Assembly: GCA_900473175.1 (NCBI GenBank)
Contig: UCKM01000006.1
Coordinates: forward strand, 1-64,000
Length of the DNA: 64,000 nucleotides
Origin: Hyphomicrobiales bacterium
Lineage (GTDB): Bacteria > Pseudomonadota > Alphaproteobacteria > Rhizobiales > Rhizobiaceae
Direction of reading: 5' to 3'
Shown here: piece by piece, positions 1 to 64,000 of the stretch
Position numbering within the stretch: the stretch's first letter is position 1
Layout of the letters: each line of letters begins with the position of its first letter
The notes under the pieces: generated by a model
What the model was told of the DNA's origin: nothing
What the model saw: only the letters and a program-made list of their open reading frames with translations
Database searches by the model: none
Position numbers and translations under genes: made by a program

Positions 1-88
1 CCACGTTGGGGGAGGGTAAAGCATCGCATAGCTGATGTTGAGCAGGCTAAATGTCGTGCCATCGCATCGGACGACTGAATAGGGCCGA

Positions 89-619
89 TTACTTGCGAAA
101 CCGCCGTTCCAGAAGGATGACCGGCTCGTCCGTATAGGTCGTTTCCATAATCTTGCTGAATCCGTTTTTCGCCGCGAGCCGCAGGGAGGCCGCATTCTCC
201 GGTGATATCATGCAAAGCGCACGCTCCTGTTTGAAGAACGTGTCGCCCCAGGCAACGACCCGGGCAAGCGCCTCGCTGCCATACCCCTTGCCGTGAATTT
301 CGGGCGAAAGGACCCAGCCCATTTCCGGTGCCTCACCAAAGGGCGGACTGATCTCGCGCTGGAAGTCGGCAAAACCCATCTCGCCCACAAAACGTCCGCT
401 TGCCTTGTCCTGCAGCACCCAAAAGCCATAGCCGATCATGTTCCACATCCCTGCATAGCGAAGCAGCCGCGCCCAGGATTGCTCGCGCGTCGATGGCTTG
501 CCGGTGATCTGGGTATAGATGGCCGGGTGTTGCCACATGGCATGAACCGCGTCGAAATCTTCGCGCCGGTGGGCCCGCAGGATAAGCCGGTCGGTTTGAA
601 GGGTTGGAACCGTCATCAT
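89..619 (-). CDS. GNAT family N-acetyltransferase (RimJ/RimL-like)
   Basis: This 176-residue protein has the layout of a RimJ-type GNAT acetyltransferase. It opens with TDRLILR (residues 9-15), has the acetyl-CoA pyrophosphate loop HGKGYG near residue 110, and ends with an SPENAASLRLAAKNGF segment typical of the family. It would transfer an acetyl group from acetyl-CoA to an amine, but the acceptor cannot be read from the sequence. It starts 7 bases after the coaBC stop, and a GGAGG lies inside the end of coaBC, so it is probably the last gene of the ubiE-ubiB-coaBC operon. Two consecutive ATGs (619 and 616) are possible starts. Confidence 0.85.
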   Translation of the reverse strand: MMTVPTLQTDRLILRAHRREDFDAVHAMWQHPAIYTQITGKPSTREQSWARLLRYAGMWNMIGYGFWVLQDKASGRFVGEMGFADFQREISPPFGEAPEMGWVLSPEIHGKGYGSEALARVVAWGDTFFKQERALCMISPENAASLRLAAKNGFSKIMETTYTDEPVILLERRFRK

Positions 620-626
620 CAGATTT

Positions 627-2018
627 CTATACCTCCACTGTCTGCAGCGCCGCCGAAATCTTCGCCGCCAGGCGTTCGGCGACCTCTGCCTTGGTCATGT
701 CAGGCCATTCCTCAACCCCCGAGCGCGTGACGATGCGCACCGCATTGCGGTCGCCGCCCATCACGCCCGTGGCGTGGCTGACATCGTTGGCGACGATCCA
801 GTCAGCACCTTTCTTGTCGAGTTTTTCGCGCGCGTTTGTCAGCAAATCCTGGGTTTCGGCAGCGAAACCAACGACGAGGCTCGGCCGCAATTTGCTATGA
901 CCGACGCCGGCGAGAATATCGGGATTCTCCACCATCTGCAGCGCCGGGGCTTTCTCGCCCGGACGCTTTTTGAGCTTTTCGCCGGATTCGTTTGCCGTGC
1001 GCCAGTCGGCAACGGCCGCCACCATGACGGCTGCATCGGCGGGCAGGAATTGCTCCACGGCATCGCGCATCTCCCGCGCAGACTCGACATGCACCACGGA
1101 TACGCCTTCCGGATCTGGAATGGTCACTGGACCAGAAACAAGCCGAACCGTCGCGCCAAGCTGTGCCAGCGCCGCCGCAATCGCATGACCCTGCTTCCCG
1201 GAAGAGCGATTGGCAATGTAACGCACGGGGTCGATCGGCTCATGCGTCGGTCCTGACGTCATGACGATCGTCTTGCCCGCAAGCGGTTTCGGGTTCCGAT
1301 CCAGAAGCTCTTCGACCGCTGCTACGATCTCCAGCGGTTCGGCCATGCGCCCGGGGCCGCTCTCACCGCTCTCGGCCATTTCTCCGGTTCCGGGACCGAC
1401 AAGCCGGATGCCATCTTTTTCCAGCGTGGCACGATTGCGCCTGGTGGCCGCATGGTTCCACATTTTCGGGTTCATCGCGGGCGCGATCAACAAAGGCTTG
1501 TCGCTCGCCAGCAAGACCGTAGAGGCGAGATCGTTAGCAAGGCCGTTGGCCATTTTTGCCATCAGGTCGGCGGTCGCTGGCGCGACGACAATCAAATCCG
1601 CCTCACGGGACAGGCGGATATGGCCGACATCGTGCTCGTCCTCACGTGAAAAGAGCTCGGTAAACACTTTGTCGCCGGCGAGTGCGCCGACGGCAAGCGG
1701 CGTGACAAACTCTTCTGCCGCCTTTGTCAGAACGGGCCGCACACGCGCCCCGCGTTCGCGCAGCCGCCGGATGAGGTCGAGACATTTGTAGGCAGCGATG
1801 CCCCCACCAATAATCAGCAGGATGCGCCGGCCGGAAAGCGAACCGGAACCGGCAGATGGAACATTGACGGCAGCCGCTTTCAACTCATCTATGGGTTCGC
1901 CCAGTTCGCCGAGAAGAAGCCGCGCTTCCTCTTCCATCGATCGTCCATGCGCAGCCGCGCGAAGGCGCAGCCTTTCCTTGATCGCAGTATCAAGATTGCG
2001 AATGGTGATGCTCGCCAT
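627..2018 (-). CDS. coaBC: Bifunctional CoaBC with extra N-terminal ribbon-helix-helix domain
   Basis: The protein makes 4'-phosphopantetheine in coenzyme A synthesis. CoaB joins phosphopantothenate to cysteine and CoaC, an FMN enzyme, decarboxylates the product. The CoaC part spans about residues 62-240, with the catalytic His in VGHIRL (H133), the PAMNPKMW substrate motif (180-187) and a GPGRMAEP flap. CoaB begins near residue 248 (GKTIVMTSGPTHEPIDPVRY). Residues 1-45 are additional: MASITIRNLDTAIKERLRLR followed by HGRSMEEEARLLL reads like a FitA/VapB-type ribbon-helix-helix antitoxin domain. At 463 residues it is about 60 longer than usual CoaBC. An internal start near residue 60 has no obvious Met, so the fusion looks genuine. 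Confidence 0.93.
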   Translation of the reverse strand: MASITIRNLDTAIKERLRLRAAAHGRSMEEEARLLLGELGEPIDELKAAAVNVPSAGSGSLSGRRILLIIGGGIAAYKCLDLIRRLRERGARVRPVLTKAAEEFVTPLAVGALAGDKVFTELFSREDEHDVGHIRLSREADLIVVAPATADLMAKMANGLANDLASTVLLASDKPLLIAPAMNPKMWNHAATRRNRATLEKDGIRLVGPGTGEMAESGESGPGRMAEPLEIVAAVEELLDRNPKPLAGKTIVMTSGPTHEPIDPVRYIANRSSGKQGHAIAAALAQLGATVRLVSGPVTIPDPEGVSVVHVESAREMRDAVEQFLPADAAVMVAAVADWRTANESGEKLKKRPGEKAPALQMVENPDILAGVGHSKLRPSLVVGFAAETQDLLTNAREKLDKKGADWIVANDVSHATGVMGGDRNAVRIVTRSGVEEWPDMTKAEVAERLAAKISAALQTVEV

Positions 2019-2085
2019 TTGATTGCACTTTCGAGATCATGGTCACGAAACTGCAATCATTGATATCACATTGAAAGCGAGAACA

Positions 2086-3663
2086 TCAAGCATATAGCTT
2101 ATAGGTGATCAGCACGAAGCAAAGTGCAATCACCCAGAGCGCCACGCGGCCGGATCGTGTGTGCCGTGCCTCGGCCTTGCCAATGGCCTTGGCCGTCCGA
2201 TCATCGAAGCGCAGACCCTGCTCCGCCATTCGGTCGAATTCCTGGGACAGGCGGTCGGCGCGCGCCACGAGTTCCGGGGCCTGGCGGGCAAGGTGGAGGA
2301 CCGCGTGGGCGCCGTCGCGCGCGTCGATCAGAATGCCCTGCGGCCCGAGATTGCGGCGGATCCAGCTCCCGACGACCGGCTCCGAAGCCTTCCACATGTT
2401 GAAATGCGGGTCGAGCGTGCGCGACACACCTTCCACGACGACCATCGTCTTCTGCAGCATGACCAGTTCAGGCCGCGTCTCCATGTCGAAGAGTTCCGTC
2501 ACCTCGAAGAGCAGCGTCAACAGTTTCGCCATGGAAATCGTTTCTGCCGGCTGACCATGGATCGGTTCACCAATTGCGCGGATCGCCTGGGCAAAACTCG
2601 TGACGTCGTGGTGGTGCGGCACGTAACCTGCCTCGAAATGCACCTCGGCAACGCGCCCATAGTCGCGGGTGATGAAGCCGTAGAGAATCTCGGCGAGGAA
2701 ACGGCGTTCCTTCTTGCCCAATCGCCCGGTAATACCGAAATCCACGGCAACGATATGGCCTTCGTCGTCAACGAAAAGATTGCCCGGATGCATGTCGGCA
2801 TGAAAGAAGCCGTCCCGGAGCGTATGGCGCAGGAAGGACTGGATAAGCGTCTCGGCAAGGCCGATCAGGTTGTGGCCTGCGGCGCGCAAGCCCTCGATGT
2901 CCGACATCTTGATCCCGTCGATCCATTCGAGCGTCAGCACGTCCCGCCCGGTACGTTCCCAATCGACCTTCGGCACCCGAAAGCCCGGATCATCCTTGGT
3001 GTTCTCGCCGATTTCCGAAAGCGCTGCCGCTTCGAGCCGCAAGTCCATTTCGATGCGGGTCGTCTGCGCGAGGGTGCGTGTCACTTCGATGGGACGCAGG
3101 CGCCGCGTCGCCGGCACATAACGTTCCTGCCATTTCGCGACAAGAAAGAAGCTCTCCAGGTCATTGTTGAAGCGCTGGCGCACGCCTGGGCGCACAACCT
3201 TGACCGCGACCTTCCTGTCTTCTCCATCGACACTGACGAAGGCCGCGTGCACCTGCGCAATCGACGCCGCGGCTATTGGTTCGCCAAAGCTTACATAAAG
3301 ATCGTGGAGCGGGCGCCCAAGTGATCCCTCGATCGCCTTGATCGATGCGTCCATCGGGAAGAAATCAAGCTGATCCTGCAGGAGTGCCAGATCGTCGGCC
3401 ACTTCCGTTCCGACCACGTCGGGGCGCGTCGCCAGGAACTGGCCGAGCTTGACATAGGATGGGCCGAGCTTGTTGATGGCGCGCGACATGCGCTCCGACC
3501 GCCGTGCGTTCAGAGCCCGCCGCCGCGCCAGAATCCCGGCGACGCGATGACCGAACGCTGGCAGGCCGCTCAAGCCTTCTGCGGGCAGCGCGGATATGAC
3601 GCCTTCGCGCGTCATGATCCATCCGGCCCGCATCAGGCGAAATGTTGCTGCGAGCTTACTCAT
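2086..3663 (-). CDS. ubiB: UbiB, ubiquinone biosynthesis ABC1-family kinase-like protein
   Basis: UbiB is a membrane-anchored atypical kinase/ATPase needed for ubiquinone synthesis. Visible family features are the KxGQ motif (KLGPSYVKLGQFLATRPD), an Ala-rich loop (AAASIAQVH), the catalytic FHADMHPGN and metal-binding VDFG, and a hydrophobic C-terminal anchor (VALWVIALCFVLITYKLY). The start is placed at the ATG at 3663 (MSKLAATF), 7 bases after the ubiE stop. A longer reading from 3702 would overlap ubiE and adds a Cys-rich segment that is not family-like. The gene lies between ubiE and coaBC on the same strand, so it is probably cotranscribed with both. Confidence 0.95.
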   Translation of the reverse strand: MSKLAATFRLMRAGWIMTREGVISALPAEGLSGLPAFGHRVAGILARRRALNARRSERMSRAINKLGPSYVKLGQFLATRPDVVGTEVADDLALLQDQLDFFPMDASIKAIEGSLGRPLHDLYVSFGEPIAAASIAQVHAAFVSVDGEDRKVAVKVVRPGVRQRFNNDLESFFLVAKWQERYVPATRRLRPIEVTRTLAQTTRIEMDLRLEAAALSEIGENTKDDPGFRVPKVDWERTGRDVLTLEWIDGIKMSDIEGLRAAGHNLIGLAETLIQSFLRHTLRDGFFHADMHPGNLFVDDEGHIVAVDFGITGRLGKKERRFLAEILYGFITRDYGRVAEVHFEAGYVPHHHDVTSFAQAIRAIGEPIHGQPAETISMAKLLTLLFEVTELFDMETRPELVMLQKTMVVVEGVSRTLDPHFNMWKASEPVVGSWIRRNLGPQGILIDARDGAHAVLHLARQAPELVARADRLSQEFDRMAEQGLRFDDRTAKAIGKAEARHTRSGRVALWVIALCFVLITYKLYA

Positions 3664-3670
3664 GCAGCAA

Positions 3671-4447
3671 TCACAACTTCCAGCCGGAATGCAGCGCGGC
3701 AATTCCGCCGGTGAAGTTGCGCCAGCTGACGCGTTCGAAGCCTGCCTTGCGGATCATCTCGGCGAAATCTGCCTGCCGGGGGAACTTGCGGATGGATTCG
3801 ACCAGATATTGGTAGCTGTCCGCGTCGCCGGTCACCGCCTTGCCGATCTTCGGGATCGCATTGAACGACCAGGCGTCATAGACCTTGTCGAGGATCGGCA
3901 GCTCGACTTCGGAAAATTCGAGGCAGAGGAAGCGCCCACCCGGCTTCAGGACGCGGAACGCCTCGGACAGGGCGCGATCGATATGCGGAACGTTGCGGAT
4001 ACCGAAAGCAATCGTATAGGCATCGAAACTGGCATCGGCGAAAGGAAGTTCTTCGGCGTTGGCTTCAACGAACTCGGTGTTGTCCGCAAGGCCCTTCTTC
4101 GCGGCGCGATCGCGCCCGACACCCAGCATCGAACCGTTGATATCGAGAACCGTCGCATGAGCGTTTCGGTTGGACGCTTCGATGATCTTGAAAGCAACGT
4201 CGCCCGTGCCGCCAGCCACATCGAGAACTTTCCAGTTGGCGGTCTTCGAGGGCGAAAGCCAGGCAATCATCGAATCTTTCCAGACCCGGTGCAGGCCACC
4301 CGACATGAGGTCGTTCATCACGTCGTAGCGCTTGGCAACGCGATGAAAAACGTCGTTCACACGGGACTGTTTTTCGCCATCGCTGACATCCTGGAATCCG
4401 AACGATGTCTCCATGCCGCCATGGGCGCCGGTGCGTTGCTGGTTCAT
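3671..4447 (-). CDS. ubiE: Demethylmenaquinone/ubiquinone C-methyltransferase UbiE
   Basis: This is the SAM-dependent C-methyltransferase of ubiquinone synthesis (2-polyprenyl-6-methoxy-1,4-benzoquinol methylase). The SAM motif [15 protein letters not shown], the post-motif [10 protein letters not shown] and the C-terminal [15 protein letters not shown] are diagnostic. The start is set at the ATG at 4447 ([11 protein letters not shown]), which matches the usual N-terminus; ATGs at 4450 and 4483 are upstream alternatives. It is the first gene of the ubiE-ubiB-coaBC-GNAT operon and diverges from the deaminase gene at 4563. Confidence 0.95.
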
Positions 4448-4562
4448 CATGTTTACCTGCTCATCTGTGTTGCGGCGAACCATAGAAGATTAGGACGCTT
4501 AAGGCTATTGTCCTCTTGCGCGATGAAGCGACGCGTTCGTTACTTATGCGGGGGTGGTGATA

Positions 4563-5582
4563 ATGGTTCTGAAGGCCGAGTTGCATTGCCATATCGAGGG
4601 CGCCGCTTCCGTGACTCTGGTCGAACGTAAGGCGGCCAAATACGGCGCCGATGTTTCGGGCTTCATACGGGGCGGCAAGTTCGTCTGGCATGATTTCACT
4701 TCGTTCCTCCATGCCTATGACCAGGCATCCATGCTCTTCCGCACGCAAGAAGACTACGCCGATCTCGCCGAAGATTATCTGCTGGCGCTGAGCCGGCAGG
4801 ACTGCATCCATTCGGAAGTGTTCATTTCGACCGACCATGCGCTGAGCGCTGGGCTCGATCCGCAGGCCTATATTGAGGGGTTGGCCGAGGGCATGCGCCG
4901 CGCCAAGGATGCAACCGGCATCGAAGGCCGTCTTATTGCAACGGGCCTACGGCACAAGGGCCCCGACGCGGTGCTGGCAGCCGCGCAATATATCGTCGAC
5001 CATCCGCATCCGCTGGTTACAGGCTTCGGCATGGCGGGCGATGAGCGGATGCATCACCCGAAAGATTTCGCACCCGCCTTCGACCTCGCACGCGATGCGG
5101 GGCTCGGCATAACCGTGCATGCAGGTGAACTTTCAGGCTGGGAAAGCGTTGCCGACGCGCTCGATGCGCTCAAGCCATCGCGCATCGGCCACGGCGTGCG
5201 GGCGATCGAGAATCCCGATTTGGTCAAGCGGTTGGCGGATGAACAAATCCTGCTCGAATGCTGTCCGGGATCGAATATCTCGCTCGGTGTCTATCCGGAT
5301 TTTGGAGCGCATCCCTTCGCTGAGCTTGCGAGGGCTGGCGTTGCTGTGACGCTCAATTCCGACGACCCGCCCTATTTCCATACCGACCTTGCCCGGGAAT
5401 ACGAGATCGCGAAAACTCATTTTGGCTATAACGAGGATATGCTGACCGCGGTGACCGCCACAGCACTCAAGGCCGCGTTTGTCGATGATGAAACGCGCGC
5501 CGCGCTGCTTGCACGGCTTGATGCGGACAAAACTGTGCGCGCTGGCGATGAGCGCTTTGCGGGATCGGTATCGAGCAGCTAA
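4563..5582 (+). CDS. add: Adenosine deaminase family protein
   Basis: A 339-residue metal-dependent deaminase that converts adenosine (or adenine) to inosine (or hypoxanthine). Zinc-site motifs are present: LHCHIEGA (HxH), [14 protein letters not shown] and LNSDDPPYF. The NSDDPxYF form is closer to what I recall of adenine deaminases in this superfamily than to the classical adenosine type, so the exact substrate is open. The ATG at 4563 is preferred; two GTG codons at 4554-4559 are in frame upstream. It sits just upstream of upp and faces the nucleoside operon, consistent with purine salvage. Confidence 0.88.
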
Positions 5583-5614
5583 GATTGCGGTTACTCAGAA
5601 TGAAGGGGATTTCC

Positions 5615-6241
5615 ATGGGCGTGACGATCGTTTCCCATCCGCTTGTCCAGCACAAGCTTACCATCATGCGCGACAAGGACACGTCGACCGCCGGTTTCCG
5701 GCGGTTGCTGAAGGAAATTTCCCTGCTGCTCTGCTATGAAGTGACCCGCGATCTGCAATTGACGACGATCAAGATTCAGACGCCGCTGACGGAAATGGAT
5801 GCCCCGGTTATCGAAGGCAAGAAGCTGGTCTTTGCGTCCATCCTGCGCGCTGGCAACGGGTTGCTGGAGGGCATGCTCGATCTTGTTCCAGCAGCACGCG
5901 TCGCCCATATCGGCCTATATCGTGATCACGAAACGCTGCAGCCGGTCGAATACTATTTCAAGGCGCCCGAAGATATCGTCAACCGGCTCATCATCGTCGT
6001 CGATCCGATGCTTGCGACCGCCAATTCGGCCATTGCTGCGATCCAGAAGCTGAAGGACAGGGGTGCGAGCAATATCCGCTTCCTTTGCCTTCTTGCTGCG
6101 CCCGAGGGAATCGAACGCTTCACCAAGGCGCATCCGGATGTCCAGGTGTTTACCGCCGCCATCGACGATCACCTGAACGAAAAGGGCTATATCGTTCCGG
6201 GGCTTGGCGATGCCGGGGACCGCATGTACGGGACGAAATAG
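5615..6241 (+). CDS. upp: Uracil phosphoribosyltransferase
   Basis: Upp converts uracil and PRPP to UMP. The 208-residue product starts [15 protein letters not shown] and ends [16 protein letters not shown], both family hallmarks. The PRPP loop reads [13 protein letters not shown], where most homologues have ATGGSA, and the base site reads [10 protein letters not shown]. The ATG at 5615 gives the standard N-terminus; upstream in-frame TTG (5585) and ATG (5600) codons are not needed. It follows add by 32 bases on the same strand and converges with deoA, completing salvage of the uracil released by the phosphorylase. Confidence 0.95.
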
Positions 6242-6270
6242 CTTGATGAGCGTGGTTCTGACGCAGACCC

Positions 6271-7587
6271 TTACCCGCCGATACGCCGCAACACCGGGTT
6301 GATAGTGCGGGGTTTACGCTCTGAATACCCATAGGCCTGCTCGATGACACGCACCCCCGCGGCAGCATCATCGTGACTGCGGGCGTGCACGAGAGCCACC
6401 GGCTCGCCCTCATTCATTCTGGCACCGATCGGCTGCAGGGCCGTAATCCCGACCGCGTGGTCGATCGGATCCTGCGGGCGGATACGTCCGCCGCCGAGCG
6501 AGACAATCGCAACGCCAATGGCGCGCGTGTCGATGGACGAGACATAGGCTGTCTGCGGCGCCTTGACTTCGTGCGTCACGGGCGCAACCGGCAGATGATG
6601 ACTGGTACGGGAAACGAAATCTGCGGGTCCGCCAAGCGCTGCCACCATGCGCCCGAAGATTTCGGCAGCCTTGCCGCTGTTCAGGGCTTCACGGGCCTTT
6701 TCCATTGCAACCTTGTGGTTTGGGCAAAGCTTGGCCGAAACCAGCATCTCCGCGACGAGGGCAAGCGTAACGGCTTCTAGTCTTGGATCGCGTTTGTCAC
6801 CGGTCAGGAAGTCAACCGCCACCTTCACCTCGACGGCGTTGCCCGCGGCAAGGGCCAGTGGTTCGTTCATGTCGGTCAGGAGCGCCGTGGTCGTCAGGCC
6901 GGCGCCTTGCGCCACTGCAACGATGCTCTCAGCCAACGCCACCGCATCGCGTGTCCGCGCCATGAATGCGCCATTGCCGGATTTGACGTCGAGCACCAGC
7001 GCGTTGAGCCCGGCTGAGAGCTTCTTTGACAGTATCGAGGCGGTGATCAGCGGGATCGACTCCACCGTCGCCGTCACGTCACGGATGGAGTAGAACCGCT
7101 TATCCGCCGGAGCGAGGTTTGCGGTCTGGCCGATGATGGCACAGCCAACGCCGTGCACCACCCGGCGAAACAGGGCATTGTCCGGCTGGCTGCGATAGCC
7201 CGGAATTGCATCCATTTTGTCGAGCGTCCCGCCGGTGTGGCCAAGCCCCCTGCCGGAGATCATCGGGACGTAGGCGCCACAGGCGGCGGCGATCGGCGCC
7301 AGCATCAGCGAGACGTTGTCGCCCACGCCCCCCGTCGAGTGCTTGTCTACAGCAGGTCCCGGCAGGTCGGACCAATCAAGAATATCGCCGGAATCGCGCA
7401 TGGCGAGCGTCAATGCCACGGCCTCGTCGCGTTTCATGCCATTGAAGAACACTGCCATGGCGAAGGCTGCGACCTGGCCCTCGGTGATCGCACCGGAACT
7501 CATGGCATTGACGAAGGCGGTAATGTCCGCCGCGTCCAGCGTCTGGCCATCGCGCTTGCGGCGAATGATTTCCTGCGGCAGCAGCAT
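6271..7587 (-). CDS. deoA: Thymidine phosphorylase
   Basis: DeoA splits thymidine (and deoxyuridine) with phosphate to free base and deoxyribose-1-phosphate. The family signature DKHSTGGVGDNVS lies at residues 81-93, followed by PMISGRGLGHTGGTLDK, and the full length (438 residues) is normal. The start ATG at 7587 lies 3 bases after the purine nucleoside phosphorylase stop, so the two are translated from one message. It is the last gene of the minus-strand nucleoside uptake and salvage operon. Confidence 0.96.
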   Translation of the reverse strand: MLLPQEIIRRKRDGQTLDAADITAFVNAMSSGAITEGQVAAFAMAVFFNGMKRDEAVALTLAMRDSGDILDWSDLPGPAVDKHSTGGVGDNVSLMLAPIAAACGAYVPMISGRGLGHTGGTLDKMDAIPGYRSQPDNALFRRVVHGVGCAIIGQTANLAPADKRFYSIRDVTATVESIPLITASILSKKLSAGLNALVLDVKSGNGAFMARTRDAVALAESIVAVAQGAGLTTTALLTDMNEPLALAAGNAVEVKVAVDFLTGDKRDPRLEAVTLALVAEMLVSAKLCPNHKVAMEKAREALNSGKAAEIFGRMVAALGGPADFVSRTSHHLPVAPVTHEVKAPQTAYVSSIDTRAIGVAIVSLGGGRIRPQDPIDHAVGITALQPIGARMNEGEPVALVHARSHDDAAAGVRVIEQAYGYSERKPRTINPVLRRIGG

Positions 7588-7590
7588 GAT

Positions 7591-8391
7591 CTAGCCGATC
7601 TCCCGGACCAGAACCCGGATGATCTTCTGCAGGCGTGCACCACCCTTGGGCGCGATATCCTTGGTCTCTTCGTGCGAGAGTTCCGCGCCGGTCATGCCGG
7701 CCCCGTAATTGGTGATGACGGAACAGGCGGCGACACGCAGGCCGAAGAACCGCGCCAATATGACCTCCGGCACGGTGGACATGCCGACGGCATCGGCGCC
7801 GAGGGTGCGCGCCATGCGGATTTCCGCCGGAGTCTCGAAGGACGGGCCGGAAAACCACATATATACGCCGGACGCCAGCTTTTCTCCCGCTTCGCCGGCA
7901 GCAATGACCAGGGCATCCTTGAGTTTCTTGTCATAGGCGGCAGTCATGCCGACAAAGCGTTGGTCGGACGGTTCGCCGATCAGCGGATTGAGGCCGGAAT
8001 AATTGATATGATCGTCGATCAGCATGACGCTGCCGGGGGCAAGGTCGTGGCGTACGGAACCTGCTGCATTGGTCAGGATAAGCATTTCGATGCCAAGGTC
8101 GGCAAGGGCCGCGATGACCGGCCGCATAACCGTGGCATCGCCCTTCTCGTAGTAGTGGGCGCGTCCTGCAAGCATCAGAACCGGCTTGCCCGACAGATAG
8201 CCCGCGACCACTTCTCCGGCATGGCCCGATACGCCGCTATGCGGAAAACCGGGAAGGTCGGCATAAGGGATGCGGATCGCGTCTTCCACCGCGTCGACCA
8301 GGGAGCCGAGACCTGACCCCAGGACCAGCGCGACACGCGGCATGAGGCCGTTGAGCTTCTTGATGAGAGCGCCGGTTGCCGCTGCGATCAT
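7591..8391 (-). CDS. Purine-nucleoside phosphorylase (trimeric, PunA/XapA type)
   Basis: A 266-residue phosphorylase with the trimeric PNP signatures: LGSGLG (24-29, phosphate site), GRAHYYE, TNAAGS, GPSFETPAEIRM, GMSTVPE and SVITNYGAG. The Asn in the last motif is the residue that reads 6-oxopurines in mammalian-type PNPs, so inosine and guanosine are likely substrates rather than adenosine. Upstream deamination of adenosine by the neighbouring add product would feed it. It lies between cdd and deoA. The gap upstream (8392-8458) holds a small CCCC/GGGG hairpin. Confidence 0.93.
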   Translation of the reverse strand: MIAAATGALIKKLNGLMPRVALVLGSGLGSLVDAVEDAIRIPYADLPGFPHSGVSGHAGEVVAGYLSGKPVLMLAGRAHYYEKGDATVMRPVIAALADLGIEMLILTNAAGSVRHDLAPGSVMLIDDHINYSGLNPLIGEPSDQRFVGMTAAYDKKLKDALVIAAGEAGEKLASGVYMWFSGPSFETPAEIRMARTLGADAVGMSTVPEVILARFFGLRVAACSVITNYGAGMTGAELSHEETKDIAPKGGARLQKIIRVLVREIG

Positions 8392-8458
8392 ACGGCACCT
8401 TTGTCTGGCAGTGGTGAACTTTCTTCAGTCCCCTCTGGAAGGGGGTGATTTACTGCCG

Positions 8459-8872
8459 TCATCGTTTGGCTCCTCCCAATACGTCCGCCTCGAAGCCGTG
8501 GGGGAATATCTCCTTCATCGTTAGCGTTTCAACGATCCCGTCATTGTCACAAAGGTGCAGGAGCGCATCCGGGCCGGCAAATTCCGCCAGGCGCTGGCGG
8601 CAGCCGCCGCAGGGCGTGCACCTGGCTTTCTTTTCCGCAACGACGGCGATCTCGGTAATTGTACCACCCCCACCCATGACGAAGTGCGACAGGGCCGTCG
8701 TCTCAGCGCACCAGCCCTCCGGATAGGAAATGACCTCGATGTTGCAGCCGGAATAAATGCGCCCGTCGCTGGTGCGGATTGCCGCGCCCACCGGAAATTG
8801 CGAATAGGGCGAGTGGGTTTTCTGCATCGCCGCATAGGCGGCATCGAACAGGTCGCGGCTCTTTTCCATCAT
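8459..8872 (-). CDS. cdd: Cytidine deaminase
   Basis: A 137-residue zinc enzyme that deaminates cytidine and deoxycytidine to (deoxy)uridine. The zinc and proton-shuttle motif is CAE (C55, E57), the other ligands are in PCGGC (C88, C91), and the substrate loop is GCNIEV. The three-Cys pattern is that of the small tetrameric Cdd. Its ATG at 8872 overlaps the TGA of the upstream permease in an ATGA junction, implying translational coupling. A longer open frame upstream is only a shadow of the permease gene. Confidence 0.95.
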   Translation of the reverse strand: MMEKSRDLFDAAYAAMQKTHSPYSQFPVGAAIRTSDGRIYSGCNIEVISYPEGWCAETTALSHFVMGGGGTITEIAVVAEKKARCTPCGGCRQRLAEFAGPDALLHLCDNDGIVETLTMKEIFPHGFEADVLGGAKR

Positions 8873-9843
8873 CTTTCCTTCACATAGGCAACACCGCCTG
8901 CCTTGGGCGGGATCGCCTTGCCGATGAAGCCGGCGAGCAGCACGATGGTAAGAATATAGGGCAGAGCCTGCATCAATTGAACCGGCACCTCGCCAATCAA
9001 TGGGATCGGATGGCCCTGCATCCGGATCGCCACGGCGTCGAGGAAGCCGAACAGCAGACAGGCGAACATCGCCTGCACCGGGCGCCATTTGGCAAAGATC
9101 AGCGCTGCTAGCGCGATATACCCCTTGCCGGCGGTCATGTCCTTGACGAAGCCCGCTCCCTGGGCCGTCGCCAGATACGCACCCGCTACCCCGCAAAGCA
9201 CACCGCAGCAAACGACCGCACGATAGCGCAGCCATGGCACGGAAACGCCGGCCGTATCGACAGCTGCGGGATTCTCACCAACTGCGCGCAGGCGCAGGCC
9301 GAAACGCGTACGGTAGAGGACCCACCACGTAAAGGGAACCAGCAGGAAGGCGAGATAGACAAGGATCGAATGACCCGAAATCAGCTCGTAATAGATCGGG
9401 CCGATGATCGGAACGTCGCGCATCGCGTCCGCGCCGGGAAGATTGATGGGATTGAACCGCGCCTCATTCGGCAGCGATGGCGTGCGCCCGCCCTGGCTGA
9501 ACCAGGCCTGCCCCAGGATGACGGTCGTGCCGGCGGCGATGAAGTTGATGGCAACGCCCGAGACGATCTGGTTGCCGCGATGGGTGATGGAGGCAAAACC
9601 ATGCACCAGACCGAGCGCGACGGAGACAAGAACCGCGGCCAGCAGCCCCGCATAGGCCGAACCGGTCCAGGTAGCGGCGGCACCGGCCGCGAAGGCGCCC
9701 GCCAGCATCTTGCCCTCAAGCCCGATGTCGAAAATACCGGATCGCTCGGAATAGAGCCCGGCGAGGCAGGCGAGCAGAAGCGGCACCGAAAGGCGGATGG
9801 TCGAATCAAACAACTGCAGGATGGTCGTCAAGTATTCCATCAC
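8869..9843 (-). CDS. Nucleoside ABC transporter permease (second membrane subunit)
   Basis: A 324-residue polytopic membrane protein of the BPD_transp_2 type. It carries the segment ACLAGLYSERSGIFDIGLEG, which is characteristic of the permease of BMP-type (NupC/YufQ) nucleoside importers, and about eight hydrophobic helices. It pairs with the permease encoded directly upstream (4-base overlap) and with the double-ABC ATPase at 11530-13062. The same operon encodes nucleoside-degrading enzymes, which supports nucleosides as the cargo. Confidence 0.93.
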   Translation of the reverse strand: MMEYLTTILQLFDSTIRLSVPLLLACLAGLYSERSGIFDIGLEGKMLAGAFAAGAAATWTGSAYAGLLAAVLVSVALGLVHGFASITHRGNQIVSGVAINFIAAGTTVILGQAWFSQGGRTPSLPNEARFNPINLPGADAMRDVPIIGPIYYELISGHSILVYLAFLLVPFTWWVLYRTRFGLRLRAVGENPAAVDTAGVSVPWLRYRAVVCCGVLCGVAGAYLATAQGAGFVKDMTAGKGYIALAALIFAKWRPVQAMFACLLFGFLDAVAIRMQGHPIPLIGEVPVQLMQALPYILTIVLLAGFIGKAIPPKAGGVAYVKER

Positions 9844-10985
9844 TGGCCTCCCCCCGTCGCGACTGCCGCAGCCGCCTCACGCTTGCCACGGCCGACCCGC
9901 TGGAAAATACGCTGCAATGACGGCCGGAACATATGCTCGAGCGCGCCGGCAAAGAGAATGACCAGGCCCTGAATGATGACGATCATGTCGCGCGATATGT
10001 TTGGCATATCGAAAGCGATCTCGGCCCCGCCTTGATAGAGCATGCCAAAGAGGATGGCGGCGAGTACGATGCCGGCGGGATGCGAGCGCCCCATCAGCGC
10101 CACGGCGATGCCGACAAAGCCGGCTCCGGCGACGAAATCGAGCTGCATGCGGTGTTGCGCACCCATGATCGGATTGAGCGCCATCATCCCCGCGAGCGCT
10201 CCCGATATCATCATCGTGATGATAATGATCCGCAGTTCGCTGATACCGGCATAGCGCGCGGCCTTGGGACTGAAGCCCATGGTACGAATCTCATAACCGA
10301 GCTTGGTGCGCCAGATCAGCAGCCAAACCGCAAATGCCGCCACCAGCGCCAGCAGAAAACTGATGTTGAGCGGAGCCGAACGCATGTTGAACCCGACGAT
10401 ATTGAGGAGCCAGCCAAGTCCTGGCAGTTGTCCGCCGTCGCCGAAGACCCGCGTTTCGGGTGCCTGGCTGCCGAGCGGCTTGAGCACGCCCACAAGAAGA
10501 TAGACCATGATGCTGGCGGCGATGAAATTGAACATGATGGTGGTGATAACCACGTGCGAGCCGCGTTTCGCCTGCAGCCACGCCGGGATCAGTGCCCACA
10601 GAGCCCCGACCAGCGCCGATGCGATGATTGCCAAGGGAAAGACCAGCCACCACGGCAGAACATTGCCAAGCCCGAGGCCGACCATCGTCACGCCAAGACC
10701 GCCAATATAGGCTTGGCCCTCGCCGCCAATGTTGAACAGGCCGCAATGGAAGGCGACGGCGACGCAAAGCCCGGTAAAGATGAAATTGGTTGCGTAATAG
10801 AGCGTATAGCCGACACCATCGCCGGAACCGAACGCGCCTTTGATCATCAAAACCGCCGCATCGATGGGGCTTTCGCCAACAAGCAGAACAACGAGACCGG
10901 CCACGAAGAAGGCCACGATCAGATTGATCAGCGGCAGGAGGCCATAGTCAGCCCAGGCGGGCAATTTGGCGAAGGGCTGGCTCAT
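9840..10985 (-). CDS. Nucleoside ABC transporter permease (first membrane subunit)
   Basis: A 381-residue permease of the BPD_transp_2 family with about ten hydrophobic segments. The motif CGLFNIGGEGQAYIGGLG is the conserved permease signature of NupB/YufP-like nucleoside importers. Its start overlaps the stop of the isochorismatase-like gene by 4 bases and its stop overlaps the next permease by 4 bases. Such ATGA junctions run through the whole transporter part of this operon. Confidence 0.93.
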   Translation of the reverse strand: MSQPFAKLPAWADYGLLPLINLIVAFFVAGLVVLLVGESPIDAAVLMIKGAFGSGDGVGYTLYYATNFIFTGLCVAVAFHCGLFNIGGEGQAYIGGLGVTMVGLGLGNVLPWWLVFPLAIIASALVGALWALIPAWLQAKRGSHVVITTIMFNFIAASIMVYLLVGVLKPLGSQAPETRVFGDGGQLPGLGWLLNIVGFNMRSAPLNISFLLALVAAFAVWLLIWRTKLGYEIRTMGFSPKAARYAGISELRIIIITMMISGALAGMMALNPIMGAQHRMQLDFVAGAGFVGIAVALMGRSHPAGIVLAAILFGMLYQGGAEIAFDMPNISRDMIVIIQGLVILFAGALEHMFRPSLQRIFQRVGRGKREAAAAVATGGGQ

Positions 10986-11533
10986 GGCAAGGTCTCGATT
11001 ATCGCGTCTGAGGTCGAAATGCGGGCATATTCGCCATCAAGGATGGCAAGCGTCAAAGCATGGACATCCTCGGCGGTCCATCGCTTGCCGCAGTGATCCT
11101 TGCGGTCGATGCTCGCCACTGCATCCTTCGCCACGGTTACTTCGAAACCAAGGTTGGCCGCCATGCGCACTGTGGCGTCGACTGAATTCTCAAGGAGTAC
11201 GCCAGTAACCACAAGGCTGCGCACCTGCAGTTCATCGAGCACGTCCATCAGATCCGTACCGATAAACGCATTGTTGGTGCGCTTGTCGATGACGGGCTCG
11301 CCCATCTGCGGCGCCACTTCCGCCTTGAATTCGTTACCTTTAGTGCCCGGCCTGTAGGGCGATCGGGGATCAGTGGAATCGTGGCGGACGTGAACCACCG
11401 GCAATCGGCGTTCGCGCCAGGCTTCAAGCAGCCGAGCGATCGCAGCCTCGGCCTGAGGTTGGCCACGCCTGCCCCATTTCGGATCATCGATGGCGTTTTG
11501 CACATCTATGACAAGGAGTGCCTGCGTCGTCAT
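10982..11533 (-). CDS. Isochorismatase-like cysteine hydrolase family protein with Cys-to-Ser change
   Basis: The 183-residue Rossmann-like protein matches the isochorismatase-like hydrolase family: VIDVQN with Asp10, DKRTNNAF with Lys84, and the nucleophile region GVLLENSVDATVRMA. In active members the residue before VxxT is Cys; here it is Ser117 (codon TCA). The Asp and Lys of the triad are kept. The gene is wedged by 4-base overlaps between the ATPase and the first permease of the nucleoside importer, so it is made together with them. A hydrolase acting on a nucleobase- or ureide-like compound is conceivable, but the lost Cys makes activity uncertain. Confidence 0.82.
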   Translation of the reverse strand: MTTQALLVIDVQNAIDDPKWGRRGQPQAEAAIARLLEAWRERRLPVVHVRHDSTDPRSPYRPGTKGNEFKAEVAPQMGEPVIDKRTNNAFIGTDLMDVLDELQVRSLVVTGVLLENSVDATVRMAANLGFEVTVAKDAVASIDRKDHCGKRWTAEDVHALTLAILDGEYARISTSDAIIETLP

Positions 11534-13062
11534 TCCGCCGCTTCCCTCTGTTCGACGCCGGCCATAAGCAAGCCAAGCTCGCCCTCGCTGGCGTCGGTAT
11601 CACGCTCGCCGACGATGCGTCCAGCGAACATCACCAGGATGCGGTCCGACAGCGAGCGGATCTCATCAAGTTCCACCGAAACAAGCAGAACGGCCTTGCC
11701 CGCATCGCGCATCTCGATGATGCGCTTGTGAATGAACTCAATGGCTCCGACATCGACGCCGCGCGTCGGTTGACCAATGATGAGCACGCCGGGATCACGC
11801 TCCATCTCGCGCGCCAGCACGATCTTCTGCTGGTTGCCACCGGAGAAATTCGCCGTTTTCAGGCGTGGGTCGCCGGGACGGATATCGTACTTCTCGATCT
11901 TCTTGCGTGCGTCGGCCTTGATTGCATCGAGATCGAGGAATGGCCCGTTAAGATAGAGGGGATCATCGTGATAGCCGAGGATCGAGTTTTCATATTCCTC
12001 GAATGCGAGCACCAGCCCCATGTGATGGCGGTCTTCCGGCACATGGGCGAGACCGCGATCGCGCAACTCCCCGGGATCGGCCGCGCCGGTAATATCGATA
12101 ACCTGGCCATCAAGTAGAATGCGGCCAGAGACGGCTGTGCGGATGCCGGCGATGGTTTCGATGAGTTGCGACTGGCCATTGCCCGCCACACCGGCAATGC
12201 CGACAATCTCGCCGCCGCGAACGTTGAAGGATGCATCGTCCACCATCACCACGCCGCGGCCGTCGCGCACGGTGAGGTTTTCAACGGAAAGCTTGATCTC
12301 ACCCGGTTTCGCCTCGCCCTTTTGTACCCGCAGCAGCACGCGGCGGCCGACCATGAGCTCAGCGAGTTCTTCGACGGTCGTTTCCGCGGTCTTGCGCGTC
12401 GCAACGACCGCGCCCTGGCGCATGACCGAGACATTGTCGGTGACCGCCATGATTTCACGCAGCTTGTGGGTAATAAGGACGATCGTTTTGCCCTGATCCT
12501 TCAACTGCTCAAGGATACGGAACAGATGATCGGCCTCGGGCGGCGTCAGAACACCGGTCGGCTCGTCGAGCACCAGGATTTCGGCGCCGCGATAGAGGGC
12601 TTTGAGGATCTCCACCCGCTGCTGCAGCCCGACGGGCAGCTCTTCGATCAGCGCATCCGGATCGACATCGAGCTGATATTCGCGCTCCAGCCGCTTCAAT
12701 TCGGCGCGCGCCTTGGAGATGCCGTTCTTGAGGAGCGGCGCGCCCTCGACACCGAGCATGACGTTCTCGAGCACCGTGAAATTTTCAACGAGCATGAAAT
12801 GCTGATGCACCATGCCGATGCCGAGCGCGATGGCGGCGTTGGGGTCCGGGATTTTGACGGTGGCGCCGTTGATGCGAATTTCGCCGCTATCGGCTTGGTA
12901 GAAACCGTAGAGGATCGACATCAGCGTCGACTTGCCAGCACCATTTTCGCCGATGATACCGTGTATCGTGCCCTTTTCGACACGCAGATGGATATCGCGA
13001 TTGGCATGGACAGCGCCAAAACGCTTGTCGATTCCAGTAAGTTCGATTGCCGGTTCGGCCAT
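11530..13062 (-). CDS. Nucleoside ABC transporter ATP-binding protein (double ABC domain)
   Basis: A 510-residue ATPase with two fused ABC modules, as in the RbsA/NupA class. The first has a full Walker A (GENGAGKST), an atypical signature ELPVGLQQRVEILKALYRG and Walker B LVLDEPT. The second has a degenerate Walker A (GVAGNGQSQL), signature FSGGNQQK and a modified Walker B (LIIGQPTRGVDVG). This asymmetry is normal for the class. It is the first gene of the minus-strand operon (ATPase, isochorismatase-like, two permeases, cdd, PNP, deoA). The promoter should lie in 13063-13232. Confidence 0.95.
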   Translation of the reverse strand: MAEPAIELTGIDKRFGAVHANRDIHLRVEKGTIHGIIGENGAGKSTLMSILYGFYQADSGEIRINGATVKIPDPNAAIALGIGMVHQHFMLVENFTVLENVMLGVEGAPLLKNGISKARAELKRLEREYQLDVDPDALIEELPVGLQQRVEILKALYRGAEILVLDEPTGVLTPPEADHLFRILEQLKDQGKTIVLITHKLREIMAVTDNVSVMRQGAVVATRKTAETTVEELAELMVGRRVLLRVQKGEAKPGEIKLSVENLTVRDGRGVVMVDDASFNVRGGEIVGIAGVAGNGQSQLIETIAGIRTAVSGRILLDGQVIDITGAADPGELRDRGLAHVPEDRHHMGLVLAFEEYENSILGYHDDPLYLNGPFLDLDAIKADARKKIEKYDIRPGDPRLKTANFSGGNQQKIVLAREMERDPGVLIIGQPTRGVDVGAIEFIHKRIIEMRDAGKAVLLVSVELDEIRSLSDRILVMFAGRIVGERDTDASEGELGLLMAGVEQREAAE

Positions 13063-13232
13063 ATCCCCATCCGCTGTTATGCAGCTTTTGTCGTCTTTTC
13101 GCGTTTCGACCCTAACACGGCATTTTTTTCTTTCCAGTCAAGAAACGCAAGATTCAACAGGCATCAGGGTTGCGAGCTTGAACCTTGACCCGGCGAGGGC
13201 TAAGAGAGCCGCACGGCAAAGGGAGACGAGCA

Positions 13233-13445
13233 ATGACCGCGGAAAGTACCGAGCGATTGACCCGCCTCGAGATTCTCGTGACCGAGCAGGAAAAGACCAT
13301 CGAGGAACTTTCCGAACAGATTGCCGAGCAGTGGAAGGTGATCGAAGGTATGCGCCGCAAGCTCGATGCATTGACCGACCGGTTTCTGGTTCTGGAAGAG
13401 CAGACAGCACCCGATGTTCCTGTGACCAAGCCACCGCATTATTGA
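13233..13445 (+). CDS. slyX: SlyX family coiled-coil protein
   Basis: A 70-residue acidic protein made almost entirely of one heptad-rich coiled coil (LTRLEILVTEQEKTIEELSE, then QIAEQWKVIEGMRRKLDAL), ending in PPHY, as SlyX proteins do. The ATG at 13233 follows GGGAGA at a suitable distance. Its biochemical role is unknown. It lies between the nucleoside ATPase (divergent) and the LysE exporter (convergent). Confidence 0.85.
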   Translation: MTAESTERLTRLEILVTEQEKTIEELSEQIAEQWKVIEGMRRKLDALTDRFLVLEEQTAPDVPVTKPPHY

Positions 13446-13472
13446 TCAAAATCTGGCCTGTGTTGTGATCAA
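13442..13472. terminator. Inverted repeat between convergent slyX and lysE-type gene
   Basis: TTGATCA (13442-13448) and TGATCAA (13466-13472) form 7-bp arms around a 17-base spacer. The repeat covers the stop codons of both convergent genes, so it may act as a weak two-way terminator. There is no clear T tract. Confidence 0.4.
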
Positions 13473-14110
13473 GCTCTCGCCTTGATCGCCTCGAGCATCA
13501 ATTTCAATCCGAGCGCTCCCATGACCGCGCCCGCTCCGCGGTCGATCCACGTTTTCAAACGCATGTAGACTTGCCGGGCCCGGGATCCGGAAAAAGCGAG
13601 CGCCACGACCGCATACCAACCCGCCTCGACGCAAAAAAGCATGGGCGGCAGGGCAAGGAGCAGCCAAAGCGGTGGCGACGCAGGCATCAGCGCTGCGAAA
13701 ATGCTGGCATAGACGATCGAGGTTTTGGGATTGCTGAGCTGCGTCATCAAGCCGAGAACAAATGCACGAGCGACGGAGATGCCGCGGGTTTGCCCGCTTG
13801 TCCCCGACAGCCTGAGCGGTTCCGACGCACCGCGCCAGATCTTTACAGCCAGATAGATCAGATAGGCACCGCCAAGCAGCTTCAGCACAACGTAGAGCCA
13901 GTCGAACTGGATCAGGAGTGCCGTCAGCCCAAGCACAGCCAGCGCGGCAAAGAAAGCGCCTCCCACGCCCATCCCGAGCGCGGCAGCCAGGCCATGGCTG
14001 CGCGACGATGCGACGGCGATGCGGGAAACGAGAACGAAACTTGGGCCGGGGCTGATCGCACCGATTGCGATGGCGGCGAGAATACTGAGAAGGACGGCGA
14101 ACGCGCTCAT
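13469..14110 (-). CDS. LysE/RhtB family amino-acid exporter
   Basis: A 213-residue inner-membrane protein with about six hydrophobic helices. The N-terminal pattern AIGAISPGPSFVLVSRIA is the LysE/RhtB signature, and a GLMTQLSNPKTSIVY segment follows. It should export an amino acid or a derivative (homoserine, threonine, lysine and similar are known in the family); the substrate is not predictable. It interrupts the expected adjacency between the BMP-type binding protein gene and the nucleoside ABC operon, on the same strand as both. Confidence 0.9.
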   Translation of the reverse strand: MSAFAVLLSILAAIAIGAISPGPSFVLVSRIAVASSRSHGLAAALGMGVGGAFFAALAVLGLTALLIQFDWLYVVLKLLGGAYLIYLAVKIWRGASEPLRLSGTSGQTRGISVARAFVLGLMTQLSNPKTSIVYASIFAALMPASPPLWLLLALPPMLFCVEAGWYAVVALAFSGSRARQVYMRLKTWIDRGAGAVMGALGLKLMLEAIKARA

Positions 14111-14155
14111 GGCGGTATCCTTGATGGCTCACACTTTTTCGCGGTCTCAACGACA

Positions 14156-14185
14156 AAGCCGCCGGATGTTTTCCACCGGCGGCTT
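14156..14185 (-). terminator. Hairpin terminator after the BMP-type binding protein gene
   Basis: AAGCCGCCGG (14156-14165) and CCGGCGGCTT (14176-14185) form a perfect 10-bp stem with a 10-base loop, 22 bases beyond the stop of the binding-protein gene. On the minus strand the stem is followed by a short T-rich run. It probably ends the bmp message before the lysE-type gene. Confidence 0.75.
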
Positions 14186-14206
14186 CGAAAGCATGAGTGT
14201 TAAGGC

Positions 14207-15202
14207 CTATTTATAAGGGCAGGCATTGTCCGTATTGTAGTTGTGAACCTTGACCTTGCCGGAAACGATGTCGGCCTTGGCCGCCTCGACCGCCTTCTTG
14301 ACGTCGTCGGTCAAGAGCTTGGCGTTGTTTTCGTCAGCCGCGTAGTCCACACCACCCTCCTTGACGCCGAGTACATTGACGCCGGCCGTAAATTTGCCGT
14401 CGGCGCCGTCCTTGAAGGCATTGTAGGTGGCAACGTCGACCCGTTTGAGCATCGAGGTCAGCACCTTGCCCGGATGCAGGCCATTCTGGTTGGAATCGAC
14501 GCCGATGCCGAGCTTGTCCGCGTCGGCGGTGGCCTGCAGCACGCCGATGCCGGTGCCGCCGGCGGCCGCGAAGACAACATCCGAGCCCTGATCCATCTGC
14601 GACTTGGCGATCTCGCCGCCCTTGGCCGGATCATTCCAGGCAGCTGGCGTGTCGCCTGTCATGTTCTGGATGACCTTGGCTTCGGGATTGGTTGCCTTGA
14701 CGCCGCCGACATAGCCGCAGGCGAAGTTGCGAATGAGCGGAACGTCCATACCGCCGATAAAGCTGACCGTACCGGTCTTCGATGCCTTGGCAGCGATCAC
14801 ACCGACGAGATAGGAGCCTTCATTGTCGTTGAATACGACTGAGCGCACATTCGGCTTCTCAACCACCGCGTCGATGATGACGAATTTCGTATCGGGAAAT
14901 TCGGTCGCGACCTTTTCAATGGCGGCAGCCGCCGAGAACCCGGCGATCACGATCGGTGAATTGCCGTCGGACGCAAACTTGCGCAATGCCTGTTCGCGCT
15001 GCGCTTCGTTCTGGATTTCGAATTCGCGATATTTGACGCCGGAGTCGGTCTTGTATTTTTCGGCACCGTTGAATGCTGCTTCGTTGAAAGACTTGTCGAA
15101 CTTTCCGCCAAGATCGTAGATGACGGCTGGCTTGTCATCCGCAGCAAAGGCCGAGACGGACAATGCAGTGGCAGCCAGGAGACCAAGAACAATGCGCTTC
15201 AT
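14207..15202 (-). CDS. BMP family nucleoside ABC transporter substrate-binding protein
   Basis: A 331-residue periplasmic lipocalin-free binding protein of the BMP (PnrA/TmpC) family. It has a clear Sec signal peptide (MKRIVLGLLAATALSVSAFA, cleavage near residue 21) and family motifs DLGGKFDKSFNEAAFNGAEK, GGMDVPLIRNFACGYVGGVK and GVDSNQNG. BMP proteins bind nucleosides in the periplasm and deliver them to importers like the one encoded at 8869-13062. The ATG at 15202 follows an AGAGGG ribosome site; in-frame codons further upstream have no signal peptide. It has its own upstream region with a strong inverted repeat. Confidence 0.93.
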   Translation of the reverse strand: MKRIVLGLLAATALSVSAFAADDKPAVIYDLGGKFDKSFNEAAFNGAEKYKTDSGVKYREFEIQNEAQREQALRKFASDGNSPIVIAGFSAAAAIEKVATEFPDTKFVIIDAVVEKPNVRSVVFNDNEGSYLVGVIAAKASKTGTVSFIGGMDVPLIRNFACGYVGGVKATNPEAKVIQNMTGDTPAAWNDPAKGGEIAKSQMDQGSDVVFAAAGGTGIGVLQATADADKLGIGVDSNQNGLHPGKVLTSMLKRVDVATYNAFKDGADGKFTAGVNVLGVKEGGVDYAADENNAKLLTDDVKKAVEAAKADIVSGKVKVHNYNTDNACPYK

Positions 15203-15303
15203 TTGATACCAACCCTCTGGATTTTGTTGAGCAGGATCAACCTTTCGTTGACCCCTGAAATCGTTGCGGCAACCGCAGATAGCTCCCGCCCCAAAAATCA
15301 ATC

Positions 15304-15321
15304 TTGCATGCCCGCATGCAA
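15304..15321. promoter_or_regulatory. Candidate operator upstream of the bmp gene
   Basis: TTGCATG-CCCG-CATGCAA is a perfect inverted repeat with 7-bp arms and a 4-base spacer, about 100 bases upstream of the bmp start. Its size and symmetry suit a dimeric repressor site. No matching copy was seen in front of the nucleoside ATPase gene. Confidence 0.5.
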
Positions 15322-15383
15322 ATTTCACGCGGAATTTTGCCGCCCGGTCAAATATCCCACGAATATCCAGTCAAGTCAGTCTG

Positions 15384-16046
15384 TTAGACGGCTTTCAACT
15401 GTGGAATTGGACAGGAAACGCCCGTGCCACGCAGGCCGCAATAGCCGGCCGGATTCTTGGCCAAATATTGCTGATGATAGTCCTCGGCATAATAGAATTC
15501 CGGCACTTCCAAAATCTCCGTAGTGATCTTGCCACGGCCGCCTGCGGTGAGCGCCTTCTGGTAGGCATCACGGCTCGCTTCAGCCGCCGCCTGCTGTTCC
15601 GGCGTGAAGGTATAGATGCCGGACCTGTAGGTTGTGCCGATGTCGTTGCCCTGGCGCATGCCTTGCGTCGGATCATGCTCTTCCCAGAATAGCGTCAACA
15701 GTTCCTCGTAGGAGACAACCGCGGGATCGAACACGACGAGCACCACTTCATTGTGGCCAGTCAGCCCAGTGCAGGTTTCCTGATAAGTCGGGTTCGGCGT
15801 GATGCCGCCTGCATATCCCGCCGCCGTGACATGGACGCCCGGCACCTGCCAGAACAGCCGTTCGACGCCCCAAAAACAGCCCATGCCGAACATCGCGGTT
15901 TCGAGATTATCCGGCCACGGTCCCTTCAGGGGCCGTCCGTTGACGAAGTGGGCCTCGGCCGTCGCAACGGGCGTGGCGCGGCCTGGAAGAGCCTCCGCAG
16001 GCGCCGGCATTTTGGTCTTCTTGTTGAACATGTCGATGACGAACAT
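15384..16046 (-). CDS. msrA: Peptide methionine-S-sulfoxide reductase
   Basis: MsrA repairs the S-epimer of oxidised methionine. The 220-residue protein has the catalytic motif MGCFWG (Cys57), the [11 protein letters not shown] and YRSGIYT segments, and a Cys in the C-terminal tail (GVSCP) that can resolve the sulfenic acid. The ATG at 16046 follows GGAGGT closely and matches the family; the longer open frame to 16157 is not used. No MsrB gene is adjacent. Confidence 0.95.
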
Positions 16047-16080
16047 CAGTACCTCCAGTGAGGGGTGGTCCAGAAATGGT

Positions 16081-16404
16081 TCAGCGTGCTGCGAAACGTC
16101 CGGCCCGATTCTCACGCTTGTAACCCGACGCATAAAGCAGGAAGGCAAGGACAGCAAAAACGATGAAGGTCGGGGTTTCGAGCACCCAAAGCATCAAGGG
16201 GTCCCAGAACATGGGGTAGATATGGGTTTTGACATAGGCTTCGGCAAGCCCGAGCGACGACAGGGAAACCGAACCCCAGCTGTCGCGCAGCGACGTCATG
16301 ACGAGATGCGACGCCCCGACCGAACGTGCCGCATCGAGAACGGCGGCGATGATGGCAAGGCTCAAGGCAATATAGGCGAGAAGTCTCAAAAGCGAACGGA
16401 TCAC
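16081..16404 (-). CDS. Small conserved membrane protein, function unknown
   Basis: A 107-residue protein with two hydrophobic helices (about residues 5-28 and 66-92) and a basic C-terminal tail ([13 protein letters not shown]). I do not recognise a characterised family. It is encoded 34 bases upstream of msrA on the same strand, so the two may be cotranscribed. The region upstream of it is non-coding. Confidence 0.7.
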
Positions 16405-16757
16405 ATCTGTCTCCAGGATCTATGCAAACTGCGAAGGATGTTCACTGCATTTTAGCGTGAACAAACCCGATTCCACCGGCATTTTGAGGGCAGGTGATAA
16501 AATATTCGAGAAAATTCCAAGCAATTTCAGCGCCAAATCCATGAAATTGCGCGAAAGCGCGATTAAATCGAAATAGGAGTTGAACAAGTGCCTGTTCTGA
16601 CTATATTGCGCGCCGCACGGGGTCGCTGTCGGCTAACCATCGACAGGCGCCCATGTGCATTCCTAAGACTGAGTGACCGATGGTTGACGGTGCTCGAGAA
16701 GCCGGGCTTTCCGGCTGCGAAAAATCAGCTCGCCCGGCCAGACGCCGGACGTTGGAC
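16405..16757. other. Intergenic stretch upstream of tRNA-Ser
   Basis: No convincing gene is seen here. GTTCAC (16440-16445) and GTGAAC (16457-16462) form an inverted repeat with an 11-base spacer just upstream of the membrane-protein gene, possibly an operator. The tRNA promoter must lie in the last part of this stretch, but I cannot place it firmly. Confidence 0.5.
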
Positions 16758-16848
16758 GGAGAGGTGGCCGAGTGGTTGAAGGCGCACGCCTGGAAAGTGT
16801 GTTTACGTCAAAAGCGTAACGCGGGTTCGAATCCCGCTCTCTCCGCCA
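16758..16848 (+). tRNA. tRNA-Ser (anticodon GGA)
   Basis: The 91-base sequence folds as a class II tRNA. The acceptor stem is GGAGAGG/TCTCTCC with one G-U pair, the anticodon arm is CACGC-CTGGAAA-GTGTG with anticodon GGA, there is a long variable arm, the T arm is GCGGGTTCGAATCCCGC, and the gene encodes CCA. It reads UCC and UCU. Its 3' end is the crossover site of the downstream integrative element, and the tRNA remains intact. Confidence 0.96.
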
Positions 16849-16849
16849 G
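16832..16849 (+). repeat. attL core, 3' end of tRNA-Ser
   Basis: TCCCGCTCTCTCCGCCAG spans part of the T arm, the acceptor strand, CCA and one further base. It is identical to 20651-20668. Confidence 0.88.
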
Positions 16850-16894
16850 CCATCTTTTATCACATAAAATGTAATGATTTCAATGTCTTTGGTG

Positions 16895-16932
16895 GGTGGC
16901 CCAGATTGCTGGTCCCCCATGGTGGTCCCCCA
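16895..16932 (+). repeat. Arm-type direct repeats near attL of element 1
   Basis: Three nonamers lie in a row: GGTGGCCCA (16895-16903), GGTCCCCCA (16911-16919) and GGTCCCCCA (16924-16932). Two further copies sit next to the integrase at the other end (20566-20587). Paired direct repeats near both att sites are typical of binding sites for the N-terminal domain of tyrosine integrases. Confidence 0.65.
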
Positions 16933-17037
16933 AAATGCGCCTTGAAGCACCCAAGGTCACTCTAATTATTAGTGGACCTAGACCGCATCTTAATGTCATC
17001 TTGCTTCATAACTGAGCGGAAAGCGGGGGCTTCCACT

Positions 17038-17325
17038 ATGAGCAGGGCTGTTGAAATTTCTCTGAGACTAGCATTGCCTGTGAGCATCCTGGTAGCGGCT
17101 GTGACCGTGGCGGTGGTGTTCCGTTATGAGGTGCACCGCTTGGGGGTCATTGACCTCGTGCAGGACCGTTGGGCTGGCACAGTGTCAGCTTGCCGCATCC
17201 GTGGCCTAGGCTACAGCGATTGCTATCCATATCTTTCGGCGGGAATGGTGAGTGTCCCGAAGCCCGTCAAACAGATGATTTCGGATGAGGAGTTCAACAG
17301 GCTGCTAGACAACGCAAAGCCGTGA
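17038..17325 (+). CDS. Small membrane protein of element 1, unknown
   Basis: A 95-residue protein with one strong hydrophobic helix near the N-terminus (about residues 9-28) and a short soluble domain containing two Cys (VSACRIRGLGYSDCYPYL). The ATG at 17038 is preferred over an upstream GTG at 16972 because it places the membrane helix at the start. It is 37 bases upstream of the HEPN-like gene on the same strand and could be its partner. I recognise no family. Confidence 0.5.
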   Translation: MSRAVEISLRLALPVSILVAAVTVAVVFRYEVHRLGVIDLVQDRWAGTVSACRIRGLGYSDCYPYLSAGMVSVPKPVKQMISDEEFNRLLDNAKP

Positions 17326-17362
17326 AGCTAACTGGGCGGCTGTCCGAAAGCTGGAGCGGCAA

Positions 17363-17935
17363 ATGCCCGAAGTTTCACGCGAAGCACTTGAATCAAATCG
17401 TCAACTTCAAGCCCTTGTGAAGTGGGGCCACGTGATGCTCTGCGTGAGCAATGCTGACCACTATCTAAACAAGATGGAGACGCTGCGGATAGAGGCGACG
17501 ATGGACAATGTGCTGGAGATAGATGGCCTAGTACTGATATTCGTCGTCACCTATGCCCGTATGTTTACCGACGCATCTAACGGGTTTCCCAAGCTGGATA
17601 GAAACGTGGTCTATCGCGATGCTGCCCTGAGGGAGACCCATGACCGCATCATGGAAATGAGACATACTCGCTATGCGCATGAGGGGGGAAGCGAGGAGAT
17701 TGAATACAGCCTGACATTGGAGTTGGAAAACGACACCCTAACGGTCAAGCCAGAAATCGCGATCATCATCCCCGGCTATGAGTTCCCCAAATTCCGAACG
17801 CTGATTAACGAGCTACTGAAATACGTCTACGAGAAAATCCACAGGACCGTGGAGCGGGCTTCGAGGGAGCTTGGCATTAAGGTGCACTTCCCGAAAGGCC
17901 CGCCACCAGCGCATCACTTGAAGAACGATGGGTGA
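17363..17935 (+). CDS. Putative HEPN-type protein (element 1 cargo)
   Basis: A 190-residue mostly helical protein. The segment THDRIMEMRHTRYAHEGG (from residue 92) resembles the RNxxxAH motif of HEPN domains: Arg100 and His106 are spaced R-x5-H and sit at the end of a helix. HEPN proteins often act as RNases in toxin or abortive-infection systems; that role is an inference here. The ATG follows a GGAGCGG site. Base composition is lower in GC than the flanking chromosome. The gene faces the resolvase across 12 bases. Confidence 0.6.
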   Translation: MPEVSREALESNRQLQALVKWGHVMLCVSNADHYLNKMETLRIEATMDNVLEIDGLVLIFVVTYARMFTDASNGFPKLDRNVVYRDAALRETHDRIMEMRHTRYAHEGGSEEIEYSLTLELENDTLTVKPEIAIIIPGYEFPKFRTLINELLKYVYEKIHRTVERASRELGIKVHFPKGPPPAHHLKNDG

Positions 17936-17947
17936 TCCGCGATGGGT

Positions 17948-18523
17948 TCAGGCTTTGGGCGTCTCATCGGCAATGATCCGAAAGACGCTAGCGCGGCTGA
18001 TGCCCAATGCTTTCACGATGTCACTTGCTGATACGCCCTCAGCCCGCAACCTCATCACCTCCTCAGCCTTGCGCCGCGCGGTGGGTTGGCGTCCAGCGTA
18101 CTTGCCCTCTGCCTTGGCCTTGGCGATGCCTTCACGTTGACGCTCAAGCATCAGCTCCCGCTCAAACTCTGCGATGGACCCCAAGAGATTGAGCATCAGC
18201 TTTCCGGTAGGCGTGGAGGTGTCGAGGTTCATTGCGAGGATGCGTAGACCCACTCCCTTCCTCTTCAGCGTTTCCGTGATGGTCACCAAGTCCGCCACTG
18301 AGCGGGCAAGGCGGTCCAACTTGGTGACAATCAGTATGTCCCCTTCACGCACCCACTCAAGGGCAGCATCAAGCTGGGGCCGCGCGGTGGCCACGGAGGA
18401 AATCTCTTCACGGAATATCTTGGTGCATCCCGCTTGGTCCAGGTCGCGAAGCTGAGCCTCAAGCCCGGCCTTCTGGTCTGTGGTGGATGTGCGGGCGTAG
18501 CCGATAAGGACAGGTGTGCTCAC
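17948..18523 (-). CDS. Serine recombinase (resolvase/invertase family)
   Basis: A 191-residue small serine recombinase. The N-terminal catalytic domain has IGYARTST with Ser13 as nucleophile, and the conserved DILIVTKLDRLARS and GSIAEFERELMLERQREGIAKA segments follow. A helix-turn-helix (VSASDIVKALGISRASVFRI) ends the protein. It starts in a 4-base overlap with the small gene at 18520-18786, so the two form an operon. No inverted gix-like pair was noticed nearby. A truncated homologue lies at 21709-21933 in the neighbouring element. Confidence 0.93.
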   Translation of the reverse strand: MSTPVLIGYARTSTTDQKAGLEAQLRDLDQAGCTKIFREEISSVATARPQLDAALEWVREGDILIVTKLDRLARSVADLVTITETLKRKGVGLRILAMNLDTSTPTGKLMLNLLGSIAEFERELMLERQREGIAKAKAEGKYAGRQPTARRKAEEVMRLRAEGVSASDIVKALGISRASVFRIIADETPKA

Positions 18524-18786
18524 TGGTACATCTCCTCTTCGCCATCAGCCCATGCCCCGATGTGGATCACTGAGCCATCCTTGAACGTTGCGCTGTAGCC
18601 TGTGCAGTACTCATAGGACCACACGGCAATTTCGAACGGCCACGCCTTGGCCATCTCCCACTGTACCTCGTAGATGTTGAGGTCATTGCTGTGGCGGGAC
18701 AGGATCGGGGTGAAGCGTGCGAGGTCGGCAATCGTCACGGCACTGGGCCATGCGCTGCCTGTGTTGTCTACGGCTATCTTGGCCAT
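18520..18786 (-). CDS. Hypothetical 88-residue protein encoded before the resolvase
   Basis: The protein (MAKIAVDNTGSAWPSAVTIA onward) is acidic and rich in aromatic residues, with no signal peptide or membrane helix. I do not recognise it. Its stop overlaps the resolvase start by 4 bases, so it is translated from the same message. The region in front carries several GTGAGAC repeats. Confidence 0.55.
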   Translation of the reverse strand: MAKIAVDNTGSAWPSAVTIADLARFTPILSRHSNDLNIYEVQWEMAKAWPFEIAVWSYEYCTGYSATFKDGSVIHIGAWADGEEEMYQ

Positions 18787-18813
18787 CTCGGTTTGGTCTC
18801 CAGTTAAGTTTAT

Positions 18814-18919
18814 GTGAGACCATTATGTGAGACTCTGCCAGCAAATGTCAAGAGACTATTCTTGTGAGACTCCTTTAGGCCGCTTTGGGGAGACTCACAT
18901 GGGCTTGCCCTAGTGAGAC
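18814..18919. repeat. Cluster of GTGAGAC direct repeats
   Basis: GTGAGAC occurs at 18814-18820, 18827-18833, 18864-18870 and 18913-18919, with a related inverted AGACTCAC near 18891. The first two are spaced 13 bases apart. They lie in the only non-coding stretch of element 1 beside the divergent ends of the resolvase operon and the tailspike remnant. They could be repressor or replication-initiator sites. Confidence 0.55.
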
Positions 18920-18929
18920 TGCGCGGTGG

Positions 18930-20139
18930 CTAATATCTGAATCGAGGGGTCAGCCTGATGTTGACAGGCTTCAAATCCACCGGAAGGGTGATCTCAACGG
19001 TTGACCCATCGGCTGAGGTTATCGACAGTCCATCGGGCATCCGCCCAGATGAGCGTGTCGTCAAACGACATGATATCGCGGAAGTGCCAGAACGAGCATC
19101 CACGCTCCAAATACATTGAGACCGTGTTCGCCTGGAAGAAGCAGTCAACTACGCGGGACTGACCCGTCCACTTTGAGTAGATGGCTCGTTCAAACCCGAA
19201 GAAGAAGCAGTTGTACACCCGGAGATAGGTGTTGGCCGCGTTATCATCAAAGCCCATGAACTGGATGCCGTAGGAACCAACGGTCTTTGTCAGCCCATTA
19301 AGGATCAGCATCAAGCCATCAAAGGTGACCACACTTGGCTGTTTGCCTGTTGTGCGAGCATACTTGAAGAGCGGCTTGGCTGTGGTGAACATGCGAAGCT
19401 CAACAGTCCGCTGACCCGGCCCTGTAAACCGCATGTTCTTCTCAAGGGGGATGTTGATGGTGTCAGTGAACTTGTAGGACCCCGAAATGCGAGACGGGAA
19501 GTGGAGCGTATCCCGGTCCTTCATCACGTTCACAGCAGCTTGGATGGCCGTGGTGCAGTCCGTGGTGCCATCGTCAAGTGCTCCGAACCATGGAGCCACC
19601 AGGGGACCCACGAAGCTGCGGACCCACACGTACAGGGCGTTTTGGGTCGATGTGACGTAGATACCTTCTGCGGTGTCTGCTGTCCGCTGTGTGGCCTCTG
19701 CGGCGGTCAGGCTGGAGATAAGGCGCGGAGCAAACTGCCCATTACGGCCACCCCCATCACCTAGGTTGTGAATGGCATCTTGCAAATCAGCGATGATACC
19801 GAAGGGGATAGCCACTGGGTCCAGTCTGCCAAATGGAACATAGGTCTTCGACCCATCCTCCTTCTCGGTGACCAGCGAGTAGGGTTGCCAGCCGGTAGCC
19901 ATGAGCTGCTGCCGTTGCTTGAAGTCTCTGGGGCCTCCCCCTGTAATAGACCCATTGGACACCATGAAGGCTGCGGTGCCCATAAAGAGGGACCCCATGC
20001 CCATTTGACCTATGGCTACTGCTGTAATCGCTGCCTTCGCTACTGCGTCCTTTGAGGTCGCAATCGTGAAGACGTTGTGGAGGAGGTTGTTGACCCCATT
20101 CCACGGCTTGAAGACAGGCGTTGGGACCGCACCCTGCAC
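18930..20139 (-). pseudogene. Chimeric phage remnant: virion-protein end joined to a frameshifted tailspike
   Basis: The open frame (20139 down to 18994, 381 codons) joins two unrelated phage proteins. About the first 120 residues (VAKAAITAVAIGQMGMGSLF, then SITGGGPRDFKQRQQLMATG) look like the C-terminal part of a large internal or polyvalent virion protein of podoviruses. From near residue 125 on (YVWVRSFVGPLVAPWFGALD, then a pectate-lyase-like beta-helix) it is a tailspike. Near 19035 the frame shifts: the continuation DGSTVEITLPVDLKPVNIRL to 18930 lies in another frame. Two deletions plus a frameshift make this a relic, even though most of it is still open. Confidence 0.7.
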
Positions 20140-20588
20140 CGCTTGGTTGCCTTGTAGGCTATGAAGGCGTCCAGGTGGTGGTCCAGAGGCGTAGAGCGAC
20201 CAGAGGCAAGGTCCGCAAATGCCTTTGCTCGTTCATAGCCGTGCTTGGTCTCAATCTGCTCAGCTCGAACGCCAAGCCAGTACTGCTTAGTGTCCCCATC
20301 GTCATCGGACAGGCGTAGGAGCATTGCTTCCGCGTCTATGGGGTCTCTGGTTGCGAGGGCTCTTTCAGCTTGCGCTAGAATGCCCTTCATGCGCTCCACA
20401 ACGGCCCACTTGCGGGTGTTGGCCTCCTTTAAGTCTGCTGTGTGGAGAGGGTGTTTGAGCTTAGTTCGTCCCACTACGGTCCTCAGGCGAACAGGAACCT
20501 TGACCACCACACGCCACTGCTGGCCATGCCATTCCAAGAATTGTCTAGTGCTCGCCAAGATGTCTAGTCCCCCACGCTGGTCCCCCAT
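20040..20588 (-). pseudogene. int: Tyrosine integrase, N-terminal fragment only
   Basis: The first about 149 residues (RQFLEWHGQQWRVVVKVPV, HPLHTADLKEANTRKWAVVE, YKATK) match the N-terminal and core-binding regions of phage integrases. The reading then runs into the virion-protein fragment in the wrong frame and stops at 20040. The C-terminal catalytic domain with the R-H-x-x-R-Y residues is gone. The start at 20588 overlaps the arm-type repeats; a TTG about 30 bases inside (before ASTRQF) may be the true start. Its position next to the right att repeat is standard for an integrase gene. Confidence 0.8.
20566..20587. repeat. Arm-type direct repeats near attR of element 1
   Basis: AGTCCCCCA (20566-20574) and GGTCCCCCA (20579-20587) match the nonamers at 16911-16932 beside the other att site and overlap the integrase start. 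Confidence 0.6.
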
Positions 20589-20650
20589 ATTCCATACGTA
20601 AGGGTCTGAAAATCAAGTAAATAAGGGGGTTTTACGTGCGGGGCAGAGTT

Positions 20651-20668
20651 TCCCGCTCTCTCCGCCAG
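20651..20668 (+). repeat. attR of element 1 and likely attL of element 2
   Basis: This is a second exact copy of the 18-bp tRNA-Ser 3' end. Because arm-like GGTGCCCCA repeats also lie on its right side, it appears to be the junction between two tandemly integrated elements. Confidence 0.85.
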
Positions 20669-20713
20669 GTATTTTTTGCTTCATAAATGATAATCATTTC
20701 AACATCTTATTAC

Positions 20714-20751
20714 GGTGCCCCATTTGTTCGGTGCCCCATATTGGTGCCCCA
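20714..20751 (+). repeat. Arm-type direct repeats of element 2
   Basis: GGTGCCCCA is repeated exactly at 20714-20722, 20730-20738 and 20743-20751, in the position equivalent to the GGTCCCCCA repeats of element 1. Confidence 0.65.
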
Positions 20752-20838
20752 AAAAAGCACCGTTTGTGGCCAAATGACATTGAGCTATCCTCGTTACACG
20801 ACTCGGCATCCTGTTGAGTTATTGCCCAAGGACGATCG

Positions 20839-21693
20839 ATGGACGACGAATTGCAGCGAAGGAAACAACTTACGTTCGAGCAAGCCGAAGGTTTCGCGGA
20901 GTTGCCAAGACAGCTTCGGCGGGACGAGATGCCCAAATCTCTTAGGGCAAAACTGTTCGATGCGATCAATCGTACCGTCGAATACAGGATGGAAAAACAG
21001 AAACTATCGCATTACCTGCCGACGGGCTGGGACAATGCTTTCAGGACTTTGTGGGTTGATAGACTGGGAGACCTCAGTCCGGCCTTCGATATTAGCAAAC
21101 AACGAAATTTCACACGTTTGCAGCAATTATTCTCTGAAAGTAAGCACTACGAGGTTTACGGAATTGTCCAACAGCTTATTCGGTCTGCCCGAGACACAGC
21201 CTTTACGGCCAGAGTAGAAAGAATTCTAGCCGAAGAACACAGCGCTTTTCGGCTTGTTGACGGGGATACGCTGGTGCCCTTTGCATCTGAGCGCGATGCC
21301 GAAACCGTGCTTAACTCCTTGTCAGATATGGAACGTGCCGGATTCAAAGGTGCCCGCCAGCACCTTAAGGAAGCCGCCACTAGTCTCTCAGCAGGCAATT
21401 TTGCAGATAGCATTAGAGAAAGCATCCATTCCGTAGAGGCTGTTGTCCGCAGTCTCACCGGTGAGGCCAGTTTGGCGAAAGCATTAAGCGTGCTAAACGG
21501 CAGGCGTGCCATGCACGAGGCCTTCAGGCAGAGCCTGCTAAAACTCTATGGTTTCAGTAGTGATGAGAAAGGGATTCGTCACCCACTGATCGACTCAGAA
21601 GACGCGGCGGTCACGGAGCAAGATGCGATTTTCATTCTCGGCGTTTGTTCAGGATTCAATTCGTATTTCACTAACACGTTTCATGGCAAATAA
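20839..21693 (+). CDS. AbiJ-like protein (AbiJ N-terminal domain plus HEPN)
   Basis: A 284-residue protein with two parts. Residues 12-60 (FEQAEGFAELPRQLRRDEMP onward) look like an AbiJ N-terminal domain. Residues 165-280 look like a HEPN domain of the AbiJ kind: NFADSIRESIHSVEAVVRSL, LYGFSSDEKGIRHPLID (Arg247-His248), and a closing helix ILGVCSGFNSYF. AbiJ proteins are linked to abortive infection against phage. The ATG follows an AAGGA site. It is the only intact gene in element 2 and is likely its defence cargo. The assignment rests on remembered family patterns. Confidence 0.7.
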   Translation: MDDELQRRKQLTFEQAEGFAELPRQLRRDEMPKSLRAKLFDAINRTVEYRMEKQKLSHYLPTGWDNAFRTLWVDRLGDLSPAFDISKQRNFTRLQQLFSESKHYEVYGIVQQLIRSARDTAFTARVERILAEEHSAFRLVDGDTLVPFASERDAETVLNSLSDMERAGFKGARQHLKEAATSLSAGNFADSIRESIHSVEAVVRSLTGEASLAKALSVLNGRRAMHEAFRQSLLKLYGFSSDEKGIRHPLIDSEDAAVTEQDAIFILGVCSGFNSYFTNTFHGK

Positions 21694-21708
21694 TGGGTTG
21701 TCGACGCC

Positions 21709-21933
21709 TCAACCCTCCGCCACAATACGAAAGTAGCTCGCTCTGCTAATCCCCAAAGCTTTCACAATGTCATTTGCAGACTGACCCTCAGCCCTTAGCC
21801 TCAGCACCTCCTGAGCCTTGCGTCTAGCCGTAGGTTGCTTGCCCTCTGTCCTGGCCTTGGCGATGCCCTCACGTTGACGCTCAAGCATCAGCGCCCGCTC
21901 AAATTCTGCGATAGAGCCCAATGGATTTAGCAT
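21709..21933 (-). pseudogene. Truncated serine resolvase, C-terminal part
   Basis: Seventy-four codons match the C-terminal third of the resolvase at 17948-18523 (GSIAEFERALMLERQREGIA and the DNA-binding NDIVKALGISRASYFRI). Relative to that protein a YAGR tetrapeptide is missing and the catalytic domain with its Ser is absent. A stop codon lies immediately upstream in frame. It is a relic that shows common ancestry of the two tandem elements. Confidence 0.85.
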
Positions 21934-22030
21934 CAGCTACCTGAACGCGTTCCAAAAATGGTTTCGGCAAAAGAACCGGCGACCGCTTACGCCGGGCAAG
22001 GCTTATTGCGTTCATTGCAAAGACGTCCAT

Positions 22031-22138
22031 TCCGCCTACGACAAGTGCCGACGTTGGCTTGTCAAACAGCATGATGGTGGGCTACAGACCCAGCGCCCGA
22101 GCGATCGCGACCCGTTGCTGCTGGCGTTCCGGAAAGCT
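22031..22138 (-). pseudogene. Fragment of an amino-acid-type ABC transporter ATPase
   Basis: The reading SFPERQQQRVAIARALGL, then an in-frame TAG, then PTIMLFDKPTSALVVGGMDV is recognisable as the signature-to-Walker B stretch of a GlnQ-like ATPase. The signature is damaged (SFPERQ for LSGGQ), Asp-Lys replaces Asp-Glu in Walker B, and a stop interrupts it. Nothing else of the gene is visible. The remaining parts of 21934-22327 hold no gene that I can see. Confidence 0.7.
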
Positions 22139-22327
22139 CTGCCGGCACGCATGGCAAACTACCAGCGACGTGCTCTTGCTCGATGGCGCAGCAACACGCG
22201 GGGCTTTCACTGATCTGTCATGGCTGGCCCATGCGCGAGCAATAGAGCAAGGTGATTGCAGCACTCGCCGAATGGCTGTGCGATCCTCAACGCCGGAGAG
22301 ACGCCTGATCGGCCTTAACTCTATCTT

Positions 22328-24235
22328 TCATGCGCGAATGTCTTTTCCCCTCCGCGGCATGCCTTGGGGCCGGATAAAGCGCTTTTGTGCTGCTATCCTG
22401 AAGATGGCGTTGGGGGCGCCATAGCCCTTATAGCCCCGGCGCTCGACGACCTCGAAGAAGAAACCCTCGCCGTAGTTAGGACTATAGAGCTGAAAATACT
22501 CGCCGTGCTCATCGCGGTCGTAAAGGATGTTAGTCGCCTTCAGCCGGTCGGCGAGGTCGGGCTCGAGGCCAAAGCGGGCTTCGACATCATCATAATAGTT
22601 CGGGGTGACCTGCAGTGGTGAGAAGCCATTGGCTTTCAGCGCTTCGGCGGTCGCGAAGATGTCGTTCGTCCGAAAAGCCAGGTGTTGGATGCTGGAGCCG
22701 AACTTCTCCGCAAGAAAATGCCCAGCGAGCGTACGTCGGTTTTCAGCGCCGTTCATGGTGATGCGCAATGACCCCGCTTCGTTTTCGACCACCTGGCTGC
22801 GCACGATGCCAGCTGGATCGATTATATCGACCATCGGCGTCTTCTTGGCCTTCAGGATCGAGGTATAGAATAGAAGCCAGGTCAGCATTTCATCGACGTT
22901 CATCGTCTGCGCCACGTGGTCGAATTGAACGAGGCCTGCGTCTTTGGGCGCAGCCTGGTCCCTTACGCTGTCGAACTCGAGGTCCCAGATGTCTTTCAAA
23001 TCTGATTGCTCATCGACGAAATAGACAACACCGCCGCCGACGCCGCGAATGGCCGGCATCTTGATTTCGGATGGCCCAACGCGCTGTTCGAAAGGCTCCG
23101 CCCCCAGCGCACGCGCCCGTTCGACCGTCGCCCGCGCATCCGCCACCTTGAGCCCGAGCGCATAGGCGGACGTGCCGTGGACGGCATAGGAGGAATGGGC
23201 AAATCCCTGCCGGTCGGTGTTGATCACAAGGTTGATGTTGCCCTGGCTGTAGCGGGTAACTTCTTTGGACTTGTGCTTGCCGGTCCTGCGAAAGCCGAGG
23301 GAGCGAAGCAGCAACGCAAGTTCCTCGGCCTCTTCCTCATTGGCGGCGAACTCGACGAATTCGACACCCTTCACCTCGACGGGCGCGGGCATCTCCGGCA
23401 CGGTCATGGCAATGTCGGGCTCGATGCGTTTCACCTGGTCGCCGAGATGGATCAGCGAGCGCTGGCCGTCGACTGCGATCGAGCGGGTAGAACCGCCGCG
23501 GAACTGATCGTTGAAAATTTCCAGGGACAGATAGCCATCATAGCCGGTCGCCGCGACCGCACGCATGAAGTCGAGAACCGGAAGGTCGCCCTCGCCCGGC
23601 ATGTTGCGGTAGTGGCGGCTCCAGTAGAGCAGATCCATGTGGATCAGAGGCGCATCGGCGAGCTGGATGATGAAAATCTTCTCCTTGGGGATGGAGCGGA
23701 TCGAATTGACATCAATCTTGCGGGCAAGCGTATGGAAGCTGTCAAGGATGAGGCCGATATTGCCGTGATCGGCCCGCCTGACGATCTCCCAGGCGTCGCG
23801 GTGGTCGTTGATGTGCCTGCCCCAGGCGAGCGCTTCATAGCCGACCCGCAGGCCGCGCCTTGCCGCGCGTTCGCCCAGCTCATGGAAATCGGCGGCGGCA
23901 CGGTCGAGCCCGCCAAGGGCGATCGGCGAGACATTCGAGCACACAAGTACGAGATCAGTGCCGAGTTCCTGCATTACGTCGAACTTGCGTTCGGCGCGGT
24001 CGAAGGTGCGCGAACGCTGCGGTTCCGGCATGCCTTCAAAATCGCGGAAGGGCTGGAACAGGGTGATTGCCAGGCCATGATCGCGCACCATCCGGCCGAC
24101 GTCGCGAGCGCTGCCGTCGAAAGCAAGGAAATCGTTCTCGAAGATCTCGACGCCATCGAAGCCGGCCTTGGCGATTGCCTCGAGCTTCTCCGGCAATTCG
24201 CCGCTGAGCGACACCGTGGCTATCGAGGTCTTCAC
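22328..24235 (-). CDS. quiC: 3-dehydroshikimate dehydratase with C-terminal HPPD-like domain
   Basis: QuiC turns 3-dehydroshikimate into protocatechuate, linking quinate/shikimate breakdown to the beta-ketoadipate pathway. The 635-residue protein has an N-terminal xylose-isomerase-like TIM barrel with the metal ligands of the QuiC1 type: Glu134 (GYEALAW), Asp165 (LDSFH), Gln191 (IIQLAD) and Glu239 (SLEIFND). From about residue 285 a 4-hydroxyphenylpyruvate-dioxygenase-like part follows, with a complete 2-His-1-carboxylate set: His440 (QFDHVA), His518 (IQHLAF) and Glu595 (FFFEVVE). It overlaps the BKACE gene by 4 bases and is cotranscribed with it, divergent from aroQ. It marks the first native gene right of the integrated elements. 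Confidence 0.93.
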   Translation of the reverse strand: MKTSIATVSLSGELPEKLEAIAKAGFDGVEIFENDFLAFDGSARDVGRMVRDHGLAITLFQPFRDFEGMPEPQRSRTFDRAERKFDVMQELGTDLVLVCSNVSPIALGGLDRAAADFHELGERAARRGLRVGYEALAWGRHINDHRDAWEIVRRADHGNIGLILDSFHTLARKIDVNSIRSIPKEKIFIIQLADAPLIHMDLLYWSRHYRNMPGEGDLPVLDFMRAVAATGYDGYLSLEIFNDQFRGGSTRSIAVDGQRSLIHLGDQVKRIEPDIAMTVPEMPAPVEVKGVEFVEFAANEEEAEELALLLRSLGFRRTGKHKSKEVTRYSQGNINLVINTDRQGFAHSSYAVHGTSAYALGLKVADARATVERARALGAEPFEQRVGPSEIKMPAIRGVGGGVVYFVDEQSDLKDIWDLEFDSVRDQAAPKDAGLVQFDHVAQTMNVDEMLTWLLFYTSILKAKKTPMVDIIDPAGIVRSQVVENEAGSLRITMNGAENRRTLAGHFLAEKFGSSIQHLAFRTNDIFATAEALKANGFSPLQVTPNYYDDVEARFGLEPDLADRLKATNILYDRDEHGEYFQLYSPNYGEGFFFEVVERRGYKGYGAPNAIFRIAAQKRFIRPQGMPRRGKDIRA

Positions 24236-25071
24236 ACCGCTCTCCTGCCCGACAGATCCAGGATTTTGCGCGCTTCGTCACACGTGGCGACGCGACGGCC
24301 TTGGCGCGCGATCATATCGCCCGCGATCTCGACCAGTTCCGCGTTGTTGCGCGCGAGCCGCTCCTTGGTGACACGAATATTGTCCTCAAGGCCGGTGCGA
24401 ACCGCATTTGCCTCGCGTTGCAGGGCCCATTCCATGACAGGCGCCTGATAACGGCCGATTCCGGCTGCAGTCCACGTTGCCTTGGGCAGAATGCGCCGCA
24501 ATTCGCCAAGCAACAGGTCGAGGAGATGTTCGTCAGCCGGCAGCGCATTCTCGACGCCCATGACAAACTGCACATGGGGATGATCGTCCAGAAGGCCAGC
24601 TTCAACCAGTCGCAAAGCACCGTGAAGATGCAACAGATCGAAGACCTCGATCTCCGGCCGTATGCCGTTATCGCGCATCTTCGCTGCAAGATCTCTGACG
24701 AAGAACGTGTGATTCTCGTAGACGATGGTCGGGAAGTTCACTGACCCCGTCGACAATGAGGCCATGTCGGGCTTGAGGTAGAGTGAGGAACCACGTTGCG
24801 CAGGGTCACGCCCTCTGCCCCCGGTCGAGAATTGTACGATCATTCCGGGGCAATGTCTTACCACGCCGGCCTGCACAGCCGCGAAGCGTTCCGCGTCGGA
24901 TGACGGGCTTTCGTCGCCATTACGGACATGAATATGCACGAGCGATGCTCCGGCCTCATAAGCCTGGTGCGTCGATTCAATTTGCTCTGCCGCAGTGATC
25001 GGGACGGCCGGGTTGTCCTTCTTGCGCGGCACCGATCCGGTGATAGCGACTGCAACAACGACTGGGTTCAT
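24232..25071 (-). CDS. BKACE family beta-keto acid cleavage enzyme
   Basis: A 279-residue TIM-barrel enzyme of the DUF849/BKACE family. It has the zinc HxH (LVHIHVRN), the STGGRGRD loop and the ANAVRTGLEDNI segment. Family members react a beta-keto acid with acetyl-CoA to give acetoacetate and a new acyl-CoA. The start at 25071 (MNPVVVAVAITGS) is preferred to an upstream codon at 25107. Its place in a quinate/protocatechuate island, cotranscribed with quiC, suggests an aromatic breakdown product as substrate; beta-ketoadipate is chemically plausible because cleavage would give succinyl-CoA and acetoacetate. That is inference. Confidence 0.88.
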   Translation of the reverse strand: MNPVVVAVAITGSVPRKKDNPAVPITAAEQIESTHQAYEAGASLVHIHVRNGDESPSSDAERFAAVQAGVVRHCPGMIVQFSTGGRGRDPAQRGSSLYLKPDMASLSTGSVNFPTIVYENHTFFVRDLAAKMRDNGIRPEIEVFDLLHLHGALRLVEAGLLDDHPHVQFVMGVENALPADEHLLDLLLGELRRILPKATWTAAGIGRYQAPVMEWALQREANAVRTGLEDNIRVTKERLARNNAELVEIAGDMIARQGRRVATCDEARKILDLSGRRAV

Positions 25072-25150
25072 CCGGGCCACTCCCTTGGCTGTTGGATACC
25101 ATCGCACAAGACCGTCCCGTAATCACTACCGTCGATTCTCATGCGGCCTA

Positions 25151-25181
25151 TTGACATGAACGTACCAGTTCGTACATTATG
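25151..25181 (+). promoter_or_regulatory. Promoter with embedded TetR-type operator upstream of aroQ
   Basis: TTGACA (25151-25156) is a consensus -35 box and a -10-like TACATT follows at 16 bases. The spacer is filled by TGAACGTACCAGTTCGTACA (25157-25176), a pseudo-palindrome of the form TGnACGnAC-NN-GTnCGTnCA. Nearly the same site lies upstream of the TetR gene at 28752-28771. Binding would block RNA polymerase at the aroQ-dehydrogenase-transporter operon and could also affect the divergent BKACE-quiC operon. Confidence 0.75.
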
Positions 25182-25294
25182 CGTCAACACCACCGGCGAG
25201 GCTACATGCTTAATCCGATGGGAATGCCGGGAGGAGACATGCAAACGTCTAATGTTCGTAACGGGCATTGCCAGCCATTCAGCCGAGGCTCGAA

Positions 25295-25750
25295 ATGGTG
25301 ACCTCGCGCCGCGTTCTGGTGCTCAATGGGCCCAATCTCAATCTTCTCGGCAAGCGCCAGCCGGAAATCTACGGCCATGAAACGCTCGATGATGTCGAGG
25401 CGCAATGCCGGGGCGTTGCCGACAAACTTGAGCTCACACTGGATTTTCGCCAGAGCAATGCCGAACACGAACTGATTGGCTGGCTTCATGGGGCCCGCGA
25501 AACAGTTGCGGGGATTGTCATAAATCCTGCTGCCTACTCGCACACATCCGTCGCCATCATGGATGCTCTTGCCGCATGCCCATGTCCCATCATCGAAGTG
25601 CACATTTCCAATATCCATCGCCGCGAAGCTTTCCGCCATCATAGCTACGTCTCGCATGTGGCGACTGGTGTGATTTGCGGCTGCGGCACGCAAGGCTACG
25701 CGCTTGCGCTTCACCGGCTTGCGGCTCTTTTCGAAAAGGCAGACCAATGA
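25295..25750 (+). CDS. aroQ: 3-dehydroquinate dehydratase, type II
   Basis: The 151-residue type II enzyme interconverts 3-dehydroquinate and 3-dehydroshikimate. The active-site stretch [31 protein letters not shown] and the [15 protein letters not shown] loop are all intact. In this context it probably works in quinate catabolism (an quiB-like role) rather than chorismate synthesis. The ATG at 25295 fits the family; a TTG at 25268 is in frame upstream. Its stop overlaps the start of the dehydrogenase gene (ATGA). Confidence 0.93.
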
Positions 25751-26652
25751 TGCACACGACCAAGGTCAGTCCGGTCAAAGCGCGGTTTCTTCTCGGCCTC
25801 GTGGGCGCGGGAATCCAGGCATCGCGCACGCCGCCGATGCACGAGCGTGAAGGCGATGAACAAGGTTTTCGCCTGATCTATCAGCGCATCGATCTTGAGC
25901 AACTCCGTCTTGGTTCCGAGGCACTCCCGGAACTGCTCGCTGCAGCAGAACGCATGGGCTTTGCCGGCCTGAACATCACCCATCCCTGCAAACAGGCGAT
26001 CATTCCCTATCTCGACGACCTCTCTCCGGACGCGGCGGCGCTCGGAGCGGTGAACACGGTCGTTCTCAGCAACGGACGCAGATATGGCCATAATACGGAC
26101 TGGTGGGGGTTTTCGGAAAGCTTCAAGCGCGGTCTGCCCGATGCTCGCCTTTCATCGGTCTTGCAGCTCGGCGCCGGCGGCGCGGGCACGGCGGTGGCAC
26201 ATGCACTGGTGACGCTCGGCGTTCGCGAGCTTGTTATCGCCGACAGGGAAAAGACACGAGCAGAAGACGCCGCGGCATCACTCAATAATCGTTTTGAGCG
26301 CTTTGGGGCCAACATCGTTCGAGTGTCGCATGACCTCGAGGCCGACATGGCCGCGGCTGATGGCCTTGTTCATTGCACGCCGACCGGCATGGACAAGTAT
26401 CCCGGCCTGCCACTGCCGGCCGAGCTGCTCCGGCAAGAACTCTGGGTGGCCGAGATCGTGTATTTCCCGCTTGAAACCGCCCTGCTTCGTGAAGCGCGCC
26501 GTATCGGCTGCCGCACGCTCGACGGTGGCGGAATGGCGGTTTTTCAGGCCGTCGAAGCCTTTCGACTTTTTACCGGGGTAAAGCCCGACCATCAGCGCAT
26601 GTTGCGCCATTTCATTCAACTTGGTTCAGGAGCGAAGGAGGCCGCAGCCTGA
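25747..26652 (+). CDS. Quinate/shikimate dehydrogenase
   Basis: A 301-residue AroE-superfamily enzyme with the substrate residues [15 protein letters not shown] (catalytic Lys) and NTDWWGF, and a dinucleotide motif GAGGAGTAV. After the second beta strand it reads [10 protein letters not shown], where anabolic NADP-dependent AroE has an NRT motif. The Asp there suggests NAD preference, as in catabolic quinate/shikimate dehydrogenases. It would oxidise quinate to 3-dehydroquinate or shikimate to 3-dehydroshikimate. The start overlaps the aroQ stop, and a transporter gene follows 42 bases later. Confidence 0.9.
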
Positions 26653-26694
26653 TCCAAGCCAACTGGTTCTAGCCTTGACGAGGAGGAGACGTCC

Positions 26695-28011
26695 ATGCAT
26701 CAACCTGTAGCAAGTGTCAAAACACCGGGGAAAGCCGCATTTGCGAGCTGGATCGGCAGTGCAGTCGAATATTACGACTTTTTCATCTATGGAACCGCGG
26801 CGGCGCTGATCTTTCCGAAGATCTTCTTTTCGTCGGCCAATCCGCATGCGGCTGCCATCGCATCGTTTGCCACCTTTGGCGTCGCCTATATTGCGCGTCC
26901 GTTCGGCGCCGTTATTCTGGGCCATGTTGGCGACAAGTTCGGCCGGAAGAAGGTCCTGACCTTCACACTGCTCCTGATGGGTTTCTCAACCTTCATCATA
27001 GGCTGCCTGCCAACCTATGACCATGTTGGCATACTTGCGCCGATCCTCCTCGTGGTCGCGCGCCTGTTGCAGGGCATTTCCGCGGCGGGCGAACAGGCCG
27101 GGGCAAATTCGATGACACTCGAGCATGCGCCACCTCACCGGCGCGCGTTTTTCACCAGCTTCACGCTCAGCGGCACGCAAGCCGGGCTCATTCTCGCGAC
27201 GCTTGTCTTCATACCCATCTCGAGGCTTCCTGAAGCGGATCTCCTGTCATGGGCCTGGCGTATTCCATTCTTCTTGAGCCTTGCCGTCGTTGTCGTCGGT
27301 TTCTGGGTACGTCGGACCTTGCCGGAAACGCCCGCTTTCATCGAAGAAGCAAAGAAGCACGAGACTGCCAAGCTCCCGGTGCTCACCCTGCTTCAGAACC
27401 ATTGGGCAGACGTGCTTCGTATTATCTTTGCCGCACTGATCTCAGTCGTCAGCACGATTTTCAGCGTGTTTACCCTCTCCTACGCGGTCAATACCATGCA
27501 GATCGATCGCTCGACGATGCTGACGGTGCTGGTCCTTGCCAACGTCGTGGCGCTTGGCGCCATTCCCCTTTGGGCGTCGCTCGCTGACCGCATCGGACGG
27601 AAGCCCGTCTTCATATTCGGTGCACTCGGCTGCGCGGTTCTGATCTGGCCCTACATCTGGGCAATCAGCCAGGGCAACATGCCGCTGATCTTTATTCTCG
27701 GCATTCTTCTTTCCGGCGTCATTTACAGCGCGTCAAACGGTGTCTGGCCGGCCCTCTATGGCGAGATGTTCGACACGCGCGTGCGGCTCTCCGGCATGGC
27801 AATCGGCACGCAGATCGGCTTTGCCCTCGGCGGCTTCGCACCGACAATCAGTGCGGCGCTCCTAGGTACAGGACCGAACGGCTGGGTTCCGGTGGCTGCC
27901 TTCACCTCGGTGACTGCGATTATTGCAGCCATCTCCGCCGCGACGGCGGTCGAAACCTACCGGACGCCGATGCAGGATCTCGGCAGGAAGCAAGTTCCCG
28001 TCGCGGTCTGA
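26695..28011 (+). CDS. MHS family MFS transporter, probable shikimate/quinate uptake
   Basis: A 438-residue twelve-helix transporter of the metabolite:H+ symporter family. Signs include SWIGSAVEYYDFFIYGTAAA at the start, GDKFGRKKVL after helix 2 and RPFGAVILGHVG. Its closest recognised type is ShiA (shikimate permease). It follows aroQ and the dehydrogenase on the same strand behind a GAGGAGGAG ribosome site, consistent with import of the compound that these enzymes degrade. The operon ends at a strong hairpin. Confidence 0.92.
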   Translation: MHQPVASVKTPGKAAFASWIGSAVEYYDFFIYGTAAALIFPKIFFSSANPHAAAIASFATFGVAYIARPFGAVILGHVGDKFGRKKVLTFTLLLMGFSTFIIGCLPTYDHVGILAPILLVVARLLQGISAAGEQAGANSMTLEHAPPHRRAFFTSFTLSGTQAGLILATLVFIPISRLPEADLLSWAWRIPFFLSLAVVVVGFWVRRTLPETPAFIEEAKKHETAKLPVLTLLQNHWADVLRIIFAALISVVSTIFSVFTLSYAVNTMQIDRSTMLTVLVLANVVALGAIPLWASLADRIGRKPVFIFGALGCAVLIWPYIWAISQGNMPLIFILGILLSGVIYSASNGVWPALYGEMFDTRVRLSGMAIGTQIGFALGGFAPTISAALLGTGPNGWVPVAAFTSVTAIIAAISAATAVETYRTPMQDLGRKQVPVAV

Positions 28012-28017
28012 CCGACA

Positions 28018-28047
28018 GTAAGTGGCGGGAAATTTCCTGCCACTTAC
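28018..28047. terminator. Bidirectional terminator between transporter and TetR gene
   Basis: GTAAGTGGC (28018-28026) pairs with GCCACTTAC (28039-28047) and an inner GGAAATTTCC extends the stem. On the plus strand TTTTG follows. The hairpin contains the TAA of the convergent TetR gene. Confidence 0.85.
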
Positions 28048-28709
28048 TTTTGCAGGAGTAAGCCGACGACCGCATCCGCGATCATCTGCTTGTGCTTCTG
28101 GCGCCGGTCCGGTTCCGACAAATCCACGCGATGAATGGACCCGAACGTGTGACGGTTCGCGACCCGAAAGAAGCAGAAGGCGCTGATCATCATGTGCACA
28201 TCCACTGGCTCGAGGTCCGATCGAAACAGACCGGCGGCCTGGCCGCGTTCAAGGATCGCGCCGATAATTTCTATGATCCGCAGGTTGATCTGGCGGATCG
28301 ACGGGGCTTCAGCGAGGTGCTTGCCCTGGTTTATATTCTCGATCGAAACCAGCCGGACGAAGTCGGTATGGCTGTCATCGTTCTCAAACGTCTGATCGAT
28401 GACGCGTCGCAAGGCCCCGATCGGGTCGAGCAGATCGAGTTCCAGCGCTGCTTCAATGGCGCGTATGTCGGCATAGGCTTTTTCGAGGACCGCAAGATAA
28501 AGCCCGTCCTTGCCGCCGAAATAATAATAGATCATGCGCTTTGACGTACGCGTTCGTTCGGCGATCGCGTCGACTCTCGCGCCACTGAGGCCATGGGCCG
28601 CGAATTCTTCTGTCGCTACTGCAAGTATGTCGGCCTTGGTACGGTCCGGGTCATTGGTCCGGCTCCGCTCATTCGCGACGGCTTTCCGGGGAGATGTTGA
28701 GATCGACAT
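28044..28709 (-). CDS. TetR family regulator of the quinate/4-hydroxybenzoate cluster
   Basis: The 221-residue repressor has a TetR helix-turn-helix at about residues 25-75 (DRTKADILAVATEEFAAHGL, then TRTSKRMIYYYFGGKDGLYL) and a larger ligand-binding domain of the TetR_C type. The start at 28709 (MSISTSPRK) fits the spacing to the upstream operator. Two nearly identical 20-bp palindromes, one before this gene and one before aroQ, are its likely sites. It would therefore repress itself and the quinate operon. The inducer is probably a pathway intermediate (inference). Confidence 0.9.
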   Translation of the reverse strand: MSISTSPRKAVANERSRTNDPDRTKADILAVATEEFAAHGLSGARVDAIAERTRTSKRMIYYYFGGKDGLYLAVLEKAYADIRAIEAALELDLLDPIGALRRVIDQTFENDDSHTDFVRLVSIENINQGKHLAEAPSIRQINLRIIEIIGAILERGQAAGLFRSDLEPVDVHMMISAFCFFRVANRHTFGSIHRVDLSEPDRRQKHKQMIADAVVGLLLQK

Positions 28710-28751
28710 GCCTGCTTTTATCCATTCGCTTCCATATGTACGTTGACATAA

Positions 28752-28771
28752 TGGACGAACCCGTACGTTCA
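28752..28771. promoter_or_regulatory. TetR-type operator upstream of the tetR and pobA genes
   Basis: On the minus strand the site reads TGAACGTACGGGTTCGTCCA, matching 25157-25176 at all but three positions, and the similarity continues into TTATG. It lies 43 bases upstream of the TetR start and 120 bases upstream of pobA, so autoregulation is likely and control of pobA possible. Confidence 0.75.
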
Positions 28772-28792
28772 AGGCAAGGTCGACGAGTTTAG

Positions 28793-30061
<1,269 letters not shown>

Positions 30062-30076
30062 CGAGCAGTAAAGCGC

Positions 30077-31000
30077 TTAACTCGCCTTGATGGTATCGGC
30101 CGCCTCGCGGATCGTTTGCATCAGGATCATCAAGGGAAGCGACCGTGTCACATCGGCGCGGGTTGTGAGGCCGACTGGCCCCCTGGTCTCTGTGGTGTCG
30201 ATCGGAAGCAACGCCAACGTACCATCTTCAATGTCGCTGGCGACGACGCCCGCTGAGATGATCCACACCGCATTTCTCGAACGCACAAAGGCCCGCCCGA
30301 AAGCGTCAGAGACGGTTTCGATCTGTTGGGGCAGTTTGGCAACGCCGTTGGCTATCAGAAACCGGTCGACAAAGGGCCGGATGATAGAGGCGCGCGTCGG
30401 CATCAAGACAGGATATTCCTTTAGAAGCGCGTAGATGTCGCCTTTCGCCTTCAGGAGCGGATGCCGTGCGCTCACGGCAAACACGACCTGTTCCGAATAT
30501 AGGTGTTCGAAGGAAAAACCCATCATCTTTTCGGGTGCAGCGAGCCGCCCCACGACCAGGTCGAGGTCGCCGAGGCGCAACTGTTCGAGGAGCACGGCAT
30601 TTTCGCCCGTCACTATCTTTAGCCGGCAGTGCGTCTTCTCCTGGAGGAACAGGCTGATCGCTTCCGGCATGATGCGGGTCGAAACGGTGGGTAAGGCACC
30701 TATGCGGATCGGGATGCCCTCCCCCGACTGCTCGTTGGTGACTGAGTCTATACCCTGGCGCAAGGCCGTGATTGCCGCGCCGGCGTAGCGCAGGAACACC
30801 TCGCCATAGCGTGTAATTCTGATGCCGCGGCCATCGCGCTCGAATACGGCGACGCCAAGCGCCTCTTCCATCTCACGAATTGTTTTCGTCACAGCCGGTT
30901 GGCTGATATGAAGGATAGAAGCAGCCTTCATGACGCTTTTTTGTCGGGCGACTTCGAGGAAGGTTTGAAGATGTCGGAACTTGATACGGCTGTCGATCAT
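30077..31000 (-). CDS. pcaQ: LysR family activator PcaQ
   Basis: A 307-residue LysR regulator: N-terminal helix-turn-helix FLEVARQKSVMKAASILHIS, then the effector domain. PcaQ of rhizobia activates pcaDCHGB in response to beta-carboxy-cis,cis-muconate and gamma-carboxymuconolactone. The divergent position relative to pcaD and an exact PcaQ site between the two genes support the name. It converges with pobA across 15 bases. Confidence 0.95.
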   Translation of the reverse strand: MIDSRIKFRHLQTFLEVARQKSVMKAASILHISQPAVTKTIREMEEALGVAVFERDGRGIRITRYGEVFLRYAGAAITALRQGIDSVTNEQSGEGIPIRIGALPTVSTRIMPEAISLFLQEKTHCRLKIVTGENAVLLEQLRLGDLDLVVGRLAAPEKMMGFSFEHLYSEQVVFAVSARHPLLKAKGDIYALLKEYPVLMPTRASIIRPFVDRFLIANGVAKLPQQIETVSDAFGRAFVRSRNAVWIISAGVVASDIEDGTLALLPIDTTETRGPVGLTTRADVTRSLPLMILMQTIREAADTIKAS

Positions 31001-31008
31001 GGTATTTC

Positions 31009-31024
31009 ATAACCCACGGGTTAA
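31009..31024 (+). promoter_or_regulatory. PcaQ binding site
   Basis: ATAACC-CACG-GGTTAA matches the PcaQ consensus ATAACC-N4-GGTTAA described in Sinorhizobium at every fixed position. It begins 9 bases upstream of pcaQ and 78 bases upstream of pcaD, so it can serve both activation of pcaD and autoregulation. Confidence 0.9.
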
Positions 31025-31101
31025 TGGAATGTGGCAACTTATCATTTTACCGAACCAAATGTATAATCCATTATTGCAATGAGCAGATTGGGAGGTCTCC
31101 G

Positions 31102-31908
31102 GTGCAATTCGCTTCTATCAATGGAATTACGCTGCACTATCAGCTGATCGGTGCGCCGGAAGGCAAGCCGGTGCTGGTCTTTGCCAATTCGCTCGGCACC
31201 GACTTGCGCATCTGGCGTGATGTCATCCTCCGCCTTGTCGGCGACTTTGCCATCGTCACCTATGACATGCGCGGGCACGGCCTTTCAGATGTGGGCGCGC
31301 CGCCCTATTCCATCAACGACCATGTGGACGATCTTGCCGGACTGCTCGATTATCTCGAGGTCAAGAGCGCCGTCATTTGCGGGTTGTCGGTGGGTGGCCT
31401 CGTGGCGCAGGGGCTTTATGCGACACGGCCCGATTTGGCGCGCGCGCTTATCCTTTGCGACACTGCTCACAAGATCGGCACCGTGGAATCCTGGGCTGCG
31501 CGTATCGCAGCCGTAAATAAGGACGGCATCGAGTCGATTGCCGACGGCATCTTCAAACTATGGTTCACGCCGGGCTTCCACGCACAACGACGCGAGGAGC
31601 TGGCTGGATACCGCAACATGCTCGTCCGTCAGCCTGTCGAGGGCTACACCGGCACTTGCACCGCATTGAGCCGAGCCGATTTCACCGAGGCTGCGGAGCG
31701 GATAGCGGTACCGACGATCTGCATCGTCGGCGACCAGGATGGCTCAACGCCACCGGATCTGGTGCTGCAGCTTGCCAGGCTGATCCCGCGATCACGCTAT
31801 GAGGTGATCAAGGATGCGGCGCATATTCCATGCGTAGAGCAGCCGGAGGCGCTTACCGCAGTGATGCGCGCTTTCATCGACGAATTCCAACTTGGAGGAA
31901 AATCATGA
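31102..31908 (+). CDS. pcaD: 3-oxoadipate enol-lactonase
   Basis: PcaD hydrolyses beta-ketoadipate enol-lactone to beta-ketoadipate. It is a 268-residue alpha/beta hydrolase with nucleophile Ser96 in GLSVGG, an acid in VGDQDGST and the His in DAAHIPCVEQP. The start is a GTG at 31102 behind GGGAGG; no suitable ATG is near. It is the first gene of pcaDCHGB and overlaps pcaC by 4 bases. Confidence 0.95.
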   Translation: MQFASINGITLHYQLIGAPEGKPVLVFANSLGTDLRIWRDVILRLVGDFAIVTYDMRGHGLSDVGAPPYSINDHVDDLAGLLDYLEVKSAVICGLSVGGLVAQGLYATRPDLARALILCDTAHKIGTVESWAARIAAVNKDGIESIADGIFKLWFTPGFHAQRREELAGYRNMLVRQPVEGYTGTCTALSRADFTEAAERIAVPTICIVGDQDGSTPPDLVLQLARLIPRSRYEVIKDAAHIPCVEQPEALTAVMRAFIDEFQLGGKS

Positions 31909-32309
31909 CGAGTGCGGCTGTTCCGTCTCGCCGCTATGCCGAAGGCATGGAAACGCGCAGAACCGTATTGGGCAACAGTCATGTAGACAGCGCGGAAGCG
32001 AACAAGACGGATTTCGACAGTCCATTTCAGGAACTGATCACGGAAGCGGCGTGGGGGCACGTCTGGTCCAGGCCGGGGTGGTCCAAGCGCGAACGGTCCA
32101 TCGTGACGATCGCGCTGCTGGCGGCGCTGGGGCAGGATGAGGAATTGGCCATGCACATTCGCGCGACCGCCAATACCGGCGCAACGAAGGATGACATTTG
32201 CGAAGCCTTGCTTCACGTCGCGATCTACGCCGGTGTTCCGGCGGCAAACCACGCGATCAAGCTGGCCAAACAAATCTATAAGGAAATGGAAGCCGGCAGG
32301 GCCGCGTGA
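31905..32309 (+). CDS. pcaC: 4-carboxymuconolactone decarboxylase
   Basis: This 134-residue all-helical protein decarboxylates gamma-carboxymuconolactone to beta-ketoadipate enol-lactone. It has the CMD-family core [20 protein letters not shown] and [20 protein letters not shown]. Its ATG overlaps the pcaD stop, and its own stop overlaps a GTG that precedes pcaH. Confidence 0.95.
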
Positions 32310-32320
32310 CGGAGATGGCA

Positions 32321-33061
32321 ATGTCCAACAGAAAACCGGAAACCGGTGCATTCTTTCAACGCGACAGGCAGTGGCATCCGCCCGCCTATACGCCGAACTA
32401 CAAGACAAGCGTGGTGCGCTCACCACAGCGGGCTCTCCTTTCTTTCGACAATACCTTGTCGGAGATCACCGGTCCGGTATTCGGACATTCGATCCTTGGC
32501 GAACTCGACAACGATCTGGTCCACAATTTCGCCAAACCGGGCGAAAGCGCCATCGGCCAGCGCATTATCGTGCATGGCCGCGTGGTTGACGAACGTGGCA
32601 AGGGCGTAGCGGGGGCATTGCTCGAATTCTGGCAAGCGAATGCAGGGGGACGCTACCGCCATAAGCGCGAAGGATATATCGCGGCGCTCGATCCGAATTT
32701 CGGCGGATGCGGACGAACGATCACCGATGATGACGGCTACTATCGCTTTCGCACCGTCAAGCCGGGAGCCTATCCCTGGCCGAACGGGGTGAATGATTGG
32801 CGTCCGGCCCATATTCACTTCTCGGTTTTCGGCCACGGCTTTGCCCAGCGGCTGATCACCCAGATGTATTTCGAGGGTGATCCGATGATCTGGAATTGCC
32901 CGATCGTCAGATCCATTGCTGACAAGACGGCAATTGAACAGCTGATCGCCCCTCTCGACATGAACAACACGATCCCGATGGATGCCCGCGCTTACAGGTT
33001 CGACATCGTATTGCGCGGCCGCCGCTCGACCCTGTTCGAGAACCGCCTGGAGGGCAATTGA
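32321..33061 (+). CDS. pcaH: Protocatechuate 3,4-dioxygenase beta subunit
   Basis: PcaH carries the non-haem Fe(III) that splits protocatechuate to beta-carboxy-cis,cis-muconate, together with PcaG. Iron ligands are Tyr112 (GRYRH), Tyr151 (PGAYPW), His164 and His166 (RPAHIHF), with the same spacing as in the Pseudomonas enzyme. The ATG at 32321 ([12 protein letters not shown]) has GGAG at a good distance; ATG at 32315 and GTG at 32306 are alternatives. The stop overlaps the pcaG ATG by one base. Confidence 0.95.
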
Positions 33062-33675
33062 TGGTTCAGCAACTGGGCTTCTTGAAAGAGACACCGTCGC
33101 AAACCGCAGGTCCCTATGTACATATCGGTTGCACGCCCAATTTCTGCGGAATTGCCGGGGTTTACGAGGCGGATCTCGGTGTCATGATGGTCAATGACAA
33201 GACACTCGGCGAGCGCATCACGCTGCGTGGGCACGTCTTTGACGGAACCGGAACGCCGCTGCGTGATGCATTGATCGAGATCTGGCAAGCTGACAGTTCC
33301 GGACTGTACAATAGCCCATCGGAGCTTCGCGGCGCTGCCGATCCCAACTTCACCGGTTGGGGCCGCTGCCCGACCCATATGGAAACCGGAGAATTTGTCT
33401 TCGAAACCATCAAGCCCGGGCAAGTGCCCTTCAAGGACGGCCGATTGATGGCACCGCACATCAGCATGTGGATCGTGGCGCGTGGCATTAATATCGGACT
33501 GCAGACCCGGGTTTACTTCGACGACGCGAAGGCAGCCAATGATCAGGACCCGATACTGATGCGCATCGAGCATAAGAACCGCGTCCAGACACTGATCGCC
33601 AGGCGCGAGGGATCGACGTATCACTTTGACGTCTACCTGCAGGGTGACGAGGAAACCGTCTTCTTCGATGTGTAG
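33061..33675 (+). CDS. pcaG: Protocatechuate 3,4-dioxygenase alpha subunit
   Basis: The 204-residue alpha subunit resembles PcaH in fold but lacks iron ligands. It contains ETPSQTAGPYVHIGC, IEIWQADSSGLYNSP and APHISMWIVARGINIGLQTR, all typical of PcaG. Its start and the pcaH stop overlap as TGATG, which favours equal synthesis of the two subunits. Confidence 0.95.
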   Translation: MVQQLGFLKETPSQTAGPYVHIGCTPNFCGIAGVYEADLGVMMVNDKTLGERITLRGHVFDGTGTPLRDALIEIWQADSSGLYNSPSELRGAADPNFTGWGRCPTHMETGEFVFETIKPGQVPFKDGRLMAPHISMWIVARGINIGLQTRVYFDDAKAANDQDPILMRIEHKNRVQTLIARREGSTYHFDVYLQGDEETVFFDV

Positions 33676-33678
33676 GCA

Positions 33679-34737
33679 ATGAGCATATCTCCTTTCGATC
33701 ACCCATATCTGTCTGGTCTGGTCGGTGACGACGACGTGGCCAAGTGGTTCTCTGTCGACGCCGATATCACCGCCATGCTGTCATTCGAATCCGCTTTGGC
33801 CACAGTCGAGGCAGGCGAAGGCTTCATCGAGAAGGCAACGGCGGATGCAATCACCAAGGCATGCAAGCAATTTGCCCCTGATGTGGCGGCATTACGAGCC
33901 GCGGTGTCAACCGATGGTGTTGTCGTTCCCGAGTTTGTCCGCCAATTGCGCGCCACTATCCCTTCGGAACATCGCGCGTTCCTGCATTTCGGGGCGACGA
34001 GCCAGGACGTCATTGATACTGGTCTGATGATACGCCTCAAACCGCTGCCGCAACTCCTCGACAGTGGTCTGAGCTATATTCTTTCGCGGCTCGACAATCT
34101 GGAAAACGCGTTCGGCAATAATGGCCTCATGGGGCATACCCGAATGCAGGCTGCTATCCCGATTGCTGTTCGCGACCGCATCGCAAGCTGGCGCCCCCCG
34201 TTGCTCAGGCATCAGCAGAGGCGCCTCGTACTCATGGAGCATTTCCCCGCCGTTCAGTTTGGCGGTGCGGCGGGGACGCTGGACAAATTGGGGGACAGGG
34301 CTCCGGCAGTCCGCAGGCGGCTGGCGGAAGCTCTTGGACTCAAGGACATGCCGCAATGGCAAAACCAGCGTGATGTAATCGTCGAACTCGCTGACCTTCT
34401 GTCCCAAATCTCCGGTTCCCTCGGCAAGATCGGCCAGGATATTTCACTCCTCGCCCAAGGTGCCACCGAGATTGCACTCAGCGGGGGCGGAAAATCATCA
34501 GCCATGCCGCACAAGCAAAATCCAGTCTTGGCAGAGGTTCTCGTTTCGCTTGCACGCTTCAACGCCACCCAGGTTTCGGGGATGCACCACGCCCTGGTTC
34601 ATGAACAGGAGCGCTCCGGTTCTGCCTGGACCCTGGAGTGGATGATCTTGCCCTCGATGGTCGGCGCAACGATGGGGTCCTTGCACAAGGCCAAAGAACT
34701 GCTGGGCTCTATCGAAAAGTTTGGTGCTGAAAGATAG
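33679..34737 (+). CDS. pcaB: 3-carboxy-cis,cis-muconate cycloisomerase
   Basis: PcaB lactonises beta-carboxymuconate. The 352-residue protein belongs to the fumarase/aspartase superfamily: GATSQDVIDTG, GHTRMQAAIPIAV and the catalytic loop SSAMPHKQNPV are present. Its length suits the shorter alphaproteobacterial form rather than the roughly 450-residue pseudomonad form. It is the last gene of the operon, 3 bases after pcaG, and converges with the dehydrogenase gene across 7 bases. No pcaIJ or pcaF is seen in the window. Confidence 0.95.
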   Translation: MSISPFDHPYLSGLVGDDDVAKWFSVDADITAMLSFESALATVEAGEGFIEKATADAITKACKQFAPDVAALRAAVSTDGVVVPEFVRQLRATIPSEHRAFLHFGATSQDVIDTGLMIRLKPLPQLLDSGLSYILSRLDNLENAFGNNGLMGHTRMQAAIPIAVRDRIASWRPPLLRHQQRRLVLMEHFPAVQFGGAAGTLDKLGDRAPAVRRRLAEALGLKDMPQWQNQRDVIVELADLLSQISGSLGKIGQDISLLAQGATEIALSGGGKSSAMPHKQNPVLAEVLVSLARFNATQVSGMHHALVHEQERSGSAWTLEWMILPSMVGATMGSLHKAKELLGSIEKFGAER

Positions 34738-34744
34738 CCCCCTT

Positions 34745-35740
34745 CTACAAGGCAAGTTCCCGGCGCAATGTCTCCAGCCGTTCCATGGCAATCACCCCAT
34801 CATGAATTGTCGGGGCTGCGGTCGACGCGCCGCCAAGCGCCGGCACCACGTCCGCCAGGAGCGAATGATAACCTTTCGGATCCTCGTTTGCCGCCGCCGT
34901 GAAATTCGGCTTCCACGTCAGCGTATCGACGTCGTCGGCTAGCGTTGCGTCGGGATCATCCACCTTGAAGGGCGGATTGCGGTTCCAGCGCACCTCGATC
35001 ACATCGTCCACTTCCAGGCGCTGGTGATCGCTCATCAGTTCGATACGCTCGACCGGCGTGCCCCGTGATTGTATCGTGCCCATGGCGATATTGCCGATGG
35101 CGCCGCATTCGAACTCGAAGCCGACATGGAAGAGCACCCTGCCCGGCGTCTTCTCGACCTTCCGGGCAGAGATGGTCCGTACCGGCGAGACGAAGAACGA
35201 CACCAGATCCATATAGTGGACGCAGTGATGCAGGAAGAAGCCGGTATAGTCGACATTGCCGGTGAAATAACCCGGTGCCGTCATGTAGTATCCCGTCAGG
35301 CCCAACACCGATCCGAAGCGCCCTGACTTGATGATGTTGTGGGCGATCTTGTTGCCAACGGAATAGCGCTTCATGAACCCGACAAGGAGCGGCTTGCCCG
35401 AACGTTCCGATGCGGCGCGCAATTCGCGTGCGCCCTCCGCCGTGCCCGAGGGCGGCTTTTCCATGAAAACGGGCAGACCGCGATCAAGAGCAAGTTTGCC
35501 GAAATGAAGGTGTTGATCGGGGCCGACGGCCATGCCGACGGCATCGATGCCTGGCGTGCGGATCAGCTCCTCGGCATCGCTGGTCAAGTGAGACACGCCA
35601 AACTGGCGGCCTGCATCGGCAAGACGTATGCCGTCAATATCACAGAGCCCGGCGATCTCGACATCGTGGCGTACAAGTTGGGGAAGGAGCATCTGGGTTG
35701 CGTGTACGCCGCAACCGATCCAGCCGATTTTCAATGTCAT
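34745..35740 (-). CDS. Gfo/Idh/MocA family oxidoreductase
   Basis: A 331-residue NAD(P)-dependent dehydrogenase. The N-terminal Rossmann fold has GWIGCGVHATQM and the EKPPSG motif supplies the catalytic Lys. A C-terminal Gfo/Idh domain follows (GYYMTAPGYFTGNVDYTGFF, HHCVHYMDL). The family oxidises or reduces sugars and inositols. The gene overlaps the TIM-barrel gene by 4 bases and is the last of the minus-strand sugar operon, so it probably modifies the imported sugar or its epimer. Confidence 0.9.
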   Translation of the reverse strand: MTLKIGWIGCGVHATQMLLPQLVRHDVEIAGLCDIDGIRLADAGRQFGVSHLTSDAEELIRTPGIDAVGMAVGPDQHLHFGKLALDRGLPVFMEKPPSGTAEGARELRAASERSGKPLLVGFMKRYSVGNKIAHNIIKSGRFGSVLGLTGYYMTAPGYFTGNVDYTGFFLHHCVHYMDLVSFFVSPVRTISARKVEKTPGRVLFHVGFEFECGAIGNIAMGTIQSRGTPVERIELMSDHQRLEVDDVIEVRWNRNPPFKVDDPDATLADDVDTLTWKPNFTAAANEDPKGYHSLLADVVPALGGASTAAPTIHDGVIAMERLETLRRELAL

Positions 35741-36621
35741 CGCCGATATTCCGTTAGTGTGAGATGGGATTTGATAAAGGCCGCGCTCGCTGCCAGGCGC
35801 TCGCTTTCGTCCTCATGCGGCGCCCGCCACTGTGCGAAAGGAACGCCGAAACGGTCGTCATTACGGCGAAAAGGTTCGAGTGACACAGGCCCCTTGTATC
35901 CGATCTCGTGCAGCGCCCGTCCTACCGCCACCCAGTCGGTCGAGCCGGTCCCCGGGAATCCGCGGTGGTTTTCATTCGCCTGGAAATGCACCAAGTGCGC
36001 GCCGCCAAGGCGGATGGCCTCGGCGATCGATGCTTCTTCCATATGCATGTGGAAGGTATCCAGCATCAGTTTGATCGCCGGATGATCGACTGCGTCAAGA
36101 AGTTCGATGGCCTGCTGCGTCGTGCATAGAACGTCACTTTCGAAACGATTGAGCGGCTCGACTGCCAGCAGGATATCTGCTTTTGCAGCATGATCCCCGG
36201 CTTCCTTCAGGCCGGCAATGCAACGTTCTTTTCGCGCCAGCCGCTCGCCCTCTGACACGGGTAAAGGAGCACGCCCGGCGAACACCAGCGGATTGCCGGT
36301 CAACGGCCCGCCGACGACACTAGCCCCGAGCGCCACCGCACAATCGACCGTATAACGCAAATAATCTATACCGGCGCGATGGGCGCTCCGGTCATCTGAC
36401 GACAGGTTGCGTTGAAGATTGACACGCGCTGCCAGCACGACGCCAAGGCCCGCATCATCCAAGGCACGGCGTGCTTCGGCAAGATCGATTTCCCCGGGTT
36501 CGGGCACGAGTAGTTCGACAAAGTCGAAGCCTAGGTCGCGCATCTTCTTGAACAGGGGAAAGTGCTCGGCCGTAAATGGCCTGGCATATTGCATGGAGAT
36601 CAATCCGATGGGATTCATCAT
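35737..36621 (-). CDS. Sugar phosphate isomerase/epimerase (xylose isomerase-like TIM barrel)
   Basis: A 294-residue AP_endonuc_2/xylose isomerase-like barrel with metal ligands in LAVEPLNRFESD (Glu), LMLDTFHMHMEE (Asp, His), HFQANENHRGFPGTG and VSLEPF (Glu). The pattern is that of D-tagatose/D-psicose 3-epimerase-like enzymes and related keto-sugar isomerases. Two ATGs (36621, 36618) follow AAGGA; the open frame upstream to 36759 is not used. It lies between the ABC permease and the Gfo/Idh gene. Confidence 0.88.
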   Translation of the reverse strand: MMNPIGLISMQYARPFTAEHFPLFKKMRDLGFDFVELLVPEPGEIDLAEARRALDDAGLGVVLAARVNLQRNLSSDDRSAHRAGIDYLRYTVDCAVALGASVVGGPLTGNPLVFAGRAPLPVSEGERLARKERCIAGLKEAGDHAAKADILLAVEPLNRFESDVLCTTQQAIELLDAVDHPAIKLMLDTFHMHMEEASIAEAIRLGGAHLVHFQANENHRGFPGTGSTDWVAVGRALHEIGYKGPVSLEPFRRNDDRFGVPFAQWRAPHEDESERLAASAAFIKSHLTLTEYRR

Positions 36622-36644
36622 GGGTCCTTTTTGATAAGCATGAG

Positions 36645-37478
36645 TCATCCCTTCACTGCGCCCTGGGTAAGGCCCCCGATAAGACGCCGTTGGACGAGGA
36701 GGAAGAGAATGGTGGCAGGCAGCGCACCGACAACGCCACCTGCAGCAAGCAGTCCCCATTCGATCTGATATTCACCGATGAGGGTCTGGATGGCTACCGT
36801 TACTGGACGAACGTTGCGGCCACCAAGGGTCAGTGCGTAGAGATATTCGTTCCAGGCGGTAATGAAGATGTAGATGCCAGTCGAAATGATACCAGGCATG
36901 GCAAGCGGCAGAACGATGCGCCTCAGGGCCTGTAGCCGTGAGCAACCATCTATCATTGCTGCCTCGTCGAGGCTGCGCGGTATGGCACCGACATAGCTGG
37001 TAAGCATCCAGACAGCGAAGGGAATGGCAACCGTCGAGTTTGCAAGGATCAACCCGATATGCGTGTCGAGAATGCCGATATTCCGGAACAGTACGAAGAG
37101 CGGCAGGATCAGAAGCACGATGGGAAACATGTTGACCAGCAGGAACTGCAGCATGATCACTTTGCGCCCTGGGAACCGGAAACGCGACAGCGCATAGGCA
37201 GCCGTGACGGAAACCACGAGACCGAGTATGACCGTGCCGCCGGCAATGATCAGGCTGTGCAGCATATTGACCAGGAACGACGTCTGTTCCAACAACCGGA
37301 CATAGTTATCGAGGCTCCATCCCGCCGGTGACAACGACACACCCGTTGCCGACAATTGCGCGGTTGGCGTCAGCGAGGTCAGGATCATCCAGGCGAAGGG
37401 CCCAATAGCAAGAAGTATGATCAGGACAACAGGAATGTCGGTCGTGAGAATGCGCCGGAGCGTCGAAGGCTTGTTCAT
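36645..37478 (-). CDS. Carbohydrate ABC transporter permease (MalG-type)
   Basis: A 277-residue six-helix permease of the CUT1 class. The cytoplasmic EAA loop reads DEAAMIDGCSRLQALRRIVL and contacts the ATPase. It starts in an ATGA overlap with the MalF-type permease gene; a much longer open frame upstream is a shadow of that gene. The 23 bases before the epimerase gene carry its ribosome site. Confidence 0.93.
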   Translation of the reverse strand: MNKPSTLRRILTTDIPVVLIILLAIGPFAWMILTSLTPTAQLSATGVSLSPAGWSLDNYVRLLEQTSFLVNMLHSLIIAGGTVILGLVVSVTAAYALSRFRFPGRKVIMLQFLLVNMFPIVLLILPLFVLFRNIGILDTHIGLILANSTVAIPFAVWMLTSYVGAIPRSLDEAAMIDGCSRLQALRRIVLPLAMPGIISTGIYIFITAWNEYLYALTLGGRNVRPVTVAIQTLIGEYQIEWGLLAAGGVVGALPATILFLLVQRRLIGGLTQGAVKG

Positions 37479-38398
37479 CTTTCCACCTCGCGCATTGTGC
37501 GGACGATATAGACGGCGACAATCGCTCCCAGCATAATCGTGAACGTGACGGCGATGGCGGTGCCATAGCCGAAATCGAGATTCTGACGGGCCCTGATGAA
37601 GGCGTAAAGCGGCAGCGTATGCGTTGCATAACCCGGACCGCCCCCGGTCATGACGAAGATCACATCCATGGAATTGGCGACCCAGATGATGCGCAGCAAT
37701 CCGGCGGTCGCCAGCACCGGTGCAATCCCTGGAAGCGTTATGTGGACGAATTGCCGCCAAGGGCTGGCACCGTCGATTGAAGCTGCTTCGTACTGGCTTT
37801 GAGGAATTCCCTGCAGGCCCGCCAGGATCATCACCGCAAAGAATGGGAAGCCCTGCCAGGTCAACGTGGCAATCACTGCGTAGAGTGCGAGGTGCGGATC
37901 GGCGAGCCACGGCACTGTCGAATGGATAACGGACAGGTAGAGCAGAATGTCATTCAGCACGCCCGTCGTTGGATCATAAATCCACCGCCACATCAGGGCG
38001 ATGACGACGCTTGGCAGTGCCCAAGGAATGATGACCAGGGCACGGGCCAGGCCGCGCCATGGGAATTCGCGATTGAGTAACAGCGCCGCAACAAGACCGA
38101 GCCCCATCTGGAGCGGCACCGTCAGGCCGATCCAGATGGCGGTATGGCCCAACGAGGTCCAGAAGACGGGATCGCGCATCAGCTTGACGTAGTTGCCAAA
38201 GCCGACAAAGCGCGTGGCATTGGGCTTCCACAGCACCAGATCATAAAAGCTGGTAACGACCGCCTGAATCATCGGAAAGAACACGATGAACAATGTCACG
38301 AGCACCGCGGGAGCCAGCAAGGCATAGGGCATCAGCCTGCTGCGAAGCGGACGAGCGGGCGCGAGATCATGCGGTGCCGATGTTGCGAGCGTGGCCAT
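37475..38398 (-). CDS. Carbohydrate ABC transporter permease (MalF-type)
   Basis: A 307-residue permease of the CUT1 class with six hydrophobic helices and the EAA motif YEAASIDGASPWRQFVHITL. It forms the membrane channel with the MalG-type partner. It follows the binding-protein gene by 44 bases on the same strand. Confidence 0.93.
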   Translation of the reverse strand: MATLATSAPHDLAPARPLRSRLMPYALLAPAVLVTLFIVFFPMIQAVVTSFYDLVLWKPNATRFVGFGNYVKLMRDPVFWTSLGHTAIWIGLTVPLQMGLGLVAALLLNREFPWRGLARALVIIPWALPSVVIALMWRWIYDPTTGVLNDILLYLSVIHSTVPWLADPHLALYAVIATLTWQGFPFFAVMILAGLQGIPQSQYEAASIDGASPWRQFVHITLPGIAPVLATAGLLRIIWVANSMDVIFVMTGGGPGYATHTLPLYAFIRARQNLDFGYGTAIAVTFTIMLGAIVAVYIVRTMREVER

Positions 38399-38442
38399 AG
38401 ATTAACTTTCCGCCGGTCGTCGATGAGGGGAACCTGTCCGCG

Positions 38443-39645
38443 CTATTGCGCGAACAGGCTTTCGAGTTGCTCCATCATCTGCTGCGAGGTGATCTGGCCG
38501 GTCAGTGCCTGCTGCATTGACGTCTGCCACGCGGTGTTGACGAACTCCGCTGTCGCAGTGCTCTGCGGTAGCACGTGAGCGAAAGGCAGAGACTGGACCG
38601 TAGCATCAACGAATCGGCGTTCATGCAGCGTCCAATGTTCGGCTCCACTCTTGGTCACGGTCATCTGCCCGGTTGCTTTGTTGAAGGCCACGTTATTTTC
38701 CCCTTCCGCCAGGAAGGAAATCCACTTCCACGCAGCGTCCTTCACCTGTGACGATGAGAAAATCGCCAGGGATTCGTCACCATAGGAGGTCCATTGCTTG
38801 CCACCGCATTTGGGGACGGGAACCGCGGAGACCTTGTCACCCAGCGCTTTGACCAAATCATTGGACGAGCCGATATGATGAATGGTCATGGCCGTCTTGC
38901 CGGCCTTGAACGCTGCGACAATTTCCTGGAAACCGTCATTGGGAGCCGATGGCGGAATGACCTTGTCTTTCTGGAACAGGTCGATCAACCACTGGTTGGC
39001 CGCGACGGCCGTGGGGTTGGTCAGGCCGCCTGGCTTCAGCTCGGCACCTTGCGAAAAGACGAATGTCCCCCACTGGTCCCATCCACCCTTGCCGCCACGC
39101 AGTCCAAAGCCGTATGTGTCGGGCGCCTTGGTCAGCTTCTGGGCTGCAGTGCGGAATTCTTCGCATGTCGTCGGCGGATTGAGGCCCGCCTCCTTGAAGA
39201 GATCCGCACGGTAATAAAGATAGAGCACCACATACTGGATCGGCAGATAATATTGCTGCCCATCCGGACCCTTGTTCAATTCCAGCAGATTGTCGAGTAG
39301 ATCTGCCTTTCCCGGCCACGCGTTGATACGGTCACCAATCGGCTCGAGCGCACCCATTTCAGCCAGACGCGGCTGGGCAAAAAGCTTGACCATCCCGGCG
39401 TCCGGCGCATTGCCGCCAACCAGCGAGGTATAGAGATTATCGTAGTAACTGTTCCAAGGAACATTCTCCGCTTCAATCTTGATGTCTGGGTTCTTGGCTT
39501 CGAATTTCGCCACGAGATCCGACATCGGATTTTCCGGATTGTCGAAATGATACCAGAACCGCACCGTATCGGCCGCATTGGCGGTGCTCACTGCCAGACC
39601 GGCCATGAACGCGCAACTGATACCCAGTTTCTTGAGAATGCTCAT
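38443..39645 (-). CDS. Sugar ABC transporter substrate-binding protein
   Basis: A 400-residue periplasmic binding protein of the family 1 (UgpB/MalE-like) type. A Sec signal peptide (ILKKLGISCAFMAGLAVSTANA) is followed by TVRFWYHFDNPENPMSDLVA and other family segments. The ATG at 39645 has a perfect GGAGGA ribosome site. The ligand cannot be read; the neighbouring epimerase and dehydrogenase suggest a mono- or disaccharide or a polyol. Confidence 0.92.
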   Translation of the reverse strand: MSILKKLGISCAFMAGLAVSTANAADTVRFWYHFDNPENPMSDLVAKFEAKNPDIKIEAENVPWNSYYDNLYTSLVGGNAPDAGMVKLFAQPRLAEMGALEPIGDRINAWPGKADLLDNLLELNKGPDGQQYYLPIQYVVLYLYYRADLFKEAGLNPPTTCEEFRTAAQKLTKAPDTYGFGLRGGKGGWDQWGTFVFSQGAELKPGGLTNPTAVAANQWLIDLFQKDKVIPPSAPNDGFQEIVAAFKAGKTAMTIHHIGSSNDLVKALGDKVSAVPVPKCGGKQWTSYGDESLAIFSSSQVKDAAWKWISFLAEGENNVAFNKATGQMTVTKSGAEHWTLHERRFVDATVQSLPFAHVLPQSTATAEFVNTAWQTSMQQALTGQITSQQMMEQLESLFAQ

Positions 39646-39672
39646 CGTTTCCTCCAACTTTGTTGTCGTTCA

Positions 39673-40656
39673 TTAGCTGCCGCGGATCATTCCTCGAGCA
39701 GCTTCGCCGGCCGCCGCAAGCGCCTCCCGCGCAGCAGCAAGTTCGTTCGTGTTTTGCAGAAATCCATGTGTTACCCCCGACACCACCGTGAGAGGATCAT
39801 TGCGACCGAGGGCCTTCAGCCGTTCAGCGAAGTTAAGGGTGTTGGAAAGTAGAGGATCGATGCCGGCAGCCATGAGATAGAGTGGCGGCAGGGCGCGCAG
39901 CACGTTGTCATCGGCCAGAAGCGGCGCGACCAACGGATTGCGGCGCGCATTCTCATCCGCGCAATACCAGTTCCAGTATCGCTGCATTTTGCCACGTGTC
40001 AGACCGGGCCCCTCGGCAAATCGCTCATACGACTCCGTGCTGAAATCGGCGTCAAACGTGCCATAAAACAGGAGCGCGCCTGACGGCAGTGGGTGCGCCG
40101 CCTTCATTTCGTGCATAACGGCGGCAAGCGCGAGATTGGCGCCCGCTGAATCCCCTGAAACGATGAGCGGTCCCGCGGATACACCCGCCTCTGCAGTAGC
40201 GGGGAATGCGGCACGCAGGCAGGCGACAACGTCGAACAAGCCTGCGGGAAACGGATGTTCCGGCGCAAGACGGTATTCGGGAACGAGGACGGGCAACCCG
40301 ACCTCATTGGCAAGGACCCGGGCGCACCGTTCATGCGTCTCGGGACTGCAAAACGCGAAACCTCCGCCGTGAACGAAAAGCACAGCACCGACACCCGCAC
40401 CATGCGGAACAAGTACGCGCATGCGGCATGCTGGGGTGCCAAGTTCTGCGTTAGCAGCAATGAGAATGTCGGTTGCCTGAGCTAGCGGCGGCAAGTTGAC
40501 ATTGTTCCGCTCGTTCGAACGTTCGGATTGGGCCCTGCCCTCTTCAGGCGGCAGCAAGGTGGGATCCGGCTGCGGCCCCAGCTCGCTCTCGACGCGCAGC
40601 ATAAGCTCGCGCATCTCTGGCGAAAGATTGTCGGAAACATCGGACATCGCGTTCAT
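39673..40656 (-). CDS. Alpha/beta hydrolase, HSL-type esterase
   Basis: A 327-residue esterase of the hormone-sensitive lipase family. The oxyanion motif is VHGGGF, the nucleophile is in GDSAGAN, the acid in AAGIDPL and the His in GVTHGFL. It has no signal peptide, so it acts in the cytoplasm. It begins in a 4-base overlap with the GntR gene and precedes the binding-protein gene by 27 bases. An esterase inside a sugar uptake operon suggests that the imported compound may carry an acyl or lactone group (inference). Confidence 0.88.
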   Translation of the reverse strand: MNAMSDVSDNLSPEMRELMLRVESELGPQPDPTLLPPEEGRAQSERSNERNNVNLPPLAQATDILIAANAELGTPACRMRVLVPHGAGVGAVLFVHGGGFAFCSPETHERCARVLANEVGLPVLVPEYRLAPEHPFPAGLFDVVACLRAAFPATAEAGVSAGPLIVSGDSAGANLALAAVMHEMKAAHPLPSGALLFYGTFDADFSTESYERFAEGPGLTRGKMQRYWNWYCADENARRNPLVAPLLADDNVLRALPPLYLMAAGIDPLLSNTLNFAERLKALGRNDPLTVVSGVTHGFLQNTNELAAAREALAAAGEAARGMIRGS

Positions 40657-41360
40657 TGATCTGCGTCCGGAAATACGGTCGGGCCGAAATCGACGATGGT
40701 CGCGATATGATGATGCAACGTTTGGGTTGCGGCAGAAACATCGCCGTGCTCGATAGCTTCAATAATGACGCGGTGCCGCAAAGCCGTCGCCATGAGATCG
40801 CGCGACCCGATACTTCTTGAAATCTTGAAGCGATGATTATGAACGAGGCACCGATGCAGGATCGGATCGAGCGCAGGGAGATCGGCATCGCGGAATATCC
40901 GCCGATGGAAATCCCGGTCGAACGCCGCGAGTTGCAGCTCATCATCCGCCTTTGCCGCCTCGACCATGTCGCTTGCAAGCTCGCGCAGATCAGAGACGAG
41001 TGTGCGGCTCTGATAGCGCAGAGCCCGGACGATGCCGTTGCATTCGATCTGTTGCCGCACGCGGAACATCTCGACCGCTTCATCGGCGGTGCAAGCTGAT
41101 ACCTGCGTGCCGCGATGCCCCTGCCGGCGCACCAGCCCTTCTTCCTGCAATTGCAGCAATGCCTCGCGGACAGTTCCCTGACTGCATTGGAAGCGGGCTG
41201 CAAGGTCCAACTCCGTCAGCGGCTCTCCGGCCCGCAGCTCACCAAGGATGATATCGCGCTTCAGCGAATCGAACGCTACGGACGCCTTGGCGGCAAGTGG
41301 ATTGCGCGGCGAGCGGGCTGGCCGGGGGGCGATGGAGTCGGGCACGGCAAACTCTCCCAT
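40653..41360 (-). CDS. GntR family regulator (FCD domain)
   Basis: A 235-residue regulator with a winged-helix DNA-binding domain (LDLAARFQCSQGTVREALLQ, LQEEGLVRRQGHRGTQVS) and a helical FCD effector domain with metal-site His residues (FDRDFHRRIF, LVHNHRFKI). It heads the minus-strand sugar operon and diverges from the ATPase gene. It likely controls both through the palindromic region in between. The start at 41360 (MGEFAVPDS) is preferred to an upstream codon at 41387. Confidence 0.9.
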   Translation of the reverse strand: MGEFAVPDSIAPRPARSPRNPLAAKASVAFDSLKRDIILGELRAGEPLTELDLAARFQCSQGTVREALLQLQEEGLVRRQGHRGTQVSACTADEAVEMFRVRQQIECNGIVRALRYQSRTLVSDLRELASDMVEAAKADDELQLAAFDRDFHRRIFRDADLPALDPILHRCLVHNHRFKISRSIGSRDLMATALRHRVIIEAIEHGDVSAATQTLHHHIATIVDFGPTVFPDADQ

Positions 41361-41388
41361 GCGGTTGCAAAATACGCGAATTATCATT

Positions 41389-41413
41389 ATTGATATTGAT
41401 ATCGATAATCAAT
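41389..41413. promoter_or_regulatory. Candidate GntR operator between gntR and the ATPase gene
   Basis: ATTGATATTGAT followed by ATCGATAATCAAT is an imperfect inverted repeat centred on GATATC, with one base inserted in one arm. It lies in the 86-base divergent promoter region and is the obvious candidate site for the GntR product. Confidence 0.55.
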
Positions 41414-41446
41414 GTCAATAGGATATTGGGTGGAGGAACCGTCAAA

Positions 41447-42529
41447 ATGACCGCGATCAGTCTGAAGCAGATCAAAAAGCTCTACGGCACGATCCCCGTG
41501 ATCCATAGCGTTGACATCGACATTGCGAGCGGCGAGTTTCTGGTACTTGTCGGTCCATCCGGCTGCGGAAAATCCACGCTACTGCGCATGATTGCCGGGC
41601 TGGAGGAGATAAGCGCCGGTGAACTGAGGATTGGCGACAAGGTGGTCAATGCCCTACCGCCGTCCGACCGCGATATCGCCATGGTCTTTCAAGATTACGC
41701 GCTCTATCCGCATATGAGCGTTGAAGAGAACATGGCGTTCGGACTGAAAATGCGCAGTGAACCCCTGAGCGAGATTGACAAGCGCGTAACCGGCGCCGCC
41801 GATATCCTCAAACTTCAGGACTATCTCGAGCGGCGCCCCGGACAACTTTCGGGCGGACAGCGCCAGCGTGTCGCCATGGGCCGCGCCATCGTCCGCCGCC
41901 CGAAGGCTTTCCTGTTCGATGAGCCGCTGTCCAATCTTGATGCGGCGCTTCGCGTCGAGATGCGGCTTGAAATCGCCAAGCTGCATCGCCGCATGCAGGC
42001 AACCACTGTTTACGTTACGCATGATCAGGTGGAAGCGATGACACTGGCCGATCGGATCGTCGTGATGAATGCCGGTCACGTCGAACAGATCGGCCATCCG
42101 CTCGACCTTTACCGCAAACCGGCAAGCCTGTTCGTAGCGCGCTTCATTGGCAGTCCGACCATGAATACCTTTCCAGCGCGTGTGATCGAAACTACTGGCC
42201 GCCATCTTGTCCTGCAGCTGCCGGCAGGCAGGGCGGCAATCGATATCAGGGGCAGGTCAATCGGCGCGGCAACGACGATTACCTTCGGCATCCGTCCGGA
42301 AGATCTCACAGTCTGCAATACCACAGACGCTTGGCTGAGCGGCGAGCTGGCGGTGGTCGAGCGGCTTGGCAGCCAGACCTTCGGTTATCTCGACGCAGGG
42401 ACAGAAAAGCTGATTACTGTCGAATTCCCGAGAACAGCCGACGTTCAGGTCGGTGAACGGATCTCGGTCAAGGGCGACAGTTCCAACGTCCATCTTTTTG
42501 ACAGTGAGAAAGAGCGGCGGGTCAATTGA
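41447..42529 (+). CDS. Sugar ABC transporter ATP-binding protein (MalK/UgpC type)
   Basis: A 360-residue ATPase with Walker A GPSGCGKST, signature LSGGQRQRVAMGRA, Walker B FLFDEPLSNLD, and a C-terminal regulatory OB-fold/TOBE part (GIRPEDL). It is the energising subunit for the permeases encoded divergently at 36645-38398. The ATG at 41447 follows TGGAGGA. Its separation from the other transporter genes by the regulatory region is unusual, but the only ABC importer nearby lacks an ATPase of its own. Confidence 0.93.
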   Translation: MTAISLKQIKKLYGTIPVIHSVDIDIASGEFLVLVGPSGCGKSTLLRMIAGLEEISAGELRIGDKVVNALPPSDRDIAMVFQDYALYPHMSVEENMAFGLKMRSEPLSEIDKRVTGAADILKLQDYLERRPGQLSGGQRQRVAMGRAIVRRPKAFLFDEPLSNLDAALRVEMRLEIAKLHRRMQATTVYVTHDQVEAMTLADRIVVMNAGHVEQIGHPLDLYRKPASLFVARFIGSPTMNTFPARVIETTGRHLVLQLPAGRAAIDIRGRSIGAATTITFGIRPEDLTVCNTTDAWLSGELAVVERLGSQTFGYLDAGTEKLITVEFPRTADVQVGERISVKGDSSNVHLFDSEKERRVN

Positions 42530-42930
42530 GAAACGGCGCCCAAACACAGCAAAGGGTATAACGCCACGCGGGAACAACTTTCCAACGGCGGGTTACTGCA
42601 ACCGCCCGGCTCTCCCGCGTTACGACAACGATCGTTACATGACGGTTTCCGTGAAACGTTTGCTTAGTATTGCTGGAAACGAAATTGGGCGATGTCCCTC
42701 ACGACCACAGATCGCTATTTCGCGCCATCGCTGTTTTCGATCAACTCCTCCTCAACGCAAGTTGAAGCACATTACAGCCAATTCATTGTTTTCTTGAATG
42801 TATGGGACGTATTCTAACGTAACTGACACGCAAAAGTGCCGGTGCGGGGGCGGGACGCTGCAGTCTTTTGCCCAAGCGCGGGCAACGGCCGCATCCACTT
42901 CCGTCCTGGACAGGATCAGGAGGAATACCG
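42530..42930. other. Intergenic stretch before the DUF1344 gene
   Basis: No gene is convincing here. A GGAAC at 42571 followed by GGTTA at 42591 loosely resembles an EcfG-type general stress promoter, but the spacing is one base short. The last 20 bases hold the AGGAGG ribosome site of the next gene. Confidence 0.4.
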
Positions 42931-43284
42931 ATGAAAAAAATCATTCTAGCGATCTCTTTACTTGCTCTGGCGACCAGCGTCGCCGCCGCAGCGCAAGGAC
43001 AGAGGACTTACCCATCCGCCGTGAAGGCGGCCCATGCGATGAATGCCCCTGCGGCCCAGCTGTTCAGCACGACCGGAACCATCGAAACATTCGATCCGCA
43101 ATCGAAAATGGTCGAGCTGACCACGGGCACAAAATATCAATTGCCGAAGACTGCGGACTTCCGGGGCCTGGCAATTGGAGAGAAAGTCAGGATCACCTGG
43201 AACGCCCAGAATCCCTACGGCACCTCATTCAGCAATGGCGAAACCGACGAATTCAATGCAAATCGGCTGGTGGTCCTGCACTGA
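42931..43284 (+). CDS. DUF1344-like periplasmic protein
   Basis: A 117-residue secreted protein: signal peptide MKKIILAISLLALATSVAAA, then a small beta-rich domain (TGTIETFDPQSKMVELTTGT, YQLPKTADFRGLAIGEKVRI). This is the pattern of DUF1344, common in rhizobia, whose function is unknown. It has a near-perfect ribosome site and a strong hairpin just after it, so it is probably expressed alone. Confidence 0.8.
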   Translation: MKKIILAISLLALATSVAAAAQGQRTYPSAVKAAHAMNAPAAQLFSTTGTIETFDPQSKMVELTTGTKYQLPKTADFRGLAIGEKVRITWNAQNPYGTSFSNGETDEFNANRLVVLH

Positions 43285-43307
43285 TTGTATCGGTACTGCT
43301 CAAACGG

Positions 43308-43343
43308 ACAGTCCGCGAGGGCAAGAGGGCCCTGGCGGACTGT
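43308..43343 (+). terminator. Strong hairpin after the DUF1344 gene
   Basis: ACAGTCCGC (43308-43316) and GCGGACTGT (43335-43343) form a 9-bp stem, extended inward by AGGG/CCCT. It lies 24 bases after the stop. There is no T tract, so it may be a processing or rho-assisted hairpin. Confidence 0.65.
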
Positions 43344-43371
43344 CAACAGCGAGATTCAGTGAGGATTGATG

Positions 43372-44112
43372 CTAGAGCGGCGGATCTTCGAACGGCCGCA
43401 ATCGCAGCTTGCTTTGATGTCCTTCAAGCGCAGGCCGCCCCGAGGGACAGACGCCCCTGAAATAGGATTTCTGCCATTTTTCCTGCGCCGCCTTTGAATC
43501 TGGGTCCGCCAGCGTCGCATTGAAATGATCTCTGCCACCCGACCAGAGCTTGTATTCGCGCTCAAGTTCAGGTTGCGCCGAGAGGGGCTGCACGGTCGGC
43601 ATGATGACCTCCAATGCGCCGCGCTTGACCGGGAAAATATGACAGAACGGCTCATTGACTTCAAAGTGCACGCGCGTGCCGGGTCGTGTGAACTGCCAGT
43701 TCATCGTGAAAGTATATGGCGACCAGTCGGTCTCGATGATGCCGGTCAGGGGTGCAATGCCATCCTTTGGCCGGTTGATCGGTCCGGTGGCAAACAGGTC
43801 GACACCGGGATCGGTCTGAAACAGGCACGGGACGTGAAAGGTCAATATCCCATTGCCAAAATGGCTGATCGCCGGTAACGGTTTGTCGTCCTTCGACCTG
43901 AAATGGATCGCGTCTTTCGTCGGGTGCCCGTCCCACATGGCTGAAAAGGCGACGTTACACAGGATTTCCCAGCCATGTGCATTGGCTATGTTGAGTGGCA
44001 GGCAGCGATAGGCAAACCGCTGGTCGCTTTCGTTCATCCAGTCCCGCTCGGGCGGCGCCGGACGGATACGAAAGTCATGTCCATCAATGACGTAGGCTGT
44101 CAGTTTTGTCAT
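43372..44112 (-). CDS. DUF6065 family protein, unknown function
   Basis: A 246-residue soluble protein with no signal peptide. The segments RCLPLNIANAHGWEILC, FHVPCLFQTDPGVDLFATGP, SPYTFTMNWQFTRPG and VNEPFCHIFP are what I recall of DUF6065. Function is unknown. It lies 9 bases downstream of the autotransporter gene on the same strand, which hints at cotranscription. Confidence 0.7.
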   Translation of the reverse strand: MTKLTAYVIDGHDFRIRPAPPERDWMNESDQRFAYRCLPLNIANAHGWEILCNVAFSAMWDGHPTKDAIHFRSKDDKPLPAISHFGNGILTFHVPCLFQTDPGVDLFATGPINRPKDGIAPLTGIIETDWSPYTFTMNWQFTRPGTRVHFEVNEPFCHIFPVKRGALEVIMPTVQPLSAQPELEREYKLWSGGRDHFNATLADPDSKAAQEKWQKSYFRGVCPSGRPALEGHQSKLRLRPFEDPPL

Positions 44113-44121
44113 GTATCCAAC

Positions 44122-47100
44122 TTACCACTGAACCCGTAAACCCACATTACCGCCAATCGTCTGGACCTTCTCATCATCCACGTTGGTCGAGAAATTGGCG
44201 GCTCCGTAAAGACTTACGCTCTTTGTCAACTGGGCTGTCAAGCCGGCGCCAAATGCAAGCACTGTCCCGCCCTTGCTGATCGTAACGTCCCTGGTGTTGA
44301 AGGTCGCCGTGTCGGTGACCGACGAAAACTGCCAAAGGTTCGCATCGATGAACGGCTGCAGCACAGTCGCGCCTCTATTCCACTTGCCCTCCAGACGCAC
44401 GCCGATTCGCCCAGCGAAGGCATCATCGGAATCGTAACCTATCGACGTGAAGCGATCGCTTGTATCATCGAGATCCACGCGCTGCCATATTCCCTGAACT
44501 TGCGGCTCGAGTGTCCACTTGTCACTGAGGATGACCGGATAGCCGCCTTCGAGTGAGGCAGTGACCGTCGAGCCACCCATATCCGCGCCGATGCCCCTGT
44601 CCGATACAGCGTCTCCGCCGATCCACGTATACATGGCAACCGCATCGATATACCAGCCGGGCGCGCCGATATGCGTCCAGTATCCGCCGAGGCTATCGCC
44701 CGTAAGATCAAGATTGCCCGCGTTCTGATGCAGTTTGCCAAGCGTATTGCCGATGACATCGCCGCTGGCCTCGGCGTGGGCATAAAACAATCCGGCGCGG
44801 TCCTGACCACCGCCTTCATGTTCCACCCCTACAAGGTCAAGACCAAGCTGCAAACCCCAGATCGATCCGTCAAACTCAGGCTCAAGCCTGTTGCCCAAAC
44901 CAGAGATCGTCGGATCCCAGCGCTCGTCATACGACTTTCCAAATACACGCGCCCAAGCAGCGGGGAACGCCCCTTTGCTCGCGAGCAGGAACTGGTCGCC
45001 CTGCCTCTCATGGAACGTGCCGAGCGTATCCAACCCCATCCGGCGTGCGACCGAAGGTGCAATCGCATAAGCTGGAATCTCCGGACGAATGTTTGCGGGT
45101 CCGACGGGTGGAGGGGACGGCGGAGGTGGTGACGGAGGGGACGGCGGCGCAGGTGGCGAGGGCGGCGACGGAGGTGAAGGCGGCGATGGAGGAGAAGGTG
45201 GTGATGGCGGCGACGGAGGCGACGGAGGCGACGGCGGTGACGGGGGTGACGGGGGGGATGGCGGCACGTCGGAACGGAGGAACCAGTCGCTCTCGGATCC
45301 GGCGGACGTACCGCCTCGGATGAGGTAATACTCGAATATGCCCGCGCCAACGGGTGCGCCGAGGACGAACGCGGTTCCCGTTGTCGCTGCACCGTTCGTC
45401 GCATCTACCACCCTAATGCCGTCGGCAGCGGTCAGGTCGCCAGGTCCGTTGACATTGGTGATGTAAAGGGACGTGGAACCCGAGCCGCTCGCGCCGGCCC
45501 CGCTGATGACCAGCTGGTCAGAGGGCGAGTTGTCGCTGGCGAGATATGTCTGCAGGTTCACCCTGCCGCCAAAGCCCACATAATTGCCGTTGACGACAAA
45601 TTTGTCGGTTGTGTTTGAGTTGTTGTTGGTAAGGTCGATGGTGCCAGCATTGTTCACGGTTACCAGCTGACCGGCCAGCGCTTGCGAAACGGTATGGGTG
45701 CCGTTGCCGGCAAGTACCTTGCTCGTTGCGTCTATCGAAAGCGTGCCGGTTCCTGTCCCCGCGTCACCCATCGTCAGCGTATTATAATCTGTGAATGTGA
45801 GTACGGAGTCTTGGGTAAGGTCGAAGAATTCCCAGTTGGTATAGCGGTAGACGCCGTCGCCTTTGGTATTTGTGAACACCAGGCGATCGTCAGCTCCGAG
45901 CCCGCCATTGACCGGGAGGCCAGTCTTGAGATTGTCGGACGCGAGATTGATCAAGTTTGCAAAATCGGTGCCGTCTCCCATGTCGATGCCGACCACGGTC
46001 CCGCCAGACCAGACAAGGCGGTCATTGCCGTCCTGTGCCTGCACCGTATTGGTGATGTCCCCGGCTTCGATGCGGGCAAAATCGTCGCCGGTGCCCAAGG
46101 CGACGTTTCCATTCACCACGCCGCCCAGCATGTAGAATTGGTCCGCCCCGGCACCCAGATTGACCGTGCCCGAGACGACATCGCGCAAAAGGGGATCCGC
46201 GACGACTGCATCGGTGCGGTTATAGAGAATATCATCTCCATCCCCAGTGGACACGGTACCGTTTATCCGTCCGGCGTTGTCGATCGTATCGCGTGCGAGC
46301 CCGTTGCTGGTGATGCTCTGAATGATGCCGGTGGAGCGGTTCGTGACCGTGTTGATCCCGTCGCCCGTCAGGGTGATGTTGCTGTTGAACGTTGCCGCGT
46401 TGTCGATCGTGTTGTTGGGACCAGTCAGGCTGAACGTGCCGCTGACGTTGGAGCCAGCGTTCATGATGACTTTGTTCGAAACCGTTCCCGTCATCACCAA
46501 GCCGGCGTTGAAGAAGCCCGAATTGTTGACGACGTTCGTCGCCCCTTCGATGCTCGCCAGACCGTTCACGGACCTGCCCGCGAAAACGTTCAAGGTGTTC
46601 TGGCCGTTGCCGGTGATCGTGATGCCGCCATTGTTGATGACGCCATTCTGATTGATGATGATGGCGCCATCGCCACTGCCGACAATGCCGGTGTCCATCG
46701 ATCCATTGTTGTTCAGCGTCTTGGTGAACCCGGCAACACCGTTTAGCAACCGCACGGAACTCGGGCTCCCCCGGAGCGCGCCGTCATTGGTGATAGTGCT
46801 GTCACCTGATCCTGAAACTTCGATACCACTGCCTGCCACCGTAGCCCCGTTCTGGACATTGATGGTGAGGGGCGTATTTGCCGGAGCGGTGAAGCCATCA
46901 TTGTCCGTGGCGGAGCACGTCACCGTGTCGCCTGGGCTCGGGACATTCGGCGCGCAATCAGCATTTGCCCGGGTGCTCGACAGGCAGATCAATCCGAACG
47001 ACGCCACCGAACCCATGAGGACAGAGCGCAGACCAAGGCGCAGACTGGGTTGGAAACAATTTGGAAATCTTACGGTGTTTGCGCTGCCAGGAACCAACGG

Positions 47101-47187
47101 AAGAATATGAGACGCTGAACCATAGCGCGCAATTTTCCCGGAACATTTCAAAATACGGCCCCCGCCGCCAATGCAGGTCTGCTTCAT
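44122..47187 (-). CDS. Large autotransporter with Pro-Pro-Ser linker
   Basis: A 1021-residue type V secretion protein. A long N-terminal extension ends in a signal peptide (MGSVASFGLICLSSTRANA, cleavage near residue 76). The passenger (about 77-660) consists of beta-helix repeats rich in Asn, Gly and Thr (SGSGDSTITNDGALRG, VDNAGRINGTV-like units). A linker of about 50 residues made of PPS triplets follows, then a roughly 280-residue autotransporter beta-barrel ending in VGLRVQW, the terminal aromatic needed for outer-membrane insertion. It is probably an adhesin or surface coat protein. Two neighbouring Cys (DCAP, TVTCSATD) open the mature chain. Confidence 0.9.
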   Translation of the reverse strand: MKQTCIGGGGRILKCSGKIARYGSASHILPLVPGSANTVRFPNCFQPSLRLGLRSVLMGSVASFGLICLSSTRANADCAPNVPSPGDTVTCSATDNDGFTAPANTPLTINVQNGATVAGSGIEVSGSGDSTITNDGALRGSPSSVRLLNGVAGFTKTLNNNGSMDTGIVGSGDGAIIINQNGVINNGGITITGNGQNTLNVFAGRSVNGLASIEGATNVVNNSGFFNAGLVMTGTVSNKVIMNAGSNVSGTFSLTGPNNTIDNAATFNSNITLTGDGINTVTNRSTGIIQSITSNGLARDTIDNAGRINGTVSTGDGDDILYNRTDAVVADPLLRDVVSGTVNLGAGADQFYMLGGVVNGNVALGTGDDFARIEAGDITNTVQAQDGNDRLVWSGGTVVGIDMGDGTDFANLINLASDNLKTGLPVNGGLGADDRLVFTNTKGDGVYRYTNWEFFDLTQDSVLTFTDYNTLTMGDAGTGTGTLSIDATSKVLAGNGTHTVSQALAGQLVTVNNAGTIDLTNNNSNTTDKFVVNGNYVGFGGRVNLQTYLASDNSPSDQLVISGAGASGSGSTSLYITNVNGPGDLTAADGIRVVDATNGAATTGTAFVLGAPVGAGIFEYYLIRGGTSAGSESDWFLRSDVPPSPPSPPSPPSPPSPPSPPSPPSPPSPPSPPSPPSPPAPPSPPSPPPPSPPPVGPANIRPEIPAYAIAPSVARRMGLDTLGTFHERQGDQFLLASKGAFPAAWARVFGKSYDERWDPTISGLGNRLEPEFDGSIWGLQLGLDLVGVEHEGGGQDRAGLFYAHAEASGDVIGNTLGKLHQNAGNLDLTGDSLGGYWTHIGAPGWYIDAVAMYTWIGGDAVSDRGIGADMGGSTVTASLEGGYPVILSDKWTLEPQVQGIWQRVDLDDTSDRFTSIGYDSDDAFAGRIGVRLEGKWNRGATVLQPFIDANLWQFSSVTDTATFNTRDVTISKGGTVLAFGAGLTAQLTKSVSLYGAANFSTNVDDEKVQTIGGNVGLRVQW
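45103..45265. repeat. Tandem 9-base repeats coding for the Pro-Pro-Ser linker
   Basis: Nonamers of the type GGAGGCGAC or GGCGGTGAC are repeated about 15 times and encode PPS triplets on the minus strand. Such low-complexity DNA can change copy number by slippage, so linker length may vary between strains. Confidence 0.9.
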
Positions 47188-47306
47188 GTTTAAGGTCCTG
47201 AATATTTAATCAACTTTTGTGTCATTGGAAATAATCCAGAATCTATATTATTCCGCAGAAGAGCATCTATTGCTTGTATTAACAAGGCTATGTCCATGGC
47301 AAGATA

Positions 47307-47323
47307 TACAACCATCGGTTGTA
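47307..47323. promoter_or_regulatory. Short inverted repeat upstream of the autotransporter gene
   Basis: TACAACC-ATC-GGTTGTA is a perfect 7-bp inverted repeat with a 3-base spacer, 120 bases upstream of the autotransporter start. It may be a regulator site in the 232-base gap. Confidence 0.4.
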
Positions 47324-47419
47324 CATGATACGCGCGACAATGCGCGCACATTGGTTAGTCCAAGCCGCATCGACGCGGATGTCAGGAAATTTTACTGCAC
47401 ATTGCCGCGATTTACTTGA

Positions 47420-49108
47420 TCATTGGCTCGCGCGCGCGGGAATTTGCCTCAAATACTGATGTATTGCCTGAACAACCACGGAGCCCTCCCCGACACCCGC
47501 CGCCACCCGTTTGACGGAGCCCGCGCGGACATCGCCCACGGCAAATATGCCCGGCGCAGACGTTTCGAAGGGTGAACCACTCGTAGCGACCCCGGCCATG
47601 ATCCCTGTCTCGATAAAGCCGGACTTGTCCAGCTTGACGCAGCCGTTCAACCATTCCGTATTGGGCGCAGCCCCGATCATCATGAAGACGTTGGAAATCG
47701 GCCGTGTCGTTTCCTCTCCCGTCTTGCGGTTGGCCCAGGTAACCGAGTTCAAGTATCGGTCCCCGCCTATGGCAGAAATCTCGGTAAACGGATGCACTGA
47801 AATGCGCTGCGATTTTTCGATACGCTGGATAAGATAGTCGGACATCGTCTCCTTCAGACCGGGTCCGCGGACGAGAATGTGCAGATGGTTGACAGACTGG
47901 GAGAGGAACATCGCCGCCTGGCCGGCTGAATTGCCGCCTCCGACCACAATGACCTCCTGCTCGTGGCACAGTTGCGCCTCCATTGCGGTAGCCGCATAGT
48001 GAATGCCTTGCCCCTCAAACCGTTCGTAGTTCAAAAGATCGGGCTTGCGATACCTTGCCCCCGTGGCAACAACGATTGCTTTGGCCGAAACAGTTTGGCC
48101 ATCATTCAACGCAACACGATAGGGAAAGCCGCTGCAGTCAACGGACACAGCCATGCGGGCGATCGCGAGGCGAGCACCAAATTTCTGGGCCTGAACCTGG
48201 GCGCGGCCAGCCAATGCCTGCCCGGAAATGCCGGTGGGGAAGCCCAGGTAATTCTCGATCTTGGAGCTTGTGCCCGCCTGCCCGCCCGGGGCAACCCCTT
48301 CGATAACGATCGTCTTCAATCCCTCAGAGGCTGCGTAAACCGCCGCCGCGAGCCCGGCAGGTCCGGCTCCAACGACCAGAACATCATAGATCACATTTCG
48401 ATCGATCGTTTCAGTCAGCCCAAGCGCGTCGGCAAGTTCCCCTGTGGTCGGATTTTGCAGCACCGCCTTTCCAGGCGGTACAATCACGGGAAGCGAAAGC
48501 GCGCAGATTTTCAGCGCGGCGACCATTTCCTTTGCATGTGGATCGACCTCAGAGTCGACCATCCTGTGCGGATAGCCGTTGCGGGTGAGAAACCGCTGTA
48601 ATCGCAGTGTATCGGCGGCATGGCTCGGACCTATCAGGACCACCCCTGCCTGGCCATGCTTGATAAAGCCAACCCTTCGTAGAATAAGGGCACGCGTGAT
48701 GATTTCACCGATATCGGGTTCCGCCGACATCATCCGTAAGAACGAACCGCGCTCGACCCGCACGAGTCGCGAATTCTGGGCGGCGCGCGCCGTCACCAAA
48801 TTCTCACGATTGTTGAACAGATCAAGTTCGCCGGTAAACTCTCGCTCGCCCTGTACGGTCAGCACTCTGGGCAGGCCATCGCCGTCCAGATCGAGCATTT
48901 CCACGGAACCGGATTTTATCAGAAAGAAATCGGTACTCCGTTCACCACGGCGAAACAGAATTGTGCCCTCGGCGACGTCGATCTCGGAGCCAAACGACGA
49001 AACGCGAGCGACCATCTCGTTGTCAAGCCGAGGAAACGTCTGAGCCTTGCGGGCGTAGGGATCACTCGCATCGGACGAGGTTTCCGCGTCAAATTCGATT
49101 TGGCTCAT
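47420..49108 (-). CDS. cNMP-binding, thioredoxin-reductase-like flavoprotein without CxxC
   Basis: A 562-residue three-domain protein. Residues 25-150 form a cyclic-nucleotide-binding domain (GSEIDVAEGTILFRRGERST). Residues 153-232 look like a thioredoxin/glutaredoxin-type domain (VVLIGPSHAADTLRLQRFL) without a CxxC. Residues 240-560 are thioredoxin-reductase-like with the FAD motif VVGAGPAGLAAAVYAASEG and the NADPH motif VVGGGNSAGQAA. Where thioredoxin reductase has its redox pair (CATC), this reads GIHYAATAMEAQLC. It thus cannot reduce thioredoxin in the usual way. The start at 49108 (MSQIEFD) follows GAGGG. Confidence 0.9.
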   Translation of the reverse strand: MSQIEFDAETSSDASDPYARKAQTFPRLDNEMVARVSSFGSEIDVAEGTILFRRGERSTDFFLIKSGSVEMLDLDGDGLPRVLTVQGEREFTGELDLFNNRENLVTARAAQNSRLVRVERGSFLRMMSAEPDIGEIITRALILRRVGFIKHGQAGVVLIGPSHAADTLRLQRFLTRNGYPHRMVDSEVDPHAKEMVAALKICALSLPVIVPPGKAVLQNPTTGELADALGLTETIDRNVIYDVLVVGAGPAGLAAAVYAASEGLKTIVIEGVAPGGQAGTSSKIENYLGFPTGISGQALAGRAQVQAQKFGARLAIARMAVSVDCSGFPYRVALNDGQTVSAKAIVVATGARYRKPDLLNYERFEGQGIHYAATAMEAQLCHEQEVIVVGGGNSAGQAAMFLSQSVNHLHILVRGPGLKETMSDYLIQRIEKSQRISVHPFTEISAIGGDRYLNSVTWANRKTGEETTRPISNVFMMIGAAPNTEWLNGCVKLDKSGFIETGIMAGVATSGSPFETSAPGIFAVGDVRAGSVKRVAAGVGEGSVVVQAIHQYLRQIPARASQ

Positions 49109-49324
49109 AGTTGTGCCCTCTTGTTTGCCTGCCGACTTTGGCAGCATAGAACAACGCACGGTGGTTGGTCTCCGCTCGAAGCTCGCCATGGCCCGAAGGA
49201 GGATCTGCAGTCTACAGCGAGAGGTACTCGCAAGACCATACCGGCAACATGCAATGCGTTGCACTAGCCAAATGGCAGCGCACGACTGATGCGTGGGCGT
49301 GGAGTCCTCTTTGAAAGTGCCCCT

Positions 49325-50554
49325 TTAATGTCCACCCAACACGAGAGTCTGGACGGGCAGCAACAGCGCTTGAATTCGAAGGATCATGGCATGCACGAGC
49401 GCCACAGTGTCCACCACATGCAGGAATACCCAACGCAGTGTGCCGATGTCTTTCGCCGCAAGCGCGTCGTGGTTGTTGGTATAGGCATTGGCAATGCAGC
49501 TACTGCCTGGTGGTATGCCAGCCAGTTGCCCCGGATAGAGCGGTTCGAGGAAGACGGTAAGCGTCCCGCCCTGCGCTATCTGTTGAACATCGATAAGCTG
49601 GTCAGTTGGGCGCAGTTGCCCCGCGGCAATGACGTCCTGTACTTCGGTCACGACCATCGGAATGATTGTAAATGGTTTGCCGATACATGTCGCCTCGGCA
49701 ATCATCCCCTTCTTCATCACCTGCGCCTCGATCTGATTGAAACCCGCGATCAGGGAGACGCGTCCGGCCTCTTTCGGAACAAGAATGCCGGCCGGCCGGA
49801 TCATTGTGTTGACGACGTCACCCGGACGTAGCGTGAACTGCTGGACGGTTCCGGCGACGCCCGCTCTGACGAGCGTTTTATCAAGGTCGACCTGCGCCTG
49901 CGCAAGCGCTGCCTCGGCACTGGCTTTCTGTGCAGGCAGGAGCGAATTGATCCTGGTCTCGATCGTCTGCTTGTTTGCAATGGCGGCATCGAGCGCGCCC
50001 TTGCGACCATCCGCGGTGACTTGCAACCGCTCCACCTCGCGAACCGAGACATCGGCCTTGCGCCGCAAAAGTTCTTGCCTGGTGGCGAGCTCGTCCAGGG
50101 CTTGCTGGTATGCACCTTGCGCCTGCTGTATGAGACCATCCGCCCCGGCCAGCTCCGTTTGAGCCACCGCCATTGTGGCGAGAACCTCGGTGATACGGCG
50201 CTGTGCAGTCTCGCGTGCGGCTTCCTGTTCCGAACTGTCGAGCCGGAAGAGCGGGTCACCCGCTTCGACCTTTGCATTGACGCCAACAAACACCTCGGCA
50301 ACACGGCCGGTTGCCTCGGGCAGTATGGTCACGGTCCGGAATATCGCGGTGACGTTCTTTGTTGCAGGATGGTAGTAAAATATCAGGGTGATCAATGAAA
50401 CGGTCAGCAACAGGCAAGTCGTAATCCCCCAGCGCAGCTCGTACCACACCGTATAGAGGGTAATCTCGCGCCCAATACGCTTTCCCTGGACGTACCTGCG
50501 GAAAAGGTAGTCAGGAAAGACTGTGAGCATTGAACAGAGGAGCAGCTCCAACAT
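49325..50554 (-). CDS. HlyD/EmrA-type membrane fusion protein
   Basis: A 409-residue periplasmic adaptor. It has an N-terminal membrane anchor (about residues 38-60, ITTCLLLTVSLITLIFYY), a biotinyl-lipoyl-like part (ILPEATGRVAEVFVGVNAKV), a long coiled-coil hairpin and a beta-barrel (GVAGTVQQFTLRPGDVVN). It resembles the YibH/YiaV branch, which is paired with a small DUF3302 membrane protein, as here (3-base gap). No inner-membrane exporter or TolC gene is adjacent. Confidence 0.88.
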   Translation of the reverse strand: MLELLLCSMLTVFPDYLFRRYVQGKRIGREITLYTVWYELRWGITTCLLLTVSLITLIFYYHPATKNVTAIFRTVTILPEATGRVAEVFVGVNAKVEAGDPLFRLDSSEQEAARETAQRRITEVLATMAVAQTELAGADGLIQQAQGAYQQALDELATRQELLRRKADVSVREVERLQVTADGRKGALDAAIANKQTIETRINSLLPAQKASAEAALAQAQVDLDKTLVRAGVAGTVQQFTLRPGDVVNTMIRPAGILVPKEAGRVSLIAGFNQIEAQVMKKGMIAEATCIGKPFTIIPMVVTEVQDVIAAGQLRPTDQLIDVQQIAQGGTLTVFLEPLYPGQLAGIPPGSSCIANAYTNNHDALAAKDIGTLRWVFLHVVDTVALVHAMILRIQALLLPVQTLVLGGH

Positions 50555-50557
50555 AAT

Positions 50558-50974
50558 TCAGATACCCTCGCCCGCATCAGCCTTCGGCTCCGGCTGCGTT
50601 GAAACAATTGCCTCGTCCCGTTCAGTAGGGCCGCGTCCGGACATTTTCTCGAGTGACTGTGCGATTGAAACCACGGGCGAGGAGAAGTCCGGGAAATCGA
50701 TCAACGCCAGCAACAAACCCGCGATCCAGAAAATATGATTGTGGGTGAAAAGGGAGATGAGGGCCAGGACAGCCACAATCTCCATTTGCACCTTTTTCCC
50801 CCGATGCGCCATTTGTTCCGGAAGCGCATGGAGTTGAAAGTACAGATTGCCGACTGCGAGGACGACGACCAAGAGGAATATCACGACGACAGTGAACAGC
50901 CAGTCCGTTTGGCCGGGCGCGGTAACAAACACCGGCAAATGCTCTATCGCTGCAGGATGTAACGTGTCAGCCAT
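50558..50974 (-). CDS. DUF3302-like inner-membrane protein (YiaW/YibI type)
   Basis: A 138-residue protein with two hydrophobic helices (about 25-48 and 65-92) separated by LYFQLHALPEQMAHRGKKVQ, plus an acidic, disordered C-terminal tail. Small DUF3302 proteins occur next to YiaV/YibH-type HlyD proteins in enterobacteria, and the arrangement is the same here. The molecular role is unknown. Confidence 0.7.
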   Translation of the reverse strand: MADTLHPAAIEHLPVFVTAPGQTDWLFTVVVIFLLVVVLAVGNLYFQLHALPEQMAHRGKKVQMEIVAVLALISLFTHNHIFWIAGLLLALIDFPDFSSPVVSIAQSLEKMSGRGPTERDEAIVSTQPEPKADAGEGI

Positions 50975-51386
50975 TGTTCGTCTCCCACCTGAAGCCTGTC
51001 ACCACCACCCAGCCGATGGTGGATCCATATACTCCCAAGCATGCATGTCCCTCGCGTCGGAAGAAAGTACGTAACAGTAACTATGAAAGGCGCTGTTTCT
51101 GAGGACAATTATTCATAGCGCCAACTACCCCTGATTGCATCTTGCTACCCAAGTCCTTCTCGGCGCCGGCGCGGGGAGGAGGAGCGTGCGCACGATTTGG
51201 GTTCAGGCGTGGACAGTCGCCGTCGCAGCGCTCGTCAGGCGCCAAGAATAATCTGCACATCTTCGTGAAAAGTCGGCTGGGGCGATGATCGTGATTGGAC
51301 TTCAATGTTTGACCGAGTCACGGTTGTGGGTGGGGCTTAAATCCTTGGAATGGGCGGACCAACTATCGTCGACATAGGAGGCCATC
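50975..51386. other. Divergent intergenic region
   Basis: I see no gene. Two nested inverted repeats (CTATGAA 51081-51087 with TTCATAG 51112-51118; GGCGCT 51089-51094 with AGCGCC 51117-51122) could form a hairpin or regulator site between the divergent transcription units. Confidence 0.5.
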
Positions 51387-51824
51387 ATGAAACACCTAGC
51401 ACTCGAACAACTGCAGGTCCTGGATAGAACCGATCCCGACTACCCACGCCACGCTCTGTCGCGTACCGAGCGTCTGGAACGCTGGGTGGAACTTCTTGAA
51501 CGCAATCCCGGCCAGCGACTTACGACATTCTATCAGACGGAGTTTCAAACCGCAGAGACCCGCGATGCGATGCGCGCTGACGGTTCGGCACTTGCGGTCG
51601 CCTTCGACGATTCGTACCTCCGCGCGTCAGGCCTGGCAAATGACAGCTATGGCGAAGCCAAGCGCTTCTTTGAACTCACCGACAGTCAATTGCACCGGAT
51701 GGTTTGCTATTGTCATTTTGGTGCCAATGTAAGCGCCGGCACAACTGCGCGCTATGTTCGCCGATTCTATGTTGCAAAGGAGAAGGGGATGATGGGCTGG
51801 CTGCGACAATTGCTTGCAATGTAG
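51387..51824 (+). CDS. Conserved hypothetical protein
   Basis: A 145-residue acidic cytoplasmic protein (MKHLALEQLQVLDRTDPDYP onward), mostly helical, with a Cys pair and His near RMVCYCHFGANVSAG. The ATG has a strong AGGAGG site. I do not recognise a characterised family. Confidence 0.7.
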   Translation: MKHLALEQLQVLDRTDPDYPRHALSRTERLERWVELLERNPGQRLTTFYQTEFQTAETRDAMRADGSALAVAFDDSYLRASGLANDSYGEAKRFFELTDSQLHRMVCYCHFGANVSAGTTARYVRRFYVAKEKGMMGWLRQLLAM

Positions 51825-51952
51825 CAATTGGGGAAATTGCCCAGCTGGAAGTGCATGTCCACCTGAGGAGCATCGACACGCCTCCGTGTCTGATGGATGT
51901 CATTCGTTGATCGTCCTTTCAGCGGCAACGCGTCACAACTTACCCGGGATAT

Positions 51953-53152
51953 TCAGTTGGAAGCAACACGCACGGGTGGCGCCGACAAACGCGGCACCAC
52001 AACGAGGCGTTTGATCTCGCCCCTTTTGAATGCTGCGAGGAAGCGCCGATAATCCTTGAAAGACACACACCCGTTTGAATCTCCGCGCGAACCGAGCATA
52101 TAGGTGTGCGCGAGCAGACCATCGCGGCCATAGACCCGGCGAGCATCGACGGGATTCAGGCGCAATGCCGCAACCCCGTGAAAAAGGCTTTCGCGCATGC
52201 TCAAATCATACGTGTTTGGCGGCGTAGGCCCACGGTTCTTCTGATTGGCATAGCGCGGCTTGTCGAGCATGCTTCCCAGCCCCGAATGCGCTTCCAGCCG
52301 CTCTCCGTTTGGCAGGTAGACGGTCCGCGCCTCGATATCATAAATGGCGACGCCACTGCGCGCGCCGGGTAAAGGCGTGGAGGTGCGGTATGTCGGAGCA
52401 TCCTCGTCAATCGCGCCATCCGGCCGCGCATAAGCAAGCATTTCTCCCGAACGACGATTCGCCCGCCCGCCGCCCGATGGCGCAGCAACACTTTCAACTT
52501 GCCGACGGGGCCGCACGCCCGGCAGCGGGATCGTGGGCGCGCTGTCTTCGTCAGACGAAGGTTCGGCATCTGCCAGCACCAGGCTGAAGGGCTGCTGGAT
52601 CGCACCGTTTGCAGGCGAGAGTACGTCTTGCGCCAATGCTTCGGTCATGATCGGCGGCGCGTCGAAAAGCACATCCTTGCCCGGCGACGTAGCGGCATCT
52701 GCAAGTGCAATCCCCGATGCCCGGCTCACAAATGCGTCCACAGTCAGCGGAGTATGGGCCGCAACTACGACTGGCCGCGGTGTGATAGTTACGCTCCCAT
52801 CCGCCGAAATCAGGACGTCCGCCGTCAATTCCTCCGTGTTCTGTTCGTGCTTCGCCAGCAATGGGAGGCGCGGATATTTGGGGAACCGATCCAGACGCTC
52901 CTGTGAGGCGACGAGCGCAATCGCATTGGGGGCGAGCCTCACCTCCTGTCGAAAGTCCGCTCGGGACGGAAATGCCATCGCTATCGTATGCATTGTGGAA
53001 AAACCGGCCATCAGCGCTGCACAAGCTCCGATTCCTGCGGCGGCGATGAAGACGCCAGGGACAAGGCTGCGTAACACCCTGGGGCGAAGACCCTTTCGGC
53101 CAACGGGCCTGGCGTCATTCAACGTCTTGGTCACAAACGCCATGCTACTCAT
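51953..53152 (-). CDS. L,D-transpeptidase-like protein with Tlde1 (DUF2778) domain
   Basis: A 399-residue envelope protein: short cytoplasmic N-terminus, one membrane helix near residues 30-52 (VPGVFIAAAGIGACAALMAG), a long low-complexity periplasmic stretch, and a C-terminal Tlde1/DUF2778 domain with YLPNGERLEAHSGLGSML and the catalytic SNGC (Cys362, motif HTYMLGSRGDSNGCVSF). The fold cleaves or exchanges peptidoglycan stem peptides. Related domains serve as type VI effectors, but the anchored form common in rhizobia is more likely housekeeping. Two ATGs (53152, 53143) are possible starts. Confidence 0.82.
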   Translation of the reverse strand: MSSMAFVTKTLNDARPVGRKGLRPRVLRSLVPGVFIAAAGIGACAALMAGFSTMHTIAMAFPSRADFRQEVRLAPNAIALVASQERLDRFPKYPRLPLLAKHEQNTEELTADVLISADGSVTITPRPVVVAAHTPLTVDAFVSRASGIALADAATSPGKDVLFDAPPIMTEALAQDVLSPANGAIQQPFSLVLADAEPSSDEDSAPTIPLPGVRPRRQVESVAAPSGGGRANRRSGEMLAYARPDGAIDEDAPTYRTSTPLPGARSGVAIYDIEARTVYLPNGERLEAHSGLGSMLDKPRYANQKNRGPTPPNTYDLSMRESLFHGVAALRLNPVDARRVYGRDGLLAHTYMLGSRGDSNGCVSFKDYRRFLAAFKRGEIKRLVVVPRLSAPPVRVASN

Positions 53153-53476
53153 TTTCCAAACTACAGACTCAGGACACGGGCCGCTTGCCAAGGCGGCGTT
53201 GCAACCGCCAAGCGCGGAATCGCTTGCCGAAGGTTGATCAATAGTGAGAAGAATGAAGAAGCTTGGTTACCAATTCCTTAGGCCGGTCGCATTATTTGTA
53301 ACGACATGAGGAGAGCTACCTTGCAATCGAGAGGATGCGGCCCCAATCGGCTTCGCTGGAGGCTAGGCCGCACGCCTGCGCAATGATAAGAATTTGTTGC
53401 TTTGCCTTTGCCGGGGCTTTGCCCGCCCTTTGAAGTGTGTGCTTGAATTATCGATCTTCGCGTTCGGAGCCTGTTC
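53153..53476. other. Divergent intergenic region
   Basis: No gene is seen. GGCGG (53192-53196) and CCGCC (53205-53209), with flanking CGCTTG/CAAGCG, can form a hairpin at 53182-53214. Promoters for the Tlde1 and ChaA genes must lie here. Confidence 0.45.
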
Positions 53477-54583
53477 ATGGCCACCAGACCATCCTTGCCG
53501 GTCCACACATATCTCGTCCCGATCGCCTGTCTCGCGTTGGCGATCGGCATCCATATTCATGGCATCCCCCCAAGGGCCGTACATCCAAGTATCCGCATCC
53601 TGGCTTCAGTGGTTGCAATCAGCGTGCTGCTGACGACCGTATTCGTTGTCCTGCAGCATGCCGAAGCGCTCGCCGTGCGCCTCGGGCAACCCTACGGAAC
53701 ACTGCTGCTCACCTTCGCGGTGACGACGGTTGAAGTATCGATCATCGTCTCGATGATGCTGAATGGGGAGAACAATCCGACCCTGGCGCGCGAATCGGTT
53801 TTTTCAACCGTGATGATCGTCTGTGCCGGCGTTGTGGGGCTCTGCCTGACGCTTGGCGCCTGGCAACATCGCCAGCAGGATTTGAAGCGTCAGGGAACAA
53901 GCGCGTTCCTTTCCGTGCTGACCGCGCTGACAGTGCTGACGCTGGTCCTGCCCAACTTCACCCTTGGCAAAACACCAGGCACATTTTCGCCGCTGCAGCT
54001 TATCTTCGTCAGTCTGTGCTCTGTCATGCTCTACGCCAGCTTCGTCTTCTCACAGACCGTGCGGGACCGGGATGATTTCCTCGACGATGGCATTGGAAGC
54101 CGCGAGACGCATTCGGTCCTGAGCGACGCATCGTGGCTGAATGCGCTGCTGCTTCTGATCGGCCTTTTCGGTATTGTCCTCCTGGCCGAGCAGGTTGCCA
54201 TCGGCGTGGAAGACGGCCTGGAGGTCCTGCAGGTACAAAGACCCGACGCGATCGTGGGCGCATTCATCGCCACGCTTGTGCTTTTGCCCGAGGCATTGTC
54301 AGCCGTTAGAGCAGCCCTGAACAACGAATTGCAGCGCAGCCTCAATATTGCTTTGGGGTCGGCTCTTGCAACCATTGGGCTCACAATTCCAGCGGTCGGA
54401 ATAGCAAGTCTCATAACAGGAAGGGAGCTCACACTCGGCCTGCCGGCTGGTGACTCCGTTCTTTTGGGGCTGGTCATTCTGATCAGCATTCACAGTTTCG
54501 GAACCGGGCGGACCACTGTCTTGACTGGACTTGTCCACCTCGTCGTCTTCATCGCATTCCTGCTGCTCATCGAGACCCGTTGA
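53477..54583 (+). CDS. chaA: Calcium/cation:proton antiporter, ChaA family
   Basis: A 368-residue inner-membrane antiporter with about eleven helices. Both Ca/CA repeats show the acidic helix motifs: GTLLLTFAVTTVEVSIIVSM in the first and IVGAFIATLVLLPEALSAVR in the second. An acidic loop (RDRDDFLDDGIGSRETH) separates the halves. It would extrude Ca2+ or Na+/K+ in exchange for protons. The ATG follows GGAG. It converges with the SDR gene across 6 bases. Confidence 0.9.
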   Translation: MATRPSLPVHTYLVPIACLALAIGIHIHGIPPRAVHPSIRILASVVAISVLLTTVFVVLQHAEALAVRLGQPYGTLLLTFAVTTVEVSIIVSMMLNGENNPTLARESVFSTVMIVCAGVVGLCLTLGAWQHRQQDLKRQGTSAFLSVLTALTVLTLVLPNFTLGKTPGTFSPLQLIFVSLCSVMLYASFVFSQTVRDRDDFLDDGIGSRETHSVLSDASWLNALLLLIGLFGIVLLAEQVAIGVEDGLEVLQVQRPDAIVGAFIATLVLLPEALSAVRAALNNELQRSLNIALGSALATIGLTIPAVGIASLITGRELTLGLPAGDSVLLGLVILISIHSFGTGRTTVLTGLVHLVVFIAFLLLIETR

Positions 54584-54589
54584 ATCGCG

Positions 54590-55375
54590 TTATGCGACGG
54601 ACCATCCGCCGTCGACAAGCAGGTTCAAGCCCGTCACGAGAGAAGCCGCCGGCGACGCAAGGAACACAACAGCACCCACCACGTCATCCGTATTTCCTAT
54701 CCTGCCAAGTGGTATGTGCCCAAGCGTCTGGTCATGGAAGTCTTGGTCGGCAAGCGCCGGCTTCGTTCCATCGGTCCAGATGAAGGTTGGCGCCACCGTG
54801 TTGACGGTAATGCCGTGTCTTGCCCATTCGGCTGCAAGACAACGTGAAAGATGATTGATGGCGGCCTTGCTCATGCAATAGATCGCCTCACCCCGCAGCG
54901 TAACGGTGCCTGCTTGCGAGCTGATGTTGATGATGCGGCCAGACTTTTGCGCAATCATCTGGCGTCCGACGGTCTGCGTCATCAGGAACGTGCCTTTGAT
55001 GTTGATCTGCAGAATCTCGTCGATGGCCTCCTCGGTTACCAGTTCCGCAAGGTCTCCCGGTGCAACGCCGACATTATTCACGAGCACGTCAATCCGGCCA
55101 AATTCCTTGACCGCCGCCGCAACGGAATTCTCAATTTCGTCGCGTCGCGAAATATCCAATTGAACGGGCAGGACTTTTCGTCCCATGCCTTCCAATTCGG
55201 CAATCAACACCGAGGAGCCCGCGACGTCGCGCAAGCCGAGCACGATGTCGGAACCGGCTGCGGCACAGGCAAGAGCGCAGGCCCTGCCGATGCCGCGGGA
55301 TGCGCCGGTGACCAGCGTTACCTTCCTCCCAAGACTGAAATCCGGTGCGTGTTTGATCTGGTTTCCCACGGCCAT
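54590..55375 (-). CDS. Short-chain dehydrogenase/reductase
   Basis: A classical SDR of about 260 residues: cofactor motif TGASRGIGRA, NNVG, catalytic Ser in INISSQAG and YCMSKAAI (Tyr, Lys). The substrate is unknown. The ATG at 55375 directly abuts AGGAGG, whereas a GTG 6 bases further in (55369) has ideal spacing, so the GTG may be the real start. It lies 77 bases after the TetR gene on the same strand. Confidence 0.88.
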   Translation of the reverse strand: MAVGNQIKHAPDFSLGRKVTLVTGASRGIGRACALACAAAGSDIVLGLRDVAGSSVLIAELEGMGRKVLPVQLDISRRDEIENSVAAAVKEFGRIDVLVNNVGVAPGDLAELVTEEAIDEILQINIKGTFLMTQTVGRQMIAQKSGRIINISSQAGTVTLRGEAIYCMSKAAINHLSRCLAAEWARHGITVNTVAPTFIWTDGTKPALADQDFHDQTLGHIPLGRIGNTDDVVGAVVFLASPAASLVTGLNLLVDGGWSVA

Positions 55376-55452
55376 CCTCCTCTGCCGATCCTCGGGGACG
55401 AGAATAGCATGTGACAAAAGCGGGGGTCTAAACAATCATCGGATCCGTAGCC

Positions 55453-56100
55453 TCACGCAAAGGCGCCAAGTCGCAAGCCTTCGACCCAGTTGTTGCAGAT
55501 TTGGATGCCTTCGCTCGGCTGGAACGCCTGAGGATTCAAGCACCAGGCGAGCCAAAGCCCATCCATGAGCGCTGTGAAGGCAATGGCAGCCAGACGGGGA
55601 TTTGCGACGGGAAATCCCTCTGCCTGTGCGTAGTCCATGATCAATTTCTCCACGGTCACGACATAGGACGTGTATTCGTTCTTCTGCGATGTGCTCATGC
55701 GCGGCGAGTGGAGGATCAAGCCCCAGAACACGACCCAGACACCCAGCACGTCCCGATCGAACAGCGCTGTTGAAAACGAGTTCTCGATAAATGCCGCCAG
55801 GCGCGATCTGGGATCGGGCGGTGCGCTATCGACGGCCGTCATGACGCCAGCCAGCAGTCCATCGGACATGAGGTCGAACGCATGCGCCACCAATTCGTTG
55901 ATCTCGCCAAAATGATGGGTGATCAATCCTTGGGTAACCCCCGCTTCCATCGCGATCTGGCGCGCCGATACGCCCGCGTTGCCATGCCTGACGATGCATC
56001 GCAAAGCCGCCTCGGCCAATTGCCGCCGCCGGTCTTCCGGAGCCTCCCGCTTGAAGCCGGCACGAGGTTTAGCACTTACCTTGGACTTGGCCAAAATCAC
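55453..56100 (-). CDS. TetR family regulator (BetI-like)
   Basis: A 215-residue repressor with an N-terminal helix-turn-helix (VSARQIAMEAGVTQGLITHH) and a BetI-type C-terminal domain (ALMDGLWLAWCLNPQAF). It diverges from the TMADH-like operon across a 223-base AT-rich region containing the palindrome TTGATTATCAA, and probably regulates that operon. BetI relatives respond to choline-like quaternary amines, which fits a methylamine-type dehydrogenase next door, though this is inference. Confidence 0.88.
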   Translation of the reverse strand: MILAKSKVSAKPRAGFKREAPEDRRRQLAEAALRCIVRHGNAGVSARQIAMEAGVTQGLITHHFGEINELVAHAFDLMSDGLLAGVMTAVDSAPPDPRSRLAAFIENSFSTALFDRDVLGVWVVFWGLILHSPRMSTSQKNEYTSYVVTVEKLIMDYAQAEGFPVANPRLAAIAFTALMDGLWLAWCLNPQAFQPSEGIQICNNWVEGLRLGAFA

Positions 56101-56323
56101 CTTCCGTTCACGTCATCAAATCCTGAATCTATCGGTGCCAAACGAGGCCGCAAGACCACATCGGCTCAACAATTGTCTATTGATTATCAAAATAAGTCAT
56201 ATAAATCAAATACTAATATCAATCTTATACGATCATATAATTTCCCTTGCGAAAGTCGATTTTCCTGCATATCCTTTTCTCAACGATCCGCCTCAGATGC
56301 GGACATGGGAACGAGGTTTTGGC

Positions 56324-58426
56324 ATGAAGCGGGATCCCCGATACGACGTTCTGTTTGAATCTGTGAAGATCGGCCCGGTCACCGCGCCTAACCGGTTCTA
56401 TCAGGTGCCGCATGCCAGCGGCATGACCAACGCCCTGCCTCGTGTACGTGCTGCATTTCGCGAAACCAAGGCGGAGGGCGGCTGGGGGGTGATCTGCACG
56501 GGAGCATGTTCGACCGATCCGAGTTCGGACGATTCACCGCTTCCCTTCGCCACCATGTGGGATGCCAATGACATCCGTGCCCATGCAATGATGACCGAGG
56601 CCGTGCACCGGCACGGCTCGCTCGCCGGCGTAGAATTGTGGCACGGCGGCGCCTCCGTGATGAACCGGACCAGCCGGATTCCGCCGCTGTCGCCATCCGG
56701 CATTCCGTGGATGGCGACGCATGTCGGCTTCATGGGCAATATGCGCCCGAAGACGATGGACAAATCGGACATACGCGATGTGCTGCGCTGGCAGGCCGAA
56801 GGGGCGCGCAAGGCACGCACTGCCGGCTTTGACATCGTCTATGTCTATGCCGGCATGGGCTACCTCGGTTATGAGTTCCTGCTGCCGGAGTACAATCACC
56901 GGACCGACGAATATGGCGGATCGCTGCCGAACCGCATCCGCTTCGTCCGCGAAATGCTCGACGTGACGCGCGAGGCTGTTGGCAAGGATTGCGGCATTGC
57001 ACTGCGTGTCAGCCTCGAAGAGCTGCGCGGGCGTCCGGGACAGAATCAGCCATCCGAGGCGCATGAGCTCATTGAGCTTCTCGCCGACAGCGCCGATCTC
57101 TTCGACGTGAAAATGGATTCGAGCCCGACCGACTGTTCGGCCTCAAGGTTTACGGGCGAAGGCAGCCACGAACCGGTGATCGACTTCGTGAAGTCACTGA
57201 CCAACAAGCCGGTTGTCGGCGTCGGGCGCTTCACCTCGCCTGACACGATGGTCTCGCAGATCAGGCGCGGTGTCCTCGATCTGATCGGCGGTGCCCGCCC
57301 GTCGATCGCCGATCCCTTCCTGCCGCTCAAGATCAAAGAAGGCCGGCAAGACGAAATCCGCGAATGTATCGGCTGCAACATCTGCATTTCGAGCTGGCAT
57401 GACGGCGTTCCGGTGCGTTGCACCCAGAACCCGACCGCGGGCGAAGAGTGGCGGCGCGGCTGGCACCCCGAACGCGTCAACGTCACGTCCAAGCCTGAGC
57501 GCGTTCTGATTGTTGGCGGCGGACCCGCCGGGCTTGAGTGTGCGCTGACCCTCGGCCGGCGAGGTCACGAGGTCACGCTCGCGGACGCCGGGCAATCCTT
57601 TGGCGGCCGACTGACCTTTGAAACGCGCCTGCCCGGGCTCGCCACCTGGAGCCGTGTTTCGGAATACCGAATGGGGCGTCTCAACGAGATGACGAATGTT
57701 TCGATGTATCTCGAAAGCAAGCTCGGCGTCGACGAGATCATTGACCTCGCGCCTGACCATGTCGTCGTGGCAACCGGTGCCCGCTGGACGCGGATGCTGT
57801 ATTCATCGATGGAAATCCCGGTCGGGCAGCTTGATCATCCGCGCGTCTATACGCCGGACGATATTGCCGCCGGCCGTTTGCCGGAAGGACCGACGCTGGT
57901 CTTCGACTTCGACAATTACTACATGGGCGGCGTTCTCACGGAATATCTGGCGCAGCAGGGCAACAGCGTCACCTATGTGACGCCCGCGGGGCAGGCATCG
58001 GCCTGGACCATCATGACCAATGAATTGCCGCTCGTTGCGCGGGCTTTGGCGAGACGCAATGTCCGTGTCACGACGCTCCACATGGTTTCGGGGTTCGATG
58101 GTGCAATGGCAACACTCACCCATGTCTTTACTGGCGAACAGGTCTGCGTGAAGTGCCGGTCAATTCTGATCGTCGGGCTGCGGTTGCCACGCGAAGAACT
58201 CCACAGCGACCTGCAAGCGCGTAACGCTGACCTTACCGCTGCAGGCGTCCGCAGCGTCGTGCGGATCGGCGACGCGCTGGCGCCCGGCGCAATCGCCCAC
58301 GCGGTTCACAGCGGTCATACCTATGCTCGCGAACTTGGCGCGGCCAAACAGAAGCGGCCCTATCGGCGGGATACGCCGATCGTCGACGCCGAGCCCGCAT
58401 TCGAGGCCCGGGCAGCGGCGGAATAG
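56324..58426 (+). CDS. Trimethylamine-dehydrogenase-like Fe-S flavoprotein lacking the covalent-FMN cysteine
   Basis: A 700-residue oxidoreductase with an N-terminal old-yellow-enzyme barrel, a [4Fe-4S] motif (Cys348, 351, 354, 366 in CIGCNICISSWHDGVPVRC) and C-terminal FAD/ADP-binding domains (LIVGGGPAGLECALTLGRRG). It aligns closely with trimethylamine dehydrogenase from the first residues (KRDPRYDVLFESVKIGP). Key residues differ: the Cys that binds FMN covalently (Cys30 there) is Ala31, His172 of the relay is Met178, and Tyr60 and Trp264 of the amine bowl are Ala61 and Phe260. It probably demethylates or oxidises another N-methylated or unsaturated compound. ATG 56324 is preferred; ATG 56297 is also in frame. 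Confidence 0.9.
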   Translation: MKRDPRYDVLFESVKIGPVTAPNRFYQVPHASGMTNALPRVRAAFRETKAEGGWGVICTGACSTDPSSDDSPLPFATMWDANDIRAHAMMTEAVHRHGSLAGVELWHGGASVMNRTSRIPPLSPSGIPWMATHVGFMGNMRPKTMDKSDIRDVLRWQAEGARKARTAGFDIVYVYAGMGYLGYEFLLPEYNHRTDEYGGSLPNRIRFVREMLDVTREAVGKDCGIALRVSLEELRGRPGQNQPSEAHELIELLADSADLFDVKMDSSPTDCSASRFTGEGSHEPVIDFVKSLTNKPVVGVGRFTSPDTMVSQIRRGVLDLIGGARPSIADPFLPLKIKEGRQDEIRECIGCNICISSWHDGVPVRCTQNPTAGEEWRRGWHPERVNVTSKPERVLIVGGGPAGLECALTLGRRGHEVTLADAGQSFGGRLTFETRLPGLATWSRVSEYRMGRLNEMTNVSMYLESKLGVDEIIDLAPDHVVVATGARWTRMLYSSMEIPVGQLDHPRVYTPDDIAAGRLPEGPTLVFDFDNYYMGGVLTEYLAQQGNSVTYVTPAGQASAWTIMTNELPLVARALARRNVRVTTLHMVSGFDGAMATLTHVFTGEQVCVKCRSILIVGLRLPREELHSDLQARNADLTAAGVRSVVRIGDALAPGAIAHAVHSGHTYARELGAAKQKRPYRRDTPIVDAEPAFEARAAAE

Positions 58427-58435
58427 GGAACAGCC

Positions 58436-59722
58436 ATGACCGAGCGTTCCGACATCTCCCGCTGGTCCATCGCTTCGCCGCTCGCTGGCGGGGCGTTGCA
58501 CTCCGCGGGATCGGGGCTGTTCCATACCCTGCTGCCACTCCGGCTGGTTGCCAACGGTTACGGCGCCGATGCGGTCGGCCTCGTTGTGATGGCCGAAGGC
58601 GCCGGGTTCCTCGTTGGTTGCATCGGCTCGGTGCGCCTGATCCGTTCAGTTGGCGAAGTCCGCGCTTATGCCGCGTTCTCCGCTTCTTCCGCGGTGCTCG
58701 TTCTGGCACTTGGAGCCGGACCTGAACTTGCCGTGATGATGGCCATCCAGGCGGTTGTCGGCTTTGCCAATGCCGGACAGGCCGTGGTGATCGAAAGCTG
58801 GCTCAACGCCATGGTGCCCAATGCGGGCCGCGGCCGGGTATTGACACTCTATGTACTGATCCTCGGGCTGTTTTACGGTCTCGGTCAATTGCTCGCACGC
58901 AACATCGCACCGGCCGGCGATGCCATGCTGATGATCACAGCCGCCTTTTATGCCCTGGCGCTGGTCCCGGTAACGGCGGTGTGGGTGGGGGAACCGCAGT
59001 TGCACGCGCCGATCGGAGTGGATCTGCTTGGTGCCTTCCGAACCTCGCCGCTGGGAACGTTCGCCTGCCTTCTGACGGGCCTCATTTCTTCGACTTTCTC
59101 CAGTATTGGCCCGCTCTACGGGCTGGAGCTGGGCTTCACCCAGGACCGTATCGTCATCCTGATGGCCGCGGCCGCCCTCGGGGCGCTGTTCCTGCAGTTT
59201 CCGCTTGGCTATCTTTCCGATCGCCTCGACCGGCGCACAATGATGTTGTGGCTTGCTGTGGTGCTTGCCGGCGTGTGCTCGATCTTTCTGCTTGTCGACG
59301 CCGGGACGCCATTGTGGGCGCTGCTCATCCTGTTTTCGGTATTCGGTGGCATATCGGAAATCTTCTATCCGCTCGGGCTTGCTCATGCTAATGACCGGGC
59401 CTCCGCATCGCAGTTTGTTTCGCTTTCGTCAAACCTGCTGTTGATCTGGGCGCTCGGCGGCACGGTAGGACCGGCGGTCGCAGCAACGGGTGTCGAACAT
59501 CTAGGCGCGCAGTCCTTCTTCTTGTACGCGATCTCGCTTTCGCTGGCCTTCGCAGCCTTCGCGTTCTGGCGTCAACTGCGCCAGCCCAGCATCGGTACGC
59601 GCGAGGAATTCGTCGTCTATCCGCAAACCTCGCCCGCGGTTTACGAATGGGGCCCTCACAAGGAGATCGTCTCGATGCCGGAGGCGCAACCCGGCGAATC
59701 GACTGAGGGAGGCCGTCCATGA
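58436..59722 (+). CDS. MFS transporter
   Basis: A 428-residue twelve-helix major facilitator protein. After helix 8 it has the repeated motif GYLSDRLDRRTMMLW, and helix 4-5 carry AVVIESWLNAMVPNAGRGRV, similar to the YcaD-like branch. Substrate unknown. The ATG follows AGGGA, 10 bases after the flavoprotein gene, and the stop overlaps the CocE gene by 4 bases, so it belongs to the operon. It may import the substrate or export a product. Confidence 0.9.
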   Translation: MTERSDISRWSIASPLAGGALHSAGSGLFHTLLPLRLVANGYGADAVGLVVMAEGAGFLVGCIGSVRLIRSVGEVRAYAAFSASSAVLVLALGAGPELAVMMAIQAVVGFANAGQAVVIESWLNAMVPNAGRGRVLTLYVLILGLFYGLGQLLARNIAPAGDAMLMITAAFYALALVPVTAVWVGEPQLHAPIGVDLLGAFRTSPLGTFACLLTGLISSTFSSIGPLYGLELGFTQDRIVILMAAAALGALFLQFPLGYLSDRLDRRTMMLWLAVVLAGVCSIFLLVDAGTPLWALLILFSVFGGISEIFYPLGLAHANDRASASQFVSLSSNLLLIWALGGTVGPAVAATGVEHLGAQSFFLYAISLSLAFAAFAFWRQLRQPSIGTREEFVVYPQTSPAVYEWGPHKEIVSMPEAQPGESTEGGRP

Positions 59723-61737
59723 CCAAGGTGATCGAGGTGTTTCCCCGCAAGGTGACCTGTCTCGACCCGGTTTTCATCCCCATGCGGGACGGAACGCGTC
59801 TTGCGGCAACCATCTGGCTCCCGGCTGATGCCGAGACCAACAAGGTACCGGCAATTCTTGAGCTGATACCGTATCGCCGGCGCGACGGTACTGTTTTCCG
59901 CGATCTTAAAATGCATCCTTACCTTGCAGGACACGGCTTCGCCTGCTGCCGGGTGGACATTCGCGGTTCGGGCGATTCCGAAGGCCTGTTGACGGATGAA
60001 TATACCGAGCAGGAACTGGATGATGCCTGCGAGATCATTGCCTGGCTTGCCGCGCAGCCCTGGTCAACCGGTGCGGTCGGCATGACCGGAATTTCCTGGG
60101 GAGGTTTCAACGCACTGCAGGTTGCCGCGCGCCAGCCTGCGGCACTGAAGGCGATCATCGCATTGTGCTGTTCAGATGACCGCTACGCCGACGACGTGCA
60201 TTATTTCGGCGGCTGCCTGCTGACGGAAGACGCGATGTGGTCCTCGTTCATTCTCGGCCTCGGCGCCCTGCCGCCGGATCCGCAGATCGTCGGCGACCGC
60301 TGGCGGGAAATGTGGTTGGAGCGGCTGCAGGCAACACGGTGCTGGTCGTCGGAGTGGATGCGCCATCAACGCCGCGATGCCTATTGGAAGCGCGGCTCTG
60401 TCTGCGAGGAATTTTCGGCCATCAAGGTCCCGGTCTATGCGATCAGCGGCTGGGACGACACGTATTCGAATGCGGTACCGCGGCTTGTCGAAGGATTGAC
60501 CGTGCCGTCCAAGGGTCTCGTTGGTCCGTGGACGCATGCCTATCCCTTCCTCGGCGAACCTGGTCCCGCGATCAACTACCTGCAAGAGGCAATTCGCTGG
60601 TGGCGGCATTGGCTCGAGGATGTCGATACCGGCATCATGGACGAGCCCAAATATACGGCATGGATCAACGATCCGCACCAGCCAGCGCCGTTTTATCCAG
60701 ATCACCCGGGACAATTTGTCGGCGAACCTTCCTGGCCTTCGCCGAATGTCAGTGAAAATCGCCTCTATCTCAACGAGGCCAGTCTCATCGAAATGGCCAA
60801 CACTGGCGGGACGATGCGCCTGCGCTCGCCCGTAACGGCCGGAAGGGATTGCGGACGCTATGGCGGCTATGGCGGCATTGTGCCGGACATGGCTGTCGAT
60901 CAGCGCCGCGAAGATGGGATCGGGCTTTGTTTCGACACAAAACCGCTCACCGAGGACATTGAACTGCTTGGTGCGCCTGTCGTGTCGCTCACATTGACCT
61001 CTGACGCACCACAGGGCTTCGTCGTGGCCCGCCTTTGCGATGTCGCTCCTGACGGCACTTCGACGCTGGTCACGTGGGGCGTACTGAACCTTTCGCATCG
61101 CAATGGGCACGAAAATCCTGAAGCCCTTGTTCCGGGCGAGGCTGTGAGGGTGCGCCTTGAACTCAATCACGTCGGACGGCGCTTCCCAGCGGGCAACCGT
61201 TTGCGTCTCGTGCTTTCGAACCAGCATTGGCCTATCCTGTGGCCGTCCCCGACCATGCCGACATTCACGATCGACAGCGGCGTAAGCACGCTTTCATTGC
61301 CGTTGCGCAAAGGCGCCGCTACCTCAGTCGCACCCGCATTCGCCCCTGCCGAGATTGCAACGCCGGTGCAAATGATTGAACTCAGCCAGGAGACCCATCG
61401 CCGCGACATTGCGATCGATGTTGGCGCACGCAAAGAATCCATCACATTGCTCAGCGACTTCGGCAGCCAACAGCTGACGGACCGCGCGATCATCACCTCG
61501 GCACGTGTCGTCGACCGGATGGAGATCACCGAAGGCGATCCGCTGTCGGCGCGGCTCGATACCGGCTGGGTCCTAAGTTTTACGAGCGGAGACGCAGACG
61601 TCGAAACGCGCTCGTCAGTAACGCTGACATGCGACGCAGAGCGCTTTCACCTCGCCTGGCGCCTTCAGGCTTACGAGCGCGGGGTGCTCACCTTTGAACG
61701 GGAGGGAGGCGAATGGTTCGACCGCGACAACCTCTAA
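59719..61737 (+). CDS. CocE/NonD family hydrolase (X-Pro peptidase/esterase-like)
   Basis: A 672-residue hydrolase of the S15 X-Pro dipeptidyl-peptidase/cocaine esterase family. The N-terminal alpha/beta hydrolase domain has the start MRDGTRLAATIWLP, the RGSGDSEG loop and nucleophile Ser126 in GISWGG. Further on lie the acid region SGWDDTYSN and the His in GPWTHAYP. The C-terminal jelly-roll domain (from about residue 410) is typical. No signal peptide is present. It would cleave an ester or N-terminal X-Pro/amide bond of the imported compound. Confidence 0.9.
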   Translation: MTKVIEVFPRKVTCLDPVFIPMRDGTRLAATIWLPADAETNKVPAILELIPYRRRDGTVFRDLKMHPYLAGHGFACCRVDIRGSGDSEGLLTDEYTEQELDDACEIIAWLAAQPWSTGAVGMTGISWGGFNALQVAARQPAALKAIIALCCSDDRYADDVHYFGGCLLTEDAMWSSFILGLGALPPDPQIVGDRWREMWLERLQATRCWSSEWMRHQRRDAYWKRGSVCEEFSAIKVPVYAISGWDDTYSNAVPRLVEGLTVPSKGLVGPWTHAYPFLGEPGPAINYLQEAIRWWRHWLEDVDTGIMDEPKYTAWINDPHQPAPFYPDHPGQFVGEPSWPSPNVSENRLYLNEASLIEMANTGGTMRLRSPVTAGRDCGRYGGYGGIVPDMAVDQRREDGIGLCFDTKPLTEDIELLGAPVVSLTLTSDAPQGFVVARLCDVAPDGTSTLVTWGVLNLSHRNGHENPEALVPGEAVRVRLELNHVGRRFPAGNRLRLVLSNQHWPILWPSPTMPTFTIDSGVSTLSLPLRKGAATSVAPAFAPAEIATPVQMIELSQETHRRDIAIDVGARKESITLLSDFGSQQLTDRAIITSARVVDRMEITEGDPLSARLDTGWVLSFTSGDADVETRSSVTLTCDAERFHLAWRLQAYERGVLTFEREGGEWFDRDNL

Positions 61738-61789
61738 CGCCGGCGTTACAGCGGGAATATGCTTCCCGCGGATTGTGGAGGGTCCGCTC

Positions 61790-62734
61790 TTGACGATCTT
61801 CGTTATACGGCGTGTTGGACTTGCTGCCATCATTCTGCTGATCGTGGCGATCCTGCTGTTTTCGATGATGCACCTCATCCCCGGCGATCCGACCGTGGTG
61901 GCGCTTGGTCCAAGATCGACCCCGGAAATGCGCGAGGCCTTCCGCGAGATGATGGGTCTCGATCAACCCATTCTCAAGCAGCTCGCGCTGTATCTTGGCC
62001 GGTTGGCCGAAGGCAATCTCGGCGAGGACGTCTGGAGCCGGCGTCCGGTGCTGACAATAATCTTCGAAGTGCTGCCCTATACGGTCACGCTGGCGCTTGC
62101 GAGCTTTCTATGGGCCGTGACCCTCGGCATTTTCCTTGGTTGCCTCGCTGTGGTTCACCATGGACGCTGGCCTGACTGGCTGATTGGTCTTCTGTCCGTC
62201 GGCTTCGTCGCCGTCCCTTCATTTGTCGTCGCGCTTTATTCGCTGCTGATCTTTGCGGTGAGCCTCAACTGGCTGCCGGCAATCGGAGCCGGAGCACCGG
62301 GAGATATTGTCGGACAGTTGAAAGCCCTCGTCCTTCCCTCTTTTGCTATCGGGCTCGGCTGGGTTGGCTATGTTGCCCGGCTTGTGCGCGCCGCCATGAT
62401 CGAAGCGATGGGCGAGAATTATACGCGTACCCTCCGCTCGTTCGGGGTATCCGAGCGCCGCATTATTTACCGCTATGCGCTGCGGCAGGCGCTGTTGGCT
62501 GTTCTTTCGGTCATTGCGATCGGGTTCGGCGGGTTGCTCACCGGATCGGTGTTCGCCGAGATCGTGTTTTCGCGTCCTGGCCTCGGCAAGATGACCTATG
62601 ACGCTGTCATGTCGCGCAACTACCCGCTGGTTATGGGGACAGTGCTCGTTACGTCGGCCCTCTATGTTACGTGCATGATCATTGCCGATGTGATTACAGC
62701 CTGGATCGATCCCCGCGTCAGGAGCGCGCTCTGA
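61790..62734 (+). CDS. Peptide-type ABC transporter permease (DppB-like)
   Basis: A 314-residue permease with an N-terminal helix, MHLIPGDPTV and the coupling loop TLRSFGVSERRIIYRYALRQ, which are hallmarks of DppB/GsiC proteins. The best start is a TTG at 61790 with GGAGGG upstream; no ATG is suitably placed. It begins 52 bases after the CocE gene. Confidence 0.9.
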   Translation: MTIFVIRRVGLAAIILLIVAILLFSMMHLIPGDPTVVALGPRSTPEMREAFREMMGLDQPILKQLALYLGRLAEGNLGEDVWSRRPVLTIIFEVLPYTVTLALASFLWAVTLGIFLGCLAVVHHGRWPDWLIGLLSVGFVAVPSFVVALYSLLIFAVSLNWLPAIGAGAPGDIVGQLKALVLPSFAIGLGWVGYVARLVRAAMIEAMGENYTRTLRSFGVSERRIIYRYALRQALLAVLSVIAIGFGGLLTGSVFAEIVFSRPGLGKMTYDAVMSRNYPLVMGTVLVTSALYVTCMIIADVITAWIDPRVRSAL

Positions 62735-62735
62735 C

Positions 62736-63647
62736 ATGGTGGTCATGGAGATCAACACCGGTACCAGCATCCGCAACCCCGTCGAACCCGGATTTTTGCG
62801 CCGTGCCGGCCGCGTTGCAAGCCAGGTATTCTTCACGCCCCTCGGCGGCATCGGTTGCACGCTGGTGTTGCTGATTTTGGTCATCGCCCTGTTCGCGCCA
62901 GCGCTCGCGCCCTATAGTCCAACCGCAATCAACGTCAAGGAACGCCTCGCAGATCCCTCACTTCACCATCTGCTTGGGACTGATCAACTCGGTCGCGATC
63001 TTCTTTCCCGCGTGATGGTCGGGACGCAGACGGCGATGATGGTGGCAATGTCTGCTCTATCGATCGCCCTCCTTGCAGCCTTGCCGCTCGGCCTGATCGC
63101 GGGCTACGGGCCACGCTGGCTGGATGCCTGTCTGATCCTGGTCTTCGACAGCCTGAGTTCGCTACCGATGATCATGCTCGGGCTTGCCATCGTGGTGCTG
63201 CTTGGGCCCGGCATTCCGACAGTTATCCTCGTAATCGTTATCTATTCGGTACCGAGCTATGCGCGCCTTGTGCGCACGCAGACACTCAGCCTCAAATCCC
63301 GCGATTTCATCAAGGCGGAGCAGGCAATGAATGCGAGCACGCCACGCATTCTTTTCGGCCATTTGCTGCCCAATGTCATCGGGCCGCTGCTCATCCTCGC
63401 CTGTCTCGATATCTCGACCGTCATTACGCTGGAGGCTGGCCTTTCCTTCCTTGGTCTCGGCGTCAAACCGCAGGTGCCGAGTTGGGGGAACATCTTGAGC
63501 GACGGCTTTTCCGTCATTCGCTCCACAGCCCTTCCCGTAATCGCCGGTGGCGTACCTCTCATCCTTGCGACAATCGGCTTTACCTTCTTCGGTGAGGCCC
63601 TGCGTGACGCGCTTGATCCGAAGTTGGCACGGGAGCGCAAGCCATGA
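62736..63647 (+). CDS. Peptide-type ABC transporter permease (DppC-like)
   Basis: A 303-residue permease with the DppC pattern: cytoplasmic N-terminus, HHLLGTDQLGRDLLSRVMVG, and the coupling segment DFIKAEQAMNASTPRILFGH. It is the partner of the DppB-like protein. Two ATGs near the start (62736, 62745) are possible. Its stop overlaps the ATPase start (ATGA). Confidence 0.92.
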   Translation: MVVMEINTGTSIRNPVEPGFLRRAGRVASQVFFTPLGGIGCTLVLLILVIALFAPALAPYSPTAINVKERLADPSLHHLLGTDQLGRDLLSRVMVGTQTAMMVAMSALSIALLAALPLGLIAGYGPRWLDACLILVFDSLSSLPMIMLGLAIVVLLGPGIPTVILVIVIYSVPSYARLVRTQTLSLKSRDFIKAEQAMNASTPRILFGHLLPNVIGPLLILACLDISTVITLEAGLSFLGLGVKPQVPSWGNILSDGFSVIRSTALPVIAGGVPLILATIGFTFFGEALRDALDPKLARERKP

Positions 63648-64000
63648 CGGATCAAATGCCGGTCACATCCCCTGTCCTCGAAATGCGCGATGTTTCGATC
63701 AGCTACAGCGGCATCATTCCCGCTGTCACCGGCGTTGACCTGCTGGTAAGACCCGGCGAGATCGTCGGCATCATCGGCGAAAGCGGCTCCGGCAAATCAA
63801 CCTTGGCCCAGTCGATCCTTGGCCTCCTGCCGGAGACGGTTAAAATCTCGGGTCAGAAGCTGGCGCTGAGCGGCGTCGATCTCCTGGCTGCTTCAGATTC
63901 GACCTTGAGAAATTTGCGCGGTCCCGCCGCCGCAATGATCTTCCAGAATCCGATGACGACGTTCAGCCCCCTGCACACGCTCGGTCGTCAACTCATGGAT
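63644..64000 (+). CDS. Peptide-type ABC transporter ATP-binding protein (partial)
   Basis: The first 119 codons encode an OppD/DppD-type ATPase and run off the window edge. Walker A GESGSGKST lies at about residues 44-52, and the Q loop region AAMIFQNPMTTFSPLHT is visible. A substrate-binding protein for this importer is not in the window and may follow. Confidence 0.92.
   Translation, partial: MTDQMPVTSPVLEMRDVSISYSGIIPAVTGVDLLVRPGEIVGIIGESGSGKSTLAQSILGLLPETVKISGQKLALSGVDLLAASDSTLRNLRGPAAAMIFQNPMTTFSPLHTLGRQLMD

Follow-up and report, generated by a model that had tools for sequence, protein, structure and literature searches.

Do two HEPN-type genes, each of which faces a serine resolvase behind the same tRNA gene, form a defence system together with that resolvase? 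The first-pass annotation of the window, a stretch of 64,000 nucleotides from a Hyphomicrobiales bacterium (contig UCKM01000006.1), had proposed such a recurring module. In the sequence of the window, two mobile elements, both decayed, stand in tandem behind one tRNA-Ser gene, and in each of them a plus-strand gene and a serine resolvase converge, with 12-15 bp between their ends; the resolvase of element 2 is truncated. The gap is 12 bp between the ORF 17363-17935 (+) and the intact resolvase 17948-18523 (-) of element 1, and 15 bp between the ORF 20839-21693 (+) and the resolvase remnant 21709-21940 (-) of element 2, so that the layout described there is real. The features are as follows.

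16758..16848, plus strand: tRNA-Ser (GGA), the integration target (ARAGORN); attL of element 1 is formed by its 3' end
16832..16935, no strand: attL core and repeats GGTCCCCCA, likely integrase arm sites; direct repeat with 20651-20754
17038..17325, plus strand: small one-helix membrane protein (hydrophobic segment), 95 aa from ATG, 37 bp upstream of HEPN1
17363..17935, plus strand: HEPN1, AbiU2-like HEPN candidate, 190 aa, RHTRYAH (phrog_8440; family alignment)
17948..18523, minus strand: intact serine resolvase, 191 aa (Pfam Resolvase, phrog_125)
18520..18786, minus strand: 88-aa ORF overlapping the resolvase start (phrog_31325, 0.0065)
18817..18921, minus strand: candidate res site, conserved upstream of the resolvase in relatives
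18994..20139, minus strand: joined pieces of phage genes, for a T7-like internal virion protein and for a tail spike of the pectate-lyase type (PHROG)
20137..20588, minus strand: integrase remnant, first ~150 aa (DUF6538; Pfam 4.2e-10)
20651..20754, no strand: att copy and arm repeats GGTGCCCCA, separating elements 1 and 2; direct repeat
20839..21693, plus strand: HEPN2, AbiJ_NTD4 protein (PDC-S32), 284 aa (Pfam, PADLOC)
21709..21940, minus strand: second resolvase, C-terminal remnant, 84% to residues 108-186 of the intact resolvase

The two plus-strand genes differ in how well they can be assigned. HEPN2 had been called AbiJ-like, and it matches AbiJ_NTD4 of Pfam (7.1e-11, 43.2 bits, cut-off 34) and, over nearly its whole length (residues 9-280 of 284), the PADLOC model PDC-S32 at 5.2e-52; a match to Hypoth_Ymh is weak (0.0086). 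In the alignment of five HEPN2 sequences, one of them partial, there is no invariant copy of R-x4-6-H, which in a HEPN protein would be expected in the C-terminal domain, and R247 and H226 are invariant at another spacing. The description of gene 1 as HEPN-like is upheld in so far as its RHTRYAH motif is present and R100 and H106 of the R-x5-H motif are invariant in all nine aligned family members. However, HEPN1 itself matched no HEPN model in profile searches, and support for AbiU2 is weak, with the HEPN_AbiU2 profile matching two of the nine members (HEPN1 not among them, best E 0.0039). It matches phrog_8440 (function unknown, 6.5e-8). The single-sequence AlphaFold models of HEPN1 and HEPN2 are poor and uninformative on a four-helix HEPN fold (pLDDT 44.6 and 40.0). 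In agreement with the earlier remark that the two proteins are not obviously similar, their sequences are unrelated (BLASTP E 0.32; hhalign probability 0.1). The ORF of the small membrane protein upstream of HEPN1 is open from a GTG at 16972, its hydrophobic segment has a mean hydropathy of 2.34, and profile searches up to E 0.25 assigned it to no family.

The remainder of both elements is strongly reduced. In element 1 the integrase is left with its first ~150 aa, adjoining phage gene fragments, and of element 2 only the left ~1.3 kb remain; decayed tandem copies like these are unable to show mobility. The integrase remnant matches integrases of 438-460 aa from five genomes at 51-62%. The phage fragments match phrog_6651 (1.2e-12) and phrog_2234 (2.7e-6), and their best phage matches are Pelagibacter podophages. 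A second tRNA-Ser island in the same genome bears a related tail spike.

Because intact relatives exist, the parents of the window elements can be identified: they are tRNA-Ser elements of 6-13 kb in which an integrase of the DUF6538 type and a serine recombinase point the same way and the cargo varies, often being defence-like. Eight near-family host elements, 6.4-13.1 kb in size, come from Mesorhizobium, Nitratireductor and kin, where they occupy tRNA-Ser genes. All eight have the DUF6538-type integrase (truncated in one) with the tRNA-Ser at the far end, and a serine recombinase encoded on the same strand as the integrase (by eye only in M. xinjiangense). The recombinase belongs to the resolvase subfamily of the window in six of them (73-86%), and the remaining two have a different recombinase and lack the ~105-bp site upstream of the resolvase described below.

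The elements of the window share their ends and differ in the middle. The stretches 16832-16935 and 20651-20754, which comprise the copy of the tRNA end and the arm repeats, are 72% identical, and the two elements are homologous as far as the slot edges and no further; on the att side the homology fades near 16940. The unrelated genes 1 and 2 are flanked in both elements by homologous att and resolvase ends. In the six relatives with a resolvase of the window's subfamily, this slot measures about 1.1-9 kb. The tRNA-side gene has an Abi or defence annotation, in some cases a weak one, in five of ten elements, including both elements of the window (AbiU2-like in element 1, AbiJ in element 2), and has none in the other five; in L103 it is an OMP barrel, as judged by sequence. 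The slot gene of M. loti matches AbiJ_NTD4 with our own profile (4.2e-12), under Pfam's cut-off, that of M. norvegicum matches DUF2806 (6.3e-31), with Abi_alpha under its cut-off and no match to PADLOC models, and that of N. luteus is PDC-S42 (1.6e-37). These defence-like genes in relatives and the unrelated genes between homologous ends agree with the earlier suggestion of a swapped cargo slot; the cargo is often of the abortive-infection type. Stretches beside other integrases, taken as controls, gave matches to more PADLOC models than the cargo did (150 vs 82, the controls mainly methyltransferases), so that carrying defence genes does not in itself set these elements apart. Three own HEPN profiles had no match in far relatives (16 loci).

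The intact resolvase consists of a Resolvase domain (PF00239, 8.3e-45) and a helix-turn-helix (PF02796, 1.9e-8), and matches phrog_125 at 5.7e-64; its best PHROG is labelled 'DNA invertase'. It is likely that the overlapping 88-aa ORF belongs to the same operon. The remnant in element 2 contains one TAG inside the match and has lost the N-terminus and the upstream region. New here is a conserved site of ~105 bp located 5' of the resolvase; within it lie a 28-bp palindrome and a promoter-like sequence. The palindrome (18892-18919) is accompanied by three more GTCTCAC half-sites at 18814-18870, and four of the six window copies of GTGAGAC fall within 106 bp. The promoter-like TTGACA-18-CATAAT at 18851-18822 has an 11/12 promoter match; in the region around the site overall, promoter-like sites are no more numerous than in shuffles. 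The site is kept in six related elements and in the viral contig L004, and the palindrome is identical in four elements, the resolvase genes of which share 73-81% identity. M. soli, which was outside the training set, matched the site profile at 1.6e-20. There is one full site per element, and a scan of 24 sources that allowed up to 8 mismatches found no second copy elsewhere, the reverse-strand matches being the palindrome itself. Judged by its sequence, the site resembles res and favours dimer resolution, and a resolvase for dimer control, as had been suggested, is plausible.

Taken together, we consider it probable that the window contains decayed tRNA-Ser elements whose resolvase and res kept them monomeric and whose tRNA-side slot swaps cargo, often for defence genes. 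Both elements would descend from integrative elements of 6-13 kb that insert at tRNA-Ser 3' ends, with the integrase (DUF6538-type N-terminus) at the element end far from the tRNA. The co-oriented resolvase, with a putative res just upstream of its operon, would reduce the element, once excised or multimeric, to monomers. The elements may also move with helper phages. The slot would extend from the tRNA-side att to the resolvase 3' end, and different genes, often for defence, would replace one another there. HEPN1 and HEPN2 are most likely RNA-cleaving abortive-infection toxins directed against phages or rival elements, and the resolvase would have no part in the toxin action of the cargo.

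It is rather unlikely that the elements are instead leftovers of full-size T7-like temperate prophages, with the HEPN genes as end morons and the resolvase as the phage's own. The remains of an internal virion protein and a tail spike in element 1 and the tail spike of the second island would fit such an origin, as would L004, where what we take by eye to be a T7-like tail fibre gene precedes a resolvase 88% identical with the same site, and then comes a TIR-like gene that faces the resolvase (PADLOC TIR effector, 4.6e-4). However, all eight host elements whose integrase is close are small, and the internal virion protein (three members) is the sole named virion part in their 67 cargo ORFs, a reading that rests on 25 of 70 PHROG families listed. 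In addition, the 54.8-kb record of L004 has no match to the integrase profile A1.

That HEPN gene and resolvase constitute one functional system, in which the recombinase or its site controls the toxin, is very improbable. Convergent pairs with gaps of 7-15 bp do occur at three loci, with HEPN candidates in two, a recombinase lies within 1 kb of two of four HEPN2 relatives and adjoins one of two genomic HEPN1 relatives, and in N. luteus and M. xinjiangense a Ymh HEPN gene is divergent from a serine recombinase, at distances of 142 and 199 bp. However, among nine compared loci of the resolvase subfamily the convergent layout is confined to three (both window elements and L004, where the partner is TIR-like), and in the other six the next gene is co-directional with the resolvase; a consistent neighbour is thus largely lacking. 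In a survey of the neighbourhoods of AbiJ_NTD4, Ymh HEPN, and TIR_2/Mrr_cat loci in 297 genomes of the order, a serine recombinase was present within about 1.5 kb of 1 of 40 AbiJ_NTD4/Ymh loci, compared to 3 of 60 TIR_2/Mrr_cat loci. No serine recombinase is annotated beside the HEPN1 relative in the seven plasmid loci viewed (of eight matches), and on its other side the resolvase is equipped with a conserved site and a promoter-like sequence of its own. HEPN/Abi-type genes recur in the slots of relatives; because other genes recur as well, and because a serine recombinase is rarely near AbiJ_NTD4 and Ymh loci, the locus looks like a cargo slot and not like a HEPN-resolvase system, and a specific recurring module of the two is not supported. 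A DNA invertase switching the adjacent tail spike gene is likewise very improbable in spite of the PHROG label and of the tail genes that lie upstream of it in both element 1 and L004, given the single full site per locus and given that in none of the six near-family elements with this resolvase was a tail gene seen beside it.

For the preferred reading of mobile elements with a cargo slot, the apparent two-gene system becomes a testable rule: genes in the interval from the tRNA-side att to this resolvase are anti-phage candidates, and the 28-bp site and the integrase are handles for finding such slots in Mesorhizobium and kin. More speculatively, and with considerable doubt, the elements might represent an undescribed phage-satellite-like family of Rhizobiales parasitising T7-like phages, with its own ejection protein, monomers maintained by resolvase and res, and a tRNA-side slot swapping HEPN/Abi genes. 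The internal virion (ejection) protein, 1,200 aa in length, would be kept in several members for the family's own use. P4-like satellites are characterised by psu, sid, and delta genes and a P2-type helper, and these three gene names are absent among the family matches listed for the cargo. A literature search on phage satellites in Rhizobi/Mesorhizobium listed nothing beyond what is, judged by title, a general review.

In Tn3/gamma-delta, res consists of a crossover palindrome and half-sites upstream of the resolvase gene, overlapping its promoter. The candidate site with its crossover-like 28-bp palindrome and further half-sites overlaps a promoter-like sequence and, by its sequence, resembles this general plan. 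HEPN1 shares the invariant R-x5-H with AbiU2-type HEPN proteins (PF18734; excerpts of PMC3710099), to which two of nine relatives have a weak profile match, whereas HEPN1 itself stays under detection. As in the AbiJ family described in those excerpts (AbiJ-NTD4), HEPN2 carries a further domain behind NTD4; AbiJ is entered there as having conserved catalytic residues, whereas the five aligned HEPN2 relatives do not share an R-x4-6-H (PMC3710099). The PICMIs, as outlined in part of PMC10803314, are small satellite-like islands with anti-viral cargo, and the window family resembles them in size and type of cargo. They differ from it in having int, alpA, and primase and in residing beside fis, while the window family resides in tRNA-Ser genes. 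P4-like satellites and P2-like phages have defence hotspots, fixed slots where antiviral systems that are unrelated to one another, some of them of HEPN type, are swapped (excerpts of PMC9122126). The window family is likewise one of small integrative elements with a fixed slot and interchangeable unrelated cargo, but while the P4 slot of Enterobacteria described there extends from psu to int, that of the Rhizobiales elements extends from the tRNA-side att to the resolvase, away from the integrase.

Both tandem elements lie downstream of a tRNA-Ser(GGA) gene and are decayed. Their features are:

16758-16848: tRNA-Ser(GGA), upstream of both elements
tRNA end to the duplicate of that end near 20651: element 1
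element 1: ORF for a small membrane protein (95 aa, counted from the ATG)
17363-17935: HEPN1, element 1
element 1: intact resolvase, convergent with HEPN1
element 1: 88-aa ORF
element 1: T7-like internal virion protein and tail spike, as fused pieces
element 1: integrase, N-terminal ~150 aa only
near 20651 to about 21940, where it is broken off: element 2
20839-21693: HEPN2, element 2
element 2: resolvase, C-terminal portion only

The convergent cargo gene and resolvase are separated by 12 bp in element 1 and 15 bp in element 2. The elements have their ends in common and their middles different, identity being lost at about 16940 and regained at about 17970. The swapped cargo slot proposed in the first-pass annotation is thereby refined to non-homologous middles between homologous ends. 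The two HEPN proteins fail to align, in line with the lack of obvious similarity noted there. Arm-type repeats are found at 16899-16932, 20554-20587, and 20718-20751; because they are unlike (GGTCCCCCA in element 1, GGTGCCCCA in element 2), they suggest that the integrases would differ in specificity. Directly past the element 2 break, a 106-bp stretch (21939-22044) shares 88% identity with a gene from an element of another type behind tRNA-Ser(GGA) in a same-genus genome (L301 in G514), and thus a third kind of element may once have been present here. The adjoining stretch 22042-22140 has many matches across the genus and, by eye, looks like what is left of the signature region of an ABC transporter ATPase. 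At L303, a locus in genome G500, similarity to the window extends ~55 bp beyond the end of tRNA-Ser and reaches into the att arms (about 5564-5618), so that another such element may be located there; integrase, resolvase, and HEPN matches are all absent from the 5.6 kb examined.

HEPN2 belongs to the AbiJ_NTD4 proteins, with a match to the PADLOC candidate PDC-S32 across nearly its full length. HEPN1 matches none of the HEPN models, and two of the nine members of its family alignment weakly match HEPN_AbiU2. In this alignment R100 and H106 are invariant (consensus RNKRYAH). AlphaFold models of both proteins from single-sequence input were of poor quality and uninformative on the fold. Counting its own genome, HEPN1 or a relative is encoded in three of 199 genomes of the family; eight plasmid records also encode relatives. 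The seven plasmid loci viewed contain restriction enzymes, AbiEi/AbiEii, and a SIR2 protein among the neighbours, and none has a resolvase annotated beside the HEPN1 relative, the plasmid annotation being incomplete. HEPN proteins including AbiJ and AbiU2 have been described as abortive-infection effectors (PMC3710099).

Considering the window's two elements together with eight host elements carrying a close integrase at tRNA-Ser, the tRNA-side gene has an Abi or defence annotation, in some cases a weak one, in five of ten and none in the remaining five. The cargo comprises:

tRNA side, window elements 1 and 2: HEPN1 and HEPN2, respectively
tRNA side, M. loti: AbiJ_NTD4 protein (4.2e-12 with our own profile; weak matches to Pfam, 0.01, and to PDC-S32, 0.002)
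tRNA side, M. norvegicum: DUF2806, plus Abi_alpha below cut-off; no PADLOC match
tRNA side, N. luteus: PDC-S42 (1.6e-37)
elsewhere, N. luteus and M. xinjiangense: Ymh HEPN genes
elsewhere, M. loti: DUF4145 HEPN gene, barely at the cut-off
elsewhere, M. norvegicum: PARIS AriAB-like protein (1.7e-54)
elsewhere in elements: Mrr-like enzyme, slightly under cut-off
elsewhere in elements: nucleoside deoxyribosyltransferase, weak match
elsewhere in elements: non-defence families, e.g. sensor kinase, alpha/beta hydrolase, OMP barrel

Because control stretches beside other integrases matched more PADLOC models than the element cargo did, we do not claim a general enrichment of defence genes. The titles and abstract openings of the open-licence literature, among the matches listed, contain no description of this element family.

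Whole or fragmentary genes for an internal virion protein of about 1,180-1,270 aa are found in window element 1, M. soli, a Rhizobiaceae MAG, the viral record L164, and, as a piece, M. xinjiangense. Large T7-like genes of this type are located at L089:7225-11001, L096:641-4441, and L164:3499-7026, and a piece at L121:11711-13534. No other named virion gene was seen beside them in or near integrase-bearing elements among the matches listed (L164 by eye). The viral contig L004 encodes an 88% identical resolvase with its site, a convergent TIR-like gene, and what we take from the sequence to be a T7-like tail fibre, and does not match the integrase profile of the window family. Based on the virion protein genes across elements and on L004, we prefer, with modest confidence, satellite-like elements with phage borrowings over prophage remnants. 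The genome of the window contains a second tRNA-Ser (CGA) island (L185, G000:C18:40000-55000, 4147-14101) with another apparent integrase and a tail spike of 78% DNA identity to the element 1 fragment. Mutually similar proteins of ~430-450 aa, presumably with DNA-polymerase-A-like motifs, were noted by eye at L103:13593-14900 (no Pfam match), L104:16572-17933, and L164:9493-10788; a cysteine-rich protein is encoded upstream of those in L103 and L104, and the same kind is present in L101 and L102. Swappable defence slots are known from P2-like phages and P4-like satellites (PMC9122126).

The pairing of HEPN genes with a resolvase as one system, as proposed in the first-pass annotation, is not supported. 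Recombinases are located within 1 kb of two of four HEPN2 relatives found by similarity and of one of two genomic HEPN1 relatives. However, in flanks of up to about 1.5 kb on each side across 297 genomes, serine recombinases are as rare at AbiJ_NTD4 (1/24, the window's own excluded) and Ymh loci (0/16) as at control loci among the matches listed (TIR_2 1/30, Mrr_cat 2/30; 3/60 together). Two of the three recombinases near HEPN1 or HEPN2 relatives have 26-35% identity to the window resolvase, and one sits by eye in an apparent element with its own integrase (L188). These observations are most simply explained if small integrative elements carry serine recombinases as well as HEPN genes. At L187:6100-9755, a SIR2-like gene, a serine recombinase (35% identity to the window resolvase), a HEPN1 relative, and a further gene follow on one strand, by eye. 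Closer resolvase relatives are encoded in two same-genus genomes (L304, 63%; L305, 60%), by eye with a similar downstream gene in both and restriction-modification-type genes near that of L305.

Elements of this resolvase subfamily have in common a stretch of ~105 bp in which GTCTCAC half-sites recur, located upstream of the resolvase or, where small ORFs precede it, upstream of these. This candidate res site, lost from element 2, consists of a 28-bp palindrome followed by half-sites flanking a promoter-like TTGACA-18-CATAAT, a promoter scan of the whole region giving 3 sites vs 2.9 in shuffles. GTGAGAC is present in six copies in the window, four of them within 106 bp. The window, M. soli, M. 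loti, and M. norvegicum share the palindrome without a single difference; their resolvase genes have 73-81% identity. A profile built from seven sequences (six elements and L004) matches all seven elements retaining the region, six of which are the training set and the seventh M. soli (1.6e-20); two near-family elements with other recombinases gave no match. Among viral loci with resolvase relatives it matches 5/51 at E <=0.01, each upstream of the resolvase: L004 (training), L014 (3.5e-7), L005, L018, and L022. An invertase is disfavoured by the palindrome, the added half-sites, and the single site per locus found in a 28-bp scan allowing up to 8 mismatches. The earlier suggestion of copy or dimer control is retained and gains a candidate site, whose sequence favours a role in resolving dimers or tandem copies. 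Tn3-type res typically has a 28-bp crossover site and extra half-sites that overlap the promoter of the resolvase gene itself, and the candidate site resembles it in the 28-bp palindrome, the added half-sites, and the promoter-like overlap.
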